64,000 nucleotides of DNA, from positions 124,001 to 188,000 of the forward strand of contig CANJRD010000006.1 in assembly GCA_947476695.1 (NCBI GenBank), read 5' to 3'. The translations under genes were made by a program, and so were the position numbers. Under the pieces are notes generated by a model. That model was given only the letters and a program-made list of their open reading frames with translations, was not told where the DNA came from and ran no database searches. Each line of letters begins with the position of its first letter. Within the stretch, counting starts at the first letter, position 1. Positions 1-64,000 of the stretch are shown piece by piece. The stretch comes from Rhodospirillaceae bacterium (lineage in GTDB: Bacteria; Pseudomonadota; Alphaproteobacteria; Rhodospirillales; Rhodospirillaceae).

Positions 1-60
1 CCAGTGGATGAGTATCGAGGGAACTCATCACTGAGATATTTCTCTAACCGGGGGACTAAG

Positions 61-2475
61 ATGCGCACTTCATCGCGCCGCTTGGCTTGGGCATTCAGCA
101 CCAGCGCCATTGCACTCATTTCCGCTTCGGCGGTCTTTGCCCAGGGCGGGCTCGAAGAAATCACCGTCACGGCACGTCGTACCGAAGAAAACCTGATGGC
201 GATTCCGATGGCCATCTCGGCGGTTTCGGCCGACGCGATCCAATCGGCCGGCATCAAGGACATGCGCACGCTGGCGGCCTACACGCCGGGTCTGCACATC
301 GACCAAGGCCTGACCAACAACCTCACCCGCACGCTGACGTTCCGCGGTCTCTCGACGTCGTCGGGTCAGGTTTTCGTCGACGGCATCTCGCTCGCCGGTA
401 ACGGCACGCCGTATCTCGGCGCGCTGGATCACGTCGAAGTGCTGGTCGGCCCGCAGAGCGTGTACTTCGGCCGCGCCACCTTCCAGGGCGCGCTGAACTT
501 CGTCACCAAGAAGCCGGCGGATCATTTCGCCGGCCGTGCGTACGGCGAATTCGGTTCTTACGGCACGCATGAAGTCGCGTTGACGTTGGAAGGCCCGATC
601 GTCGAAGACAAACTCGGCGTCCGTATCACCGGTCGCGGTTTCGGCACCGACGGTCAGTGGCGCAACTCGTCGCAGCCGGATCAGACGATGGGCTCGCGCT
701 CGTCGCGCTCGTTCATCGGCACGGCCTACTTCACGCCGACCGACGAAATCACCGCCAAGGTCTTCGTCGACCACGAATGGGACGATAGCGGCCCGCCGGC
801 GGCCATCGCGCTGAAGGGCAACAGCCTGCCGCAGTTTGGCGGTTCGGGCACCCAGGTCCCCGGCGTCACCGGCGGCAGCCAGGAACTGTTCTGCAACACG
901 CAGGGCACCTTCGGCACCTATTATTGCGGCGCGTTGCCGAACGCGAGCCAGATCGATCACAAGATCATCTCCGGCAACTACGACATCACGCCGTATCTGC
1001 AGGGTATCTTCTTCGACAACCGCATCGGCGTGCCGATGCTGTTCGATCCGCGCTTCCTGCAGCACAACGGCGGCAAGGCCGTCACGGACATGGTGCACCT
1101 GAGCGTGGAATACGCCGCGACGTCCGGCTGGACCTTCCAGTCGCTCAGCGGTTGGCACCACACGCTCGGCCAGTCGATCAACGCGCCGAACTACCGCGAT
1201 ACGCGCGACGTGCCGAACCCGCAGTTCAACACGCCGATCGCGGCGGGTCAGCCGTGCTGCCGTCTGAACTACATCAGCTTCCATCTGATGCAGCAGAGCA
1301 TCAACAACGACTATAACCAGGAGTTCCGTGTCTCCACGCCGCAGACGTGGCGCCTGCGTGGAACGGCCGGCGCGAGCTACCTGTACACGACGTCACCGGG
1401 CAACACGAACTTCGGTCAGTCGAAGACGGTGCCGCAGTACCAGGGTTCGCTCACCGCGCAGCGCACCAAGACGCCGGCGATCTACGGCGGTCTGTACTAC
1501 GATCTGATGGATACCCTCACGCTGACCGCCGAAGCCCGCTATCAGTGGGATACGGTGATCGCGACGACGTGGTACCCGACGGTCGCAGCCCCGCGTTCGG
1601 ATAAGTACGGCAGCTTCTCGCCGCGCGTTTCGCTCGATTACAAGTACGCGTCGGACTCGCTGCTCTATGGCTTGTTCTCGCGCGGCTATCGTCGTGGCGG
1701 CTTCAACTCGATCCTGGTCGGCCAGCCGGCTTCCGTGCTCGCGCAGCTCGCGCCGATCGGCGCCGCTGAAACCTTCGGCCAAGAAAAGCTCGATAACTTC
1801 GAGGCCGGCTGGAAGTCGACGTGGCTCGGCGGTCTCGCCCGTACCCGTTTGACGGGCTACTACCAGCTTTGGCGTAACGGCCAGGTGCCCAGCATCATCT
1901 CGTTCGTTCAGCCGAATGGCGGTGTCGTGAACACTTCGGTCACCACCAACGGCGGTGCGGTCGATCTGTACGGGACCGAATTCGAAGCCGATTGGGCTCC
2001 CAGCGAGAAGCTGACGTTGAACGCCACGTTCAATTGGGAAACGTCGAAGATCAAAGCGTACAACTACACGCCGGTCGGCACGCAGATCCGCCGCTCGACC
2101 AACATCACCGGCAACCGCTTCTGGGGTTCGCCTCAGCTGAAGTGGTCGGTGTCGCCGACCTACACCGATCACCTGTCCGGCGATTGGGATTGGTACACCC
2201 GCCTCGATTGGCGTTATCGCGGCAAGTACTACATCGACGGCACCAACCTTGCGTGGCTGCCGGGTAACCACAACCTCGATCTGCGCTTCGGCATCCAGCA
2301 TGCCAGCCTGAAGATCGAAGCTTACGTCACCAACCTGTTGGATAGCCGCAACTTCACGCAGGGCGAGTACGGTGCGGATTCGAGCAGCTCCACCGGGGGC
2401 TCGATCGAAAACGAAATCCGTCTTGGCCTGCCATACAAGCGTGCGTTCGGCATCAACATGACGTACGACTTCTAG
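61..2475 (+). CDS. TonB-dependent outer-membrane receptor
   Basis: This 804-residue protein is an outer-membrane receptor that would import a scarce or bulky ligand using energy passed on by TonB. A signal peptide (about residues 1-28, ending near VFAQ) is followed by a plug domain opening with EEITVTARR and then a long beta-barrel rich in aromatic and Gly residues. The chain ends in MTYDF, with the terminal Phe expected of barrel proteins. I chose the ATG at 61 because GGGGGA lies just upstream and the signal peptide starts there; an in-frame ATG at 4 would add 19 residues ahead of the signal. There is no FecA-type N-terminal signalling domain. The ligand cannot be read from sequence. Association with the redox operon just downstream is an inference from proximity. 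Confidence 0.93.
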   Translation: MRTSSRRLAWAFSTSAIALISASAVFAQGGLEEITVTARRTEENLMAIPMAISAVSADAIQSAGIKDMRTLAAYTPGLHIDQGLTNNLTRTLTFRGLSTSSGQVFVDGISLAGNGTPYLGALDHVEVLVGPQSVYFGRATFQGALNFVTKKPADHFAGRAYGEFGSYGTHEVALTLEGPIVEDKLGVRITGRGFGTDGQWRNSSQPDQTMGSRSSRSFIGTAYFTPTDEITAKVFVDHEWDDSGPPAAIALKGNSLPQFGGSGTQVPGVTGGSQELFCNTQGTFGTYYCGALPNASQIDHKIISGNYDITPYLQGIFFDNRIGVPMLFDPRFLQHNGGKAVTDMVHLSVEYAATSGWTFQSLSGWHHTLGQSINAPNYRDTRDVPNPQFNTPIAAGQPCCRLNYISFHLMQQSINNDYNQEFRVSTPQTWRLRGTAGASYLYTTSPGNTNFGQSKTVPQYQGSLTAQRTKTPAIYGGLYYDLMDTLTLTAEARYQWDTVIATTWYPTVAAPRSDKYGSFSPRVSLDYKYASDSLLYGLFSRGYRRGGFNSILVGQPASVLAQLAPIGAAETFGQEKLDNFEAGWKSTWLGGLARTRLTGYYQLWRNGQVPSIISFVQPNGGVVNTSVTTNGGAVDLYGTEFEADWAPSEKLTLNATFNWETSKIKAYNYTPVGTQIRRSTNITGNRFWGSPQLKWSVSPTYTDHLSGDWDWYTRLDWRYRGKYYIDGTNLAWLPGNHNLDLRFGIQHASLKIEAYVTNLLDSRNFTQGEYGADSSSSTGGSIENEIRLGLPYKRAFGINMTYDF

Positions 2476-2498
2476 AGAACTGGAGAGGGGTACTTGGC

Positions 2499-3011
2499 GT
2501 GAAAAGCATGGAACGGCGCTTGGTTGTCGCGATGTTGGGTTTGCTGATGGCAAGCCCAGTCGGAGCCGCCGACCAATCCGATCCGCTTGGAGAGTCCAAG
2601 TACCCCGATCCCAGCCTCAAGGGGCCGCCGATTGCCTTTACGACTGAACTCCGCGCGTCCGAGGAGAGTTCGGTCGTCGACAGTCCTGCAAAGGGCCGTG
2701 CCGATTTCGTCCTCGACCGCGCCACGATGCGGTTGTCGTGGAAGATTACCTATCAAGACCTGACCTCTGCGCCGATCGCTGCCAAGATTCACGGTCCCCA
2801 GACGCCGGGCGGTGAAGCGGGGCCGCTTGTCGATCTCGCGCCCAATGGTGTGAAAAGCCCGCTTGAGGGGTCCATCATTCTTACGGACGGGCAGCTGCGT
2901 TACCTGCTGACCGACCGGATGTACGTCAACATCACGACCCAAAAGTACAAGCTCGGCGAGATCCGCGGCCAGCTTGCACGCCAGCGCCTCAAACCGGCCG
3001 TGAGCCAGTAA
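2499..3011 (+). CDS. Exported CHRD-domain protein
   Basis: A 170-residue secreted protein. Residues 1-23 form a signal peptide ending in GAA. The rest resembles a single CHRD domain: an FTTELRASEES opening, a central AAKIHGP element and the closing LGEIRGQL, which is typical of CHRD beta-strand repeats. CHRD proteins are extracytoplasmic and functionally poorly defined. The GTG at 2499 has GGAGAGGGG about 8 nt upstream; an ATG at 2508 is the alternative. It sits 23 nt after the receptor gene and 6 nt before the NrfD gene, so co-transcription with both is likely. Confidence 0.75.
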   Translation: MKSMERRLVVAMLGLLMASPVGAADQSDPLGESKYPDPSLKGPPIAFTTELRASEESSVVDSPAKGRADFVLDRATMRLSWKITYQDLTSAPIAAKIHGPQTPGGEAGPLVDLAPNGVKSPLEGSIILTDGQLRYLLTDRMYVNITTQKYKLGEIRGQLARQRLKPAVSQ

Positions 3012-3017
3012 CGCGCT

Positions 3018-3917
3018 ATGAGGAGCGTTCAGGGCCAAGCCCACGTCATCCAGCAAGGTCGGCCGGACTTCCGCGTTGGCGTGAAGCTCCAGTCAATTTG
3101 GGGCTTTCGCGAAGGTTCCGTGTTCTCGGTCGAGGGGGTGGCGGCGACCTTCATGATGCTCGCGGCCAGCGCGCAATGGCTGCCGGGCATGATCGCTGCC
3201 GAACTGGTGATGGTGCTCGCCGTCGTTCTGCTGTTCAGCCACCTCGGCAATCCGTGGGCGGCGTGGCGCGCGATCGCGAACATCCGCCGTTCATGGATCA
3301 GCCGCGGCACGGCGGTGATCGGCGCCTTCTGTGGCCTCGGCGCGATCGCAGTGTTCTTGCGCCTGGTCAATCTCGGTCTGCCGGACTTCATACCGACCGC
3401 GATCTATTGGCTGCAGATGATAGCGTCGGCGTTCATCCTGTTCTATCCCGGCTTCGCGATGGCTGCGTCCGCAGGCATCCCGTTCTGGAACACCGGCATG
3501 CTGCCGATCCTGTCGGCGTTGTCGGGGCTCGCGAACGGCGGTGCAGCTGGCCTGGTGTTCGGCGAGATTCTCGCGCCCCGCTGGCTTGATGCGCCGTCGC
3601 AGCCGATCGCCGAACTTGGTCTGCTCGCGGCGATTGCAATTTGCATCGTGGCGTTCCTGTCGGCGGCGCACCGCATGGGTCGCGCGGCGCGTTTTTCAGG
3701 CCAACGCTTGCTCACACATGAGAAGGCTTTGTTCTGGGGCGGGGCCATCGGTGTTGGACTGGTCGTACCGGCGCTGACGACGACGCTTCTGTACCTTCAG
3801 CCCGATAAGGTAGGCTTGACCGCAGTGCTCATCCTCGGGGCAATCGCCCGTGTTGCCGGCGATATCTCGCTGCGTTACGCCATTCTGCGAGTCGGCGCCT
3901 ACGAGGCGTTGGTCTAG
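3018..3917 (+). CDS. NrfD/DmsC-like membrane anchor subunit
   Basis: A 299-residue polytopic membrane protein with about eight hydrophobic segments. It is recognisable as a quinone-interacting anchor of the NrfD/PsrC/DmsC class by overall pattern and by the C-terminal GDISLRYAILRVGAYEAL-type ending. In such complexes it exchanges electrons between the quinone pool and the iron-sulfur subunit. It lies directly upstream of the Mo catalytic and ferredoxin subunits on the same strand, giving the order anchor-catalytic-ferredoxin. The ATG at 3018 follows the preceding stop by 6 nt and adds a polar N-terminal stretch of about 30 residues; the GTG-rich stretch after 3080 could hide a shorter start. 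Confidence 0.8.
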   Translation: MRSVQGQAHVIQQGRPDFRVGVKLQSIWGFREGSVFSVEGVAATFMMLAASAQWLPGMIAAELVMVLAVVLLFSHLGNPWAAWRAIANIRRSWISRGTAVIGAFCGLGAIAVFLRLVNLGLPDFIPTAIYWLQMIASAFILFYPGFAMAASAGIPFWNTGMLPILSALSGLANGGAAGLVFGEILAPRWLDAPSQPIAELGLLAAIAICIVAFLSAAHRMGRAARFSGQRLLTHEKALFWGGAIGVGLVVPALTTTLLYLQPDKVGLTAVLILGAIARVAGDISLRYAILRVGAYEALV

Positions 3918-3935
3918 TTTTTCGGAGAGTCGGTT

Positions 3936-6527
3936 ATGGACGGTGATGCTTCGCACGCGGCCACCCCTCATGTCCCAAAAGAGGGAGAAACGTGGACGCC
4001 GTCGGTCTGCATGGGCTGCTACAATTGTTGCGGGATCAAGGTACAAAGCGTCGACAACAAGGTCGTCAACGTCATCGGCGATCCCGCCGCGCCAAATTCC
4101 AAGGGTCACATCTGCGCCAAAGGCAAGGCGCGCTTTCTCGACCTGCACGATCCCAAGCGTTTGCTCCATCCGATGCGCCGCACCAATCCGGAGAAGGGTA
4201 TCGGAGTAGATCCGCAGTGGAAGCAAATCAGCTGGGAAGAGGCGCTGACCGAGGTCACCGGGAGGCTGAAGAGCATCCGTGAGACCGACCCGCGCAAGCT
4301 GGTGATCGCGCACTTCGATCTGCCGGCCTACGGAATCTCGAAGGCGTTTGGCGCAGCGTTTGGCACGCCGAACCTGACATGGAACCGTGCCGACTATTGC
4401 GGCGCCGCGCCGCACGTGGCGCACCTTCTGTTGAATGGCTCGTTCAACGGCGAATTGGACTTCGAGAAGTGCAACTACATGGTCCTGTGGGGCACCCAGA
4501 TGGGCGCGCTTGCCGAGACCATTCCGCTGCACACGGCCGAAGTGATGGCGAATGCGCGTAAGCGCGGCGCCCGCCAGGTCGTGATCGATCCGTTCTGCTC
4601 CAATGCTGCCGCGAAGGCCGATCATTGGGTGCCGCTGCGTCCGGGCACGGACGGCATGCTTGCGCTGGCGATGCTGAACGTCGTCTGCAACGAACTCGGC
4701 ATCTATGACGTCAAGTTCCTTAAGCACTCCACTAACGCCCCCTATCTGGTGCAGGAAGACGGGCACTACAAGCGCGACACCGCCACGAACAAGCCGATGG
4801 TGTGGGACACCACGACCAACAGCGCGAAACCGTTCAATGATGCCGACGTTATCGATCCGGCGCTTGAAGGCGAGTACCTGGTCGATAACACGCTAGTACG
4901 GCCGTCCTTCGTGGTCCTGAAGAAGCACCTGCTGCAGTACACACCGGAAGAGTCCGAGCGTATAACGACGGTGCCGGCGGCGACTTGCCGCTTGATCGCC
5001 AAAGAGTTCGTCGAAGCGGCGCAGATCGGCAGCACGATCGTGATCGACGGCGTGGAGCTTCCATTCCGCCCGGCCGCGATTCACTTCAAGCGTGGCTCCG
5101 GCGCACATAAGGGCGGCTGCCATACCTCGCTCGCGATCCATATGCTTAATGCGATGGTCGGCAATCTCGACGTGCCGGGCGGCCAGCGCGGCGTGAACCC
5201 TATCGGTCCGTTCTGGGAGCCGGAGGCGGACGAGGACGGCATGCTGGTGCCCGCGCAGTACATCACGAAGTACTACAAGCCCTATCCGCCGCGCGAGCCG
5301 AAGGTTCCCGAAACGCTGGACCTGAACGAGATTTTCCCGGCGTCGCTATTCACGCGCGGAATGTTCGCCTGGGGCATCCGCGAGCCGGAGAAGTTCGGCA
5401 TCACCTATAAGCCGGAAATGCTGCTGCATTGCCGCACGAATCTGATGATGAACAGCCACAATCCGGAAGCAATGTCCGGCGTGCTGAAGAAAATCGGTTA
5501 TCAGGTATCTTTCGCGACCTTCGTCGATGAGACGGTGGAATTCGCCGACATCGTGCTGCCGGACTCGCACGACTACGAGCGCTGGGACCTTTTCCCCGCT
5601 AACGATCCTTACGCCTTCATCGCGCCGGGGCCGGGCGAGTGGTACTGGCTGATGCGCCAGGCGGCGGTCGATCCGCCGGGTGAGGCGCGGCCATGGTTGA
5701 ACGTCTATCTCGAACTGGCTGAGCGTCTCGGGATTCTCGAAGACCTCTACAAGATCGGGAACCAGAGCTGGAATATTGCCAAGCCCTACGCGCTGGATCC
5801 GACCAAGAAGTACACTGTGCAGGACATCGCCGTACGTCAGGCGAAATCGCTGCTGGGGCCGGATTTCGAGGTCGATCAGCTCGAGAGCACGGCGTGCATG
5901 ATCACGCGCAAGAAGACCATCCGCGAAGCCTATCCGCGCCCTTACATGAATGTGCGTGTGCCGGTGTATCTTGAGCATCTCATCGATGCGGGCGAGAAGG
6001 TGAAGGGCGTAATGGATCAGCTGAAGCTTGAATGGGACTTCCGTCCCTACACGCCGCTGCTGACTTACTTCCCGTGCCACACCCACGAACACGATCACGG
6101 CCGCGCTGAAGGGTTCGACCTGTTCATCGTCAACTTCAAGGTGCCGTTCATCACGTTCTCGGTCACCTCTGAGAACCTGTGGATCGACGAACTTGCACGC
6201 GGCAATCCTTACACGCACAACGTCATGATCAACACCGTGACGGCGGCCAAGAAAGGCATCAAGGACGGCGACCGCATCCTCATCGAGTCTGAGATCTCGA
6301 AGGGTGAGGGGTACGTCAAGGTGACCGAGTTGATCCATCCGGAGTGCATCGGCATACCCAGCACGCTCGGTCACTGGGCGCGTGCCTATACGGTCTCGAA
6401 GTACAAAGGCACGAGCTTCAATAATTTTCTGCCGGCGCCGGATGTCGCCTACATCGACACGCTGTCGGGTCAGACGGATTCGTGTACGCGCGTGCGGATC
6501 TCGCGCTTGGGAGGGCCGCGTCCATGA
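3936..6527 (+). CDS. Molybdopterin oxidoreductase catalytic subunit (DMSO reductase superfamily)
   Basis: An 863-residue Mo/W-bisPGD enzyme. Residues 25-60 carry Cys25-x2-Cys28-x3-Cys32-x27-Cys60, which binds the proximal [4Fe-4S] cluster, followed by GHICAKGKA. Later come superfamily signatures such as VVIDPFCS and WVPLRPGTDGMLALAM, and near the end the molybdopterin dinucleotide-binding domain (about 725-860). Cys155, in NRADYCGAA, is the best candidate for the Mo ligand, which would place it nearer thiosulfate/polysulfide reductases or formate dehydrogenases than Ser-ligated DMSO reductases. There is no Tat leader, which is unusual for an enzyme with an NrfD partner and suggests a cytoplasmic location. 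GGAGAG precedes the ATG. The substrate is unknown. Confidence 0.9.
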   Translation: MDGDASHAATPHVPKEGETWTPSVCMGCYNCCGIKVQSVDNKVVNVIGDPAAPNSKGHICAKGKARFLDLHDPKRLLHPMRRTNPEKGIGVDPQWKQISWEEALTEVTGRLKSIRETDPRKLVIAHFDLPAYGISKAFGAAFGTPNLTWNRADYCGAAPHVAHLLLNGSFNGELDFEKCNYMVLWGTQMGALAETIPLHTAEVMANARKRGARQVVIDPFCSNAAAKADHWVPLRPGTDGMLALAMLNVVCNELGIYDVKFLKHSTNAPYLVQEDGHYKRDTATNKPMVWDTTTNSAKPFNDADVIDPALEGEYLVDNTLVRPSFVVLKKHLLQYTPEESERITTVPAATCRLIAKEFVEAAQIGSTIVIDGVELPFRPAAIHFKRGSGAHKGGCHTSLAIHMLNAMVGNLDVPGGQRGVNPIGPFWEPEADEDGMLVPAQYITKYYKPYPPREPKVPETLDLNEIFPASLFTRGMFAWGIREPEKFGITYKPEMLLHCRTNLMMNSHNPEAMSGVLKKIGYQVSFATFVDETVEFADIVLPDSHDYERWDLFPANDPYAFIAPGPGEWYWLMRQAAVDPPGEARPWLNVYLELAERLGILEDLYKIGNQSWNIAKPYALDPTKKYTVQDIAVRQAKSLLGPDFEVDQLESTACMITRKKTIREAYPRPYMNVRVPVYLEHLIDAGEKVKGVMDQLKLEWDFRPYTPLLTYFPCHTHEHDHGRAEGFDLFIVNFKVPFITFSVTSENLWIDELARGNPYTHNVMINTVTAAKKGIKDGDRILIESEISKGEGYVKVTELIHPECIGIPSTLGHWARAYTVSKYKGTSFNNFLPAPDVAYIDTLSGQTDSCTRVRISRLGGPRP

Positions 6528-7120
6528 GCAAGTACGGCATGGTGATGGACCTAGACCGTTGCATCGGTTGCAACGCTTGCGTGATTGCGTGCAAAGTCGA
6601 GCACAACACGCCGGTCGATATCCATTTCACACGCATCCTCGAAGTCGAGGTCGGCACGTATCCCGACGTCGGTCGTCAGTTCCTGCCGGTGATGTGCAAT
6701 CACTGCGACGACGCCCCCTGCATCGATGTCTGTCCCACGCAGGCCACGTACGCGCGCGAGAAGGACGGGATCGTCCTAATCGATTGGGACAAGTGCATCG
6801 GCTGTGGCGGCTGCATCCTTGCCTGCCCGTATGAGCAACGTTTCCCGGTGCACGACAATCGCACCTCGTTCCCGGACGGCGGCGACTTCAAGAGCCCGGT
6901 CGTGGACCGCGCGCCCACAGGCGTCACTGTAAAGTGCGACTTCTGCTATCACCGAATCGACGAGGGCCGCGAGCCCGCTTGCGTTGAGGCCTGCCCGACC
7001 AATGCGCGCATTTTCGGCGAGCAGGACGGCGAGAAACTTGCGCCCATCATCAGCCGCCAGCATTCGTGGACGCTATTGCCGGACAAGGGCGCTAAGCCCG
7101 GCGTTTACTACGTCGGTTGA
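6524..7120 (+). CDS. Four-cluster 4Fe-4S ferredoxin subunit
   Basis: A 198-residue electron-transfer subunit of the DmsB/PsrB/NrfC type. Four Cys motifs are visible: CIGCNACVIACK near residue 12, CNHCDDAPCIDVCP, CIGCGGCILACP and CDFCYH...PACVEACP. They give 16 cysteines for four [4Fe-4S] clusters that wire the Mo site to the membrane anchor. The start ATG at 6524 overlaps the TGA of the catalytic gene (ATGA), a coupled arrangement. There is no signal peptide, as is normal for this subunit, which usually hitchhikes on the catalytic partner. Here the partner also lacks a leader. Confidence 0.92.
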   Translation: MSKYGMVMDLDRCIGCNACVIACKVEHNTPVDIHFTRILEVEVGTYPDVGRQFLPVMCNHCDDAPCIDVCPTQATYAREKDGIVLIDWDKCIGCGGCILACPYEQRFPVHDNRTSFPDGGDFKSPVVDRAPTGVTVKCDFCYHRIDEGREPACVEACPTNARIFGEQDGEKLAPIISRQHSWTLLPDKGAKPGVYYVG

Positions 7121-7129
7121 TGTGACGCC

Positions 7130-8533
7130 ATGAGCGGGCCCGCGGTTATTTCGCCCGATCAAGCGCGCTTCGGCGATGAGGCCGAGGTGGTCATTGTTGG
7201 CGCCGGGGCCTGCGGTCTTTGCGCCGCACTGGCGGCCCGCGACGGCCAGGCCGATGTGCTGGTCATCGAACGCGACGCCGTGCCGCGCGGTACGACCGCC
7301 ATGTCGATCGGCCTCATCCCGGCGGCGAACACGCGTTTTCAGCGTGACCGTGGCATCAACGATTCAGTCGAGCTGTTTGCCGGCGACATTCTTAAGCGCA
7401 ACAACGGCCAAACCGACATTGACCGCGTTCATCACATTGTCCGCGAAAGTGCGCCGACCATCGAATGGCTGGTCGACAAGCACGCGATCCCGTTGTCGTT
7501 GCAGAACGAACTCTACGCCGGCCACAGCCTTTATCGCATGCACGGCACTATCGGATGCACCGGCGGCGAGGTTATGGATGCGCTTTATGATGCTTCCAAG
7601 AAGGCCGGTGTGCGATTTGCGTTGGAGACGGTGGTCGACAGCCTCTTCGCCGACAGCAACGGCAGGATAGCCGGCGTGCGCGTGACAAGCGAAGGCCAGC
7701 AGCGGGATATCGCTTGCGGCGCCTTGATTCTCGCCAGCAGCGGGTTTGCAGCCAATCGCGAGATGGTGACGAAGCACATTCCGGCGATGGCCAAGGCCGG
7801 CGCCTACTGCCATCATGGCGCGCAAGGCGACGCGGTGCGCTGGGGCGAGGGACTTGGCGCCGCGCTCGGGGACATCACCGCGTACCAGAGCCACGGTGGC
7901 CTCATGGTCGATCGCCCAGTGTCGGTGCCTTGGGCGCATATCCTGCGCGGCGGTATCCAAGTGAACGCGACGGGGAAGCGCTTCTCAGACGAAACGTCGA
8001 ACTATGCCGAGCGCGCGCTCGATATCCTCGCGCAACCCGGCGGCTTCGCGTGGAGCATCTACGATCAACAGATCGAGGATAATCTTGCGAAGTACGTGCC
8101 CTACGTCGATTTCCTCAAAGTCGGTTTGGTATTGAGCGCCGACAGTGCGGATGAGCTTTGCGCGATCACCGGCTTGCCGCCCGCGTTGAAGGATACGCTG
8201 CGCGAAGTGCAGGATGCCGCGGCCGGCAAGAGCAAAGATCCGCTGGGCCGAACGTTCCGCGATACGAAGCCGCTGACCGCGCCGTTCAAGGCGGTGAAAG
8301 TGACGGGTTCGCTGTATCACACCCAGGGCGGGCTCGAAGTCGACGCACAGGGCCGAGTCCTTAAAGCCGACCGTAGTCCGTTCCCGAACCTGTTCGCGGG
8401 CGGCGGCGCGGCGCGGGGAATCTCAGGGGCTGGCTGTGCCGGCTATCTGGCGGGGAACGGATTGCTGACGGCTTCCGTCTACGGGCGGCTTGCCGGCACT
8501 GCGGCCGCGGCCCAGACGCTCACATCCGCGTGA
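7130..8533 (+). CDS. FAD-dependent oxidoreductase (FAD_binding_2, fumarate reductase-like)
   Basis: A 467-residue flavoprotein. The N terminus has the dinucleotide-binding motif VVIVGAGACGL followed by an ERD ribose-binding acid. The chain ends with a GGGAARGISGAGCAGYLAGNG segment typical of the fumarate reductase / 3-ketosteroid dehydrogenase superfamily C terminus, where the FAD domain closes. No signal peptide, heme or extra iron-sulfur motif is present. It starts 9 nt after the ferredoxin gene, so it is the fourth member of the redox operon and could deliver or accept electrons through it. The reaction (alkene reduction, or alkane-type desaturation of a ring) is not determinable. A second, Tat-exported relative lies at 52226-53842. 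Confidence 0.85.
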   Translation: MSGPAVISPDQARFGDEAEVVIVGAGACGLCAALAARDGQADVLVIERDAVPRGTTAMSIGLIPAANTRFQRDRGINDSVELFAGDILKRNNGQTDIDRVHHIVRESAPTIEWLVDKHAIPLSLQNELYAGHSLYRMHGTIGCTGGEVMDALYDASKKAGVRFALETVVDSLFADSNGRIAGVRVTSEGQQRDIACGALILASSGFAANREMVTKHIPAMAKAGAYCHHGAQGDAVRWGEGLGAALGDITAYQSHGGLMVDRPVSVPWAHILRGGIQVNATGKRFSDETSNYAERALDILAQPGGFAWSIYDQQIEDNLAKYVPYVDFLKVGLVLSADSADELCAITGLPPALKDTLREVQDAAAGKSKDPLGRTFRDTKPLTAPFKAVKVTGSLYHTQGGLEVDAQGRVLKADRSPFPNLFAGGGAARGISGAGCAGYLAGNGLLTASVYGRLAGTAAAAQTLTSA

Positions 8534-8707
8534 GATCAGGCCCGGTGAAGCAGCCTTTGCATTCTGTTTTGCCCACTGCGTGAATCAATTTTCAGAAACC
8601 CCCCTCGGAGAGGCGGGGCGCCTTTGTTCCAACCCCCTAGGAGGGATAGAATGTTTCGCCCCGGGGAGGGTGAAAAAAGAACGCGGCGAGGGAGGCCGAA
8701 TACGCGT

Positions 8708-9823
8708 ATGAATCGTCTTACTTCATGGCTCATTCCATTAGCCCTGTTGGCCAGCGCTAGCAGCGCGCAAGCGGCCGCGCCCGAAGGGCGCCGCATGGCT
8801 TTCGTGGTGAAGGATTGGTTCACCTCCATCTATGAGACGAAATTCCAGGACGAGTGCCCGGAGGGCATGAGCACCGCGAACGACGAGTTCTGGTGGCGCA
8901 AGACGTCGCCCGAACAGCGCGCCAAGCTCACCGGCAACGGCATGATCCAGGCGCTGAATCGCTTCGGCGTTTCGGTGAACCAGGGCGACAACAAAGAAAA
9001 CGTCTGCTTGCAGCCTGACTCGGTGAAGCGTCCGCGGATGCGCACGGTCGAAGGCCCCACGTCCTACGGCATGAACCTCGACGGCACGACCGACGGCAAG
9101 GCCACGCCGAAGTCTTGCGCGCACACCAAGTTCGTCGCGCCCGACGGTACGCCCGGCATCGACAACCAACTCTATCGTTTGGTCGGCTGCACCTATGGCT
9201 GGCGCAAGAACGTCGGCACGGTTGACGCCAACGCCAATGAAATGCGCGGCACGTCCGGTCTCGGCATGATCCTGATCGAGATCACCGACGTCGACGACAC
9301 CAAGAACGACGACGACGTCACCGTCACCTTCTATCGCTCGGTGGACCAGTGGGTGCAGGACAGCGGCGGCAGCCCGCTGCCGTTCAGCACGTACTCGATC
9401 GATATGGTCGACGGTAAGCCGCGCTATGGCGATTCCGCCAAGGGCCGCATCAAGGACGGCGCGATCGAGACCAAAGCCGCCGACGTTCGTCTGCCCTTCT
9501 ACGGCAACTACAATTTCATGCACCCGGTCATCAAAGACATGCAGCTGAAACTGCATCCCGTCGCCGATGGCACGAAGGCGCATGGCATGGTGGCCGGTTA
9601 CTATAGCCTGGCGGACTTCCAGTACTACATCGGCGGCCTCGGCGGCGTGATCCCGGTGAACGGCATCGACTGCCCCTCCGTCATCCAGGAAGCCGCGCGT
9701 CTTGCCGACGGCTATCCGGACCCGAAGACAGGGCAGTGCACGGCGCTGTCGTCAGCTTTCGATATCGAGGCCTATGCGGCCTTTGTGCGTCACCCCAAGA
9801 CTGAACGGACTGCTCAGCGATGA
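8708..9823 (+). CDS. Exported protein of unknown function
   Basis: A 371-residue protein with a clear signal peptide (residues 1-21, ending SAQAAA). I do not recognise a named domain. The mature part is Cys-containing, with eight or so spaced Cys such as DECPEG and VGCTYGWRK, and otherwise polar, with blocks such as MILIEITDVDD and NDDDVTVTFY. Start: ATG 8708, because the signal peptide follows and GGAGG lies at 8691-8695. Its stop overlaps the next start by 4 nt, so it is translationally coupled to the DUF1592/1588 lipoprotein and presumably acts with it in the periplasm or at the surface. Confidence 0.8.
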   Translation: MNRLTSWLIPLALLASASSAQAAAPEGRRMAFVVKDWFTSIYETKFQDECPEGMSTANDEFWWRKTSPEQRAKLTGNGMIQALNRFGVSVNQGDNKENVCLQPDSVKRPRMRTVEGPTSYGMNLDGTTDGKATPKSCAHTKFVAPDGTPGIDNQLYRLVGCTYGWRKNVGTVDANANEMRGTSGLGMILIEITDVDDTKNDDDVTVTFYRSVDQWVQDSGGSPLPFSTYSIDMVDGKPRYGDSAKGRIKDGAIETKAADVRLPFYGNYNFMHPVIKDMQLKLHPVADGTKAHGMVAGYYSLADFQYYIGGLGGVIPVNGIDCPSVIQEAARLADGYPDPKTGQCTALSSAFDIEAYAAFVRHPKTERTAQR

Positions 9824-11487
9824 TCCGTATCTCTGCCCGTAAGTTACTGAGCGCCACGCTGCTGGCTGCAGTTGCTGTGGTCGCGGGTTGCAATGCGCCT
9901 GAGCCCAAGTCCGCCGGCGGTTCGCCGGAAATGCGCCGTCTGACGGACCAGCAGTACCACAACATCATGGTCGATGTTTTCGGCGCCGGCGTCGACATTG
10001 GCGCGAAGTTCGACCCGTTGCAGCGCACCGAAGGCTTGTCGACGCTCTCGACCGCGACGGCGCGCGTCACGCCGGATGGCTTCGAGCGTTTCTACACCAC
10101 CGCACGCATCGTGTCCGGCAATGTTGTCGATGAAGAGCACCGCGCCACGCTGGTGCCATGCGATATCGCCAACCCCGCGGTCGCCGATGATGCTTGCGCC
10201 ACCAAGTTCTTCAAGGACACCGGCCGCCTCTTGTTCCGCCGCGCGCTCAGCGAAAAGGAACTCGCCTTCTTCGTGAAGGCCGCGCACGAGGGCGCCGAAG
10301 TTCACAAGGACTTCTACCAGGGCCTCGGCGTCGCGCTCTCCGCGATGCTGGTGACACCGGAATTCCTGTTCGTCGCCGACGCGACCGAAGCCGATCCTGC
10401 CAACGCCGGTCAGCAGCGGCTGACGGGCTATGCCAAGGCGGCGCGCCTCAGCTTCCTGCTGTGGAACACCGCGCCGGATGACGTGCTGTTGGCGGCGGCA
10501 GAGAAGGGCGATCTGCATACCAAGGCCGGCGTCGAACGCCAGGTCACCCGCTTGATTGAATCGCCCAACCTCGATCAGGGCGTGCGCGCGTTCTTCGCCG
10601 ACTTCCTCGACTTCCAAAAGTTCGAGACGCTCGAGAAAGATCCGGTGATCTATCCGACCTTCACCTCGACCGTCGCCGACGATGCGCGCGAGCAGGTGTT
10701 GCGCACCATCTCCGATGTGGTTGTGACGCGCGACGCCGACTATCGCGACGTGTTCACGACGACGAAGACCTACATGAACCGCACGCTGGCGCGTGTCTAT
10801 CGCGTGAGCGCGGATCGCACCGACGACGGTTGGTCGGCCTACGAATTCCCGAAAGACGATATGCGCGCGGGCATTCAGACTCAGGTCGCAATGCTTGCCC
10901 TCTATGCCCACCCGGGCCGCAGCTCGCCGACTCTGCGCGGCCGCGCCGTACGCGAGCTGCTGCTGTGCCAGCACATCCCCGATCCACCGGGCGATGTCGA
11001 TTTCTCGCTGTTCAACGATCCGAACTCGCCGAACAAGACCGCGCGCGATCGCCTCACGGCGCATCAGAACGCGCCGGCCTGCGCGGGCTGTCATAAGCTG
11101 ACCGATCCCATCGGCCTGACATTCGAGAACTTCGATGGCGCGGGCCAGTTCCGCACCACGGAGAACGAGGTGGAGATCGACACCAAAGGCGATCTTAACG
11201 GTAAGCCCTACATCGATCCGCGCGGCTTCGCGAAAGCGTTGCACGACGATCCGGCGACCAGCCAGTGCCTCGCCAATAGGCTGTATGCCTATTCGGTTGG
11301 CCATGCGCCGGCCCAGGGCGACCGCGAGTTCGTGAAGTATCTCGAAACGTCGTTCGCAAGCGACGGCTACAAGTTCAAGAGTCTCTTGAAGCGTATCGCG
11401 CTGAGCGATGCATTCTTTATCATCAAGCCCAAGAGCGCGCCGCCGGCCACTGCGACCGCGCCGAACTCGGAGGAGAAGCGGTCATGA
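9820..11487 (+). CDS. DUF1592/DUF1588/DUF1585 c-type heme lipoprotein
   Basis: A 555-residue lipoprotein with leader and lipobox VVAGC (about residue 24). The body matches the DUF1592-DUF1588-DUF1585 architecture: MRRLTDQQYHNIM opening, FRRALSEKEL and GVALSAMLVTPEFLF segments, then RGRAVRELLLCQHIPDPP. A heme motif CAGCHKLTDPIGLTFENFD (CxxCH) is followed by the C-terminal NRLYAYSVGHAP segment. These proteins are best known from Planctomycetes and Myxococcota, where they accompany DUF1552 proteins. Function is not established; the heme points to electron transfer. It overlaps the neighbouring genes on both sides by 4 nt. Confidence 0.88.
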   Translation: MIRISARKLLSATLLAAVAVVAGCNAPEPKSAGGSPEMRRLTDQQYHNIMVDVFGAGVDIGAKFDPLQRTEGLSTLSTATARVTPDGFERFYTTARIVSGNVVDEEHRATLVPCDIANPAVADDACATKFFKDTGRLLFRRALSEKELAFFVKAAHEGAEVHKDFYQGLGVALSAMLVTPEFLFVADATEADPANAGQQRLTGYAKAARLSFLLWNTAPDDVLLAAAEKGDLHTKAGVERQVTRLIESPNLDQGVRAFFADFLDFQKFETLEKDPVIYPTFTSTVADDAREQVLRTISDVVVTRDADYRDVFTTTKTYMNRTLARVYRVSADRTDDGWSAYEFPKDDMRAGIQTQVAMLALYAHPGRSSPTLRGRAVRELLLCQHIPDPPGDVDFSLFNDPNSPNKTARDRLTAHQNAPACAGCHKLTDPIGLTFENFDGAGQFRTTENEVEIDTKGDLNGKPYIDPRGFAKALHDDPATSQCLANRLYAYSVGHAPAQGDREFVKYLETSFASDGYKFKSLLKRIALSDAFFIIKPKSAPPATATAPNSEEKRS

Positions 11488-12860
11488 GCGTTCTGCTGCC
11501 TCGTACCATCCATCGTCGCGAAGTCCTGCGCGGCACCCTGGGTGGTGCTGCCGTCACCATGTCACTGCCGTTCCTGGATTGTGTGCTGAACACGAACGGC
11601 ACGGCGATCGCCGCTACCGGTCAGCCGATCCCCGTGCGTTTCGGCACGTGGTATTGGGGCATGGGACATACCCCCGGCCACGCCATTCAAGACAAGGGCG
11701 CGACCGCGAAGGGCATCGGCTTCCTCGAGGAATGCCAAGCGCTCAAGCCCTATGAGGCGTACCTGAACTTCTTCAACGGCTTCGCGATGCCGCTGGACGG
11801 TCACTCGAACTACACCCACTTCTCCGGCTGGTGCGCCAGCCGTACCGGTACGGCTCCGGCCAAGACCAACGAGATCCCGGCGCCGACGTTCGATCTGCTG
11901 ATCGCCGACGCGATCGGTCGCGGCTCGCGTTTCGAGACGCTGAACGTCACCGCCTCCGGCATGCCGCGCGCCTGCTACAGCGCGCGTTCCACCGACAGCC
12001 GCGGCAACGCGGAAGTGTCGCCGGTGTCGCTGTATGCCCGCATCTTTGGGCCGGAATTCGTCGATCCGAACAAGGCCGACTTCAAACCCGATCCGCGCGT
12101 GATGCTCGAAAAGAGCGTGCTGTCCGGCGTGGCCGAACAGAGCAAGGATTACGTCAAGACGCTCGGCGCGGCCGACAAGGCCCGTCTGGACGAGTACTTC
12201 ACCTCCGTTCGTCAGGTCGAAAACCAGCTGGCGCTCCAACTCGAGAAGCCGGCGGCGAACGACGCCTGCCGCGTGCCGCCCAATCCGGCGCAAGAGACCA
12301 AGCAGGACGAAGCCCGTGTCGCGCGCGACATGGATCACGTCGTCGAAACGCACAATGTCATGTCCAAGCTTCTGGCCATGGCGGTCGCGTGCAATCAGAC
12401 CAAAGTCTTCAACATGGTCTTCACCGACGACTTCGCCAACGTGCGCCGTGCCGGTGAAACCTATACGCACCATCTGCTCACGCACGAAGAAGCGATCGAC
12501 ACGAAGCTCGGCTATCAGCCGCTGACGTTCTGGTTCAATCAGCAGTGCAGCAACGGTTTCGCGAAGTACCTCGATACCCTGTCGAGCATCAAGGAAGGCG
12601 CGGGCAACCTGCTCGACAATTGCTTGATCTTCGCGGGCAGCGAAACCAACTATGCGCGCGTTCACACCATCGATGGCGTGCCGCTGTGGCTGGCCGGCAA
12701 GGCCGGTGGCCGCATGAAGACCGGCTATCACGTCGTCGGCGGCGCCGACCCTGTCACGCGCGTGCCGCTCACGGCCATGAAGATCATGGGCGTGCCGCTG
12801 CAGAACTGGGGTACCCGGTCGCTGCAGACGTCCAAGGTCGTCAGCGACGTGATGGCGTGA
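11484..12860 (+). CDS. Tat-exported DUF1552 family protein
   Basis: A 458-residue protein starting with a twin-arginine leader (HRREVLRGTLGGAAV). The remainder follows the DUF1552 pattern: RFGTWYWGMGH early, DGHSNYTHFSGW, then a long alpha/beta body and the late segment LIFAGSETNYARVHT. DUF1552 resembles the DUF1501/sulfatase-type alkaline phosphatase fold by family knowledge, but no activity has been assigned. Export by Tat implies folding, and perhaps cofactor loading, in the cytoplasm. Its start overlaps the DUF1592/1588 gene (ATGA). The two families are a conserved pair in other phyla, so a joint complex is the natural inference. Confidence 0.87.
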   Translation: MSVLLPRTIHRREVLRGTLGGAAVTMSLPFLDCVLNTNGTAIAATGQPIPVRFGTWYWGMGHTPGHAIQDKGATAKGIGFLEECQALKPYEAYLNFFNGFAMPLDGHSNYTHFSGWCASRTGTAPAKTNEIPAPTFDLLIADAIGRGSRFETLNVTASGMPRACYSARSTDSRGNAEVSPVSLYARIFGPEFVDPNKADFKPDPRVMLEKSVLSGVAEQSKDYVKTLGAADKARLDEYFTSVRQVENQLALQLEKPAANDACRVPPNPAQETKQDEARVARDMDHVVETHNVMSKLLAMAVACNQTKVFNMVFTDDFANVRRAGETYTHHLLTHEEAIDTKLGYQPLTFWFNQQCSNGFAKYLDTLSSIKEGAGNLLDNCLIFAGSETNYARVHTIDGVPLWLAGKAGGRMKTGYHVVGGADPVTRVPLTAMKIMGVPLQNWGTRSLQTSKVVSDVMA

Positions 12861-12865
12861 TCGCC

Positions 12866-13969
12866 ATGAAGCGCGCCATTGGGTTGATCCTCAGCGGAGC
12901 GTTGGTCGCCGGTCTGGGGGCGGGTGCTTCCGCCGCCGAACCGTCGGGTGTGGTTTTCCAGCAGCGTGGTGATGGCGCGGTGCTGGCCACGCCGGTCGGC
13001 ATGACGCTCTATACCTTTGCCCGCGATCAGGAGCCCGGGAAGTCGGCCTGCAATGAAGGCTGCGCCAAGGTGTGGCCGCCGTACCTCGCCACGGGCGATG
13101 CAAAAGCCCAGGGCGATTGGTCGCTGGTCAAACGCGCGGACGGCAGTCTGCAGTGGGCCTACCGCGATAAGCCGCTTTACGCCTACAGCAAGGACGTCGC
13201 CGCCGGCGACACCTTCGGCGAAGAGGTCAACGGCCAATGGCATCTCGCCTTCAAGGCGATTTTCACGCCTCCCGAAATCGCGGTGACGAAGACGTTGATC
13301 GGCTCCGCGCTCGCGAACTCCGCGGGTATGGCGCTCTATACGTCGGATAAAGACAAGCCGAACGAGTCGGCGTGCAACGATGCGTGCGTACGCACGTGGC
13401 GGCCCGTGAGTGCGCCATGGTCGGCGCGCGCGACTGGTGACTGGTCCATCGTGGCGCGTAAGGACGGCACGCGTCAGTGGGCGCATAAGGGCAAGCCGCT
13501 CTATGCCTATGCCCTCGAAGCCAAAGCCGGCGCGACGCTCGGCGATGGCGTCGACAAGACGTGGCATGCCGCGATTGTTCAACCGCCTTCGCCGATGCCG
13601 GCCTGGGTGAAAATCCATCAGTCCGATGCTGGCGAGTTGTTTACCGACGCCCAAGGTCGGACGCTGTACCAGCGTGTCGTGCGCCCCAGGGCAGCCGGCG
13701 GTGAAAACATCGAGATGGGGCTGACGAGCGACGACGCCCCGAAGGCCTTCCATCCGGTCACCGTCGCTTCCGCCGAAGACGCGAAGCCGGTAGGCAACTG
13801 GTCGATCGTCGATCAGGGGGGCAACAAGCAGTGGGCCTACAAAGGCCTGCCGCTTTACACCAACGAGTTGGACGTGGCGCCCGGCGATCTCAAGGGCTTC
13901 CGCGGCAGCGACCGCAGCTTCCACACCATCATGCGCTCCGGCGAGCCCATGCAGGGCACGGGGCAGTAA
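12866..13969 (+). CDS. Exported COG4315-like repeat protein
   Basis: A 367-residue secreted protein with signal peptide (1-24, ending ASAAE). It contains tandem copies of the COG4315 lipoprotein unit: MTLYTFARDQ...SACNEGCAKVWPP (about residues 45-75), MALYTSDKDKPNESACNDACVRTW (about 150-175), and a third, Cys-less copy at RTLYQRVV. Each is followed by a DWS...QWAYKGKPLYAY half. The first two copies keep the paired Cys. The function of COG4315 proteins is unknown. The start ATG at 12866 lies 5 nt after the DUF1552 stop, so this is the last gene of the operon before the terminator at 13990. Confidence 0.82.
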   Translation: MKRAIGLILSGALVAGLGAGASAAEPSGVVFQQRGDGAVLATPVGMTLYTFARDQEPGKSACNEGCAKVWPPYLATGDAKAQGDWSLVKRADGSLQWAYRDKPLYAYSKDVAAGDTFGEEVNGQWHLAFKAIFTPPEIAVTKTLIGSALANSAGMALYTSDKDKPNESACNDACVRTWRPVSAPWSARATGDWSIVARKDGTRQWAHKGKPLYAYALEAKAGATLGDGVDKTWHAAIVQPPSPMPAWVKIHQSDAGELFTDAQGRTLYQRVVRPRAAGGENIEMGLTSDDAPKAFHPVTVASAEDAKPVGNWSIVDQGGNKQWAYKGLPLYTNELDVAPGDLKGFRGSDRSFHTIMRSGEPMQGTGQ

Positions 13970-13987
13970 GCGGAAGCTTCGTGTTGA

Positions 13988-14026
13988 GATGCAAAAAGGC
14001 CGGGACTTCGTCCCGACCTTTTTCTT
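13988..14026. terminator. Intrinsic terminator after the DUF1592/DUF1552 operon
   Basis: A 14-bp stem with one C.A mismatch and a TTC loop is flanked by five A on the left and CTTTTTCTTTT on the right. It is U-rich in the plus direction, ending the operon that finishes at 13969. The A-run also makes it usable from the minus side. Confidence 0.88.
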
Positions 14027-14035
14027 TTGGCGCAC

Positions 14036-14080
14036 GATAAAAGAAACCCCGGGCCTAGCCTTTCTGGCCGGAGCCCGGGG
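14036..14080 (-). terminator. Intrinsic terminator for the 14154-14582 gene
   Basis: CCCCGGGC at 14047-14054 pairs with GCCCGGGG at 14073-14080. Read on the minus strand the stem is followed by TTTCTTTTAT, so it terminates the small gene to its right. Confidence 0.75.
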
Positions 14081-14153
14081 GTGTGGTCACCTCGTAAAAT
14101 TCTTTGCGGGAAGGGGGGACGAGGCGATCCCGCCTGACGGGCGTTCCCCGCAG

Positions 14154-14582
14154 CTATTCCCTCACCACGCCGCGCACTTCGACGAGCTGCGAGGCGATGG
14201 CTTCGTTGACTTCGTTATAGGCGGCTTCCAGCTCCTGAATCTTCAGGCGCAGGCCGCGCATCTGTTCAAGTTCGGCGTCGTTGATCGGCGTTTTGTTGGA
14301 AGCGATCGTCAGCGTGGTGCCGATGTACTTCGCCTTCAGCTCGGCCAGCATCTTTGCCAGGTCGATCATTTCGCGCGGGTCGATGACGTCCACATGTCGT
14401 TTCAAGGCGCGCCTCATTTCGTCTTCGACGATATGGCCGATGTGGCGCGTGAATTGGTTGGCGGTCAGAGGGGCGGCCGCTCCACCAACACGCGCCTTGC
14501 TGCTGCCGGCCATCGCCGTCGCTGGTTCTGCAAGACTCTCGTCGCTACGGCGACGTGCTGCGATGAAGTCGATAACGGACAT
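14154..14582 (-). CDS. Conserved-looking small protein, unknown function
   Basis: A 142-residue soluble protein that I do not recognise. The first 35 residues are Ala/Ser rich and probably disordered (DFIAARRRSDES). The middle reads as helix (FTRHIGHIVEDEMRRALKRH) and the C-terminal third is a probable coiled coil (LEQMRGLRLKIQELEAAYNE). There are no Cys, no signal peptide and no catalytic motif. It has its own terminator at 14036-14080 and diverges from the APC permease gene. Codon use matches the neighbours. A structural or adaptor role is possible but unsupported. Confidence 0.65.
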   Translation of the reverse strand: MSVIDFIAARRRSDESLAEPATAMAGSSKARVGGAAAPLTANQFTRHIGHIVEDEMRRALKRHVDVIDPREMIDLAKMLAELKAKYIGTTLTIASNKTPINDAELEQMRGLRLKIQELEAAYNEVNEAIASQLVEVRGVVRE

Positions 14583-14909
14583 TGCTGCTCACTTTCTCAT
14601 GGCCAGCTGCCTCTCACGGGGCAGTTCCGGTCTATAGAAAGCAACAAGCGTGCCAATGAGGGGGTGTCCGTAAGTTGTTGTTTTTAATGATATTTACACC
14701 TGATTAACCATGCGGCCTGGAAGTCGCTGCCGGGCGGTTGGGGCAACGCTAGGAAAGCTTTGCCGAGTGAGGCGGCGCGCGCGCTGCTTATCGTTCAGCA
14801 GAAACGCCGTGCGCGTGTGTGCGGTGTTGCGGGACCTCACCACTGTCTCTAACGTTTCGAAAGCTTCATTCACGCGCGCGTCGGGGCGGCGCGCGTTCAG
14901 GGGGACTTC
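14583..14909. promoter_or_regulatory. Divergent intergenic region
   Basis: This 327-nt gap separates two divergent genes and must hold both promoters. Its only notable feature is an AT-rich patch at about 14676-14708 in an otherwise GC-rich stretch. A 6-bp CAACAA/TTGTTG inverted repeat flanks part of it. No gene or RNA was recognised here. Confidence 0.4.
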
Positions 14910-16460
14910 ATGAGCGGCAGACTCTTCATCAAGAAAACCGTCGATCAGGTCCAGCATGAGGCGACGACCCACAGTCTGAAGCGATCTCTTGGACCTGCGA
15001 ACTTGGTTCTCTTCGGCGTGGGCTGCATCATCGGCGCCGGCATCTATGTGATGACGGGCAACGCCGCCGCCACCTATGCGGGTCCTGCGGTGCTGCTGTC
15101 GTTCGTGGTCGCGGGTCTGGCCTGCGCCTTTGCAGGACTTTGCTATGCGGAACTGGCCTCCACCATGCCGGTCGCCGGATCGGCCTACACATATTCCTAC
15201 ACCTCCCTGGGTGAGGTCTTCGCCTGGACGATGGGCTGGCTGCTGGTGCTGGAGTACGGCGTCGCGGCCGCTACGGTCGCCGTGGGTTGGTCGGGCAATG
15301 TCGTCAGCCTGCTCGGCAACTACGACATCGTGCTGCCCGACTGGCTGACATCGCCTTATATCCAGGCCGCGCCGGACGCGGCCGGCACGTTGATCTTCTC
15401 CGCCGGACATGGCCTGAACCTGATCGCCGCCGCCGGCATCCTGACGGTGACGGTGTTACTGGTCATCGGGGTGGCGGAATCCGCCAAGGTCAACAACGTC
15501 ATCGTCATCGTCAAAGTGGGCGTGCTGCTGGCGTTCATCGTTTACGGTGTCGCGTTCATCAACGTCGACAACTACGACCCGTTCATCCCGCCCAACGAAG
15601 GCGGCTTCAAATACGGCGTACCGGGAATCTTCCGTGCGGCGTCGGTGATCTTCTTCGCCTACGTCGGCTTCGAGGCCGTCTCGACGGCGGCGGCGGAATC
15701 GAAAAACCCACAACGCGACATGCCTATCGGCATCCTGGGCTCGCTGTTCGTCTGCACGGCGATCTACATGCTGGTCGCCGCAGTTCTGACCGGCGTCGTG
15801 CCGTTCCGCGAACTGGGCGTTCCGGCGCCGATCGCGCTGGCCGTTGACCGCATGGGCATCCCCTGGTTCGCCATCATGATCAAGATCGGCGCGATTGCCG
15901 GTTTGACCTCCGTGATGTTGATCCTCACCTATGGCCAGACGCGTATCTTCTATTCGATGGCGCGTGACGGGCTATTGCCGCGCGCCTTCGCCACGGTGCA
16001 TCACAAGTTCCGTACACCCTGGATCGGCACGATCATCCTGGGCATCATCATCGCCATCGCGGCGGCTTTGTTGCCGATCTCGATCCTGGGCGATCTCGTC
16101 AGCCTCGGCACGGCGGTCGCTTTCGCCATCGTCTGCATCAGCGTGATGTGGTTGCGCCGCAGCCGTCCGGATCTGAAGCGTCCTTTCACCGCCCCGGGCG
16201 GTGCGCTGACGCCCATCCTGGGCATCATCTTCGCCGGCATCATGGCGGCGCCGTTGATCTGGGACATCATAGACAAGGCGATGAGCGGCGATCCGATCCC
16301 CGCCATCATCCTGTCGACCTACATCCTGCTGGGCGCGCTGATCTACGGCTTCTACGGTCTGTCGCATTCGCGTCTGGCGCAGGGACTTCCCATCCTCGAC
16401 GACTCAGCTCTGCCGTCGCCCATGGAGGCGCAAGCCTTCGGTCTGAACGAGAAGCGTTAG
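14910..16460 (+). CDS. APC-family amino acid permease
   Basis: A 516-residue inner-membrane transporter with about 12-14 transmembrane segments, of the cationic-amino-acid/YfnA-like branch of the APC superfamily. The signature in TM1 is VGCIIGAGIYVMTG, with the unwound GxG; CYAELASTMPVAGSAY follows in the TM2-3 region and FFAYVGFEAVSTAAAE in TM6. Such proteins move amino acids by proton coupling or exchange. AGGGGGAC precedes the ATG. It is a single gene; the IclR gene converges on it with a 4-nt gap, so no functional link to that cluster is evident. Confidence 0.9.
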   Translation: MSGRLFIKKTVDQVQHEATTHSLKRSLGPANLVLFGVGCIIGAGIYVMTGNAAATYAGPAVLLSFVVAGLACAFAGLCYAELASTMPVAGSAYTYSYTSLGEVFAWTMGWLLVLEYGVAAATVAVGWSGNVVSLLGNYDIVLPDWLTSPYIQAAPDAAGTLIFSAGHGLNLIAAAGILTVTVLLVIGVAESAKVNNVIVIVKVGVLLAFIVYGVAFINVDNYDPFIPPNEGGFKYGVPGIFRAASVIFFAYVGFEAVSTAAAESKNPQRDMPIGILGSLFVCTAIYMLVAAVLTGVVPFRELGVPAPIALAVDRMGIPWFAIMIKIGAIAGLTSVMLILTYGQTRIFYSMARDGLLPRAFATVHHKFRTPWIGTIILGIIIAIAAALLPISILGDLVSLGTAVAFAIVCISVMWLRRSRPDLKRPFTAPGGALTPILGIIFAGIMAAPLIWDIIDKAMSGDPIPAIILSTYILLGALIYGFYGLSHSRLAQGLPILDDSALPSPMEAQAFGLNEKR

Positions 16461-16464
16461 GGCT

Positions 16465-17292
16465 TCAGCCCGCGGCGGGCGGAGACGTGACGGTCGGCGA
16501 GGTCTCAAAGGCCTTGCCGATCTCTTCCGCGGATCGCCGCAGCAGTGGGACGTATTTCTCCACCGCCTGCTCGATATTCAGCGCGCCCCGGGTGAAACGC
16601 ATGACCAGCGCGGCCAGCATCCGGTTGCGGATGAGGATCGGCAGCGCAAGGCTGAGTTCCGGCGCAACCGTGTCGTCGTACAGCGCCCAGCCGTTGTTGC
16701 GAACTTCGGCAAGAATGCGATTCAGCTGGTCTTTGTCGCGCGCCAGCCGGTCTTCCGGCCGCTCGGAGCGGGCCAGCACGTCGAGCAGGATGGCGCGCTG
16801 ATCGTCGCCGCCCATGGCGAGCAGGAGGCGGCCCGAAGAACTCTCGAGGATCGGCGCGCGCAAGGCGGGCTGCCGGGCGCCATCTCTTTCCACAGGCTCG
16901 CGGACCAGCATGGAGACCCCATGCAACGTTGCGATGGCCAACGGCCAGCTGCTGTCCTTGGCGCTTTTTGCGAGGACCGGCCGCGCTATTTCGGGAATCC
17001 AAGGCTCGTCCTCGAAGCCATCGGCGAGCGCGCGCACCTTGAGCGTCAGGCGATAGCGATCGTCCGTGGTATCGCGCACCGCGACGCCGGCGACGCAGAG
17101 CGTCTCCAGGACGCGATAGGCGGTCGTGCGCGGCAGCTTGATGGCGCGGGCGATGTCGGTGACGGTCGCGCCCGGCCGGCCGTTCAGTTCCTGCAGTGCT
17201 TCCAGCCCACGCAACAGCGCGCGGATCGGGCGCACGGACTCCGTGCCCTTTTCCGCACCGGCCTGTTCGTCGTCATCCTCGATTTCGGACAT
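16465..17292 (-). CDS. IclR-family transcriptional regulator
   Basis: A 275-residue regulator. Residues about 25-85 form the IclR winged helix (ATVTDIARAIKLPRTTAYRVLETL), followed by the effector domain with the family pattern LESSSGRLLLAMGG and a C-terminal IEQAVEKYVPLLRRSAEEIG helix. The sequence resembles the MhpR-type regulators of aromatic-acid degradation. I chose the ATG at 17292; a GTG at 17307 would add five residues. It is divergent from the flavin reductase/monooxygenase genes across about 150 nt, the usual layout for a local regulator, so control of 17444-20247 is likely. Confidence 0.88.
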   Translation of the reverse strand: MSEIEDDDEQAGAEKGTESVRPIRALLRGLEALQELNGRPGATVTDIARAIKLPRTTAYRVLETLCVAGVAVRDTTDDRYRLTLKVRALADGFEDEPWIPEIARPVLAKSAKDSSWPLAIATLHGVSMLVREPVERDGARQPALRAPILESSSGRLLLAMGGDDQRAILLDVLARSERPEDRLARDKDQLNRILAEVRNNGWALYDDTVAPELSLALPILIRNRMLAALVMRFTRGALNIEQAVEKYVPLLRRSAEEIGKAFETSPTVTSPPAAG

Positions 17293-17443
17293 ATCGTTCC
17301 AGGACACGGCCCCATTTTCAGTGTCGACTGTAAAGCATTGTCCGACAGGCGGACACCGGTTTTTGTGAAGTTGTCGCGTGGCCGTTGCTCCCCGCCCAGG
17401 CGGCCTTTATGCAATGTATGCGGTCGGTTCAATGGGTTGGCGG

Positions 17444-18001
17444 ATGGCAGGGCAAAAGGCACAGGCGGACGGGCAGGCGGCCCTGATCAGCATTGAGGGC
17501 CAGTTAGGGGTCGACCCTGCGGGAGGTCCCGATGCGCAGCGTCAGTTCCGCCAGACCTTGGGGCAGTTCGCCACGGGTGTGACCGTGATGACCTGTATGG
17601 GACCGAATGGCAGCCGGATTGGCGTGACGGTGAATTCGTTCACCTCGCTCTCTTTGAATCCGCCGCTGATCATGTGGGCTTTGGCCGATAGTTCGGCAAA
17701 CTTCGGGTCCTTCGAGGCTGGCGCCCCATTCGCCGTGAATGTCTTATCCATCGATCAGGAACAGGCCGCCCGCCAATTCGCCACGCCCGCAGGCGACAAG
17801 TTCGCGAATATCGATATTCACGAGGGCATCGACGGCGTGCCGCTTATTGTCGGTTGTGTGGCCTACCTGGAGTGCCGCACTGAGGCCCGCTACCCCGGCG
17901 GCGATCACGAAATCATCGTCGGGCGTGTGCGGCGGGTCTTCAACATCGCCCGGCGCCCCCTGCTGTTCCATGGCGGGCAGTTCCACGTACCGCACTTGTG
18001 A
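17444..18001 (+). CDS. Flavin reductase (HpaC/RutF-like)
   Basis: A 185-residue FMN-binding split-barrel protein of the short-chain flavin reductase family. Family signatures are FRQTLGQFATGVTVMT, GVTVNSFTSLSLNPPLIMW, FAVNVLSIDQEQAARQFA and the late HEIIVGRVRRV. It would supply reduced flavin from NAD(P)H to a partner oxygenase. The start is uncertain: in-frame ATGs at 17414, 17432 and 17444 and a GTG at 17378 are all possible, and none has a strong ribosome-binding site. The monooxygenase gene follows after about 110 nt. That monooxygenase looks like a class A enzyme, which normally does not need a separate reductase. Confidence 0.85.
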   Translation: MAGQKAQADGQAALISIEGQLGVDPAGGPDAQRQFRQTLGQFATGVTVMTCMGPNGSRIGVTVNSFTSLSLNPPLIMWALADSSANFGSFEAGAPFAVNVLSIDQEQAARQFATPAGDKFANIDIHEGIDGVPLIVGCVAYLECRTEARYPGGDHEIIVGRVRRVFNIARRPLLFHGGQFHVPHL

Positions 18002-18109
18002 GAAATTGTTGATCGCTGCGTGAGCCGACGGACGCGGATGCTTGCCGCCACCGTCGCCGGTCTGGCACACCCCGAGGACGGAATTAACAAGGTACAAAGG
18101 CCGTTGGTG

Positions 18110-19315
18110 ATGTCATTTCCCGGCAAAGATCCCATCATTGTTGCGGGCGCCGGGCCCGTTGGGGCCACGCTCGCACTGTACCTTGCGCGCGAGGGCTTCA
18201 ACGTCGTCCTGCTTGAGCATTGCGAGACGCTGCCGGAAGACCTGCGCGCGTCCACGTTCCATTCCTCAACCCTCGACATGCTGGACCGGCTCGAGCTGTC
18301 CCAGCGGCTGATCGACGTCGGGCTGATCGTCCGGAAGTTCCAGTATCGCGACCGGCGCACCAACGAAATCGCCGAATTCGATATGACGCATATCGCCGAC
18401 GCGACGCGGCATCCGTACCGCCTGCAGTGCGAGCAGTGGCGCCTCAATCAGTTCTGCGTGGCGGACCTCAAGAATTATCCGAATGCGAAGGTGCTGTTCT
18501 CGCACAGCGTGGTTGACGTCAATCAAGACGCCGACGGCGTCAACGTGATCTGCGATACGCCCGACGGCCAGAAGACCATTCGCGGGTCTTACGTGTTCGG
18601 CGGCGACGGCGCGAACAGTCAGATACGCCAGAAGTCGGGTTTCGATTTCGAGGGCTTCACATGGCCCGAGAAGTTCCTGGTGATCTCGACGACCTATCCG
18701 CTCGACAAGTACCTGCCGCGCCTGTCGGCGGTGAACTACATCTCCGATCCGGAAGAGTGGTGTGTGCTGCTGCGCTGCAACAACATGTGGCGCGTGCTGA
18801 TCCCGACCAAGCCGGAAGACACCAACGAGAAGCTGCTGTCGGAAGAGTGGGTGCAGGACCGTCTGCAACACATCGCGCCGAAGCAGGGCGATTTCGTGGT
18901 CGGTCACCGCACGCTTTATAACGTGCACCAGCGCGTGGCCTCGACCTATCGCAAAGGCCGCGTTCTGATCGGCGGCGATGCCGCGCATATCAACAATCCG
19001 CTCGGCGGCATGGGTATGAACGGCGGAATCCACGATGCCATCAATCTGGCGGAGAAGTTCATCGCCATCCGCGACGGCAAGGCCGACGACAGCGCGCTCG
19101 ACCTCTACGATCGCCAGCGCCGCATCACTGCGCAGAAGTTCGTGCAGGACCAGTCGATCAAGAACAAGAAGCAGATCGAAGAGAAGGACCCCGACGCGCA
19201 GCGTAAGATGCAGGCTGAGATGATGCGCATCGCCGCCGATCCGGTGCTGTCGCGGCCTGTGCTGCTCAAGACCTCGATGATCGAGGTCGTGCGCGATTCC
19301 TACCAGATCACCTGA
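18110..19315 (+). CDS. FAD-dependent aromatic monooxygenase (class A, PheA/TfdB-UbiH-like)
   Basis: A 401-residue flavoprotein hydroxylase. Motifs: the FAD fingerprint IIVAGAGPVGATLALYLA near residue 8, an E at the end of beta-2 (LLEH), the DG region VFGGDGANSQIRQKSG, and the GD motif GRVLIGGDAAHINNPLGG near residue 285. It ends around 400 residues without the thioredoxin-like C-terminal domain of phenol hydroxylase, making it a compact form. It would insert one oxygen into an aromatic ring using NAD(P)H. ATG 18110 was chosen at the start of the Rossmann domain, with AAAGG upstream; an upstream in-frame GTG at 18020 adds 30 unpatterned residues. The context is the IclR-regulated cluster. Confidence 0.88.
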   Translation: MSFPGKDPIIVAGAGPVGATLALYLAREGFNVVLLEHCETLPEDLRASTFHSSTLDMLDRLELSQRLIDVGLIVRKFQYRDRRTNEIAEFDMTHIADATRHPYRLQCEQWRLNQFCVADLKNYPNAKVLFSHSVVDVNQDADGVNVICDTPDGQKTIRGSYVFGGDGANSQIRQKSGFDFEGFTWPEKFLVISTTYPLDKYLPRLSAVNYISDPEEWCVLLRCNNMWRVLIPTKPEDTNEKLLSEEWVQDRLQHIAPKQGDFVVGHRTLYNVHQRVASTYRKGRVLIGGDAAHINNPLGGMGMNGGIHDAINLAEKFIAIRDGKADDSALDLYDRQRRITAQKFVQDQSIKNKKQIEEKDPDAQRKMQAEMMRIAADPVLSRPVLLKTSMIEVVRDSYQIT

Positions 19316-19332
19316 TTCCGGAGTTTCCGATC

Positions 19333-20247
19333 GTGACCATGAAGTATCCGTTCTCCGCGATCGCCAAGCGCGGCAAGCTGAAGTTTCCGGACGGCAAGAA
19401 GGTCGCCCTGATCCTCACGCTCAATCTCGAGACGTGGGACATGGTGAAGGACACCGACCGGGCGTATTACGCCGGCGGCCCGCCGATCCTGCCGGACGTT
19501 CTGCCGGGCAACGTCGCCGACTTCCCGAACTTCACCTGGCGCGAGTACGGCCAGCGTGTCGGCATCTGGCGCCTGTTCGACGCCTTCGACAAAGCAAAGG
19601 TGCCGGCCAGCTGCACGATCAACGCCAAGACCGCGCTCATCCGCCCCGACATCGCCAACGCGCCGAAAGAGCGCGGCTGGGAAGTCGTCGCCCATAACTA
19701 CGAACAGGGCGAGCTCCTGACCGATTACGCCAAGGATCCGAAGAAAGAGCGCGAAGTCGTCGAAAGCACGCTGAAGGTCTACAAGGAATTCTACGGCAAG
19801 CCGGCGAAAGGCTGGCTGTCGTCGTCGCTGCGCGGCACGGTGAACACGCCGACGATCATCAAAGAAAACGGTCTGATCTTCTTCTGCGATCTGCTGAACG
19901 ACGATCAGCCGTATCTGATCGAAACGCCGGCGGGTCCGGTGGTGTCCACGCCGTACACCAACGAGATCAATGATTTCACGATCCTCACGCGTCGCGGCCA
20001 CAACACCGACGAGTTCCGCGACATCCTGAAGGAAGAACTCTCGGTGCTGCTTGAAGAAGCCACGGAGCAGGGCAGTGGGCGTTTGATGAACGTCGGCCTG
20101 CACCCGCACGTCGCGGGCCGCGCCTATCGCGTTCGCGCGGTGAAGGAATTCCTGGAATTCGCCAAGCAGCAGCCCGGCGTCTGGTTCACCACCCGCGAGG
20201 AACTCGCGACGTGGTATCTGGACAACCATCAGGGCCATATCGCCTAG
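19333..20247 (+). CDS. Polysaccharide deacetylase-fold hydrolase, PuuE-like
   Basis: A 304-residue NodB-fold protein. The opening VALILTLNLETWD replaces the TFDD metal-binding motif. Where metal-dependent deacetylases have HxxxH it reads AHNYEQ, keeping the first His only. The C-terminal LHPHVAGRAYRVRAVKEFL matches the PuuE allantoinase/imidase branch. It is therefore more likely a C-N hydrolase (cyclic imide, amide or ureide) than a sugar deacetylase; that is an inference from family knowledge. GTG 19333 has GGAG 9 nt upstream; ATG 19339 is the alternative. It lies 17 nt after the monooxygenase gene, so it shares its operon. Confidence 0.82.
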   Translation: MTMKYPFSAIAKRGKLKFPDGKKVALILTLNLETWDMVKDTDRAYYAGGPPILPDVLPGNVADFPNFTWREYGQRVGIWRLFDAFDKAKVPASCTINAKTALIRPDIANAPKERGWEVVAHNYEQGELLTDYAKDPKKEREVVESTLKVYKEFYGKPAKGWLSSSLRGTVNTPTIIKENGLIFFCDLLNDDQPYLIETPAGPVVSTPYTNEINDFTILTRRGHNTDEFRDILKEELSVLLEEATEQGSGRLMNVGLHPHVAGRAYRVRAVKEFLEFAKQQPGVWFTTREELATWYLDNHQGHIA

Positions 20248-20333
20248 AGTACCCATCGCCCGATCGTTGGTTGCCTCCCGCCGGAAACGGCGGGAAAATG
20301 CCGCCACGATCACGGGTGCGATGGGGGATGACC

Positions 20334-22238
20334 ATGCGGCTAGCGGGGATTGGCGCGCTCATTCTGATGAGCGCCGGGGTGGCCCTTACACAGGCGCCTG
20401 CGCCGCAACCCCTGGCACCGGCCGCGCCGGTGCCGGCGGCCGTCGATAAGCCCTATCCTGGGACCATCACGCTCTCGGTCGATGCGACCGACCTCGATCG
20501 CCGCATCTTCACGGTGCGCGAGACCTTGCCGGTGACGCCGGGACCGCTCACGTTGCTGTTTCCGCAATGGCTGCCGGGTCACCATGGTCCGGTCGGACGC
20601 GTGGACTTTCTCGCGAGCCTCGTGATCACGGCCAAAGGCCAGCGTGTCGAATGGCAGCGCGATCCCGCCAACGGCTTTGCGTTCCGTCTCGATGTGCCCG
20701 CGGGCACGGACACGCTCGACATCGGCTTCCAGTTCCTGAGCCCGACCGCCGGCAATCAGGGCCGCGTGACGATGTCGCGCGAGATCGTCGCTCTGCAGTG
20801 GAACACCGTGGTGCTGTATCCGGCAGGCCACTTCGTGCGCGGTATCAACGTCGCGCCGTCGCTGCGTCTTCCGCCGGAGTGGACATTCGGCACGGCGCTT
20901 GAGACCGCGTCGAGCAATGGCGACGTCACGACATTCAAGCCAATCTCGCTCGAAGACCTCGTGGACTCACCGGTGTTCGCCGGTCGCTACGGCAAGAAGA
21001 TCGACCTCGATCCCAACGGCCGGTCGCGCGTCACGCTCAATGTTTTCGCCGATCGTCCGGAGTTGCTGGAGGCAAAGCCTGAGCACATTGCGGCGCACCG
21101 CGCGGTGATCCGCGAAGCTGATAAGTTGTTCGGCGCGCGGCATTACGATCACTACGACATGTTGCTGATGCTCACCGACCGCGTCGGCGGGATCGGACTG
21201 GAGCATCATCGGTCCAGCGAGAACGGCACCGACCCGGAATACTTCACGAGTTGGGATGGTCATGCGCCGGGGCGGGATCTGGTCGCACACGAATACACGC
21301 ACTCCTGGAACGGGAAGTTCCGCCGTCCGGCCGATCTCTGGACCGCCGATTACAACGTGCCGATGCGTGACTCGCTGCTGTGGGTCTACGAGGGCCAGAC
21401 GCAGTACTGGGGATTGGTGCTGGCGGCCCGGGCCGGGTTGCTCAGCCGCGAACAGGTGCGCGATGCGATTGCGCTGACGGCGGCGTCCTATCAGGCCCGT
21501 GTCGGCCGTTCTTGGCGCGCGCTGCAGGACACGACCAACGATCCGATCATTCAGCAGCGCCGGTCAGAGCCCTGGGGCAGTTGGCAGCGCGGGGAGGACT
21601 ACTACAACGAAGGCATGCTGATCTGGCTGGATGCCGACACGCTGATCCGCGACCTGTCTAAGGGCAAGAAGTCGCTCGACGACTTCGCGCGCGGCTTCTT
21701 TGGTATCGAGGATGGGCGTTGGTCGCCGGTGACCTACACCTTCGAAAACGTTGTTGCTGCGCTGAACGCGGTGCAGCCTTACGACTGGGCGAAGTTCTTG
21801 CGCGACCGCCTCGACGGTCATGGCGATGCCCCGCTCGATGGCTTGCAGCGCGGGGGCTATAAGCTGGCCTTTGCCGATACCGCCACCGCTTACGGGAAGC
21901 TGGTGGAAACACGCGGCAAGATCACCGACTACAACTACAGCCTCGGCTTCTCGCTGCGCGGCGAGGGTGAACTGGCCGGGGTCCTTTGGAACGGCCCCGC
22001 GTTCAAAGCCGGCCTCGCGCTGGGTCAGCGCATCGTGGCGGTGAATGGCATCGCCTATGACAGCGCGCGGCTGAAAGAAGTGATCAAGGCCAAGGCGCCG
22101 ATAGACCTGTTGGTTCGCGCGGGCGACTACTATCGCACGGTGAAGATCGAGAGCGACAGCGGGCTGCGCTATCCGCGTCTCGAGCGCGTGAAGGACGTAC
22201 CTTCACGGCTCGACGACATCCTGGCGCCGCGCAAGTAG
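20334..22238 (+). CDS. M61 glycyl-aminopeptidase family protease with PDZ domain
   Basis: A 634-residue exported metallopeptidase. A signal peptide (1-20) and a Pro/Ala-rich linker precede the beta-sandwich N-terminal domain. The gluzincin-type zinc site is VAHEYTHSWN (about residue 320), with the downstream Glu probably in WVYEGQTQYW. A PDZ domain occupies the last 110 residues or so (AGVLWNGPAFKAGLALGQ). The family cleaves small N-terminal residues (Gly, Ala) from peptides in the periplasm. GGGGG at 20323-20327 favours ATG 20334 over ATG 20328. It follows the deacetylase-fold gene by 86 nt and is probably separately expressed. Confidence 0.9.
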   Translation: MRLAGIGALILMSAGVALTQAPAPQPLAPAAPVPAAVDKPYPGTITLSVDATDLDRRIFTVRETLPVTPGPLTLLFPQWLPGHHGPVGRVDFLASLVITAKGQRVEWQRDPANGFAFRLDVPAGTDTLDIGFQFLSPTAGNQGRVTMSREIVALQWNTVVLYPAGHFVRGINVAPSLRLPPEWTFGTALETASSNGDVTTFKPISLEDLVDSPVFAGRYGKKIDLDPNGRSRVTLNVFADRPELLEAKPEHIAAHRAVIREADKLFGARHYDHYDMLLMLTDRVGGIGLEHHRSSENGTDPEYFTSWDGHAPGRDLVAHEYTHSWNGKFRRPADLWTADYNVPMRDSLLWVYEGQTQYWGLVLAARAGLLSREQVRDAIALTAASYQARVGRSWRALQDTTNDPIIQQRRSEPWGSWQRGEDYYNEGMLIWLDADTLIRDLSKGKKSLDDFARGFFGIEDGRWSPVTYTFENVVAALNAVQPYDWAKFLRDRLDGHGDAPLDGLQRGGYKLAFADTATAYGKLVETRGKITDYNYSLGFSLRGEGELAGVLWNGPAFKAGLALGQRIVAVNGIAYDSARLKEVIKAKAPIDLLVRAGDYYRTVKIESDSGLRYPRLERVKDVPSRLDDILAPRK

Positions 22239-22261
22239 CGCGGCGCTGGTGGCGGCTTTGC

Positions 22262-22726
22262 TTAGGCCTTCACCATGTAGTCCATCCATTCCTTGATCTT
22301 GCCGTCCTTCAGCACGAAGACTCCGACAACGACGAATTTCTTGCTGGGGTCGGTGATCGAGGCGTCGACGCGGTCGACCGTCACGACCGGCCCGCGCGAG
22401 AGGCTATTGAGCACATCGATCTTGTAGCGTCCGCTTTTGAGCAGCCCGGCGAACGCGCCGGCAAGCGGGGTCTTACCGACCAGCGCCGGTTTGTCCTCTT
22501 CCATACGCACGACGCAATCGTCGGTGAAGAAAGACACGCCCGTCGCGGGATCGGTCTCTTGCTTGGCCCAAATCGCGAGGAAGTCGGTGACCACGTTCAG
22601 GTTGGCTTTCTCCGTCGCCGTCATTTCTGCGGCTTGCGCTTGCGAGACGGCGAGGCCCGTGGCGGCCAGTGCGCCGGCACCGACAAACGCCGAACGGCGG
22701 CTAAGAGAGAATGTACGGTCGCTCAT
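22262..22726 (-). CDS. Tat-exported SnoaL/limonene-epoxide-hydrolase-like protein
   Basis: A 154-residue protein. The leader SLSRRSAFVGAGALAATG is a twin-arginine signal ending in AQA, so the domain is periplasmic. The mature part has the cone-shaped alpha+beta (NTF2-like) pattern: LNVVTDFLAIWAK, FFTDDCVVRMEED, FAGLLKSGRYKIDVLNS, and the closing VFVLKDGKIKEWMDYM. Limonene-1,2-epoxide hydrolase has a related pattern with Asp/Arg catalytic residues, but the enzyme role is unproven here. GGGGAG precedes the ATG at 22726; longer readings upstream lack a signal. It is a single gene 31 nt downstream of the antiporter on the same strand. Confidence 0.82.
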   Translation of the reverse strand: MSDRTFSLSRRSAFVGAGALAATGLAVSQAQAAEMTATEKANLNVVTDFLAIWAKQETDPATGVSFFTDDCVVRMEEDKPALVGKTPLAGAFAGLLKSGRYKIDVLNSLSRGPVVTVDRVDASITDPSKKFVVVGVFVLKDGKIKEWMDYMVKA

Positions 22727-22757
22727 TATTTTAGCTCCCCTGTTGAAGTAACCTTTC

Positions 22758-24560
22758 CTAGCGCAGCCCGACAAGGCGACGCAGACGCGAGAAGCCGGCA
22801 CGGACGGTTGAGACGGCGGCATCTTCCGGCGATGCAGCCAACTGCAAACCGGCGCGCGTGACAACGCCCTCGCTGACTTCGCGCGCGACAATGACGGCCG
22901 TGCCCATGCGCAAATGGTCACCCACTTCCGGAGAATCGTCGAAGCGCGAGGAGAACAACGCGGCGATAGTCATATCGGCCATAGCCGGCCCGAGATTGAG
23001 CGCGTAGAAGCCGGCGAGTTCCTTGAGCGGCACGGTGCCATCGAACAAGAACTCACCGAAGAACGGCTCGTCGGTCGAGAGAAGTTCGGTGTGCTCGGCG
23101 AACAGCGTATCCAACTGCGCGGCGCGCGCCGGCGGTGCGAGGTAATACGCCGTATCGTTGACCTGCAGGGCGCCGGATTCCGCCGGCATCACCACGGCCT
23201 CGTTGCGGATGACAAAGGCGGGGCGTGCCCAGCGCGGCAGGGTGCCGCCGTTCATGATGGCGCTGCTGCTGGCTACGGGATAGCCCACCATTTCCAAGGT
23301 CAACTGGCCGGGAAGATCGAGCTCCACACGCCGTGCCGGCGCGGTCACGCGGGGCAGGGCGACGTCCAACTTGCGCGCGGCGAAGGTCAGGCTCCAGCCC
23401 TGCACGATCAGGGACATGATGACGACAACGAAAGCGACGTTGAAGTAGAGGTCCGCGCCGGGCACGCCGGACAGGGTCGGGATCGCGGCCAGGAAGATGC
23501 TGACCGCACCACGCAGGCCGACCCAGGAGACGAAACCCTTTTCGGAATTCGAGAATTTGAACGGCGTTAGGCAGAGCCAAACGGCCATCGGTCGGGCGAA
23601 GATGATCAGGAAAGCCGAAAGGATCGCGGCCGGGGCCAGCACCGCGAGCAGGCGCGTGGGACTGACGAGCAGGCCGAGCACCAGGAACATCACGATCTGG
23701 CAAAGCCAAGTCGCGGCATCGTTCACGGTGACGATACTGGCGGCCGCGCGCATCGGCCGGTTGCCGAGGATCAGACCGGCGACGTAGACCGCGAGGAAAC
23801 CGCTGCCGTGGAGAACCGCCGTCAGCGAGAAAATCACCACGGCGGTCGCGATGACCAGCAACGGATGCAGACCGCCCGGCAGGTTGATGCGATTCAGCGT
23901 CCACGAAGCCGCAAAGCCGCCGAGCAGGCCGCCGACGAGGCCGATGCTCGCTTCCATTGTCAGGCGTCCGGCAATCGCGATGGCGGTTTCCACGCCGCCG
24001 CCGCTCATGGCGCCGTGCGCTAGGATGATCTCGACCAGGATCGCTGTCATGAACACCGCCACCGGGTCGTTGGTGGCGGACTCCATTTCGATCACCGCGC
24101 CGACCCGCTGGCGCAACTGGATGCCGCCGGCATGCAGCATGAAGAAGACCGCCGCAGCGTCCGTCGAGGCGACGATGGCGCCGAGCAGCAACCCCTGCAG
24201 GTAGGGGATATCGAAAATATAGGTCGCGACGGCACCGGCCAGGCCGGCGGTGGTGATCACGCCCACCGTGGCCATGGCGATGGCTGGGCCTACAGCTCCA
24301 CGCAGCTTGGTCAGGTTGGTGCGCAGCCCGCCGTCAAACAGGATGATCGCCAGCGCGAGTGAGCCGATCAGGTAGGTCAGGCGATAGTCGCTAAAGGCGA
24401 TATGGCCGGGGCCATCCTCGCCGGCCAGCATCCCCAACACCAGGAAGACCAGCAACAACGGCGCGCCGAATCGGGTCGCGATCAGGCTGGAAGCGATGCC
24501 CAGAAGCACCAGCAACCCCGAGATCAGCAAAACCACGTTGACGACAGCAATCTGTTCCAT
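22758..24560 (-). CDS. Potassium/proton antiporter, NhaP2-like (CPA1)
   Basis: A 600-residue membrane antiporter. About 12 transmembrane segments occupy residues 1-400, with CPA motifs LALAIILFDGGLRT and LLLGAIVASTDAAAVFFML, including the TD pair, and a conserved EMESATNDPVAVF. The C-terminal 190 residues are cytosolic: a TrkA_C/RCK-C-like domain (EAVVMPAESGALQVNDTAYYLAPP) followed by a CorC_HlyC-like end (EVGDHLRMGTAVIVAREVSEG). It exports K+ or Na+ in exchange for protons, for turgor and pH control. ATG 24560 gives the full first segment. Confidence 0.9.
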   Translation of the reverse strand: MEQIAVVNVVLLISGLLVLLGIASSLIATRFGAPLLLVFLVLGMLAGEDGPGHIAFSDYRLTYLIGSLALAIILFDGGLRTNLTKLRGAVGPAIAMATVGVITTAGLAGAVATYIFDIPYLQGLLLGAIVASTDAAAVFFMLHAGGIQLRQRVGAVIEMESATNDPVAVFMTAILVEIILAHGAMSGGGVETAIAIAGRLTMEASIGLVGGLLGGFAASWTLNRINLPGGLHPLLVIATAVVIFSLTAVLHGSGFLAVYVAGLILGNRPMRAAASIVTVNDAATWLCQIVMFLVLGLLVSPTRLLAVLAPAAILSAFLIIFARPMAVWLCLTPFKFSNSEKGFVSWVGLRGAVSIFLAAIPTLSGVPGADLYFNVAFVVVIMSLIVQGWSLTFAARKLDVALPRVTAPARRVELDLPGQLTLEMVGYPVASSSAIMNGGTLPRWARPAFVIRNEAVVMPAESGALQVNDTAYYLAPPARAAQLDTLFAEHTELLSTDEPFFGEFLFDGTVPLKELAGFYALNLGPAMADMTIAALFSSRFDDSPEVGDHLRMGTAVIVAREVSEGVVTRAGLQLAASPEDAAVSTVRAGFSRLRRLVGLR

Positions 24561-24641
24561 TCGCCAATGGTACGCGGCGAACGAAGGCGATCAAACCCTT
24601 AATCCGACTCGCCGGATCACAAGGGTGAATCGATCGCGCGT

Positions 24642-24672
24642 GTCCCGGCCCGCATGTCGCGCGGGCCGGGAC
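24642..24672. other. Perfect 12-bp GC hairpin
   Basis: GTCCCGGCCCGC at 24642-24653 pairs perfectly with GCGGGCCGGGAC at 24661-24672 around a 7-nt loop. It lies 10 nt beyond the stop of the dienelactone hydrolase gene, on the side where its transcript ends. No U-tract follows on either strand, so it may act as an mRNA 3-prime stabiliser or a factor-assisted terminator. Confidence 0.55.
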
Positions 24673-24681
24673 GCCTGCGCG

Positions 24682-25389
24682 TTAGGCGAGGGTGTTCGTG
24701 AACAGTTCGAGCGTGCGTTGATGCGCGAGTTTCGCGTCGGCAGGCGAGTAGTGGCTGGGATCGATCTCGCGGGCGAAGCCGTGATCGGCGTTGTCGTAGA
24801 CATATACGTGGATGTTCTTTGCCTTCTCGGTCGCGAAGGCGTCGCGAATGGCGGCCTGCGCATGCGGCGGCACGAAGGCATCCTTTCCGGCGATGTGGAA
24901 AATGGTCGGCGCCGTTATCTTCGTGCGCTCGCCCAGCATCTGATCGATGCCGACGCCGTAGTAGCTGGCGTGCGCCTTGCCGTCGGTGCGGCAGGCCGAC
25001 AGGTAGCTGAGCGTACCGCCCAGGCAGAAGCCGGTGGTGCCGACGTTGCCGTTGCAGCCCGGCACTTTCTTTAAGGCATCGATCGACGACTGAATGTCTT
25101 CAATCGCCTTATCGGCATTGAACTTGCCGTAAAGATCGAAGCCCTTCTGCATTTCTTCCGGAACGGTGGGATCGAGTTGTACGCCCGGTTGCAGGCGCCA
25201 GAACAGATCAGGCGCGAGCGCGAAATAGCCGTGCGAGGCGAAGAAGTCGGTGATGCTTCGCATCCATTTATTGATGCCGAAGATCTCCTGAATCACGATC
25301 ACGCCGCCGCCGTTACCCGAGGCGGGGCTCGCGAGATAGCCCTGGAAATTACCGTCTTTGCCGTTGATCGTGATCTCTTTGCCGCTCAT
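24682..25389 (-). CDS. Dienelactone hydrolase family protein
   Basis: A 235-residue alpha/beta hydrolase of the carboxymethylenebutenolidase type. The triad is readable: nucleophile Cys in GFCLGGTLSY (near residue 120), Asp in AGKDAFVPP and His in DNADHGFAR. The Glu that activates Cys in DLH lies in VIQEIFGIN. Classical DLH opens dienelactone in chlorocatechol or protoanemonin routes, though many paralogues have other esters as substrates. ATG 25389 has GGAGG 6 nt upstream. It has the same strand and neighbourhood as the GntR, ALDH and UbiD genes, so it may belong to the same catabolic route, but the 85-nt gap leaves this open. Confidence 0.9.
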   Translation of the reverse strand: MSGKEITINGKDGNFQGYLASPASGNGGGVIVIQEIFGINKWMRSITDFFASHGYFALAPDLFWRLQPGVQLDPTVPEEMQKGFDLYGKFNADKAIEDIQSSIDALKKVPGCNGNVGTTGFCLGGTLSYLSACRTDGKAHASYYGVGIDQMLGERTKITAPTIFHIAGKDAFVPPHAQAAIRDAFATEKAKNIHVYVYDNADHGFAREIDPSHYSPADAKLAHQRTLELFTNTLA

Positions 25390-25474
25390 GAAATCCTCCC
25401 GGGAAAGACGGCCAGTGTTCTCGGGCCGCACCCCCGGGTCAAGCGTCAAGGCATTTACGATTCCGCAACGTGGA

Positions 25475-26269
25475 CTAGCGGCCCACCTCTTGCAGCGAGC
25501 TGCGGCGGCCCATGCTCTCTTGTGACAAGGTCGTCCGGTATTCGTAGCGGTCGGCGCGGTACAGTGCGACCAGCCATTCCACCGGACGCTCGCTCTTGTC
25601 GAAGACCAGGCGGCTCAGCTTGATCAGGGGTGCGCCGATCTCGATGCCTAGCGCCGGTGCGGAAACCGGATCGGCCAGCGTCGCGGTGATCGCCTGGTCT
25701 GCCCGCGCAACGGCAATCCCGGCTTTCTGCAACTGGGCCAGCATCGGCGCAGGCGCGTTGATCGGGTCGGGCAGTTGTACGCCGACTGACTTGGGCACGT
25801 GAGCCGTCACGTAGGCAATCGGTTCGCCGCGCGCGAGGCGGATCTGGACGGTGCGCAGCACGGCTTCACCGGGCGGCGTGCCGAGCTTCGCGGCAACATC
25901 GGGCGAGGGCTGCACCATGCCGCCTTCAAGACGCCGCATCTCGGTGGCGGCGCCGATGGCCATCACGTTCTGCAACAGATCGCCCATCGGGTCGGTCACG
26001 CGGGAAGTTGGTAAAGCTGGCGCGGCGAAGGTGCCGCGACCGCGTTGGCGCAACACCAGCCCTTCGGAGGCGAGATTGCGCATCGCGCGCTTGATGGTGA
26101 TGCGCGAAACGCCGAACGCCTCGCAGAGCTCCGGTTCGGTCGGCAATGCCGCACCCACCGCATAGGTGCCGTTGCGAATGTTCTCGCGCAGCACCAGATA
26201 GACTTGGTGATACAGCGGAACGGCTAGGTTCTCGTCCGCTGCGGGTATTGCCCGTGCCTGTCTATTCAT
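25475..26269 (-). CDS. GntR-family regulator, HutC/UTRA subfamily
   Basis: A 264-residue regulator. The N-terminal winged helix (about 20-85) shows the GntR pattern YHQVYLVLRENIRNG, LPTEPELCEAFGVSRITIKRAM and LVLRQRGRGTF. The rest is a UTRA effector domain (FDKSERPVEWLVALYRADRYEY at the end). UTRA regulators sense small metabolites and usually repress adjacent catabolic genes. AGGGA precedes ATG 26269. It is flanked by dienelactone hydrolase (25389) and the PqqC-like gene (26332), so it is the likely local switch for 24682-31006. Its binding site cannot be named with confidence. Confidence 0.9.
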   Translation of the reverse strand: MNRQARAIPAADENLAVPLYHQVYLVLRENIRNGTYAVGAALPTEPELCEAFGVSRITIKRAMRNLASEGLVLRQRGRGTFAAPALPTSRVTDPMGDLLQNVMAIGAATEMRRLEGGMVQPSPDVAAKLGTPPGEAVLRTVQIRLARGEPIAYVTAHVPKSVGVQLPDPINAPAPMLAQLQKAGIAVARADQAITATLADPVSAPALGIEIGAPLIKLSRLVFDKSERPVEWLVALYRADRYEYRTTLSQESMGRRSSLQEVGR

Positions 26270-26331
26270 GTTGGTCCCTCATGAAAGATATTCGTTAGTC
26301 CGGCGTGAAAATCACCGGAAGTGTCGGTGGG

Positions 26332-27051
26332 TTACTCCGCCGCCTTGCGCATCACGATCGCATCGTTGATGCCATCCAGCATGCGCCAGCGCATCTCCGT
26401 GGAAGCGCGCACGGCGGCAAGCGCCTTCTGCTGCAGTTCGGGCGTGTTGGCATAGTGATGCGTGATGCGCAGGCCGATGTCGGCGTGCTCGACGTCGCCG
26501 ACGATATGGACATGGAAAAACTCCATGTCGTCGTCGGAAAGTCCCATCTTGGTCATCGCGTCGACGTACTTCGGATAAAGAGTCGGCAACTGGCCTTCCA
26601 GCGCGACCATGATTCCGGCGGCGGCTTCCGCGAGATGGCGCACGTTCACCATCTCCCAGATCCAGGAGCGCATTGCGCGGGTGGAGGGAAGAATTGCGCC
26701 GTTCAGTTCAGCGCGGTGAAAATCCTCGTCCTTTAGACCGCAGGCGCGACCGAACTTCACGAGCAGGTTCGGGTGACGCTTTTCGGGATAGGCCGGGTTC
26801 TCTTCGCCCCGCAGGTTCTCCAGCATGTGCTGGCGCGCTTCGAGATCGTCGAGACGGCAGAAGAACATGCCGAACTGCTGCGGTATCGGATCGATGTAAT
26901 AGAAGTGCTGGACTGCCCAGAAGCCGATCTGCTTCAGGCTGAGTTCGCCATTCGCCCAGGCGCGGCTGAACGGATGCCCGCCGGAATGGACCGGCGCGCG
27001 GGCCTTTTCCAGGGCGTCGAAGAAATCTTGCTGGTTCATCAGTGCGGTCAT
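26332..27051 (-). CDS. Heme-oxygenase-like fold protein (PqqC/TenA-like)
   Basis: A 239-residue all-helical protein of the TENA/PqqC superfamily. Diagnostic blocks are FSRAWANGELSLKQIGFWAVQ, HFYYIDPIPQQFGMFF, AAAGIMVALEGQLPTLYPKY and FFHVHIVGDVEHADIG. The Glu in the third block, with the His and Asp of the fourth, matches the ligand pattern of the heme-oxygenase-like di-iron oxidases, so this is probably a metal-dependent oxygenase rather than thiaminase. That is family-based inference. GGAG sits 8 nt before ATG 27051. It is 46 nt downstream of the ALDH gene on the same strand and is probably co-transcribed. Confidence 0.8.
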   Translation of the reverse strand: MTALMNQQDFFDALEKARAPVHSGGHPFSRAWANGELSLKQIGFWAVQHFYYIDPIPQQFGMFFCRLDDLEARQHMLENLRGEENPAYPEKRHPNLLVKFGRACGLKDEDFHRAELNGAILPSTRAMRSWIWEMVNVRHLAEAAAGIMVALEGQLPTLYPKYVDAMTKMGLSDDDMEFFHVHIVGDVEHADIGLRITHHYANTPELQQKALAAVRASTEMRWRMLDGINDAIVMRKAAE

Positions 27052-27097
27052 GCCGTGCACTCCTTGATCTTCGTTTCGTGGATGGCAGTTGAGCGGC

Positions 27098-28615
27098 TTA
27101 CGCGCCCCACTTGGCCATCGGGAAATCCTCGAGCGGGATGGTGGTGGTCTTGGCTTCGGTGAAGAACATCTTGCAGTCCTCGGCGCTATCGCGGCCGATG
27201 CCGGAGTGCTTGTAGCCGCCGAAGGGCGCGCGCAGCTCGCGGGTCAGCGGCGTGTTCACCCAAATCGTGCCGGCGCGTACGTTTTGCGAGACTTTCATCG
27301 CCGTCGGCAGATGCTCGGACCAGACGTAGCCGACAAGGCCGAAGTCTGACTGATTGGCGATGGCGATCGCTTCATCGATGTCGTCGTAAACGAGGAAAGT
27401 CGCGAAGGGTCCGAAGATCTCTTCCTGACAGACGCGCGCGGCGTTGCTCTTGGCCATCACAGCGGTGGGCTGCATGTAGTAGCCCTTGTTGAAGCCGGGA
27501 TGGGCCGCGCCGCCGGTCAGCAATTCCGCACCGTCCTGCTTGGCGATGTCGACATAGCTCAGCACCCGCTTCATGTGGCCTTCGTAGGCCAGCGGCCCGA
27601 TGTTGGTCTTCTGCTCCAGCGGATCGCCGACGATGATCTTCTTCGAGCGTTCCACGAACTTCGCGACGAAGGAGTCTGCAATCTTGCGGTCGAGCAGAAT
27701 GCGAGAACCTGCCAGGCATTGCTGGCCGTTGTTCGAGTAGATGCCGAGCAGCGAACCGTCGAGCGCACGTTCCATGTTGGCGGTCGCGGTGATGATGTTG
27801 GCGGATTTGCCACCCAGTTCCAACGCGACCGGTTTCAATCCTTGGCCGGCCCGACTGGCGATGGCGCGCCCCGTGGTCGTGCCGCCGGTGAAGGAAACGA
27901 CGTCGACGCCCGGATGGCTGACCAGCGCATCGCCGGTCGTCTGGCCGCGGCCGTTCACGAGATTGACGACGCCTTTGGGAATGTCGGTCGTGTTGATCAG
28001 CTCCACCACCCGACGCAGCGACAGCGGCGTGAACTCCGACGGCTTCAAGACGCAGGTGTTGCCGAAGGCGATGCAGCTCGCGATCTTCATCGAGCACAGC
28101 GCCAGCGGGGCATTCCAAGGACCTATCAACGCTCCGACACCGATAGGTTCGCGCGTGACGATGGAGAGGTAGGGTTTCGTCTGCGTATACGCATCGCCCG
28201 CCGCCTGGCTGGCGACTTCGGCGAAGAACTCGAAATTGAAGCCCATGCGCGGGACGTGGAAGCCGCGCACGTGTGTGACGGCCAGGCCGGCGTTCATCGT
28301 CTCGAGATAGGCCAGTTCGTCGGCGTGCTTCATCAGCACGTCCTTGATCTGCAGCATGATCTTCTTGCGCTCGTCGACGCTCATGCGCGGCCAGGGGCCT
28401 TTGTCGAAGGCGTTGCGCGCGGCGGCGACGGCGGCCGCGACCTCATCGGCATCGGCCTCGCGCAGTTCGGAGATCAGTTCCTCCGTTGCGGGCGAGATCA
28501 CCGGGATGCGATGACCGCCAGCGGCACCGACGGACGCGCCGTTGATGAAACTGGTCGCGACCTCCGGGATCGGGAAGCGGGCTTTCGAGCGGTCGAACGG
28601 CGTGATGGCATTCAT
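27098..28615 (-). CDS. NAD(P)+-dependent aldehyde dehydrogenase
   Basis: A 505-residue class 3-like aldehyde dehydrogenase. Landmarks: the IGPWNAPLALCSMKIA coenzyme region, FTGGTTTGRAIA, the general-base Glu in LELGGKSANII and the catalytic Cys in NNGQQCLAGSR. The C-terminal end is YKHSGIGRDSAEDCKMFFTEAK. It oxidises an aldehyde to the acid, and the context (a UbiD-type decarboxylase upstream in the operon) fits an aromatic aldehyde. The ATG at 28615 has only a weak ribosome-binding site; a TTG two codons upstream is an alternative. It starts 7 nt after the zinc-ribbon gene, so the two are coupled. Confidence 0.93.
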   Translation of the reverse strand: MNAITPFDRSKARFPIPEVATSFINGASVGAAGGHRIPVISPATEELISELREADADEVAAAVAAARNAFDKGPWPRMSVDERKKIMLQIKDVLMKHADELAYLETMNAGLAVTHVRGFHVPRMGFNFEFFAEVASQAAGDAYTQTKPYLSIVTREPIGVGALIGPWNAPLALCSMKIASCIAFGNTCVLKPSEFTPLSLRRVVELINTTDIPKGVVNLVNGRGQTTGDALVSHPGVDVVSFTGGTTTGRAIASRAGQGLKPVALELGGKSANIITATANMERALDGSLLGIYSNNGQQCLAGSRILLDRKIADSFVAKFVERSKKIIVGDPLEQKTNIGPLAYEGHMKRVLSYVDIAKQDGAELLTGGAAHPGFNKGYYMQPTAVMAKSNAARVCQEEIFGPFATFLVYDDIDEAIAIANQSDFGLVGYVWSEHLPTAMKVSQNVRAGTIWVNTPLTRELRAPFGGYKHSGIGRDSAEDCKMFFTEAKTTTIPLEDFPMAKWGA

Positions 28616-28622
28616 GGGCAAC

Positions 28623-28838
28623 TCATCCTGCTTTGATCAAACGGGCCGCATCGGCGGCGAGGAATTCGGTGTGACAAGTCGGGCAATGCAGTTTTACCTG
28701 CGGCCGTGCGAGCAGTTCGCCCCCGACCGGGAACCAGTTGGCGCAATGGCCGCATTGGGTCCACGACGCATTGCCGGTCTTCTCCCAAGGCGCACCGGGG
28801 CGTAAGACTTCGGGCGCGCGGCTCATAGTGTCGGCCAT
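28623..28838 (-). CDS. Small zinc-ribbon protein, possible subunit D of a UbiD-type decarboxylase
   Basis: A 71-residue protein with two CxxC knuckles: QCGHCANWF near residue 29 and LHCPTCHTEF near residue 52. This is a zinc-ribbon or rubredoxin-like fold. Hydroxyarylic acid decarboxylases of the VdcBCD/BsdBCD type contain a subunit D of about 75 residues that also bears two CxxC pairs and is encoded beside the UbiD-like subunit C and UbiX-like subunit B. The same company is seen here: its start overlaps the UbiD 3-prime end by 16 nt, and UbiX is the next gene beyond UbiD. I infer a D-like role. Sequence similarity beyond the Cys pairs could not be checked. Confidence 0.72.
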   Translation of the reverse strand: MADTMSRAPEVLRPGAPWEKTGNASWTQCGHCANWFPVGGELLARPQVKLHCPTCHTEFLAADAARLIKAG

Positions 28839-30223
28839 CCCTGTGTATTGACGCCGCTGATCAGTTTCGCGGCTGCTTCAAGCGCATCGCTTGGCACCGC
28901 GGAGCGCGGCGGCACCGGACGCGGTGCGCCGGGGGACGGCGGCAGGGGCAGCGTTGCGTCTACCGCCATCTTCGAATGCGTCTTTGCGCCCATCGGCGTT
29001 GAGGGATCGAGCATCGATCCCGACAGGCCATCGAGGGTGAAACTGTCGCGGCTCCACTGCACGCGTGTCGCCAGCGCGAAGAGCACTTCGTTGTCGTCAA
29101 AAATGTCGATGTCGTCATCGACCGCGACGGCCAGTTTCAGGCGTCGGTAGGCGAGGGCTGCGGTCATGGCATCGCGCGCTTCACCCGGGCCGGGATTGTT
29201 GAACTGCAAATAGGCGTGGAAGCGTCGTCCCTGCGCCGGCACGTAAACGTTGCTCAGCGCGGGCGCAACGGCTTTGGCAATGCTGTAGACCTTGCCTTCC
29301 ATCGCCATGTTGTCGGGCACCAGCATGTCGGTGAGACCGGATCCGTAGTCGTGATAGATCGCATCGCGCCGCATGGTGATACAGGCGACGTCGCAGACGG
29401 GCGCGGCGACCTGTGGGCCTGAGTAGCCGGTGTATTCGCCGAACGGGCCGTCGGCTTCCAGCACATCGCGCGGCACGGTGCCTTCGATGACGATCTCCGC
29501 ATCGGCGGGCACCATGATCTTGTCGCCGAAGGTGACGCTGCGCACCAGGCGCAGCGGTTCGCCGATCACGCCGCCGCAAGCGGACCAATGGCTCTGCGGA
29601 TAGCCGAGCTTGGCTTGCGTGCCCATCAGCACGGCAGGATGGTGACCGATCCAGAACACGACTGGGCAGTCATCGCCCTTCGCCCAGAACTTCCGCATGT
29701 TCCGGTTATTGTGCGAGGCGGGGTACGGATAATAGGTCATCCGCCGCTTGCTCTTGATCCAGCAGCGCTGGATCGCGGTGTTGTCGACGCCGGTTTCCGG
29801 GTCGTAGGTCGTCGCATGGGCGGCGGTGAGATAGGGGCCGGGGTCACCGACGTGCTGGGTCAGGGCGGGCAGGGCGGTGAGGTCGACCTCGTCGCCCTTT
29901 ATGACGATCTCCTGCACTGGCGCTGTCGTGGTTACGACGGGCGCTACCGGCGCGGCGGTGCGGCCCGCATAGATCGCGGCGGCAGAGCGGTGGTCGTTGA
30001 TGCCGAGCGCCCGGGCGACCAGGGCGCGGCTGGCGGTGAGGTTGGTCACAACAGGCATTTTGGAAATGCGCCCGTCGGCCAGCCGTGGCTGGGTCACGTA
30101 GACGATCGGACGCAAGCCCTGTTTCTCCAGGGCATACTGAAGCGCCGTGATGGCATGCACCGTGGAGACCGGCTGGTCAGGTTGGTAGACCGCCGCCTTT
30201 TCAGCGGCCAGGAATGTGCGCAG
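28823..30223 (-). CDS. UbiD-family prFMN-dependent decarboxylase
   Basis: A member of the UbiD family, about 466 residues. It opens DLRTFLAAE and carries characteristic blocks such as WIKSKRRMTYYPYP, HHPAVLMGTQAKLGYPQSHW, PADAEIVIEGTVP, EADGPFGEYTGYSGPQ and MRRDAIYHDYGSGLTDMLVPDNM. Such enzymes (de)carboxylate aromatic or alpha,beta-unsaturated acids using prenylated FMN made by UbiX, encoded divergently just upstream. The N terminus is unclear: no ATG, GTG or TTG lies in frame at the expected place. I set the end at a CTG (30223); an ATC at 30232 has GGAGG 5 nt upstream. The next usual start, GTG 30160, would remove about 20 conserved residues. Residues read upstream of this are antisense to UbiX. 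Confidence 0.88.
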   Translation of the reverse strand: MRTFLAAEKAAVYQPDQPVSTVHAITALQYALEKQGLRPIVYVTQPRLADGRISKMPVVTNLTASRALVARALGINDHRSAAAIYAGRTAAPVAPVVTTTAPVQEIVIKGDEVDLTALPALTQHVGDPGPYLTAAHATTYDPETGVDNTAIQRCWIKSKRRMTYYPYPASHNNRNMRKFWAKGDDCPVVFWIGHHPAVLMGTQAKLGYPQSHWSACGGVIGEPLRLVRSVTFGDKIMVPADAEIVIEGTVPRDVLEADGPFGEYTGYSGPQVAAPVCDVACITMRRDAIYHDYGSGLTDMLVPDNMAMEGKVYSIAKAVAPALSNVYVPAQGRRFHAYLQFNNPGPGEARDAMTAALAYRRLKLAVAVDDDIDIFDDNEVLFALATRVQWSRDSFTLDGLSGSMLDPSTPMGAKTHSKMAVDATLPLPPSPGAPRPVPPRSAVPSDALEAAAKLISGVNTQGWPTL

Positions 30224-30260
30224 GTCGAGGATAAGAGCCTCCGGATTTGTAAGGCATGTA

Positions 30261-30266
30261 ATTATA
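30261..30266 (-). promoter_or_regulatory. Candidate -10 box for the UbiD operon
   Basis: A perfect TATAAT on the minus strand lies in an AT-rich island (about 30246-30280) within GC-rich surroundings. Its predicted transcription start near 30254 is about 30 nt before the GGAGG (30242-30238) and the presumed UbiD start. TTGACC lies only 13 nt upstream, so the -35 match is poor. Confidence 0.5.
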
Positions 30267-30382
30267 CCTTTATACTCAGGGTCAATGCCGGGCTTTGGCT
30301 CTGCCCGCTTTCCGGGTAAGCCTTTGTCATCAGGGACAATATGTCGCTGATATTTAAGGCGTGCGCCGGTACAAAGGGCCTC

Positions 30383-31006
30383 ATGTCCTCGAAATCCGCT
30401 CGAAAGATCAAAGACTCGCCGCGCCGGCTCATCGTCGGCATCAGCGGTGCGTCGGGCGTCGTCTACGGAATCCGGATGCTTGAGGTGCTGCGCGAGCTTG
30501 GCATCGAGAGCCATCTCGTCATGTCGAAATCCGCGGAACTGACGCTGGCCTATGAGACCGACCGCAAAGTCGCGGCGGTGAAGGCGCTGGCGAGCGTGGT
30601 CTATCCCATCGCCGACGTTGGGGCGGCGATCTCCTCGGGCTCGTTCCCGACCGAAGGCATGGTGATCGCCCCGTGCTCGGTTCGCACCGCCGCTGAGATC
30701 GCCACGGGCGTCACGTCGTCGCTGCTGACGCGCGCGGCGGACGTAGTGCTTAAGGAGCGCCGCCGGCTGGTTCTTATGGTCCGCGAAAGCCCGCTGCATG
30801 TGGGGCACCTGCGCACGCTGACGCAATGCGCCGAGATCGGCGCGATCATCGCTCCGCCACTGCCGGCCTTCTACAGCAAGCCCCAGTCGCTGGACGACAT
30901 GGTCGATCATACGGTCGGCCGCGTGCTCGACCTGTTCGATATCGACGCCGGTCTGGTGAAGCGCTGGGGCGAAGCGAGCGGGCCTAAGCGGCCCAAGCCG
31001 GACTAA
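30383..31006 (+). CDS. UbiX-family flavin prenyltransferase
   Basis: A 207-residue flavoprotein that joins a dimethylallyl group to FMN, making the prFMN cofactor used by UbiD enzymes. Diagnostic motifs: IVGISGASGVVYGIRMLEVL, the phosphate-binding SSGSFPTEGMVIAPCSV, and RESPLHVGHLRTLTQC with the conserved Arg/Glu of the active site, then PPLPAFYSKP. ATG 30383 has AAAGGG upstream; ATG 30341 is the longer alternative. It is divergent from UbiD, with both promoters in the shared AT-rich gap. It is followed 2 nt later by the TIGR02444 gene. Confidence 0.93.
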   Translation: MSSKSARKIKDSPRRLIVGISGASGVVYGIRMLEVLRELGIESHLVMSKSAELTLAYETDRKVAAVKALASVVYPIADVGAAISSGSFPTEGMVIAPCSVRTAAEIATGVTSSLLTRAADVVLKERRRLVLMVRESPLHVGHLRTLTQCAEIGAIIAPPLPAFYSKPQSLDDMVDHTVGRVLDLFDIDAGLVKRWGEASGPKRPKPD

Positions 31007-31008
31007 TC

Positions 31009-31482
31009 ATGGTACAGCCGGGGCTCTGGGAATTTGCGGTCGCGGTCTATAGCCGGCCGGGCGTGGAGCACGCCTGCCTTGTATTGCAGGACAGTTACGG
31101 CCTCGACGTCGATGTCCTGCTGTTCGCTGTGTGGCTCGGCGCCCGGGGCGAGAGCCTCGGCCCCGTCCTCGATGGCGGGCTGGCGATTTCCGAAAAGTGG
31201 CAGGCAGTCATTGGCCCTCTGCGGGCCACACGGCGCGCTCTGAAGGCCATGCCGCAAAGCGAGACGGTGGGCAGCCTGCGTGCCGCCGTGAAAGCCGCGG
31301 AACTGTCGGCTGAACATGCCGAGCTCGACGCGCTGGAGGTTCTGGCCGGCATCCCGGGGCAGGGTGGGCGGGCAACCGCGGAAGCCAATCTGAGACGATA
31401 TTTCTCCGCGCTAAATATTGCAGCCGACCTCTTGGGTCGCGACGAAGTCCTGCGTATTCTGGACGCTGCATTCCCGACGTGA
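31009..31482 (+). CDS. TIGR02444 (DUF2390) family protein
   Basis: A 157-residue soluble protein matching the TIGR02444/DUF2390 pattern: LWEFAVAVYSRPGVEHACLVLQD, then YGLDVDVLLFAVWLG, and a helical C-terminal half ending FSALNIAADLL. No enzymatic motif is visible, and the family has no assigned function. It begins 2 nt after the UbiX stop and so is probably in one operon with it, although this family is often found away from UbiX elsewhere. It may be incidental to the aromatic locus. Confidence 0.85.
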   Translation: MVQPGLWEFAVAVYSRPGVEHACLVLQDSYGLDVDVLLFAVWLGARGESLGPVLDGGLAISEKWQAVIGPLRATRRALKAMPQSETVGSLRAAVKAAELSAEHAELDALEVLAGIPGQGGRATAEANLRRYFSALNIAADLLGRDEVLRILDAAFPT

Positions 31483-31516
31483 TCAAAAGCTGGATTGCCA
31501 TCAACGAGGCTTAACC

Positions 31517-33043
31517 GTGCGCTTTCTTATCGCAGCCGTTCTGACGTTGGCTGCCGTCATCGCGACACCCGCAGCCCAAGCTGCGCCGGTGCTTATCTGT
31601 TCCGACATCGCCAAACAGAGTTTCGCGGCCATCCCGGATGCGCCGACGATGATCATCTCCGCAGCGATGGTTGGCGCGACCGACAAGCTGCCGAGCTACT
31701 GCCGCGTGCGGGCGGTGGTGACGCCGCATGTCGAGTTCGAGCTGCGCCTGCCCACGGATCGGTGGAACGGCAAGTTCCTGATGCAGGGCTGTCGCGCGTA
31801 CTGCGGCGTCATCATGATCGATGAAGCCAACGATGCGTTGGCGAAAGGCTACGCGACTGTCGCGACCAATATGGGTCACGTCGGCAACATCATGGACACG
31901 GCTTGGGCCTATAACGACCGCGATGCGGAGATCGACTACGGTTTCCGGGGCACCCATGTCACGGCGGTCGCGGCCAAGGCGATCCTGAACGTGTTCCAGG
32001 GCAAAACGCCGGCGCGTTCATACTTCCGTGGCTGTTCGACCGGCGGCCGTCAGGGCCTCGTCGAAGCCGAACGTTATCCGGCAGACTTCGACGGCATTGT
32101 GGCCGGTGCGCCGGTGGCCGCGAAGGCCGGCCTGCTGAACTTCTATTGGTCGTCGACGGCGAACCTCGATCAGAAGAAATCGATCCTGACCCCGGATACC
32201 GTCTACCTGCTGCGCGGCGCGGTGATGGCGAAATGCGATGCGCTTGACGGCCTCAAGGACGGCATCCTTGAAGACCCGCGCGCCTGCAACTTCGATCCGG
32301 GCGAACTCGTCTGCAAAGGCTTCGCCAGTGCCTTCGTGACGCGCTCGGACTGCCTGTCGGCGGCGCAGGTTGAAGCCGTGCGCAAACTCTACGCCCCGCC
32401 GGCGACCAGCGATGGCGCCCAGCTCGCGGCCGGTGGCCATATGTTTGGCGGTGAGCTGAACTGGCTCGGCGCGATTGTGTCGCCCGATGGCAGCCCCGGC
32501 ACGTACTACAAATATGCCGAAGACAATCTGCGCTTCGTCGCATACGCGGAAGATCCGGGCCCGGGCTACACGATCGATCAGTTCAATATGGACCGCGATG
32601 CCGAGCGGCTGAACTTCATGGAGCACCTCGTCAGTGGCTTCAATCCCGACATGCGCCGATTCCGCGACCGCGGCGGCCGCATGATCCTGTATCACGGCTG
32701 GCAGGATGGCCCGGCGCTGAACACGGTCGACTTCTATGAGACGGCGGCAAACGTTGTCGGCGGCCTCGAAGAGGCGGTCGGGTTCGCGCGCCTGTTCATG
32801 GTGCCCGGCATGGATCACTGCAGTGGTGGTGCGGGGGTGAACAGCTTCGATTTCCTCGCGGCGATCGAAGATTGGGTCGAATACGGCAAGGCGCCCGACA
32901 GCCTGACCGGCACCCATGTCGATCAGAACGGCACCGTTGGAATGTCACGGCCGGTCTACGCCTATCCGAACTTCGCCCGTTACGATGGCAACCGCGAGCG
33001 GGTGGTGCCCGAAAGCTTCAAGCGCCAGGTTCCGAAGCCGTAG
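31517..33043 (+). CDS. Tannase/feruloyl esterase family protein
   Basis: A 508-residue exported serine esterase. Signal peptide 1-22 (AAQA end). The nucleophile elbow is RGCSTGGRQGLVEAERYP (GxSxGG) at about residue 175, flanked by the Cys that, in the family, forms a disulfide with the Cys next to the catalytic His (GMDHCSGG). The acid is probably the Asp of YHGWQDGPALN. A DCLSAAQVEAVRKLY lid region precedes it. Such enzymes release gallate or hydroxycinnamate from plant esters outside the cytoplasm. GTG 31517 is preceded by GAGG and begins the signal peptide. Its position next to UbiX/UbiD suggests it feeds phenolic acids to that locus. Confidence 0.9.
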   Translation: MRFLIAAVLTLAAVIATPAAQAAPVLICSDIAKQSFAAIPDAPTMIISAAMVGATDKLPSYCRVRAVVTPHVEFELRLPTDRWNGKFLMQGCRAYCGVIMIDEANDALAKGYATVATNMGHVGNIMDTAWAYNDRDAEIDYGFRGTHVTAVAAKAILNVFQGKTPARSYFRGCSTGGRQGLVEAERYPADFDGIVAGAPVAAKAGLLNFYWSSTANLDQKKSILTPDTVYLLRGAVMAKCDALDGLKDGILEDPRACNFDPGELVCKGFASAFVTRSDCLSAAQVEAVRKLYAPPATSDGAQLAAGGHMFGGELNWLGAIVSPDGSPGTYYKYAEDNLRFVAYAEDPGPGYTIDQFNMDRDAERLNFMEHLVSGFNPDMRRFRDRGGRMILYHGWQDGPALNTVDFYETAANVVGGLEEAVGFARLFMVPGMDHCSGGAGVNSFDFLAAIEDWVEYGKAPDSLTGTHVDQNGTVGMSRPVYAYPNFARYDGNRERVVPESFKRQVPKP

Positions 33044-33047
33044 CTTC

Positions 33048-34292
33048 TTAGCTTAGCGCCGGCGCGGTCTTGAGATGCGGTGGCAACACAGCATCGCGAT
33101 TTGCGCGCAGCATCGCCGGCGTGTTGACCAGGATCGCCGCGAACCAGGTGCTTACGCCGAAGGCCAGCAGCCAGGGGATGATCACCTGCGGTCGCCCCGC
33201 CAGGCCCATCAGCGCGAACAGGAACGCGAAGGTGTCGCGCTTGAAGACGGCATTCAGATAGTAGAATCCGCGCGACAGTCGGGGGAATGCAGCGAGGCGC
33301 TGCTGAATCGTCAGCTGCAGCACGTCGAAACTGCCGCCGCTGGGGCCCAGGCGCAGCACCGACGCCATGGTCGCGATGGATACGGCCGCGGTCACGCCGA
33401 TGAAGGTGGCCATCCACAGGTAATCGTCGCCGAAGACTTCGGCCGTGCCGACCGAGATACCGATCATGAACAGCAGGTTGCTAGCCATGTCGACGCCTGT
33501 ATCCAGCGCCGCGCCGCGAGGTGTCGACATGTATTTCGCGCGCGCGATCTCGCCGTCGAGGCCGTCCACGACGGACGTCACATGGTACAGCGCACAGCCG
33601 AGCATCAGACCGCCGAGCGTGCCGGTTAGCAGCGCCGCGAATGTCGCCAGCGCGAGAAGCGCGGTGACGGCCGTCAGTTGCCGCGGTTCGATGTCATAGT
33701 GCGAGAGGCGGCGGCTGATCCAGGTTGAGAGGGGACGGTTAAAGTAACGGGAGACCATGCCGTCAGTCGGCTTGATGCTCCACCTGAACAGCACCCGCTC
33801 GGCCCGCTCGACATCGGCTTCGCCTGTGACCGGACAGAAATCGCCGGCACGCGCCCGCACGAGCGCGTATGAAAAATCGGCGTCTGCGACGAGCGATTGG
33901 TGATCGGCCGGGCTCAGCAGCCAAAGGCCGGCACGGTCGCCAAAGGCGAGGCGCACGTTGCGAAGGCGATTACGCATCAAAAGGCGCGTCACGGCGGGCG
34001 CGGCGAAGATTCCTTCGGCTTTGGTGATCACGACGCAGGCAAGGGAGCGGTGTTCAGGATCCTGCGCGATACCGTCGACCCAGTGCAGCCGGACATCGCC
34101 AGCCACACGCCGGATTTCGTGCTCGGCATACTCGCGTGTCGCGATCTCCGCGCCGACGATTGTGAAAACGCGAATCCCTGCGGACCAAAGGGTCAGGACG
34201 GTGCGGACGAGCAGCGGGATTCCAGCGATGGCGATCTTTGCGGACGGGGTCGAATGGACAACAGCGCGCACAGAGAACACGGAGAACTCCAA
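33048..34292 (-). CDS. CDP-alcohol phosphatidyltransferase with N-terminal nucleotidyltransferase-like domain
   Basis: A 414-residue protein. Residues about 1-180 look like a sugar-phosphate nucleotidyltransferase fold remnant (IAGIPLLVRTVLTLWSAGIRVFTIV) but lack the GxGxR signature. Residues about 200-410 form the membrane CDP-alcohol transferase domain with the full catalytic motif DGEIARAKYMSTPRGAALD followed by TGVD, that is DGx2ARx8Gx3Dx3D. The architecture resembles bifunctional IPCT/DIPP synthase, which makes inositol-phosphodiester compounds, but the N-terminal domain may be inactive. The product is likely a polar-headgroup lipid or soluble phosphodiester. It is converging and 5 nt from the esterase gene. 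ATG 34292 is the first start. Confidence 0.82.
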   Translation of the reverse strand: MEFSVFSVRAVVHSTPSAKIAIAGIPLLVRTVLTLWSAGIRVFTIVGAEIATREYAEHEIRRVAGDVRLHWVDGIAQDPEHRSLACVVITKAEGIFAAPAVTRLLMRNRLRNVRLAFGDRAGLWLLSPADHQSLVADADFSYALVRARAGDFCPVTGEADVERAERVLFRWSIKPTDGMVSRYFNRPLSTWISRRLSHYDIEPRQLTAVTALLALATFAALLTGTLGGLMLGCALYHVTSVVDGLDGEIARAKYMSTPRGAALDTGVDMASNLLFMIGISVGTAEVFGDDYLWMATFIGVTAAVSIATMASVLRLGPSGGSFDVLQLTIQQRLAAFPRLSRGFYYLNAVFKRDTFAFLFALMGLAGRPQVIIPWLLAFGVSTWFAAILVNTPAMLRANRDAVLPPHLKTAPALS

Positions 34293-34430
34293 TTAACGGC
34301 GTCCCCCGACCGCCGTTCAAGGTCTCGAAATCGTTTTCCCCCAAGCTCCAAACTGGAATGGCATGTAGGATTCGCGTGCGCACGTTCAACTTGGCAAACA
34401 CGCCGTAACCATGCGTAACGCTGTTTGTCA

Positions 34431-34461
34431 TTCGAACACGTGAGCGCAGCTCGTGTACGAA
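34431..34461. promoter_or_regulatory. 31-bp inverted repeat upstream of the CDP-alcohol transferase
   Basis: Outer arms TTCGaACACGtG and CtCGTGTaCGAA match over 10 of 12 positions around a 7-nt centre. It lies about 140 nt upstream of ATG 34292. A dimeric regulator operator is possible; no named consensus was recognised. Confidence 0.45.
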
Positions 34462-34555
34462 CGCTTTCAGTCGCCCTTACGTTGCGGCGAAAATTTTGGA
34501 CAACAAGTCGCGAAATGTAGCCGCTTCGCGCCGTCGTGTGCCTCATGACCTGAGG

Positions 34556-34590
34556 CAAAAAAAAAGGGCGGTGGTTTCCCACCGCCCGAA
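34556..34590 (-). terminator. Intrinsic terminator of the PhoH gene
   Basis: A 9-bp GGGCGGTGG/CCACCGCCC stem with a short loop is followed on the minus strand by nine T. It lies 54 nt after the PhoH stop at 34644 and fits as its terminator. Confidence 0.93.
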
Positions 34591-34609
34591 GTTTCAGGGA
34601 CGCACCTCT

Positions 34610-34635
34610 CACCCCTCGTCGCGCGACGAGGGGTG
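34610..34635. repeat. Perfect palindromic hairpin near the PhoH stop codon
   Basis: CACCCCTCGTC (34610-34620) pairs with GACGAGGGGTG (34625-34635) around GCGC, an 11-bp perfect stem. With no U-run adjacent on the minus strand, it may stabilise the phoH 3-prime end ahead of the true terminator. Confidence 0.6.
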
Positions 34636-34643
34636 TTTGACTT

Positions 34644-35399
34644 TTAGAGCGCTGCCAACATGCAGGCGACGAGCGGGTGACGCACGACGTCCTGATGCTC
34701 CAAGCGCACAACACTAATATCGCCGACCGATCCCAGACGATTTGCGATGTCGGAAAGCCCCGACACGCCGGGCAACAGGTCGCTTTGATCCGGATCGCCC
34801 GTGATTACCATCGTCGAGTGCCAGCCCAGACGCGTGAGCAGCATCTTGATCTGCCCATAGGTGCAGTTCTGGGCCTCGTCGATGACTACAAAGGCATTGT
34901 TGAGGGTTCGACCGCGCATATAGGCGATCGGCGCGATCTCGATGGTGCCATCCGACAAGCAACCGCGTAGGCGTTTGCCGCCCATACGGTCGGCGAGCGC
35001 GTCGTACAGAGGCCGCAGATACGGCGACATCTTCTCTTCCATCGTGCCCGGCAGATAGCCAAGCGTCTCACCGGCTTCGATGGCGGGGCGCGACAGCACG
35101 ATGCGGTCGATACGGCCCGCTTCAAGGGCTTTCACGGCGCAAGCGATCGCGAGATAGGTCTTACCCGTTCCAGCCGGTCCCAGCGCAAGCGTCAGTGGGC
35201 CGCTTTCGATCGCCTCCATCAAAAGCCGCTGGTTCTCGCTGCGCGGTTTGACGTGGCGGATATAGCTTTGGTCTCGTTGAGCATCGATTGGGTCCCATCC
35301 GGCCGGTTGATCGTCCCCACGGCTGGGAAGGGCATGTAATTGGAAATCCGACGTCTCGTCGCGGTGCTGTTTCTTAGACCGGGCTGACCGTTTTCCCAT
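34644..35399 (-). CDS. PhoH-like ATPase/RNA-binding protein
   Basis: A 251-residue protein. The PhoH ATPase core occupies most of it: Walker A GPAGTGKTYLA (near residue 75), then SRPAIEAGETLGYLPGTMEEKM, Walker B FVVIDEAQN, and the sensor TGDPDQSDLL. The N terminus is basic (GKRSARSKKQHRDE). PhoH-like ATPases are induced by phosphate limitation in E. coli and are associated with RNA metabolism. There is no ybeY or other typical partner beside it. ATG 35399 carries AGGAG about 12 nt upstream; a longer reading to 35645 lacks patterned sequence. Confidence 0.87.
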   Translation of the reverse strand: MGKRSARSKKQHRDETSDFQLHALPSRGDDQPAGWDPIDAQRDQSYIRHVKPRSENQRLLMEAIESGPLTLALGPAGTGKTYLAIACAVKALEAGRIDRIVLSRPAIEAGETLGYLPGTMEEKMSPYLRPLYDALADRMGGKRLRGCLSDGTIEIAPIAYMRGRTLNNAFVVIDEAQNCTYGQIKMLLTRLGWHSTMVITGDPDQSDLLPGVSGLSDIANRLGSVGDISVVRLEHQDVVRHPLVACMLAAL

Positions 35400-35933
35400 C
35401 GGGATGTCTCGCTCCTGCAAGCTGATGTTATTCAACTCCCCTTGCCGGCGGGTGCCGACATGCGGGTTAGCCGGAAGCCTTTGAGATGCTCCTTCATCCG
35501 ATTCAGTGGCGGAAAAATTCTGAGGGTCAGCCTTTTCGGGCGACGCCATGAATGCGGGGGAAGCCGCGCCAAAACCGCGCGATTGATGGTGGCCGGGCTT
35601 TGGATCCCGTCGGGTCTTTGCCGATTGTTCGCGCGCCAGCTTCATTCAGCCTGTGTCGCGTACCATGCCATCGAGAAATAAAGTGTCTCAAAGATTAGGG
35701 GCATTGTCACCTCTATTTTGTGGATTTTCATGGAATTGCCGCAATATCTTGTATGGCTCGCTCTGGACCGAGGTCGGTCACGGTCGGGGAGGGGGAGTGT
35801 GGGGCTTGCACCATTTATGTCCCGTCCACTGGTCGCCGTAGCGTGCATGCCTTGTCACTCGACCGACGACGTATAGAATTATCCGCAGAACGGGACGCGA
35901 CGCGTCTTAGCGATTGAGATTACGGAGAGAGCC
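35400..35933. promoter_or_regulatory. Intergenic region between phoH and the [2Fe-2S] gene
   Basis: These 534 nt separate divergent genes. No coding sequence with family features was found on either strand. A plausible sigma-70 promoter for the [2Fe-2S] gene is TTGTCA (35852-35857) with TAGAAT (35874-35879) at 16-nt spacing. The strong GC drop around 35690-35760 marks a second candidate regulatory patch. Confidence 0.45.
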
Positions 35934-36389
<456 letters not shown>

Positions 36390-36415
36390 GCCGTCCGAAG
36401 CTTCTTTGCGTTTCA

Positions 36416-36450
36416 CGCGCCGGCGGGCCATCCTGCCGGCGCGTTGCTTT
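36416..36450 (+). terminator. Intrinsic terminator after the [2Fe-2S] gene
   Basis: CGCGCCGGC (36416-36424) pairs with GCCGGCGCG (36435-36443), followed by TTGCTTTTT. It lies 26 nt past the small-subunit stop and 15 nt before the MoxR start, so the maturation operon is at least partly expressed separately. Confidence 0.82.
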
Positions 36451-36464
36451 TTAGGATCTGAGTT

Positions 36465-37355
36465 GTGAGCCCGCAGCCGACATCCATCGATGCCACGATC
36501 GAGCTTCTGGCGCGCGGCGGCTATATCGCCGACCGTTCCCTGGCGACCACGCTGTTTCTGGCTCTGCAACTCAAGCGCCCCTTGTTGCTGGAAGGCGAGG
36601 CGGGAGTCGGCAAGACCGAGATCGCCAAGACGCTGAGTACAGTGCTGGGACGCGATCTCGTGCGCCTGCAGTGCTACGAGGGGCTGGACGTCGCCGCGGC
36701 TGTCTATGAGTGGAACTATCCGCGCCAGATGACGGCGATCCGTCTCGCCGAAGCGGCGGGGCGCGGCAAGGACGCCGCGGAAGATATTTACGGCGCGGAC
36801 TATCTCATCAAGCGTCCACTGCTCCAGGCTTTGGAACCGCATGCGAACGGCGCGCCGGTGCTGCTGATCGACGAACTGGATCGCACCGATGAGCCGTTTG
36901 AGGCTTTCCTGCTCGAGGTGCTGTCGGACTATCAGATCACGATCCCGGAACTTGGGCCGATCAAGGCTGTCGAGCCGCCGATTGTGATCATCACGTCCAA
37001 CCGCACGCGCGAGATTCATGACGCGCTGAAGCGCCGCTGTCTCTATCACTGGGTCGATTATCCCAACGCCGAGCGCGAGCGTCAGATTCTCAAAAGCCGC
37101 GTGCCGCAGGCGTCCGACAAACTCCGGGATCAGGTTGTGGCGGTGGTGCAGAAGCTGCGCGCGTTCGAGCTGTTCAAGCCGCCGGGCATTGCCGAGTCCA
37201 TCGATTGGGCGCAAGCGTTGATGGCGCTCGATACCAAGGAGATCGATCGCGCGCAGGCGGAAAGCACGCTTGGGGCGGTACTGAAGTACCAGGACGATAT
37301 CGCGCGCGTGCGCGGCGAGATCGCGGCCGGCAATCTGCCGCTCGCGGCGCAGTGA
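36465..37355 (+). CDS. MoxR-family AAA ATPase (CoxD-like)
   Basis: A 296-residue ATPase. Walker A is LLLEGEAGVGKTEIAKTL (near residue 40), with LLIDELDRTDEPFEAFLLEVL as Walker B and the IITSNRTREIHDALKRRC sensor/arginine-finger region. With a CoxE VWA partner such proteins act as ATP-driven chaperones that insert or sulfurate the metal site of Mo hydroxylases. GTG 36465 has AGGA upstream. Its stop overlaps the VWA gene start by GTGA. It heads a five-gene maturation operon running to 41150. Confidence 0.92.
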   Translation: MSPQPTSIDATIELLARGGYIADRSLATTLFLALQLKRPLLLEGEAGVGKTEIAKTLSTVLGRDLVRLQCYEGLDVAAAVYEWNYPRQMTAIRLAEAAGRGKDAAEDIYGADYLIKRPLLQALEPHANGAPVLLIDELDRTDEPFEAFLLEVLSDYQITIPELGPIKAVEPPIVIITSNRTREIHDALKRRCLYHWVDYPNAERERQILKSRVPQASDKLRDQVVAVVQKLRAFELFKPPGIAESIDWAQALMALDTKEIDRAQAESTLGAVLKYQDDIARVRGEIAAGNLPLAAQ

Positions 37356-38518
37356 GTGGCCTGGTGAGCGGTGCGCTCGCCTTCAATGTGATGCAATTCG
37401 CGCGGTTGTTGCGCCGCGCCGGGATCGCGATTGGACCGGGGCGCGTGGCGACGGCCCTTCAAGCTCTTCACGAGATCGACATCGGCCGCCGCGAGGACGT
37501 GTTCAGCGCGTTGCATGCGGTTTTCGTGGATCGTCACACGCAGACCGAGCTGTTCCGCGCCGCGTTCGATCGCTTCTGGCGTGGCCCGGCCGAAGCCGGC
37601 GGATCGATTGTCGAGAAGGAGCACCTGAGTCTGCCATCGGAGAGCGGACCGGCATTACCGCGCCGCCTTGACGATGCGTTCGGCGACAACCGGCAAAATC
37701 AACCCGACATCAGCGAGAACGAAGCCGGCATCAGCTGGTCCGGCGCGGAGCGTCTGCGGCAGCAGGACTTCGAGACGATGACGGCGTCCGAGTTCACCGA
37801 AGCGCGGCACCTGATCGAGAAGCTACGCCTGCCGATCCCCGACGTGGCGACGCGCCGCTTCAAACCGGCTGCGCGCGGGTCGCGTATCGATATGCGCCGA
37901 ACGCTACGAAGTATGGTGCGCGCCGGAGGTGCCATCGACCTGAAATATGCGAAACGCCGGACGCAGCATCCGCCGCTTGTCGTGCTCTGCGACATTTCGG
38001 GTTCGATGACGGCCTATGCCCGTATGATGCTTCACTTCCTGCACGCCGTGACGAACGACCGCGACCGGGTCAGCACCTTCCTGTTCGGGACGCGTCTGAC
38101 CAACGTGACCCGCGAGATGCGGCACCGCGACCCGGATGAGGCCTTGGCGCGCGTCTCGCGTGCCGTGCGGGATTGGTCCGGCGGCACGCGCATCGGACAA
38201 GTTCTGGGGACGTTCAACCGACTGTGGTCACGGCGCGTTCTCGGGCAGGGTGCGGTGGTGCTGTTGATCACCGACGGCCTTGATCGCGACGGCGGCACCG
38301 GTCTGGCCCGCGAGATGGAACGTTTGCACCGTTCTTGTCGCGCGCTGATCTGGCTCAATCCATTGTTGCGTTTCGACGCCTTCGAGTCCAAATCTGCAGG
38401 CATCCGCGCCATGCTGCCCTTCGTGGACGAGTTTCGCCCGGTGCATAATCTCGATAGTCTTGCGAGCCTGATCGACGCGCTTTCCGCAACCCCAATCCGA
38501 CTGTCGCGTGCCGCATGA
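37352..38518 (+). CDS. CoxE-like VWA-domain protein
   Basis: A 388-residue metal-binding adaptor. The N-terminal region (about 1-180) is helical with a variable acidic insert (residues about 80-150). The C-terminal von Willebrand A domain carries the MIDAS motif CDISGSM and the later LLITDGLDRDG. CoxE works with a MoxR ATPase in active-site maturation of Mo-containing CO dehydrogenase and related enzymes. The GTG start at 37352 overlaps the MoxR stop by 4 nt (alternatives GTG 37364, ATG 37391). Its end overlaps the XdhC-N gene by 4 nt. Confidence 0.85.
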   Translation: MSGLVSGALAFNVMQFARLLRRAGIAIGPGRVATALQALHEIDIGRREDVFSALHAVFVDRHTQTELFRAAFDRFWRGPAEAGGSIVEKEHLSLPSESGPALPRRLDDAFGDNRQNQPDISENEAGISWSGAERLRQQDFETMTASEFTEARHLIEKLRLPIPDVATRRFKPAARGSRIDMRRTLRSMVRAGGAIDLKYAKRRTQHPPLVVLCDISGSMTAYARMMLHFLHAVTNDRDRVSTFLFGTRLTNVTREMRHRDPDEALARVSRAVRDWSGGTRIGQVLGTFNRLWSRRVLGQGAVVLLITDGLDRDGGTGLAREMERLHRSCRALIWLNPLLRFDAFESKSAGIRAMLPFVDEFRPVHNLDSLASLIDALSATPIRLSRAA

Positions 38519-38838
38519 CAACCGCATCCGATCCGCTGATCCAACTCGATCGCTGGCAGGCCGAAGGCCGCAAGACGGCGCTCGCGACCGTGGTTTCGAC
38601 CTGGGGCTCGAGCCCGCGTCCGGTCGGCAGCCACCTGGCCGTGTCCGATACCGGCGATTTCGCCGGTTCAGTCTCCGGTGGTTGCATCGAAGGCGCCGTC
38701 GTGGCGGCGGCGCAGGAGGCGATTGCGTCCGGCCAGGCGAAGTTGCTCGAATTCGGCGTGACGAATGAGATGGCCTGGGAAGTCGGCCTCGCCTGCGGCG
38801 GCCGCATCCAGGTGCTGGTCGAGCCGGTCGCAGCATGA
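38515..38838 (+). CDS. XdhC/CoxI N-terminal-domain protein
   Basis: A 107-residue protein equal to the N-terminal half of XdhC/CoxI: ALATVVSTWGSSPRPVGSHL, GSVSGGCIEGAVV and WEVGLACGGRIQVLVEP. XdhC binds Mo cofactor and promotes its sulfuration and delivery to xanthine-oxidase-type enzymes. Here the protein is split, with the Rossmann half encoded by the next gene (ATGA overlap at 38835). The Cys of GLACGG and the GG pair are kept. Confidence 0.9.
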   Translation: MTTASDPLIQLDRWQAEGRKTALATVVSTWGSSPRPVGSHLAVSDTGDFAGSVSGGCIEGAVVAAAQEAIASGQAKLLEFGVTNEMAWEVGLACGGRIQVLVEPVAA

Positions 38839-39527
38839 AGCTGGCACTTCTCAAAGAGCTGCAACGCGAAATCGCCGGCAAGCAACCTTGCGCCACGGTG
38901 ACCGAACTCGCGGGTTCGCGACAGGCGCTGGTGACGACCGCAGAAGTGCGCGGCGATAAGTTCCTGAGCGCCGACCAACTCGCCGAGGTACGTAAACGCC
39001 TGGCGTCCGACCGATCCGGTGTGATCGACGAGGCGCAGCTGTTTGTGCGCGTCTATACGCCGGCGCCGCGGATGGTGATCGTCGGGGCCGTGCATATCGC
39101 CCAGGCGCTGGCGCCGATGGCCAAGCTGGCGGGATTCGACGTGACGGTCATCGATCCGCGCGAAGCCTTCGCGCGATCGAGCCAACTGTCCGACGTCAAC
39201 GCGATTGTGGCGTGGCCGGACGAAGCGATGGTCGAAGTTGCGCCCGACGTTCGCACGGCGGTGGTGACGTTGACCCATGATCCGAAACTCGACGATCCGG
39301 CGCTGGCGGCGGCGCTGCAATCGCCGGCGTTCTATATCGGCGCGCTGGGCAGCCGGAAGACCCATGCCAAGCGTCTGCAACGCCTCGCCGTCGAGGGTTT
39401 CAACGAAGCCGATCTCGCGCGCATCAATGGCCCGGTTGGGATCGATATCGATGCGATCACGCCGGCCGAAATCGCCGTAAGCATTCTGGCCCAAGTGATT
39501 GCCACCTTGCGCGCCGAGGCGATCTGA
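38835..39527 (+). CDS. XdhC/CoxF C-terminal (Rossmann) domain protein
   Basis: A 230-residue protein with about 70 N-terminal residues of its own and then the XdhC Rossmann domain: MVIVGAVHIAQALAPMAKLAGFDVTVIDPREAF, later YIGALGSRKTHAKR and the closing AITPAEIAVSILAQVIA. Together with the preceding small protein it recreates a complete XdhC. It belongs to the same overlapping chain of maturation genes and ends exactly one base before the MobA-like gene start. The N-terminal segment is specific to this stand-alone form. Confidence 0.9.
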   Translation: MKLALLKELQREIAGKQPCATVTELAGSRQALVTTAEVRGDKFLSADQLAEVRKRLASDRSGVIDEAQLFVRVYTPAPRMVIVGAVHIAQALAPMAKLAGFDVTVIDPREAFARSSQLSDVNAIVAWPDEAMVEVAPDVRTAVVTLTHDPKLDDPALAAALQSPAFYIGALGSRKTHAKRLQRLAVEGFNEADLARINGPVGIDIDAITPAEIAVSILAQVIATLRAEAI

Positions 39528-41150
39528 ATGCGCTTTGGTGTTTTTCCTGTCGATGCTGCCGAGGGCGTGGTGCTGGCGCATAGCACGCGCGCAGGCACGG
39601 CAACGTTCCGGAAGGGACGCGTGCTCACACGCGATGATCTTGCCGCGCTGTCGGCTGCGGGCGTGAAGGAGGTCACCGGCGCGCGTCTTGACCCTACAGA
39701 TGTCACGGAAGATGCCGCGGCCGAACGTATCGCGCGCTGTCTGCTCGGGCCGGGCCTGCGGCTGAGCGCGGCCCGCACGGGACGTTGCAACGTTGAAGCC
39801 ACGGCGGACGGTGTCGTGCTTGTCGATGCGGGCGCCATCGATGCGGCGAACCTTGCCGACGAGGCTGTCACGGTCGCTACGCTTCACGACAAGGACGCGG
39901 TGCGCCAAGGTCAGATCGTCGCGACGGTGAAGATCATTCCCTTCGCCGTGCCGACCGAGGTGCTGACGTTGGTCGAGGGCGCGCTTGCGTCGCCCGCGCT
40001 GGCCCTCAAGCCCTATGCGCCGCGTCGCTATGCGGTGATCAGCACGGAATTACCGACGGTCAAGCCATCGGTCATCGCCAACACCGAGGAACTGACCGCG
40101 CAGCGGGTTGCGTCCTGCGGGGGCGTGGTCATCGCGGCTACACGCTGCGCGCATACGGCGCCGGCTGTGGCGGAGTCTATACGTGCAGCGCTGAAAGGCG
40201 GGGCAGAGACGGTGTTGATTGTCGCCGCGTCCGCCACGGTCGACCGCGCCGACAATTTGCCGGCGGGTGTCATCGCGGCGGGGGGCGTTATCGACCACTT
40301 CGGAATGCCGGCCGATCCGGGCAATCTGCTGGTGCTGGCGCACGTCGATAAAACGCCGGTGCTGATTTTGCCGGGCTGTGCCCGCTCGCCGAAGCTGAAC
40401 GGCTTCGACTGGGTGTTGCAGCGCCTTGCCGCCGGCATTCCGGTCACGCGGCTCGACATCATGAAGATGGGCGTCGGCGGTTTGCTGGTGGACACGCCCG
40501 CGCGCCCGTTGCCGCGCGATCAGGCCGTGCGTGCGCCTGCCGCGCACAAGCCCACGATTGCGGCGGTTATTCTCGCCGCCGGGCAATCGCGGCGCATGGG
40601 GGGCGACAACAAGCTTTCGCGTCCCGTCGATGGCGTGCCGTTGATTCGGCGCACTGTCGAAACGGTGCTGGCCTCCGCGGCGCGTCCGGTCGTCGTCGTC
40701 ACCGGGCATGAAGCTGAAACGGTGCGCAGTTTGTTGAGCGGTCTTGCTGTCACCTTCGTGCACAATCCGCGCTTCGCCGACGGTCTGTCGACCTCTTTGC
40801 GCGCCGGCCTCGATGTGCTGCCGGACGATGTCGACGGTACGCTGGTGAGCCTGGGCGATATGCCGGCAATCACGTCCGCGCACATCGATGCCCTGGTGGC
40901 GGGATTCGATCCCGACTCCGGCAAGGCCATCGGCGTCCCCACCCATGGGGGCAAGCGCGGGAACCCCACCCTGTGGGCGCGCAGTCTCTTCGCCGACATG
41001 CGCCAAGTCGCCGGCGATGTCGGGGCCCGGCACCTCATCGGCGCGAATGAGTCCCTTGTTTACGAAGTCGAATTTGGGGACACTGCAGTCCTGACGGACC
41101 TCGATACGCCGGCGCAATGGTCGGAATATCTGTCACGTAAAGCGCCTTAG
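39528..41150 (+). CDS. MoeA-like / molybdenum cofactor cytidylyltransferase (MocA) fusion
   Basis: A 540-residue two-domain protein. Residues about 1-340 resemble the molybdopterin-binding MoeA/MogA-like N domain found in such fusions: VPTEVLTLVEGALASPA, GGAETVLIVAASATVDRADN, and HVDKTPVLILPGCARSPKLN. Residues about 350-540 are the NTP-transfer domain with ILAAGQSRRMGGDNKL, VTGHEAETVRSLL and LGDMPAITSAHIDAL. The C domain joins CMP to molybdopterin, the cofactor form used by xanthine-oxidase-family enzymes, which fits the CoxD/E/XdhC context. Confidence 0.9.
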   Translation: MRFGVFPVDAAEGVVLAHSTRAGTATFRKGRVLTRDDLAALSAAGVKEVTGARLDPTDVTEDAAAERIARCLLGPGLRLSAARTGRCNVEATADGVVLVDAGAIDAANLADEAVTVATLHDKDAVRQGQIVATVKIIPFAVPTEVLTLVEGALASPALALKPYAPRRYAVISTELPTVKPSVIANTEELTAQRVASCGGVVIAATRCAHTAPAVAESIRAALKGGAETVLIVAASATVDRADNLPAGVIAAGGVIDHFGMPADPGNLLVLAHVDKTPVLILPGCARSPKLNGFDWVLQRLAAGIPVTRLDIMKMGVGGLLVDTPARPLPRDQAVRAPAAHKPTIAAVILAAGQSRRMGGDNKLSRPVDGVPLIRRTVETVLASAARPVVVVTGHEAETVRSLLSGLAVTFVHNPRFADGLSTSLRAGLDVLPDDVDGTLVSLGDMPAITSAHIDALVAGFDPDSGKAIGVPTHGGKRGNPTLWARSLFADMRQVAGDVGARHLIGANESLVYEVEFGDTAVLTDLDTPAQWSEYLSRKAP

Positions 41151-41227
41151 CCCCGCGCGTTTCCCGTCCGAGGCTCAAGGCACGACCCGCTTGCGACCGC
41201 CCGTTCTGTAGTGGAGGGGAGGGTGTG

Positions 41228-42283
41228 ATGCCTGATGCGGGCGGTGGCGACACCACCACACACAATACCGATGTCGTGATTATCGGCGCGGGCCCGGTTG
41301 GCCTGTTCGCGGTGTTCGAGCTTGGGCTCCTTGGCCTTCATGCGCACGTGGTCGATATCCTCGACCGCCCCGGCGGACAGTGCGCCGAGCTGTATCCCGA
41401 AAAAGTCATTCTCGACATCCCAAGCCGGTTGAAAATCACTGGCCAGGAACTCACCAACGATCTGATGGCGCAGATCGCGGTGTTCAAACCGGAATTCCAC
41501 TTTCAGGAAATCGCGGTGAACATCGAGAAGCGCGAGAACGGCCGCTGGCTTCTCACCACTGACGTAGGTACGCGGATCGAAGCGGCGGTGGTGTTGATTG
41601 CCGGTGGCGGCGGCAGCTTCACGCCCAAGAAGCCGAAACTGGAGCGGCTGGATGAGTTCGAGGGCAAGTCGCTGTTCTATGCCGTGCGCAAGAAGGAACA
41701 GTTCCGTGGCAAGAATGTGCTGATCGCCGGTGGCGGCGATTCCGCGCTCGACTGGGCGGTGAACCTTCAGGACGTCGCAGCGGGCATGACCCTGGTCCAT
41801 CGCCGCAACGAGTTTCGCGGCATGCAGGCGACTGTCGATCAGATGTACGGGTTGGTGAAGGCAGGGAAGATCAACCTTGAGATCGCCGATATCCTGCGCG
41901 TGAATGGCGAGGCCGGTCAGATCCGCTCCGTCACGCTCAAGAGCGCGGAGAAGGGTGAATACGATGCACCCTGCGACACGCTGTTGCCGTTCTACGGCCT
42001 GACGATGAAGTTGGGTCCCATCGCCGAATGGGGAATACACCTCGACGACAAGGATCGCATTCCCGTCTCAACGGAGACCTTTGAAACCGCCGTGCCGGGC
42101 ATCTACTGCATCGGCGATATGTGCGCCTATCCCGGCAAGTTGAAGCTGATACTCTCCGGCTTCCACGAAGCCGCGCTCATGGCGCACGCCTGTTTCCATC
42201 ACGCCCGCCCGAACCAGAAACTGCGCTTCGAGCACACGACGTCCAGCAGCAACCTGCAAGAAAAGCTGGGCGTGGCGGGATAG
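41228..42283 (+). CDS. Ferredoxin--NADP(+) reductase, thioredoxin-reductase type
   Basis: A 351-residue FAD enzyme that moves electrons between NADPH and a ferredoxin. Motifs: VVIIGAGPVGLFAVFELG with DRPGGQC as the FAD site, the NADPH fingerprint VLIAGGGDSALDWAVNL, and GIYCIGDMCAYPGKLKLI near the C terminus. The CxxC redox disulfide of thioredoxin reductase is absent, which identifies the FNR subtype. GGAGGGGAGGG lies 5-15 nt before ATG 41228. A ferredoxin partner is encoded at 44467, 2.2 kb away, but linkage is not certain. Confidence 0.92.
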   Translation: MPDAGGGDTTTHNTDVVIIGAGPVGLFAVFELGLLGLHAHVVDILDRPGGQCAELYPEKVILDIPSRLKITGQELTNDLMAQIAVFKPEFHFQEIAVNIEKRENGRWLLTTDVGTRIEAAVVLIAGGGGSFTPKKPKLERLDEFEGKSLFYAVRKKEQFRGKNVLIAGGGDSALDWAVNLQDVAAGMTLVHRRNEFRGMQATVDQMYGLVKAGKINLEIADILRVNGEAGQIRSVTLKSAEKGEYDAPCDTLLPFYGLTMKLGPIAEWGIHLDDKDRIPVSTETFETAVPGIYCIGDMCAYPGKLKLILSGFHEAALMAHACFHHARPNQKLRFEHTTSSSNLQEKLGVAG

Positions 42284-42339
42284 CGGAAATCAGAGAGAAG
42301 TGCTCATACTCCAGCCGCACCGAAGACCGGAGATTTCAG

Positions 42340-42889
42340 TTGAAACGGATAGTTACCATCGTCTTATTTTTTTGCGGTCTTCGTGGCTTCGTCGACAAAC
42401 GCTGCCGATCAGGTTCTGCGCTTTGATGGTTTGGGGCCGGTTCGCATTGGAATGACGTTGTCTCAAATTGAAGATGCGCTCGGTACGAAGTTGAAATCGG
42501 TCTCTCCCAATGCCGAGAGGTCTTGTTGGTTCGGCCGCAGGGCTGACGATCGCGATGGCGATATTCACTACATGATCGAAAAAGGAATCTTTGTGCGTAT
42601 TGGTATCGAAAACTACGTGTGGCCGGTTCTTGAGCGAGTCGAGCCACACGTAAAGACAGAACAAGGTATTGGAATTGGCTCTACGCTTGAGGATGTAAAA
42701 CGAGCGTATGCAAACGTCGTTATTTATCCTGATCCGCAAGCAGATGTTGGAGACGAGGATAATCTGATCATCGCGGCTTACGACAAAGAAAAGAAGTTTG
42801 GTCTGGTATTTGCGATCGCAGAACGAAAAGTTGACACGTTCCAAGGTGGATTCTCAGATTCAGCGCTCGCTTATGAGCCTTGCATTTAA
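42340..42889 (+). pseudogene. Frameshifted exported protein of unknown function (T-run +1)
   Basis: The reading frame from GTG 42383 runs to 42889 and gives ASSTNAADQVLRFDGLGPVR and onward, ending AYEPCI. It lacks a start with a signal. A TTG at 42340, with GGAG 7 nt upstream, starts KRIVTIVLFF in another frame, which breaks at a run of seven T (42367-42373). Removing one T joins the two into LKRIVTIVLFFAVFVASSTNA, a complete signal peptide ending in a good cleavage site. So one gene of about 183 residues has a single-base indel in a homopolymer: a real mutation, phase variation or sequencing error. The mature part is not recognised. The region is more AT-rich than its neighbours. Confidence 0.7.
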
Positions 42890-43671
42890 CGTCCGGGCGG
42901 TCGCCGATATTTGGGCTTGATCGCGAAGTGAATGTGATTGTCGTGTTTGTCCAACCGCTCCACGCCCGGAATGCTCGTGTCATTGAAAAAGACTTTCTCG
43001 ACGCCCTCGGTGGCTCGTACGGTCTCGATTTCGTGTTGCGTGGCATCACGGTCATATTCCGGCGACGTGATGTCGACGCCTACCGGCCGACGATCCTTCC
43101 TAATCGGTCGCATATCAAATCCGGTTCCCCTTGCGTGGTCTCCGGTCTCGGAGTGAGGGGGAAATGGGCCGCCGTGTTCTAAACTGATATTGCCAACGCC
43201 CATTGGCGCGTTGCCGCCTTGCTGCCATTGTTTTCCGGCAGCTCCGATAACCTCCATTACTGCAGGCGCTCCATACTGCCCCGCGCCATTGACCGGCGTT
43301 CCGTAATTGTAAAACCCGCTGTTCGGAAAATTCTGCGGCAACTGCACTAGGCCCTTCTCGTGCGGCGTGGTGACTGTGATCCCTTCGATTTCTTCTTCCG
43401 TGGGATCGAAGAACTCCGGCTGCCCCGTGAAGGGATTGATCGAGTTCCGGCCGCTGCCGACGAAGAACCGCGCTGGATCGACGCCGTGTCGCCGGGCTTC
43501 AGCGCTGAGCAGCGCAATCAACTCCGGCGTCAGAAACGCGGCGGGGATGACCATCTCGCCAGGTGTGACGTGGGCAAGGGTGGAATCGTCGGAGACGGGC
43601 TCCGGATCGTCGATCAGTTTGGCGATCTCGTCGGCAAGCTCATGCAGGCCTTTGCTACGGCGGTGGCTCAT
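42886..43671 (-). CDS. M74/MepA-like murein endopeptidase-type protein
   Basis: A 261-residue protein. The C-terminal half has zinc-site elements in the order expected of the LAS/M74 group: PHSETGDHARGTGFDMRPI (HxxxxxxH...D) and HDNHIHFAIKP near residue 250. The N-terminal 110 residues look like a separate region (MVIPAAFLTPELIALLSAEARRHG) with a Gly/Asn-rich linker. No signal peptide is visible, so if it acts on peptidoglycan it needs another exit route, or it works in lysis as a phage-type endopeptidase. ATG 43671 has GGAG 5 nt upstream. It overlaps the frameshifted gene by 4 nt tail to tail. Confidence 0.6.
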   Translation of the reverse strand: MSHRRSKGLHELADEIAKLIDDPEPVSDDSTLAHVTPGEMVIPAAFLTPELIALLSAEARRHGVDPARFFVGSGRNSINPFTGQPEFFDPTEEEIEGITVTTPHEKGLVQLPQNFPNSGFYNYGTPVNGAGQYGAPAVMEVIGAAGKQWQQGGNAPMGVGNISLEHGGPFPPHSETGDHARGTGFDMRPIRKDRRPVGVDITSPEYDRDATQHEIETVRATEGVEKVFFNDTSIPGVERLDKHDNHIHFAIKPKYRRPPGR

Positions 43672-43842
43672 AGGGACTCCATGTTTGGGTGAGGCGCGTC
43701 GCAAAGCGGACGCGCGAAAGCGCCGCCGTGCTTGCGCGCGGCGGTTTTGAAAGACAGCGATGTCAGGATCGAATTTGCAGGTTAGCCGGAATTGGCCAAC
43801 CGTTAACGCTCACGGTGCCTGCATCCGCCGGCCGGCGGTGAA

Positions 43843-44364
43843 CTAGACCTTCGTCCGCATCGCGCCGAGGTAGTCGCGCTTGCCGATGGGTACGCCCTTA
43901 CCGCGCAGGATCGCGTAAGCCGTCGTGACGTGGAAATAGAAGTTCGGCAGCGAGAACGACATCACGAAATTCTCAGCCGTGAATGTGCGGCGGTTTTCGC
44001 CGACTTGGAAGATCAGGTCCTTGCCCCACAGGTCGTTGATCTCGTCTGGGCTGACCTTCTCCAGTTTCAGGCGGGCCTGAGCGACATGGGCGCGCAGTTC
44101 GTTGTAGCTGCGCTCCGGGTGGGATGACGGCGGTTCGAACACCCCGCGCCGGAGACCTTCGATCGCGCCCAGCGAGTGATGGACGAGGGCATGGATCTGG
44201 TAGCTGAACGGACGCATGTCCGGGAAAATCCGGCGCGACACCAGGCTGTCCAGCTCGATCCCCTTCTCCTGGGAGTAGATGAAGCCCTTTTCCAGGCAAT
44301 TGCTGACGGCCGGCAGGATTTGCAGATAGGTCAGTACGCTGCTTTCGTAGAGTGAGAACGCCAT
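43843..44364 (-). CDS. DUF1993 family protein
   Basis: A 173-residue soluble protein with the DUF1993 pattern: LTYLQILPAVSNCLEKG, SRRIFPDMRPFSYQIH, then a helical body ending FPNFYFHVTTAYAILRG-like (LPNFYFHVTTAYAILRGKGV). It probably adopts a DinB-like helical-bundle fold. No activity is known. ATG 44364 is preceded by AAGGA; a longer reading upstream has no family features. It is a stand-alone gene on the minus strand. Confidence 0.88.
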   Translation of the reverse strand: MAFSLYESSVLTYLQILPAVSNCLEKGFIYSQEKGIELDSLVSRRIFPDMRPFSYQIHALVHHSLGAIEGLRRGVFEPPSSHPERSYNELRAHVAQARLKLEKVSPDEINDLWGKDLIFQVGENRRTFTAENFVMSFSLPNFYFHVTTAYAILRGKGVPIGKRDYLGAMRTKV

Positions 44365-44466
44365 CGATAGGTCCTTAAGGGGAAAAATCGGCGCCAATCT
44401 AGCCAGGATGGGCCACAAATCCCAGGCCGGTGACACCATGCCCCTCAGGCGCTATAAGCCCGCGTC

Positions 44467-44784
44467 ATGAAGATTTTTGTCACCCTGCCGGACGGCCAGC
44501 GCCGCGAAGTCCCAGGCCAGCCGGGCCAGTCCCTGATGCAGTTTATGAGCGCCGGCGGCATCCCCGTCTCGGCCGCCTGCGGGGGCGCCTTGGCCTGTGC
44601 TACCTGCCATGTGCAAATCTCCGACCCCTGGTTCTCCAAGGTTGGGTCGCCGGGTGACGAGGAGTCGGATCTCCTCGATATGTCGGACTACCGCGGGGAC
44701 ACCTCGCGGCTTTCTTGCCAGGTCCCCGTGTCGGCCGATCTTGATGGCCTTGAGGTCACGCTCCAACTCGACGCGGTGGACTAA
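44467..44784 (+). CDS. [2Fe-2S] ferredoxin, adrenodoxin-like
   Basis: A 105-residue ferredoxin. The four ligands are in the ISC/adrenodoxin order: ACGGALACATCHVQI gives three Cys (C-x5-C-x2-C) and LSCQVPV the fourth. The fold ends DLDGLEVTLQ. It carries electrons to oxygenases or Fe-S assembly. It starts 102 nt upstream of the DUF1993 gene's start, divergently. prfC follows 3 nt after its stop, so it shares a transcript with that unrelated gene. Confidence 0.93.
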   Translation: MKIFVTLPDGQRREVPGQPGQSLMQFMSAGGIPVSAACGGALACATCHVQISDPWFSKVGSPGDEESDLLDMSDYRGDTSRLSCQVPVSADLDGLEVTLQLDAVD

Positions 44785-44787
44785 GCA

Positions 44788-46374
44788 ATGAATGCCCTCG
44801 CGCAGCAGGTCGCCCAGCGGCGCACCTTCGCCATTATCTCGCATCCCGACGCGGGCAAGACCACGCTGACCGAAAAGCTGCTGCTGTTCGGCGGCGCCAT
44901 CCAGCTGGCCGGCGCGGTCAAGGCGCGCGGTGACCGCCGGCGCGCGCGCTCCGACTGGATGAAAGTGGAGCAGGAACGCGGCATCTCCGTCACCTCGGCG
45001 GTGATGACCTACGAGTATCGCGGGCATACGTTCAATCTGCTCGACACGCCGGGCCACGAAGACTTCAGCGAAGACACATACCGCACGCTCACGGCGGTGG
45101 ATTCCGCCGTGATGGTGCTCGACGTGGCAAAGGGCATCGAGACGCAGACCCTCAAGCTGTTCGAGGTCTGCCGCCTGCGCGATATGCCCATCGCGACGTT
45201 CATCAATAAGCTCGACCGCGAAGGGCTCGATCCCTTCGCGCTGCTGGAGGAGGTCGAAAGCCGCCTTCAGCTCGACGTGTCGCCGGCCAGCTGGCCGATC
45301 GGCATGGGCCGCGACTTCCTCGGCTGCTACGACCTGATCCACGACAAGCTCATCCTCATGGCGCGCACGAAGGGCGAGAAGATGGACGAGGGCGTTGAGT
45401 GCAACGGTCTCGACGATCCGAAGCTCGATGAATTGCTGCCTGAACACGCCGTGAAGAAGCTGCGCGACGATGTCGCGATGGTACGCGGCTTGTGCAAGCC
45501 GTTCGACCGTCAGGCCTATCTTGAAGGCCATATGACGCCTGTCTATTTCGGCAGCGCGGTGAACAATTTCGGTGTGCGTGAATTGCTGGAAGGTCTCGCG
45601 GAGACGGCGCCCTCGCCGCGCCCACAACCCACCGCCGAGCGCATAGTTCAGCCCGTCGAGAAAAAAGTCACCGGCTTCGTGTTCAAGATTCAGGCGAATA
45701 TGGATCCGAAGCACCGCGACCGCATTGCCTTCGTGCGGTTGAGTTCCGGACATTTCCAGCGCGGCGCAAAGCTTTTGCATGTGCGCTCGGGCAAGACGCT
45801 GACGGTGCACAATCCGCAAATCTTCATGGCGCAGGATCGCCAGACCGCCGAGGACGCCTGGCCCGGCGACATCATCGGTATCCCGAACCACGGCAACTTG
45901 CGTATCGGCGATGCGCTGACGGAAGGCGAAGAACTGCACTTCACGGGCATCCCGAGCTTCGCGCCGGAATTGTTGCAGACGGTGCGTCCCGAAGATCCGC
46001 TGAAGGCCAAGCATCTCGGACGCGCATTACAGCAGCTTGCCGAAGAAGGCGCGGCCAGCGTGTTCAAGCCGCGGCTCGGCACGGACTGGGTCGTGGGCGT
46101 TGTCGGCTCGTTGCAGTTCGACGTTCTCGCGGATCGCATCCGTACCGAATTCGAGGTGCCGGTGAGGTTCGAGCAGACGGAGCTTTACACGGCGCGTTGG
46201 GTCACAGGTGAACCGGCGGCCGTCAAGAAATTCGTCGATGCGACGCAGGCTGCTGTCGCCGAGGACCATGATGGCGCGCTAGTGTTTATGGCCCGTAACG
46301 CATGGCACCTGAACCGCACGATGGAAGACAATCCAGAGCTTCAATTCCTGAAGACCCGCGAACTCGTCAATTAA
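44788..46374 (+). CDS. prfC: Peptide chain release factor 3
   Basis: A 528-residue translational GTPase that recycles RF1/RF2 from the ribosome. G motifs: P-loop ISHPDAGKTTLTEKL near residue 17, LDTPGHEDF (G3) and NKLDRE (G4). The insertion GMGRDFLGCYDLIHDKL and the C-terminal LQFDVLADRIRTEFEVPVRFE complete the RF3 pattern. Length is normal for the family. It is directly downstream of the ferredoxin and is followed 12 nt later by the RidA gene. Confidence 0.96.
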   Translation: MNALAQQVAQRRTFAIISHPDAGKTTLTEKLLLFGGAIQLAGAVKARGDRRRARSDWMKVEQERGISVTSAVMTYEYRGHTFNLLDTPGHEDFSEDTYRTLTAVDSAVMVLDVAKGIETQTLKLFEVCRLRDMPIATFINKLDREGLDPFALLEEVESRLQLDVSPASWPIGMGRDFLGCYDLIHDKLILMARTKGEKMDEGVECNGLDDPKLDELLPEHAVKKLRDDVAMVRGLCKPFDRQAYLEGHMTPVYFGSAVNNFGVRELLEGLAETAPSPRPQPTAERIVQPVEKKVTGFVFKIQANMDPKHRDRIAFVRLSSGHFQRGAKLLHVRSGKTLTVHNPQIFMAQDRQTAEDAWPGDIIGIPNHGNLRIGDALTEGEELHFTGIPSFAPELLQTVRPEDPLKAKHLGRALQQLAEEGAASVFKPRLGTDWVVGVVGSLQFDVLADRIRTEFEVPVRFEQTELYTARWVTGEPAAVKKFVDATQAAVAEDHDGALVFMARNAWHLNRTMEDNPELQFLKTRELVN

Positions 46375-46386
46375 AGGGGACTTACG

Positions 46387-46734
46387 ATGACCATCCGCCG
46401 CTTGGATATTGGCCCGCGCATGAGCCAGGCCGTGATCACCGATACGACGGTCTATCTTGCCGGGCAGGTGTGTAAGGACCCTGCGGGCGACGTCACCGGC
46501 CAGACAGCCGCCGTGCTGAAGCAGATCGACGATCTGCTCGCCCGCGCCGGTACTTCCAAGGAAAAGATTCTGACCGCGACGATCTATCTCGCCGACATCG
46601 GCCGCTTTGCCGACATGAATAAGGCTTGGGATGCATGGGTCTCTGGCGCCAATCCTCCCGCGCGCACGACGCTCGAAGCGAGCCTCGCCGCGCCCGACTA
46701 TCTGGTCGAGATTGCCGTCATCGCTGCCCGCTAA
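46387..46734 (+). CDS. RidA family reactive-intermediate deaminase
   Basis: A 115-residue RidA/YjgF protein that hydrolyses enamine/imine intermediates from PLP enzymes. It has the family segments VYLAGQVCKDPAGDVTGQT, TATIYLADIGRFADMNKAWDAW and PARTTLEASLAAPDYLVEIA, with the Arg of PPARTT as the substrate-binding residue. A slightly shorter Rid1-7-type member is possible. GGGG at 46376-46379 precedes the ATG. It overlaps the egtD stop by 4 nt on the opposite strand, tail to tail. Confidence 0.92.
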   Translation: MTIRRLDIGPRMSQAVITDTTVYLAGQVCKDPAGDVTGQTAAVLKQIDDLLARAGTSKEKILTATIYLADIGRFADMNKAWDAWVSGANPPARTTLEASLAAPDYLVEIAVIAAR

Positions 46735-47738
46735 CGCGGTACCGTGAGGTAGTGGACGCTGAACAGGTGTTCGGTATCCACCCACGCGCGCAGCGGGCGG
46801 AACCCGGCCTCGCGCGCGAGCTCCTGAAACTGCGCCACCGTATATTTATGTGAATTCTCGGTGTGGATGGTTTCGCCGGCTTTGAAGGCGAAGGCCCTCT
46901 CGCGCACGCGCACCTCCTGGTCGACCAGACTGCGCAGATGCATCTCGATACGACCGGCGGCATGGTTGCAAAACGCGTCATGCGCAAACTGGCGCAGGTC
47001 GAACGTCCCGCCGAGTTCGGCATTTATCCGCCGCAAGAGGTTGAGATTGAATGCCGCCGTGATGCCTTGGGCATCGTTGTAGGCGGCATTCAGGATCTCT
47101 GGATCCTTCTGCAGGTCGACGCCGACCACCATCGCGCCGCCGCGTCCAAGAACTTCCGCCGCATGCCGCAGGAACTGCCCGGCTTCCTCGGGCAACAGGT
47201 TTCCAATCGTCGAGCCGGGGAAAAAGCCGAGGCGGGGTCCACGTCCCGGCAGCGTCGGCATGCGGAACTTGCGCGTGAAGTCGGCGCAGACGGCAACGAC
47301 CGGCATATGAGGATACTCGTAAGCGAGCGCTTGGGCCGCCTGGATCAGGTAGTCGCGCGAGATATCGACGCCCACGTAGGACGCAGGCATGTCCAACGCA
47401 TTCAGCAAAATCTGCACCTTGATCGTCGCGCCTGAGCCGAATTCGATGACATGCGCGGCGGGACCGGCAAGCCTCGCGATATCGGCGGCATGCGCATGCA
47501 ACAGCCCCATTTCGGTGCGCGTGGGATAATACTCCGGAAGGCGGCAGATGGCGTCGAACAGCTCGGAGCCGTGGCGGTCATAAAAATGCTTCGGCGGCAG
47601 CTGCTTCGGCGTCGCGGCCAGGCCCTTCATGACGTCCGTAAGAAATCCGCTGCTGCTGTGCTGGGGATTCAGTGTCTCGGTCACACGCAGATTATTTGGC
47701 ATCGCGCCGAAGGAGGCCTCGGCAACAAACTGTTTCAT
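46731..47738 (-). CDS. egtD: L-histidine N(alpha)-methyltransferase
   Basis: A 335-residue SAM-dependent enzyme that trimethylates histidine to hercynine, the first step of ergothioneine synthesis. Pattern: GLAATPKQLPPKHFYDRHGSELFDAICRLPEYYPTR, SAM loop VIEFGSGATIKVQILL, SYVGVDISRDYL, and the late NSHKYTVAQFQELAREAGF. ATG 47738 overlaps the stop of egtB, so the two are translationally coupled. The C terminus LFSVHYLTVPR matches the family. It is transcribed after egtB. Confidence 0.93.
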   Translation of the reverse strand: MKQFVAEASFGAMPNNLRVTETLNPQHSSSGFLTDVMKGLAATPKQLPPKHFYDRHGSELFDAICRLPEYYPTRTEMGLLHAHAADIARLAGPAAHVIEFGSGATIKVQILLNALDMPASYVGVDISRDYLIQAAQALAYEYPHMPVVAVCADFTRKFRMPTLPGRGPRLGFFPGSTIGNLLPEEAGQFLRHAAEVLGRGGAMVVGVDLQKDPEILNAAYNDAQGITAAFNLNLLRRINAELGGTFDLRQFAHDAFCNHAAGRIEMHLRSLVDQEVRVRERAFAFKAGETIHTENSHKYTVAQFQELAREAGFRPLRAWVDTEHLFSVHYLTVPR

Positions 47739-49018
47739 GATCCCTCGTCGGCAAGGCGGACACCGGCGAACTGCCAGCGCATGTGCGGATAGAAGAAGTT
47801 TCGATAGCTCGATCGGATGTGGCCGCGCGGTGTGACGCAAGCGCCGCCGCGCAGGACCATCTGGTTGATCATGAACTTCCCATTGTATTCGCCGGCCGCA
47901 CCGGCGAATGGCTTGAATCCCGGATATGGCGCGTAAGCGCTCTGCGTCCACTCCCAGACATCGCCGAACATTTGATGCAGGCCGGGCCGAGTGCAGGTCT
48001 GTGGTTCAAGTATATCACTGTCGAGGAAATTCCCTTCGGCCAGCACAGTCGCGGCGGCGCATTCCCATTCGGCTTCAGTCGGAAGCCTTTTCCCGGCCCA
48101 ACGCGCGAAGGCGTCGGCTTCGTAATAGCTGACATGACAGACCGGAGCTTCATCATCGACGGACTGGACCCCGTTCAACGTCAGCGTCGTCCAGTCGCCC
48201 TCGTGTTCGGTCCAATACAGGGGGGCATGCCAGCCCTCAGCCTGCGCGCGCGCCCAACCGTCCGCGAGCCAGAATTCCGGACGTCGATACCCGCCGTCGG
48301 CCATGAAGGCATGCCATTCGCCGTTGGTGACGAGGCGGGAGGCGAGGCGATAAGGCGCAACTGTCACGACATGCCGAGGGCGCTCGTTGTCGAACGCGAA
48401 ACCGTCTTCCGCCGCCCCGAGTTCCCGTTGGCCGCCGGGGAACGCATGCCAGTGCAGTGCCGCCGCGGTACCGCGCGCAGCGCGCGCGCGCGGGCGATAA
48501 GCGGGGCGCAGCGGATTGGCGGCAAAAGCGTGAAGGATATCCATCAGGATGAGTTCCTGATGTTGCTCCTCATGATGGCATCCCAAAGTCACGAGTGGCT
48601 GGGCCTGCGCCAGCGCTTCGGGCGTGGCGTGCAGCAGGAACGCTTCCATCGCCGTGTCGACATGGTCGCGATAGCGCGCGATCTCTTCTGCCGATGGCCG
48701 GCTCAGCAATCCGCGCGCGGGACGTGGATGACGCGTTCCCACGGTGTCGTAGTAGGAATTGAACAGGTAACGATACTGCGGATCGAAGACGCGATATCCG
48801 CTCTGCGCGGGCTGCAGCACAAACGTCTCGAAGAACCAGCTTGTATGGGCGCGATGCCACTTTGTGGGGCTCGCGTCCGGCATCGATTGTAAGCCCTGAT
48901 CTTCCGGCGTCAGCAGGGCAGCGAGCTTTTCCGTGCGCGCCCGAATAGCCGCGTAGGCGCCCCACGGGGCGGCACGCGGGCTGGGGGCAATATCTCCCGT
49001 ATCGACAACACCATCCAC
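47735..49018 (-). CDS. egtB: Ergothioneine biosynthesis sulfoxide synthase
   Basis: A 427-residue non-heme iron enzyme that joins a thiol substrate to hercynine with O2. The N-terminal DinB-like domain carries KWHRAHTSWFFETFVL and the iron site GCHHEEQHQELILMD. The C-terminal FGE-sulfatase domain shows FPGGQRELG, LPTEAEWECAA, GDVWEWTQSAY and RGGACVTPRGHIRSSYRNFF. ATG 49018 starts the operon, with egtD following by a 4-nt overlap. No egtC/egtE is adjacent, so C-S lyase steps must be encoded elsewhere or the type uses cysteine directly. Confidence 0.94.
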   Translation of the reverse strand: MDGVVDTGDIAPSPRAAPWGAYAAIRARTEKLAALLTPEDQGLQSMPDASPTKWHRAHTSWFFETFVLQPAQSGYRVFDPQYRYLFNSYYDTVGTRHPRPARGLLSRPSAEEIARYRDHVDTAMEAFLLHATPEALAQAQPLVTLGCHHEEQHQELILMDILHAFAANPLRPAYRPRARAARGTAAALHWHAFPGGQRELGAAEDGFAFDNERPRHVVTVAPYRLASRLVTNGEWHAFMADGGYRRPEFWLADGWARAQAEGWHAPLYWTEHEGDWTTLTLNGVQSVDDEAPVCHVSYYEADAFARWAGKRLPTEAEWECAAATVLAEGNFLDSDILEPQTCTRPGLHQMFGDVWEWTQSAYAPYPGFKPFAGAAGEYNGKFMINQMVLRGGACVTPRGHIRSSYRNFFYPHMRWQFAGVRLADEGS

Positions 49019-49573
49019 GGTACGTCGTCGCTCCTTGCTCTATCGGTTTTCGGGTTCTGGCCGGTGCCGGACGGTTCGGCCGCCTCACTCGAACGTTATC
49101 CGGCACTTGTGAGTTCCGAAAGCAGCGGAGCCGGTCACGCCAAAAGTTTAGAAGCGCATCGCTGGGCTTGGCCAGCCTGATTGCAAAGGTTTCATGAGAT
49201 CGGCGGAGCGGGCTACGTAAGGCATTGAAAGTTAACTAAAATTTCCGTGAGCATGCGTTGTGGGCAGGACTCGCTTGCAGCGAGATCATTGCGCGCCCCT
49301 GGACCTCAGCCGTATGATCCTCGTTGAAGGGGAGGTGCCCATTACGGGGCCTTCCGGATTCACGGATCCGGCCCAAGTGGGCGGATCACTACGTCGTGTC
49401 GCTCGTTGGAGGATATGACTCTATGCGCCGTAACGGCACCCCAACCGCAATAGCATTGCTGAAATGCGTGGACTGCAAAGTCCACGAGGGGACGTCGTGC
49501 GTATCAAGTCATGTGATGAACGAGTTGATCGGCTGCAAGGGGGGGGGGGCTGGGCCCCTCAAGGAGGTAACTA
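49019..49573 (+). promoter_or_regulatory. Long upstream region and leader of rpoH
   Basis: These 555 nt hold no credible gene. A sigma-70-like pair TTGCGC (49289-49294) and TATGAT (49313-49318), spaced 18 nt, would start a leader of about 250 nt near 49325. Three stems are visible: CTCGCT/AGCGAG at 49270-49284 (before that start), CCGGAT/ATCCGG with outer GGG/CCC at 49346-49374, and CGTGGACT/AGTCCACG with a GCAA tetraloop at 49467-49486. A run of 11 G at 49539-49549 can pair with CCCCTC (49555-49560), immediately before the Shine-Dalgarno. An unusually folded 5-prime UTR is the natural reading. Confidence 0.55.
49561..49568 (+). promoter_or_regulatory. Near-perfect Shine-Dalgarno of rpoH
   Basis: AAGGAGGT sits 5 nt before the rpoH ATG at 49574. 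It is the strongest ribosome-binding site in the window and abuts the G-run/CCCCTC stem, which could make its access depend on that fold. Confidence 0.85.
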
Positions 49574-50491
49574 ATGGCTACCACGACACTGAATAGGGTT
49601 CCGGTTCTCGCTTCGGAGAATGGCCTCTCGGCCTATCTCAACGAAATCAAGAAATTCCCGATGCTGGACCCGCAAGAGGAATACATGCTGGCCAAGGGCT
49701 TCGCCGAACATGGCGACAGCGAAGCGGCGCATAAGCTCGTGACGAGCCACCTGCGCCTCGTGGCGAAAATCGCCATGGGCTATCGCTTCTATGGCCTGCC
49801 GGTGTCTGACCTCATCTCAGAGGGCAATGTGGGCCTCATGCGCGCCGTGAAGAAGTTCGAGCCGGAACGTGGTTTCCGTCTCGCGACTTACGCGATGTGG
49901 TGGATCAAGGCCGCGATCAACGAATACGTGTTGAATTCGTGGTCGCTGGTGAAGGTCGGGACGGTCGCTGCGCAGAAGAAGCTGTTCTTCAACTTGCGCA
50001 AAATGAAGTCGAAGCTCGGCGTCTACGACGACGGCGACATCCCGATGGACAAGGCCGAGATCATCGCGCAGCGGCTCCAGGTGACCACAAAGGAGGTCAT
50101 CGACATGAACCGCCGCCTGTCGCGCACCGACGCGTCGCTCAACCAGCTCGTGGCGGAGGACGGTGATGTCCAGCGCCAGGACCTGCTGGTCGACGACACG
50201 CCGAACCAGGAAGTGCGCCTGGGCGAACAGGAAGACCGCAAGCTCGGCCTGAAGCTGCTGACGGACGCGATGGGTGGCCTGACCGACCGCGAACGCCGCA
50301 TCATCCAGGAGCGTCGTCTGGCGGAGAATCCACGGACGCTCGAGGAGATCGGCGCCGAGTACGGCATCAGCCGCGAGCGCGTGCGTCAGATCGAAAATCG
50401 CGCGTTCGCCAAACTCCAATCCGCTGTGGTGAAAGCCATGTCGGCGCTGCAGTCGAGCGTAACGCCGAAGTCGATCCCGCATTTCGCATAA
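49574..50491 (+). CDS. rpoH: RNA polymerase sigma-32 factor
   Basis: A 305-residue heat-shock sigma factor that directs transcription of chaperone and protease genes. Region 1.2/2: LSAYLNEIKKFPMLDPQEEYMLA, LVAKIAMGYRFYGLPVSDLISEGNVGLMRAVKKFEP and GFRLATYAMWWIKAAINEYVL. The RpoH box area is KLFFNLRKMKSKLG. Region 4 HTH: LEEIGAEYGISRERVRQIENRAFAKL. Length is normal. The SD is strong and there is a long structured leader upstream. Terminator-like stems follow at 50517-50540 and 50583-50612. Confidence 0.97.
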   Translation: MATTTLNRVPVLASENGLSAYLNEIKKFPMLDPQEEYMLAKGFAEHGDSEAAHKLVTSHLRLVAKIAMGYRFYGLPVSDLISEGNVGLMRAVKKFEPERGFRLATYAMWWIKAAINEYVLNSWSLVKVGTVAAQKKLFFNLRKMKSKLGVYDDGDIPMDKAEIIAQRLQVTTKEVIDMNRRLSRTDASLNQLVAEDGDVQRQDLLVDDTPNQEVRLGEQEDRKLGLKLLTDAMGGLTDRERRIIQERRLAENPRTLEEIGAEYGISRERVRQIENRAFAKLQSAVVKAMSALQSSVTPKSIPHFA

Positions 50492-50510
50492 GCGATCGCG
50501 CGGACGAAAT

Positions 50511-50545
50511 GAAAAGCCCCCGCTCCAACAGGAGCGGGGGTATAG
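50511..50545 (-). terminator. Hairpin terminator between rpoH and the DUF4760-like gene
   Basis: A perfect 10-bp CCCCCGCTCC/GGAGCGGGGG stem with AACA loop. Read on the minus strand it is followed by CTTTTCATTT, so it best terminates the minus-strand gene to its right; in the plus direction the U-tract is lacking. Confidence 0.75.
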
Positions 50546-50582
50546 TGATATCCAGAATTAATTATTGCGGCCCACCAACGAC

Positions 50583-50622
50583 AACGGCCCCCACCGCGAG
50601 GCAGGGGCCGTTCTAATTTGTT
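50583..50622 (+). terminator. Probable rpoH terminator
   Basis: AACGGCCCC (50583-50591) pairs with GGGGCCGTT (50604-50612), then CTAATTTGTT. It is U-rich enough in the plus direction to end the rpoH transcript. Confidence 0.65.
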
Positions 50623-50640
50623 GCCTCGGAACTCTTGGCG

Positions 50641-51247
50641 TTAATCCGAATCGCGATATTCGGCCGTGGTTATTCGCGGCTTCCAGTCCTGGAGTACTTG
50701 ATAGAGACAGGGATAATCCGTCTCGAAATCTTCCAGCAGGCGCTTCACCTCTGGTTCGGGAAGGCTGCGAATTTCCTTCATCCGGTATTTGATGATGTTT
50801 CCGAGATGGTCCTTCGCGAGTGAGCTGACATATAGGCCCTGCGTGACACCGATTGCTATGGCGTCAAAATAATTCAAGATTTTTTCGAACAGCGTGAAAC
50901 GCGTCGTCGCTCGGCTCCGCTTTGTCCCTAACCCGTCTTTGTAATACGTCTAGAGACTGATTGATTACCGCATCCGAATCGTAGCGATCGCATGCTTGCA
51001 GCGTCGTCCACTTTCTCTGTTGATCTCTCAACGCTTTGATCTGAGCAATGCCAACGAGCGCAAGTACGAACGTCACAAATGCTAGTAGAAGCGTTCCGAT
51101 AGCGATTACCCACTCCGGCACATGCTCTGCATCTGGCGAAAGAAGAGACGCCACCATGCCGCCGCCGATCGCAGCACCAACTGCGAAGGTAGTCGTGACG
51201 ACCAAGACAGACGAGTGCGCGGTGATCCAACTTCGCAATTGTCTCAT
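50641..51247 (-). pseudogene. Membrane protein of DUF4760-like type split by an A-run frameshift
   Basis: Two overlapping frames form one gene. The upstream part (51247 to 50864) encodes two N-terminal membrane segments (SVLVVTTTFAVGAAIGGGM and VIAIGTLLLAFVTFVLALVG) and then a cytosolic part ending FHAVRKNLELF. The downstream part (50877 to 50641) begins NYFDAIAIGVTQGLY and ends TTAEYRDSD. The break lies at a run of six A (minus strand, 50880-50885); deleting one A yields VRKILNYFDAIAIGV, the continuous pattern of DUF4760-like proteins, giving about 201 residues. A homopolymer indel by mutation or sequencing error is the likely cause. The function of the family is unknown. Confidence 0.65.
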
Positions 51248-51508
51248 TTTTTGCTCACGTACTGGGGGTCGGACTCATCACAGGGAAGAATGCGAAGTGC
51301 GTGGCGACGCTCGTTTTGAAACATTGGCCACGGAAGAAGCGTACAATGAAACGGGTGGCCCAGGACAAAATGGCCTGATTGTCGAGCGCTTTTGGAAGCG
51401 ATCACCTTTGATCTCGGTCCACCTCAAGATGATCTCAAATCCATCGATCTGGTGAGGTGAGTTTCAGGGTCGATCCGGGGCGTTTTGTTTTCTGTGGGAG
51501 CAGTGCGT

Positions 51509-52105
51509 TCACGGCAGGAAAGTCTCCGCAAGCGCCTGCATCTCGTCTCCACTGCGGGGCGACTTCGAGGCCACGAGCCACAGATCGAAAGCCTCCGGCC
51601 GTCTGCCACCGAAGATATGGTTGAAGCCCGCGGCGGCAAAAACGCCGCCGAGAACTTTGTAGGTAAACCCGCACTTATGGGCCATGTGGAGGTTGCCGCG
51701 CTCCAGATCGGGGCGGTGTCCATATAGAATGTCGATCGGCGCAATCGGTCCTGCCGGCGATGTGTAAAGCGGTTCCAGCAGCCGGTCGTTGACGACGGCT
51801 TCGCAGACCGTCTGAATATCCGGCGCGGTGATGACGACAAACCCGTCCGGTCGCAGGACCCTTTTGAATTCCTCCAGCGCGACGGGGACTTCATGCGGGT
51901 AGAGATGCTCGATGTTATGACTTGAGTAGATAGCGTCGATACTTCCGTCTGCGATTCTGCTCATGTCGGTCAGGGTGCCGATAACGTCGGGCCTCACCGC
52001 CGCGTCGATGTCAAAGCGGATCTCGGTCCAGTCTGTGTGGTCGAACCCTTTGATTCCGGCTTTTGTCTGATAGCCGCAACCAACGTGAAGCATCTTCTTT
52101 GGCAC
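51509..52105 (-). CDS. Class I SAM-dependent methyltransferase
   Basis: A 198-residue methyltransferase with the SAM motif MLHVGCGYQTKAGIKGFDH at the N terminus, an acidic loop in FDIDAAVRPDVIG, then SIDAIYSSHNIEHLYPHEV and LEEFKRVLRPDGFVVITAPD. These belong to the Methyltransf_11/23 group typical of glycan or lipid O- and N-methylation. ATG 52105 is used, with a second ATG at 52093. It stands alone between an AT-richer region (50641-51500) and the flavoprotein gene. The substrate is not inferable. Confidence 0.85.
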   Translation of the reverse strand: MPKKMLHVGCGYQTKAGIKGFDHTDWTEIRFDIDAAVRPDVIGTLTDMSRIADGSIDAIYSSHNIEHLYPHEVPVALEEFKRVLRPDGFVVITAPDIQTVCEAVVNDRLLEPLYTSPAGPIAPIDILYGHRPDLERGNLHMAHKCGFTYKVLGGVFAAAGFNHIFGGRRPEAFDLWLVASKSPRSGDEMQALAETFLP

Positions 52106-52225
52106 GTCTATTCCTATCCGATCCGAGAATGCGCCCAGTCTACCTTTGCCGACGGCCCAGGCAATTCCGTCGTATCACGATAGCGGTGGGCCTAGGTAGA
52201 TCTGGCAATCCGCAGCGGTGAGCAG

Positions 52226-53842
52226 TTAAGCGTTATGCGTGGCCTCTCGTCCAGCCACGCGGCCGAAGACCAAAACGCGCGTCAACCCGTGAAGCCCGAA
52301 ACCGCCGGCGCACTCGCCCGCGGCGTAGAGCCCGGAGATCGCCTGGCTCCGCATGTCGAGCACCTGGCACTTTGTGTTGATGCGCAGGCCTGTCAGGGTG
52401 TCGTGCAGAATTGGCGTCGACCACGCGGCATAGAAGGGCGCCCTAGCGATCTTGTACTTCGGCGACGGCTTGCCGAAATCCGCATCTTTCCCCGCGTCCA
52501 CAAACTGATTGTAACGCGCGACAGCGGCTTCCAGCGTAGGCCCGGACATCGGGGCGCGTTGATACGGATTGACGATTTTCGCAGCCAATTCGCTCAACGT
52601 ATTCGCGCTGAAGAAATATCCATCTGGATCGACGTTCGGCGCCTTCGGGTCCCACACCTCGCGCGCTGCGCCATCGGCATCGAAGATCGCCCAGATCGGG
52701 CCACCGCCGCCTGTACCGTTCGTCGTGCCGTTGGTGCCGAGGCAGGCGTCGAAAAAGGCTTCGGATGAGTCCACTTCGTTCCAGACGCGCGCGCCGGTTT
52801 GATTGACGAGGATGAGGTTCTGATAGTCGTTCACCGTCAGACCCGTCGCTTTGGCCTGCGCGAACATGGGGCTCTTCGGATCCCACTTCAGGTTCACATA
52901 ACCGTAGCGGCAACCGATGTGCTTGGTCTTGGTGATCGCAAGCCCATTCTGTTGATTGGCCGTGCCCCATAGCGAGGCGCCCACGGCCATCGCCAAGCGT
53001 TCACCGGCCGCTGTCTGCCTGCTCCAGGGCTCGCCGGTCACCTGATATTCCTCGGTGAGGCGCGGGTCGAACAGGCGTCGGAACTCGACGTCGCTGGTGT
53101 GGCCGCCCGTGCAGAGGATCACCCCCTTCGTCGCGCGGATCGTCACGTCCTTGCCGTTATGTTGCGCGACCACGCCATAGACTGGCCCGGCGTTGGGCGC
53201 TGCCGTCAGCAGGCGCACCAACTTGTGGCTGGCCAGGAAGGTCGCACCTTTTTTCCGGGCGCTGGCTTCCAGCGGCCGGACGACGCCCGAACCGCCGCGC
53301 CCGTTGATGGTCTGGTTGATGTCGTCTGAGAAGCGAAGCGCCGTGAAGTTGCGCGGCACGGACTCATTCCACACTTTCTGCGGCGGGATATCGTTGAAGC
53401 GGATGCCGTTCTCGACCAGCCAGTCGAACGTCGGCAGGTTCTCATTGGCCCACATCCGCACAAGCGCACGGTCAGCGTACTTGAATAGGGGATTGCGATG
53501 ATCGGTGTGGTCCAGGAACACCTGCTCAACCGAGTCCTCGACGCCGTACTTCTTTTGCAAAGGCGTGCCACCGCCGAGTGAGATACGCCCGCCGCTAAGC
53601 ATGGCATGACCGCCGAAGTCGTGATTCTCGTCGATCACGATGACCGAAGCGCCGTTGTCGCGAGCGCTGACCGCCGCCGCGAGGCCCGAGGCGCCGCCAC
53701 CGGCGACCACGATGTCGGCCGTATAGTCGGCGCGAAAACGGTTTGGCTTGATGACCTGGGCGAGGCCGAGCGGAGCCGCGGCAAGAGCAGTGCCCTGACG
53801 GAAAAAGTCACGCCGGCTTACGGTAGGCGAATCCTGCGCCAT
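52226..53842 (-). CDS. Tat-exported FAD-dependent oxidoreductase (FAD_binding_2)
   Basis: A 538-residue flavoprotein. The leader SRRDFFRQGTALAAAP is a twin-arginine signal, so the holo-protein acts in the periplasm. FAD motif: DIVVAGGGASGLAAAVSARD with a following Asp, and the superfamily end is ISGLYAAGECAGGFGLHG. The central domain carries NLKWDPKSPMFA and WNEVDSSEAFFDACLG. It is related to fumarate reductase / 3-ketosteroid dehydrogenase-type enzymes and to the flavoprotein at 7130-8533, but lacks heme or Fe-S domains. GGGAGG sits 6 nt before ATG 53842. Substrate unknown; it is a monocistron. Confidence 0.88.
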   Translation of the reverse strand: MAQDSPTVSRRDFFRQGTALAAAPLGLAQVIKPNRFRADYTADIVVAGGGASGLAAAVSARDNGASVIVIDENHDFGGHAMLSGGRISLGGGTPLQKKYGVEDSVEQVFLDHTDHRNPLFKYADRALVRMWANENLPTFDWLVENGIRFNDIPPQKVWNESVPRNFTALRFSDDINQTINGRGGSGVVRPLEASARKKGATFLASHKLVRLLTAAPNAGPVYGVVAQHNGKDVTIRATKGVILCTGGHTSDVEFRRLFDPRLTEEYQVTGEPWSRQTAAGERLAMAVGASLWGTANQQNGLAITKTKHIGCRYGYVNLKWDPKSPMFAQAKATGLTVNDYQNLILVNQTGARVWNEVDSSEAFFDACLGTNGTTNGTGGGGPIWAIFDADGAAREVWDPKAPNVDPDGYFFSANTLSELAAKIVNPYQRAPMSGPTLEAAVARYNQFVDAGKDADFGKPSPKYKIARAPFYAAWSTPILHDTLTGLRINTKCQVLDMRSQAISGLYAAGECAGGFGLHGLTRVLVFGRVAGREATHNA

Positions 53843-54001
53843 TTTAATCCTCCCTTGTAACAGCGGCGTAGCCTGAACCGCTGCCGTTCGGGGTGCAAGC
53901 GGCCCAATCCATCGAAAGTGCATAGCGGCATTTCACTTGCCCGGATGGTGCCTTTCCAGGCTACAAGTGAGTCGACCTTCAGAGTTCCGGACTTAACGAC
54001 G

Positions 54002-54865
54002 ATGTCGCCGACCGCGGGTAAATACGTTCTGACAATCACTTGTCCCGATGCCACGGGGCTCGTTGCGGCTGTGTCCGGCTTTCTGCGCGAACAGAATTGT
54101 TTTATCGACCAGTCGTTCCAGTTCGGCGATCCGACGACGAACCGGTTTTTCATGCGTGCCGTATTCACGCCCGGCGAAGGCGCCCCGCCTATCGCGATCA
54201 TCGAGCAGCGGTTCGCCGCTATTGCGACCAAGTTCGCGATGGAATGGCACAGCGTACCGGCGGATCGTAAGCCGCGAGTGCTGATCGCGGTGTCACGGTT
54301 CGGCCATTGCCTGAACGATCTGTTGCACCGCTGGGAAACCGGCCAAATTCCGATCGATATCGTCGGCGTGATTTCCAATCACGACGATATGCGGCGCTTG
54401 GTTGAATGGCATAACTTGCCGTACCACTATCTGCCCGTGAACGCGTCGACCAAGACGACGCAAGAGTCGACTTGGCTGCGGATGGTCGACGATCTCAAAG
54501 TCGATTTCGTCGTACTTGCACGCTACATGCAGATTTTGAGCGCCGAGGCATGCCAGCATCTGTCCGGACGTTGCATCAACATCCATCATTCGTTCCTGCC
54601 GAGCTTCAAGGGCGCGAAGCCCTATCAGCAAGCCTACGAGCGCGGCGTGAAGATCATCGGTGCTACCGCACATTTCGTGACGAGTACGTTGGACGAGGGG
54701 CCGATCATCGAGCAGGCCGTCGAGCGGGTGGATCACATGCACTCGCCCGCGGACCTGGTTGCCATCGGGCGGGACCTCGAAACTGTGGTGCTGGCGCGGG
54801 CTGTCCGCTGGCATGCGGAACGGCGCGTTCTGCTAAACGGTTCTAAAACAGTGGTATTTCGCTGA
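54002..54865 (+). CDS. purU: Formyltetrahydrofolate deformylase
   Basis: A 287-residue enzyme that hydrolyses 10-formyl-THF to formate and THF, balancing one-carbon pools. The N-terminal ACT domain reads YVLTITCPDATGLVAAVSGFL. The catalytic domain has the formyl-transferase triad pattern: VISNHDDMRR, HHSFLPSFKGAKPYQQAYERGVK and the Asp in STLDEGPIIEQ. ATG 54002 begins right at the ACT domain; a longer reading to 53918 lacks features. It is preceded divergently by the Tat flavoprotein gene. Confidence 0.95.
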   Translation: MSPTAGKYVLTITCPDATGLVAAVSGFLREQNCFIDQSFQFGDPTTNRFFMRAVFTPGEGAPPIAIIEQRFAAIATKFAMEWHSVPADRKPRVLIAVSRFGHCLNDLLHRWETGQIPIDIVGVISNHDDMRRLVEWHNLPYHYLPVNASTKTTQESTWLRMVDDLKVDFVVLARYMQILSAEACQHLSGRCINIHHSFLPSFKGAKPYQQAYERGVKIIGATAHFVTSTLDEGPIIEQAVERVDHMHSPADLVAIGRDLETVVLARAVRWHAERRVLLNGSKTVVFR

Positions 54866-54972
54866 AACACCACCAAATTCCTGCATTGCGCGGAACCGCA
54901 CCAATCCCTATATTCGAGTCAAAATAAAGCCCCGGGAGGGCCTGAGACTCGGGTCGGGGAAATTGGGCGGTC

Positions 54973-55362
54973 ATGTCGAAAACCATCCTGATCGTCGAGG
55001 ACAATGAGTTGAACATGAAGCTGTTCAACGATTTGCTCCAGGCGCACGGCTACAACACCCTGCAGACCAAGGATGGTCGCGAGGTGATGGAGATCACGCG
55101 CCGCAGCCGTCCCGACCTGATTCTGATGGACATCCAGCTGCCGGAGATTTCCGGGCTAGAGATCACCAAAATGCTCAAGGCCGACGATGACCTGCGGGAC
55201 ATCGCGGTGGTCGCCGTCACTGCCTTCGCCATGAAGGGTGACGAACAGAAGATCCGCTCTGGCGGATGCGACGGCTATATCGCCAAGCCGATCTCGGTCG
55301 CGAGCTTCCTGCAGACCGTATCCAAATTCCTGACGCCGACGCCGGTCGCCCAGACTATTTAG
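54973..55362 (+). CDS. divK: Single-domain response regulator DivK
   Basis: A 129-residue receiver with no output domain. Acidic pocket and phosphoacceptor: [13 protein letters not shown] near residue 6 and [15 protein letters not shown] (Asp about 53). Conserved Thr in [13 protein letters not shown] and Lys in [12 protein letters not shown]. It matches alphaproteobacterial DivK, which links DivJ/PleC kinases to the CckA pathway controlling CtrA. The usual neighbour pleD is not here. The ATG at 54973 has GGGG upstream. It overlaps the VOC gene by 8 nt tail to tail. Confidence 0.93.
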
Positions 55363-55798
55363 CGAACAGCGAGCGCCGATCGGCAAAAGCCTTGAACTCA
55401 AGCGCGTTGCCGCTGGGATCGCGGAAGAACATGGTCGCCTGTTCGCCGGGCTGCCCTTTGAAGCGCACCGTCGGCGCAATCGCGAAGGTGATGCCCGCCT
55501 GCGTCAGGCGCGTCGCCAGATCCTCCCAGCGGCTCATCGACAGCACGACGCCGAAGTGCGGGACCGGGACGTCGTGGCCGTCGACCGGATTGTGGTGATA
55601 GCTCGTGCGCGCTCTAGGCGCGTGATGTACGACGAGCTGATGGCCGTAAAGATCGAAGTCGATCCAATCGGGCGCTGAGCGTCCTTCGGGACAGCCGAGA
55701 ACCTCGCCGTAGAAGCGTCCGGCCGCCGCGAGATCGTCGACCGGGATGGCGAGATGGAATGGATCGGCGGCGTGGTGATCGTTCACGACAGACCCCAT
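55355..55798 (-). CDS. VOC family (glyoxalase-like) protein
   Basis: A 147-residue single VOC module: [24 protein letters not shown] at the start and [15 protein letters not shown] at the end, holding the metal-binding His/Glu positions of this superfamily. Such proteins include dioxygenases and glutathione or fosfomycin enzymes; the substrate is unknown. The ATG at 55798 sits inside the U-tract of the rpmG terminator, and a GTG at 55786 is an alternative. So it is either expressed by read-through past that terminator or from a promoter inside rpmG. Confidence 0.88.
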
Positions 55799-55834
55799 AA
55801 AAAAAACCGCCAGCGTGAGCAGGCGGGTTTTTCA
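55796..55834 (-). terminator. Intrinsic terminator of rpmG
   Basis: CCGCC/GGCGG stem extended by A/T pairs; on the minus strand it ends in eight T. It lies 20 nt after the rpmG stop and runs straight into the VOC gene's presumed ATG. Confidence 0.85.
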
Positions 55835-55853
55835 TTCAACCGGACAGGCAATC

Positions 55854-56021
55854 TTACTTAATCTTGCCTTCTTTGTACTCGACGTGCTTGCGCACGACGG
55901 GATCGTACTTCTTCATCACCATCTTTTCGGTGATGTTGCGCGGGTTTTTCTTGGTCACATAGTAGTGGCCGGTGCCCGCCGTGCTCTCGAGCTTGATCTG
56001 AATGGTGGTCGGCTTCGCCAT
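55854..56021 (-). CDS. rpmG: 50S ribosomal protein L33
   Basis: A 55-residue ribosomal protein: [21 protein letters not shown] at the start and [25 protein letters not shown] at the end, the normal alphaproteobacterial length. It lacks the zinc-binding Cys pairs of the C+ form. ATG 56021 is chosen over upstream in-frame starts, which add unpatterned sequence. It is a single gene with its own terminator. Confidence 0.97.
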
Positions 56022-56140
56022 GGCGGTCGTCCCGTACGCGTGAAAAAAGTTCGCGGACCCAAGGGCCCGCGGAAGTCGCGCACAATACACTGCCCGGCCC
56101 TCAAGTCAAGCTGAGGGCGAGGGTGGTTTTTGCATATATT

Positions 56141-57619
56141 TCAAGGTGTTGTTGCCAATTGCCCGGCCCCGGGCGAAAGCAGGGCGGTCCGGACGGCCGT
56201 GTCCGTTGCGAGGGCTCGTGCGACGGCGAGGTCGGGAGTCTCTTTACCGCGCGGTTCAGGCCGGCAGGTTGCGCGGACGATTTCGGCGGATTGGCGCGGC
56301 TGCGGGCCCTGACGCACCAGTGCTGCGATCATGTCCTCGGCCGAGACTGTCGAGCCTCCGCCGGTGCAGACATCGGGCAGGATGCCGCGACCCGATAGCA
56401 TCGTGCCGGCAGGCGTGAACACGCGGGACCATGTCAGCGCAAACTCGCCGCCGTTGCTGAGGGGAACGATGGTTTGCACCGTGCCCTTGCCGACAGAAGC
56501 GGTGCCGACGGCGATCGCACGGCCGTCGTCCTGCAGGGCGGCGGCGAGGATCTCCGCGGCTGACGCCGTACGGCCGTCGAGCAGCATCACGATCGGCACA
56601 CCCGCTGCGATGTCTCCCGCGGCGGCGGCATAGAATTGCCGCGCGCCGGGGTGACGTCCGCGCAGTGTCGCGATTACGCCCTCGTTGAGGAATAAGTCCG
56701 CGACGGCGACAGCCTGGTCAAGCAGGCCGCCGGGGTCGCCCCGAAGATCGAGAATGATGCCCCGGAGCGCGCCGGCCTCGGTAACCTTTTCGGCGATGCT
56801 TGCCGCGGTCCGCTGATTGAAACTCTTCACGGCGAGATGCAAAACACCGTCGGACAAATCCGCTTCAACCGTCTGCGGGATGATCAGCGAGCGCCGTGCA
56901 GTCACCGCCAGTGCGACGCCGTCGCGAAGAAGCTCGAGACTGACTGTTGAATCGCGCGGACCGTCGAGGCGGCGCAGCGCGACGGTGAGTGATTGACCGG
57001 CGAGGCGTTGCCCCTGCGCACGCACGATAATGTCGCCCGCGATCACGCCCGCGATCTCCGCTGGCCCATCCTTCGTCACGCGCCGCACGTATGCGCCCTT
57101 CGGACCAGCATCGATATCCACGCCTAGTCCGACAAAGCCGTTGCGGTTGGCCTGGTTGCGGCGGGCGTCACTGCGGCTGTAGTAGCGCGAGTAGGTGTCC
57201 AACATCGGCATGATGCCGTCGAACATGGCTTGCAGCAGGGCTTCCGAATTCGCGAGTTGTATGAGCTTCGACTCGCCCCGTGCCTGACCAATCAGCGCCT
57301 GCGTTGTTTCTGTCCAGGCGCCGATGTCTTGACTGCGCGGCAGCGGCGCATGCGCGATTGCCTTGTCCGCAAGTGACAGTATGACCTCATCGCCGACCGC
57401 GAGCGCGCGCAGGTCGGGATCGATGGCCGAGAGGTGATTCAGACCGCCTATAAACAGATGGTCGATGTCAGGGGCGTCGATCGCTTTGTCGCGGATTTGC
57501 GATAAGCCGCCGATCAATGGCGTGCTCAGGGCGGTCAATTCCGGATCGACGCGCAGTTTCGCCTGGCCGGCGCACCCGGCGAGGATGAGCGCGGTGAGGA
57601 TTGCCGCCCACCGGGTCAC
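56141..57619 (-). CDS. S41 family peptidase lipoprotein
   Basis: A 492-residue processing protease. The leader LTALILAGCAG is a lipoprotein signal, placing it in the periplasm. The PDZ domain is in GAYVRRVTKDGPAEIAGVIAGDIIV (about 175-235). The catalytic serine is in LLDGRTASAAEILA and the general-base lysine in GTASVGKGTVQT. It is related to CtpA/Prc tail-specific proteases. It starts with GTG overlapping the rnr stop (GTGA), so it is co-transcribed downstream of RNase R. C-terminal extension about 100 residues beyond the catalytic Lys. Confidence 0.93.
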   Translation of the reverse strand: MTRWAAILTALILAGCAGQAKLRVDPELTALSTPLIGGLSQIRDKAIDAPDIDHLFIGGLNHLSAIDPDLRALAVGDEVILSLADKAIAHAPLPRSQDIGAWTETTQALIGQARGESKLIQLANSEALLQAMFDGIMPMLDTYSRYYSRSDARRNQANRNGFVGLGVDIDAGPKGAYVRRVTKDGPAEIAGVIAGDIIVRAQGQRLAGQSLTVALRRLDGPRDSTVSLELLRDGVALAVTARRSLIIPQTVEADLSDGVLHLAVKSFNQRTAASIAEKVTEAGALRGIILDLRGDPGGLLDQAVAVADLFLNEGVIATLRGRHPGARQFYAAAAGDIAAGVPIVMLLDGRTASAAEILAAALQDDGRAIAVGTASVGKGTVQTIVPLSNGGEFALTWSRVFTPAGTMLSGRGILPDVCTGGGSTVSAEDMIAALVRQGPQPRQSAEIVRATCRPEPRGKETPDLAVARALATDTAVRTALLSPGAGQLATTP

Positions 57620-59982
57620 CGCCGGCGCTTCCCGCGGAATTTCCGCTCGTTGCGTTGGGCGCGCGGCGGCGGTGCCGAGGCGCCATCCTTGCCGGCGAAC
57701 TCGAAAACGATCGAACCGGCGATCTCGTCGGTCTCCACGAGTTTCACGTTCACGCGGTCGCCGATGCGCAGCGTCAAGCCCGTGCGCTGACCGATGAGCC
57801 GATGGTTGCGTTCGTCGTGCTCGTAGTAGTCCTGCGGAAGGCGACGCATCGGCATGATGCCGTCCGCGCCGGTTTCATCCAGGTTGACGAAAACCCCGAA
57901 GCGGCTGACGCCGTTGATGCGGCCCGGGAACACGGCGCCGACCCGGTCGGCGAGATAGCCGGCCGTGAAGCGGTCGACCGTTTCGCGTTCGGCAACGGCG
58001 GCGCGGCGCTCGGTCATGGAGATGTGCTCGGTCGCGGGCACAAGGTTTGGATTTTGCCCCGCATGCCATCCGCCTTCGCCAAGCTTGCTGGCGGCGACCA
58101 GACCGCGATGCACCAGCAAGTCGGAATAGCGACGGATCGGCGACGTGAAGTGCACATACTTGCGCAGGCCCAGACCGAAGTGTCCCTTATTGTCCGGACT
58201 ATAAACCGCTTGTGACTGTGTGCGCAGCACCAGTGTGTTGACCATGTGCTCGTTCGGCGTCCCACGCACCGTGCCCAGCACCCGGTTGAAGTCGTGGGGC
58301 TTCACGCTTGCGCCATGGGGCAGGCGGATATCGAGGGTGGCGAGGTTTTCGCGCAACGACACAACACGTTCCGGATCGGGCGGCTCGTGCACACGATAGA
58401 CCGCCGGATAGGACGATGACGCCAGCGTTTCGGCCGCGGCGACGTTAGCCGCGATCATGAACTCCTCGATCAACTTGTGGCTTTCATAGCGCTCGCGCTT
58501 GGTCACGCCGACCACACGGCCCTTGGCGTCGACGATGATTTTGCGTTCGATCAGATCGAGTTCCAGCGTGCCGCGTTTGCCGCGCGCCTCATCCAGCGCC
58601 GCGTAGGCGCCGTAAAGCGGATTGATCACGCGTTCCATCAACGGCCCACAGGTGTCGTCCGGATGCCCGTCTTTCGCGGTCTGCACCTGCGTATAGGTCA
58701 GGCGCGCGACGGACCGCATCAGGCCGCGGATAATCTTATGACGCAGCGGCTTTCCCTGCGCTGTGATCCACATATGCGCGGCGAGGCAGGGTCGTTCTTC
58801 CTTCGGTTTGAGCGAACACCAGCCGTTGGAGAGCGCTTCGGGAAGCATCGGCACGACCCGATCCGGGAAGTAAACCGAGTTGCCGCGCTCATAGGCTTCG
58901 CGATCCAACGCATCGCCTTCGCGCACGTACCAGGAGACGTCGGCGATGGCGACCAACAGATGCCAGCCACCGGGATTGCTGGGATCGTCATCGGGTTCGG
59001 CGAACACCGCATCGTCGAAATCGCGCGCGTCCTCGCCATCGATCGTGACGAGCGGGATTTGCCGTAAGTCGTCGCGATTTCCGAGCGGCGCGCCGGTCGC
59101 GCGTGCGGCCTGCGTTAGAGCCTCGTCGGAGAAGAGGTGGGGGATGCCCTGCTGATGGATCGCGATCAGGCTCAGGTTCCGTCCGGCTGTGATCGGATCT
59201 TTCAGCGCGCCGAGATTCTCGATCACCTTCGCTTTTTGCGGGCCGAAATTCGGCACCTTGGTGATCTCGACGGTAACGAGGTCGCCGGGCTTCGCATCGC
59301 CGACATCGCCGGGCGGAATCACCACTTCGTGGCGATAGCGTTTGTCGACAGGCTTCAGTTGGCCGTCGGCCTGGTAGACGCCGACCAGCCGTTCCGGCGC
59401 GGCCGCGATCATCTTCAGTGGTCGGGCCTCGTAGGCGTTGTCGCCGGCGGGTGACAATTTCGCGAGTACGCGGTCACCGACCCCGACGACCAGCTTGCCC
59501 TTATCCGGCTTCTTCATGCCGCGCGGTGTGCGCGCTTGGATGACCAGGATCCTGGGGACCGGTGCGTCGTATTCCCACTTCACCGGCTTGGCGAACAGGT
59601 CGCCGTCCTTGTCGGCGGTGGTGATCTCGATCACGTCCACGGCGGGCAGAACGGGATCGGTCGAGAGTTTCCGATTGCCAGTGCGATCGACTTCGCCCTC
59701 TTGCTCTAGGTCTTTCAGAAGCGCCTTGAGGCCGATCTTGCTTGCGCCCCTCAGATCGAAGGCGCGTGCGATCTCGCGTTTGCCGACAGGACCGTCGGCG
59801 CTGCGGATAAAGGCGAGGATTTCCTCGCGGCTGGGAAAGCCTGCGGGCGCAGGGCGACGGCGATGGCCGTCGCGGGGTGGCTTGGAACTACGATTTGGAA
59901 TTCTGGAACTCGTTAAATGAGGGTGATGGCTCGACGCTTGCGCCGAAACCGAGTGTATTGGTGGGGATATCGCCCTGTCCAA
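57616..59982 (-). CDS. rnr: Ribonuclease R
   Basis: A 788-residue 3-prime to 5-prime exoribonuclease that degrades structured RNA. N-terminal helical region and cold-shock domains (about 55-250, from [11 protein letters not shown] on) precede the RNB catalytic domain with [16 protein letters not shown] (Asp cluster). A C-terminal S1 domain ([24 protein letters not shown]) follows, then a basic tail ([15 protein letters not shown]). The N terminus is unclear: no ATG is in frame near the conserved start, and TTG 59982 gives a low-complexity His/Ser/Arg leader. It leads the operon with the S41 protease, beside topA as usual in alphaproteobacteria. Confidence 0.94.
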
Positions 59983-60081
59983 CGCGGATGCGGCGGGTTG
60001 CCGGTTTGCGTCGGAACTAGGTATTGGGGCGCTGCGTTAGCTGTGCGCTGGCGCACAGGCGCTCAGCTGGAGGAAATGACC

Positions 60082-61422
60082 ATGCCAGCCCAATTGCCCC
60101 TGAATGTAGTGCGCTCATCGCGTTTGGCAACCTGTCTTACGATGACAATGATATTGGCGGCCTGCGGAGGCCCCGCGCTGCCACCGGAGGCCGGGCAGGG
60201 GCCCACACCGACGCTGCCGGCACCCGAGCACGCGCTGATCCCGACGCTGAATGTCGCGGAAGCGACCGGGTGGCCCGCTGGCGCAGCGCCGACGGCGGCG
60301 CCGGGCTTCCGCGTCACCGCGTTTTCTGGGGGTCTTGCGCATCCGCGTTGGATTTATGTCCTGCCGAACGGCGATGTGCTTGTCGCGGAAAGCTCCGGCC
60401 CCGGGACAGATGAGTCCAGCGGCATCAAGGGATGGTTTCAAGCCAGAGTTCTCAAGAAGGCTGGGTCCGCCGTGCCGAGTGCGGATCGGATCACGCTGCT
60501 GCGCGACAGCGATGACGACGGCGTCGCCGAAACCAAGTCTGTATTCCTCCAGGGACTCCATTCGCCCATCGGCATGGCGCTGATTGGCGAAACGCTCTAT
60601 GTCGCAAACTGCGATGCGATCATGCGGTTTGCCTATACCGAGGGCGCGACGAAGCTCGCCGATCCCGGCACCAAGTTCGCGGACTTGCCCGCGTTGCCGT
60701 TCAACCATCACTGGACCAAGAACATCCTGGCCAGCGCGGATGGTTCGAAGCTGTATGCGACGGTGGGCTCGAACAGCAATGTCGGCGACCACGGCATGGA
60801 AGTCGAAAAAGGCCGTGCTGCAATCTGGGAGTTTGATGTCGCGAACGGCAACGGTCGTGAATTCGCCACCGGCTTGCGCAATCCGAACGGCATGAGCTGG
60901 GAACCGCAAAGCGGTGCACTCTGGACCGTCGTGAACGAGCGCGACGAACTCGGCAACGATTTGGTGCCAGATTATCTGACATCGGTGCGCGACGGTGCGT
61001 TCTATGGTTGGCCGTACAGCTACTTTGGATCTCACGTCGATGAACGAATGAAGCCGCAGCGTCCGGAGCTGGTCGCGAAGGCGACCGTGCCGGACTACGC
61101 CCTGGGCTCGCATACCGCCTCGTTGGGTCTGACGTTTTACACCGCGACGGCATTCACGGCGCGCTATCGCGGTGGCGCGTTCATCGGTCAGCACGGTTCG
61201 TGGAATCGTTCGCCGGCGAGTGGATACAAGGTGATCTTCGTGCCGTTCGCCGACGGGCGTCCGAATGGAAAGCCCGAGGACGTCCTGACGGGCTTTCTCA
61301 GCGACAAAGGCAAGGCGCAGGGAAGGCCGGTCGGTGTCGCGGTCGACTCAAAAGGCGCACTGCTGGTGGCAGACGATGTTGGAAACACCGTCTGGCGTGT
61401 GACGCCGTCGTCGCAGAACTGA
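60082..61422 (+). CDS. PQQ-type sugar/sorbosone dehydrogenase lipoprotein
   Basis: A 446-residue lipoprotein (leader [13 protein letters not shown]). It resembles the glucose/sorbosone dehydrogenase six-bladed beta-propeller: [93 protein letters not shown] and [18 protein letters not shown]. Such enzymes oxidise sugars in the periplasm with PQQ; no pqq genes lie in the window (the PqqC-like protein at 26332 is not a proven PqqC). GGAGG at 60069-60073 best serves ATG 60082; ATG 60076 is close by. Confidence 0.88.
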
Positions 61423-61426
61423 TGGC

Positions 61427-64000
61427 TTAAGCTTCAGCGGCTTTAGGCTTCGCTTTAGGTTTGGCCTTTGCCTTTGCCTTCGGCTTGGCCTTTGGCTTCG
61501 GAGCCGCGTCGGCCTTCGCTTTCGCCGGGGCTGCACTGCCGTTCTTGGCGACTTTGGCGGCGATCAATTCCACGGCCTGCGCCAGCGTGATCGTCTCGGG
61601 ATCGACATCGCGGGGCAGGGTGGCGCTGATCTTCGCGTGCTGGACGTAAGGCCCGAAGCGGCCTTTGCGCACGGTGATCGCGCCGCCGCTGGGATGGTCG
61701 CCAAGGTTCTTGCCGGCGGGACCGCCACGCTTGGCTTGGCGCTCTTTGCCTTCGGCAAGCACAACGACCGCGCGGTTCAAGCCGATCTCAAGTACGTCAT
61801 CGTCCTTCGGCAGCGACTGATAACGCGAACCGACCTTTAGATAAGGTCCGAAGCGACCGATTCCGGCTTGGATCATCTCGCCCGATTCCGGTTCAATGCC
61901 GACATCGCGCGGTAGGGACAGCAGCTTCAGCGCGCGCTCGAGGTCAACGCTGTGCGGGTCTGTTCCCTTTTGCAGCGACGCCCGCTTGGGCTTCGGCGCA
62001 GCCGGGGCTTTCGGTTTGCGTTTACGCTTCTTGCCATCGGCCGGCGGCTCTTCCTCCGCCATGACGACCGGCGGCGCAATCGGTGGCGGTTCGGTACCAC
62101 CGAGCTGCACATAAGGACCGTAGGGTCCGACGCGCAGGGTGACCATCATGCCGGTGACAGGATCTGGGCCGAGTTCTTTCGGGCCGTCGAGGGCGACACC
62201 TTCGCTGGCGTCCGGCACGCCGAGCGGGCGGGTGTAGCGACATTCTGGATAGCGGCTGCAGCCGATGAACGAGCCGAACTTGCCGAACTTCAGGCCGATG
62301 CGGCCTTCGGAGCAGGCGGGGCACTTGCGCGGCGTTGCGTTCTCAGCCGTGACGGGGAACAGGTGCGGCTCGAGCATCTCGTCGAGCGTGTCGATCACCT
62401 TGGTGCGCGTCAGATCCTTGGTGCCGTCGATCGCGGCGGCGAAGTGCAGCCAGAAGTCGGCGAGCACTTTCTTCCAATCGAGATTGCCGGCGGAGATTTC
62501 GTCGAGCTGATTTTCTAGATCGGCGGTGAAATCATATTCGACATAGCGCTGGAAGAAGCTTTCCAGGAACGCTGTCACAACGCGGCCGCGATCTTCCGGA
62601 ATGAAGCGACGGTTATCCAGGCGCACGTACTGCCGGTCCTGCAGCACTTGGATGATCGAGGCATAGGTCGACGGGCGGCCGATGCCTTTTTCTTCCAGCG
62701 CCTTCACCAGGCTGGCTTCGGAGAAGCGCGGCGGCGGCTGGGTGAAGTGCTGTTCCGGTGTGACGGTTGCAACGCTCAGCGCCTGACCTTCGCTCATCGC
62801 CGGCAGAATGGTGCCGACGGCTTCGTCGTCTTCGCTGGCGGCGGCCTGGCCGGTGGGCGCTTCGTCGTAAACTTCAAGGAAGCCTTTGAACACGATCACG
62901 GAGCCGGAGGCGCGCAGTTGCGTCTGCTTGTCCGGCGTCGTGGCGACCACGCTCACCTGATCGAGCACGGCGGATTCCATCTGGCTGGCGATCGTGCGCT
63001 TCCAGATCAGGTCATAGAGCTTCAGCTGATCCGGGGTGACGTAGGGCGCGACCATCTCAGGCGTGCGCGTCGGGTCGGTCGGGCGGATAGCTTCGTGCGC
63101 TTCCTGGGCATTCTTGGCCTTGGACGTGTACATGCGCGGGGCGTCGGGCAGATGCTTCTTGCCGTAACGCTCGCCGATCAGCGCACGCACGGCGACGATG
63201 GCTTCCGGATCCATCTGCACGCCGTCGGTACGCATGTAAGTGATAAGACCGACCGTCTCGCCGCCGATGTCGAAGCCCTCATAGAGCTTTTGTGCGACGT
63301 CCATTGTTTGGCGTGCGGAGAAATAGAGGCGGCGCGAAGCGTCCATCTGCATGGTCGAGGTCGTGAACGGCGCGTAAGGACGGCGCTGCTTCGACTTCTT
63401 CTCGACCGTCTGCACCGTGAACTGACCGGCGCGAACGGCAGCCGCGGCTTTCTCGGCCTTCTCGGCATTGTTGATGTCGAATTTGTCGAGCTTCTTGCCT
63501 TCAAAGTGGGTGAGGCGCGCGCCAAAGGGCTCTTTCGCCGCCGTCGCCATGTCGGCGCCCACGGTCCAGTATTCCTCGGCTTTGAATTTTTCGATTTCCA
63601 GTTCGCGGTCGCAGATCATGCGCAGTGCGACGGACTGAACCCGGCCCGCGGACTTGGAGCCCGGTAGCTTGCGCCACAGGACCGGCGACAGCGTGAAGCC
63701 GACCAGATAGTCGAGGGCGCGGCGGGCGAGGTAGGCGTCGACCAACTCACGGTCGAGTTCGCGCGGATGCGCCATCGCCTCTAGCACGGCTTTCTTGGTG
63801 ATCGCATTAAAGGTGACGCGTTGGACGGAAACGCCCTTGAGCACATTGCGGCGCTTCAATTCTTCCAGGACGTGCCACGAGATCGCTTCGCCCTCGCGAT
63901 CAGGGTCGGTTGCCAGAATGATGCCGTCGGCACCCTTCAGGGCGTCGGTGATGCCTTTAAGGTGCTTCTGCGAGCCTGCGTCCACTTCCCAATCCATGGC
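61427..64000 (-). CDS. topA: DNA topoisomerase I (partial, N terminus beyond window)
   Basis: Type IA topoisomerase, open at the right edge; 857 residues are visible. The TOPRIM end ILATDPDREGEAISWHVLEEL begins the visible part, then SAGRVQSVALRMICDRE. The catalytic Tyr is in GLITYMRTDGVQMDPEA. A zinc ribbon follows at about KCPACSEGRIGLKFGKFGSFIGCSRYPEC. Next are several FGPYVQ-type C-terminal repeats and a low-complexity Ala/Lys/Pro tail (AAPKPKAKPKAKAKAKPKA). It relaxes negative supercoils. Its stop is 5 nt from the convergent sugar dehydrogenase gene. The tail DNA (about 61440-61520) is a simple repeat. Confidence 0.96.
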   Translation of the reverse strand, partial: AMDWEVDAGSQKHLKGITDALKGADGIILATDPDREGEAISWHVLEELKRRNVLKGVSVQRVTFNAITKKAVLEAMAHPRELDRELVDAYLARRALDYLVGFTLSPVLWRKLPGSKSAGRVQSVALRMICDRELEIEKFKAEEYWTVGADMATAAKEPFGARLTHFEGKKLDKFDINNAEKAEKAAAAVRAGQFTVQTVEKKSKQRRPYAPFTTSTMQMDASRRLYFSARQTMDVAQKLYEGFDIGGETVGLITYMRTDGVQMDPEAIVAVRALIGERYGKKHLPDAPRMYTSKAKNAQEAHEAIRPTDPTRTPEMVAPYVTPDQLKLYDLIWKRTIASQMESAVLDQVSVVATTPDKQTQLRASGSVIVFKGFLEVYDEAPTGQAAASEDDEAVGTILPAMSEGQALSVATVTPEQHFTQPPPRFSEASLVKALEEKGIGRPSTYASIIQVLQDRQYVRLDNRRFIPEDRGRVVTAFLESFFQRYVEYDFTADLENQLDEISAGNLDWKKVLADFWLHFAAAIDGTKDLTRTKVIDTLDEMLEPHLFPVTAENATPRKCPACSEGRIGLKFGKFGSFIGCSRYPECRYTRPLGVPDASEGVALDGPKELGPDPVTGMMVTLRVGPYGPYVQLGGTEPPPIAPPVVMAEEEPPADGKKRKRKPKAPAAPKPKRASLQKGTDPHSVDLERALKLLSLPRDVGIEPESGEMIQAGIGRFGPYLKVGSRYQSLPKDDDVLEIGLNRAVVVLAEGKERQAKRGGPAGKNLGDHPSGGAITVRKGRFGPYVQHAKISATLPRDVDPETITLAQAVELIAAKVAKNGSAAPAKAKADAAPKPKAKPKAKAKAKPKAKPKAAEA

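Follow-up and report, generated by a model that had tools for sequence, protein, structure and literature searches.

A leaderless molybdenum, iron-sulfur and NrfD gene set in a Rhodospirillaceae bacterium, predicted to encode a cytoplasm-facing, quinone-linked complex

NrfD anchors are usually drawn with extracellular-side partners, SoeC being the cited exception. Since SoeAB are hypothesised to reside at the cytoplasmic surface of the membrane, SoeC is expected to have the opposite orientation to other NrfD proteins (PMC8076601). SoeABC is described as a molybdenum (Mo)-FeS-NrfD complex with a hypothesised cytoplasmic orientation, and bSreA and SoeA are given as cytoplasmic, Cys-ligated enzymes (PMC8076601, PMC10100899).

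The window analysed was a 64,000-nucleotide stretch of a Rhodospirillaceae bacterium genome (GenBank assembly GCA_947476695.1, contig CANJRD010000006.1, positions 124,001 to 188,000, forward strand). An Mo-FeS-NrfD gene set followed by an FAD_binding_2 gene is located at 3018-8533, and was read in an earlier note as a cytoplasmic, quinone-linked redox complex of unassigned substrate. All four genes proved to be real at the coordinates listed below. Within the reach of the tools used, the set is an unnamed variant of a known complex type, and the surprise is lowered by SoeABC. A literature search for an NrfD-Mo-FeS-FAD gene set found no description.

Gene set and catalytic subunit

The operon and its neighbours were annotated as follows.

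61..2475, + strand: TonB-dependent outer-membrane receptor (Pfam; synteny in L027, L028 and L029)
2499..3011, + strand: CHRD-domain protein (Pfam CHRD; synteny)
3018..3917, + strand: NrfD/PsrC-type membrane anchor, 299 aa, 8 predicted TM helices (Pfam NrfD, 33.9 bits, E 3e-8)
3936..6527, + strand: Mo-bisMGD catalytic subunit, 863 aa, without leader (Pfam Molybdopterin, Fe4S4 and Molydop_binding above cut-off; alignments; AlphaFold2 model)
6524..7120, + strand: electron-transfer (ferredoxin) FeS subunit, 198 aa, 16 Cys, without leader (Pfam Fer4_11, E 2e-23)
7130..8533, + strand: FAD_binding_2 flavoprotein, 467 aa (Pfam, E 2e-45)
8708..9823, + strand: no-family protein, probably secreted (synteny; no match in Pfam and NCBIfam searches)
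9820..11487, + strand: DUF1592/DUF1588/DUF1585 (planctomycete-cytochrome-like) protein (Pfam; synteny)
11484..12860, + strand: DUF1552 protein (Pfam; synteny)
12848..13969, + strand: secreted-repeat protein, PF03640 (Pfam; synteny; start position approximate)

The NrfD, Mo, FeS and FAD genes are separated by 18, -4 and 9 bases, the stop of the Mo gene being overlapped by the ATG of the FeS gene, and 6 bases lie between the 3' end of the CHRD gene and the NrfD gene. The FeS gene was started at 6524 and a mechanical open reading frame start at 6482 was set aside. The flavoprotein, previously called an FAD dehydrogenase "fused by operon", is encoded as an operon neighbour and is not fused to the complex. 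The block at 8708-13969 is mostly secreted-looking, and three relatives also have it next to the Mo operon; planctomycete-type cytochrome genes like the DUF1592/1588/1585 gene are reported to be of function not known (PMC5615132). Genes of possible aromatic catabolism at 14910-30910 include IclR and GntR regulators, a dienelactone hydrolase, a UbiD decarboxylase and a flavin reductase adjoining an FAD monooxygenase.

The [4Fe-4S] cluster motif of the Mo subunit is C25-x2-C28-x3-C32-x27-C60. Cys155 aligned to the ligand-position Cys of PsrA and ArrA and, together with C25, C28, C32 and C60, was invariant in 24 aligned homologues from several clades including SoeA. Cys155 is the likely Mo ligand of the catalytic subunit, in agreement with the earlier note. 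The AlphaFold2 model of the subunit (mean pLDDT 85.7) was matched to ArrA with Z 32.0 over 706 residues at 3.0 Å, to PsrA with Z 30.9 over 681 residues at 2.7 Å, and to acetylene hydratase with Z 29.4. As modelled, the fold is ordinary for the DMSO reductase superfamily.

The Mo gene shares its frame with the NrfD gene, and the NrfD stop lies in that frame six codons before the Mo ATG, so that no longer start of the Mo subunit is possible. An RR leader was present on none of the 16 catalytic subunits in the window's clade of the tree, and was also absent from those of group B, group D and SoeA; it was present in group C and in the PhsA, ArrA, TtrA and DmsA references. The claim that the Mo subunit carries no Tat leader thus survived the search for an upstream start. 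The oddness that had been attached to a leaderless NrfD partner is weakened by the SoeABC precedent. The TorD/NarJ chaperone family was searched in the genome with no match, which was counted for a cytoplasmic complex.

Orientation and quinone site of the anchor

Anchor topology was predicted by a simple positive-inside method, with helices taken from hydropathy alone and Lys and Arg counted in the loops. The window NrfD had 16 Lys + Arg on the side of its termini versus 2 on the other. Counts were 9-18 versus 0-5 for subfamily anchors (n = 12, two of which were predicted with 7 or 9 helices rather than 8, blurring their side counts), 17-20 versus 0-3 for group B anchors (n = 6) and 16-23 versus 0-1 for SoeC (n = 3). 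The controls with periplasmic partners, E. coli DmsC and NrfD, gave the reverse (4 versus 8 and 5 versus 12, respectively). E. coli HybB, with 10 TM helices, was left out of the loop comparison on account of its extra helices. Because the eight helices of the compared anchors align one to one and the charge bias is opposite, homologous helices are predicted to run in reverse. The N and C termini of the window NrfD are therefore predicted to be cytoplasmic and the anchor inverted.

Described quinone or ion-pathway sites of NrfD proteins are a His, Asp or Glu in TM2 (DmsC H65), a conserved Ser (DmsC S82) and an Arg in TM8 (DmsC R271) (PMC8076601). These residues of DmsC map to H75, S92 and R286 of the window NrfD, which were kept in all 12 subfamily anchors; group B anchors have N or F instead of H75 and K instead of R286. 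The inverted charge bias of the window NrfD, with its putative quinone-site residues conserved, is what the present analysis adds.

At three loci forming a single branch of the tree (L060, L063 and L065), the NrfD slot directly upstream of the Mo gene was occupied by a NarI-like protein with CxxCH. The use of two unrelated quinone-type anchors on one Mo-FeS core favours a quinone-linked enzyme. L056 and L061 have large no-family open reading frames ahead of the Mo gene; an ordinary NrfD was found by tblastn at that place in L056, and the region contains Ns in L061. The termini-side charge bias and the conserved quinone-site residues make a quinone-linked complex with a cytoplasmic active site the most likely reading of the gene set. 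The earlier reading of the complex is backed on this point by the topology count, the quinone-site residues and the trees.

Relatives and family placement

After removal of nine duplicates, the subfamily was found in 20 genomes including that of the window, mostly MAGs, the others at 54-84% identity. A search of 385 genomes across the class gave no match at E < 1e-240 besides the window's own. The subfamily is rare. A ten-gene block was syntenic in three same-family relatives (L027, L028 and L029, the L029 contig ending within the TonB receptor gene), in the order TonB receptor - CHRD - NrfD - Mo - FeS - FAD - no-family - DUF1592/1588 - DUF1552 - secreted-repeat. The FeS subunit was 85-91% identical in these three. 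Occurrence in 20 genomes and ten-gene synteny in three relatives indicate that the gene set is not due to chance.

Two relatives at 72% identity (L030 and L031) retained the core, with a solute-binding protein and a CN-hydrolase as neighbours. Near the core of those at 63% identity (L032-L035) were a CoA ligase, a zinc dehydrogenase and an operon for an HcrA-like hydroxylase; the HcrA-like proteins scored under the HcrA family cut-off and count only as relatives of that family. L032 additionally had a LeuCD-like hydratase, a PrpB-like lyase, a hydantoinase and an isochorismatase, and PrpD-like, succinyl-CoA-ligase-like and CitE-like proteins were found in L063 and L065. The relatives' neighbours were thus catabolic (HcrA-like hydroxylase, CoA ligases, hydratases, lyases and C-N hydrolases), and no pointer to an inorganic donor or acceptor was seen among them. 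Since the accessory genes vary by subgroup, the subgroups may differ in substrate. Some relatives have a hydroxylase, a LeuCD-like hydratase, a PrpB-like lyase and amidohydrolases nearby, for which a nicotinate-type pathway was considered; it was set aside, as these genes vary between relatives and lie outside the window's operon. In L065 (1-22532), the Mo complex shares one locus with an aldehyde:ferredoxin oxidoreductase and about five MmgE/PrpD paralogues.

The window Mo subunit was scored against the NCBIfam curated cut-offs, giving 226 bits versus 694 for PhsA, 146 versus 1600 for ArrA and 66 versus 1750 for TtrA. PhsA, ArrA, TtrA, QrcB and DmsA identities all fell under their cut-offs and were rejected. 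A maximum likelihood tree of 43 catalytic subunits placed the window protein in a 16-row clade (support 100/100) beside group B, with members from alphaproteobacterial, betaproteobacterial, Lambdaproteobacteria and Myxococcota genomes, mostly MAGs. PhsA, ArrA, TtrA and DmsA were outside this clade. The SoeA rows, picked by homology to the Azospirillum protein encoded beside xsc, formed a monophyletic group of their own (100/100) without the window protein. In an N-domain fragment tree acetylene hydratase and PsrA also fell outside the window clade, weakly and on long branches. The earlier note had named PsrA, TtrA, ArrA and acetylene hydratase as the groups to compare; the window protein lies apart from TtrA and ArrA in the 43-row tree and, with the weaker placement of the fragment tree, from PsrA and acetylene hydratase. 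Its separation from SoeA, PhsA, ArrA and TtrA accords with the earlier reading of an unassigned substrate. Resorcinol hydroxylase and pyrogallol transhydroxylase were rejected as identities, as that family is listed as Ser-ligated (PMC10100899) and the window protein has the invariant Cys155.

A reduced tree united the window clade with group B (100/99) and its deeper order collapsed. The grouping of every leaderless form with SoeA in one clade was not rejected with it (p-AU 0.173), so no independent origin is claimed. Group B (L037-L046) is multi-copy, with up to three per genome, and has aromatic genes nearby. A related leaderless Mo enzyme of group D (L024, 1-1477) is followed by a single protein (about 490 aa) with a ferredoxin motif at its start and a hydrophobic end, in which ferredoxin and membrane portions look fused.

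Proposed function and comparison with described complexes

We judge it a little better than an even chance that the genes encode a complex iron-sulfur molybdoenzyme (CISM) held by an inverted NrfD at its cytoplasmic side, oxidising an organic intermediate with transfer of electrons to ubiquinone, and that the flavoprotein performs a separate step. The Mo and ferredoxin subunits would sit together on that face of the anchor. At the Mo site an organic catabolic intermediate would be dehydrogenated, or hydroxylated with water. From the Mo-subunit cluster, electrons would travel via the four ferredoxin clusters to the NrfD site, where ubiquinone would take them up for delivery to an oxidase. The flavoprotein would carry out a C-C desaturation or reduction in the same pathway, the compound of which is perhaps imported via the TonB receptor. 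Oxidation of an organic compound with ubiquinone as acceptor is favoured by the catabolic neighbours, the lack of an inorganic pointer among them and a haem-copper oxidase encoded in the genome. In this scheme we infer the assembly as one complex, the electron direction, the quinone type, the organic substrate and the role of the flavoprotein.

The flavoprotein matched urocanate reductase and flavocytochrome c3, with 6t86 as the fold match; the mean pLDDT of its model was only 70.2. It was aligned to Fcc3 and to the Fcc3 R402Y mutant 1jrz. Equivalents of Fcc3 H365 and H504 were retained (five homologues), the R402 position was Tyr292 and the R544 equivalent was absent. Fumarate reductases and flavocytochromes c carry both Arg402 and Arg544 (Fcc3 numbering), so by these residues the flavoprotein is not a fumarate reductase. 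It has the fold, FAD domain and two active-site His of the flavocytochrome c3/urocanate reductase family but differs in these two Arg positions and in having no haem domain.

A quinol-driven cytoplasmic reductase, catalysing for instance a dehydroxylation or the reduction of an aromatic or enone intermediate, with the flavoprotein in the same reductive pathway, is considered unlikely, though it has several points in its favour. The nearest solved folds, ArrA and PsrA by the Z scores above, are reductases, the flavoprotein is nearest to urocanate and fumarate reductases, and catechol dehydroxylases, some of which are leaderless, are Mo enzymes that work reductively (PMC7028382). This is countered by the haem-copper oxidase of the genome, by the oxidation of its substrate by SoeABC, the characterised cytoplasmic-side NrfD complex, and by the loss of both fumarate-reductase Arg residues from the flavoprotein.

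The flavoprotein gene accompanied the core in five genomes only (window, L027-L029 and L065) and was not found at L030-L035 or at most other core-intact loci, which makes it probably a pathway partner rather than a core subunit; the earlier idea of an FAD component in the core is weak for the same reason. A role for the flavoprotein as a genuine fourth subunit, exchanging electrons with the Mo-FeS-NrfD complex, is improbable. The 9-base distance to the FeS gene, the position shared by four genomes and the presence of a homologue near the distant Mo gene of L065 would suit such a subunit, but beyond its patchy occurrence the flavoprotein diverges faster than the core (57-58% versus 80-84%).

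It is very improbable that the window complex is a divergent SoeABC sulfite dehydrogenase. The layout of a leaderless Mo subunit, an FeS subunit and an apparently inverted NrfD with His/Ser/Arg is the same, but SoeA identity is rejected by the separate 100/100 SoeA group, the Mo subunit has only 27-31% identity to SoeA, and no sulfonate genes were seen near the operon. A non-redox Mo enzyme such as an acetylene hydratase-like hydratase would fit the Cys ligand, the cytoplasmic location and the structural match to acetylene hydratase, but is most improbable, as relatives retain a 16-Cys ferredoxin and a quinone-type anchor that a hydratase would not need, and acetylene hydratase branches elsewhere, if weakly.

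We put it somewhat below even that the subfamily is a second cytoplasm-facing NrfD family besides SoeABC, oxidising organic compounds into the quinone pool, exchanging NrfD for NarI-like anchors and possibly performing a new oxygen-independent hydroxylation or dehydrogenation. If true, flipping of the anchor would be a means that can be reused to link catabolism in the cytoplasm to respiration. The separately grouped set combines a SoeC-like inverted charge pattern with a conserved quinone site, and the approximately 20 genomes are a set in which to seek the substrate.

The general features of a CISM were found in the window: a catalytic subunit with bis-MGD domains and the FS0 cluster motif, a ferredoxin encoded alongside whose 16 Cys (Fer4_11) are consistent with four [4Fe-4S] clusters, and a candidate quinone-reactive anchor (NrfD match, 8 TM, H75/S92/R286). 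The twin-arginine leader of Tat-exported CISMs is missing from its Mo subunit. PsrABC/PhsABC and ArrAB have the overall catalytic fold, Cys ligand and ferredoxin partner in common with the window complex, but carry a Tat leader and are 22-25% identical in structural alignment. Group B, a sister clade of unnamed paralogues from the same taxonomic order at about 40% identity, has a leaderless Mo-FeS-NrfD set and anchor termini on the positive side like the window, and differs in its neighbours (TRAP transporters, hydantoinases, LigB and FAD proteins).

By sequence criteria the window genes have the SoeABC architecture, a leaderless Mo-FeS-NrfD set with a predicted inverted anchor, and their Mo subunit lies outside the SoeA clade. 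Both complexes have a leaderless, Cys-ligated Mo subunit with an FeS subunit, and an 8-TM NrfD with termini placed in the cytoplasm by charge and His/Ser/Arg retained. The gene order is A-B-C in SoeABC and NrfD-Mo-FeS in the window. Azospirillum SoeA adjoins xsc, and, unlike this sulfonate setting, the neighbours in relatives of the window subfamily are catabolic.
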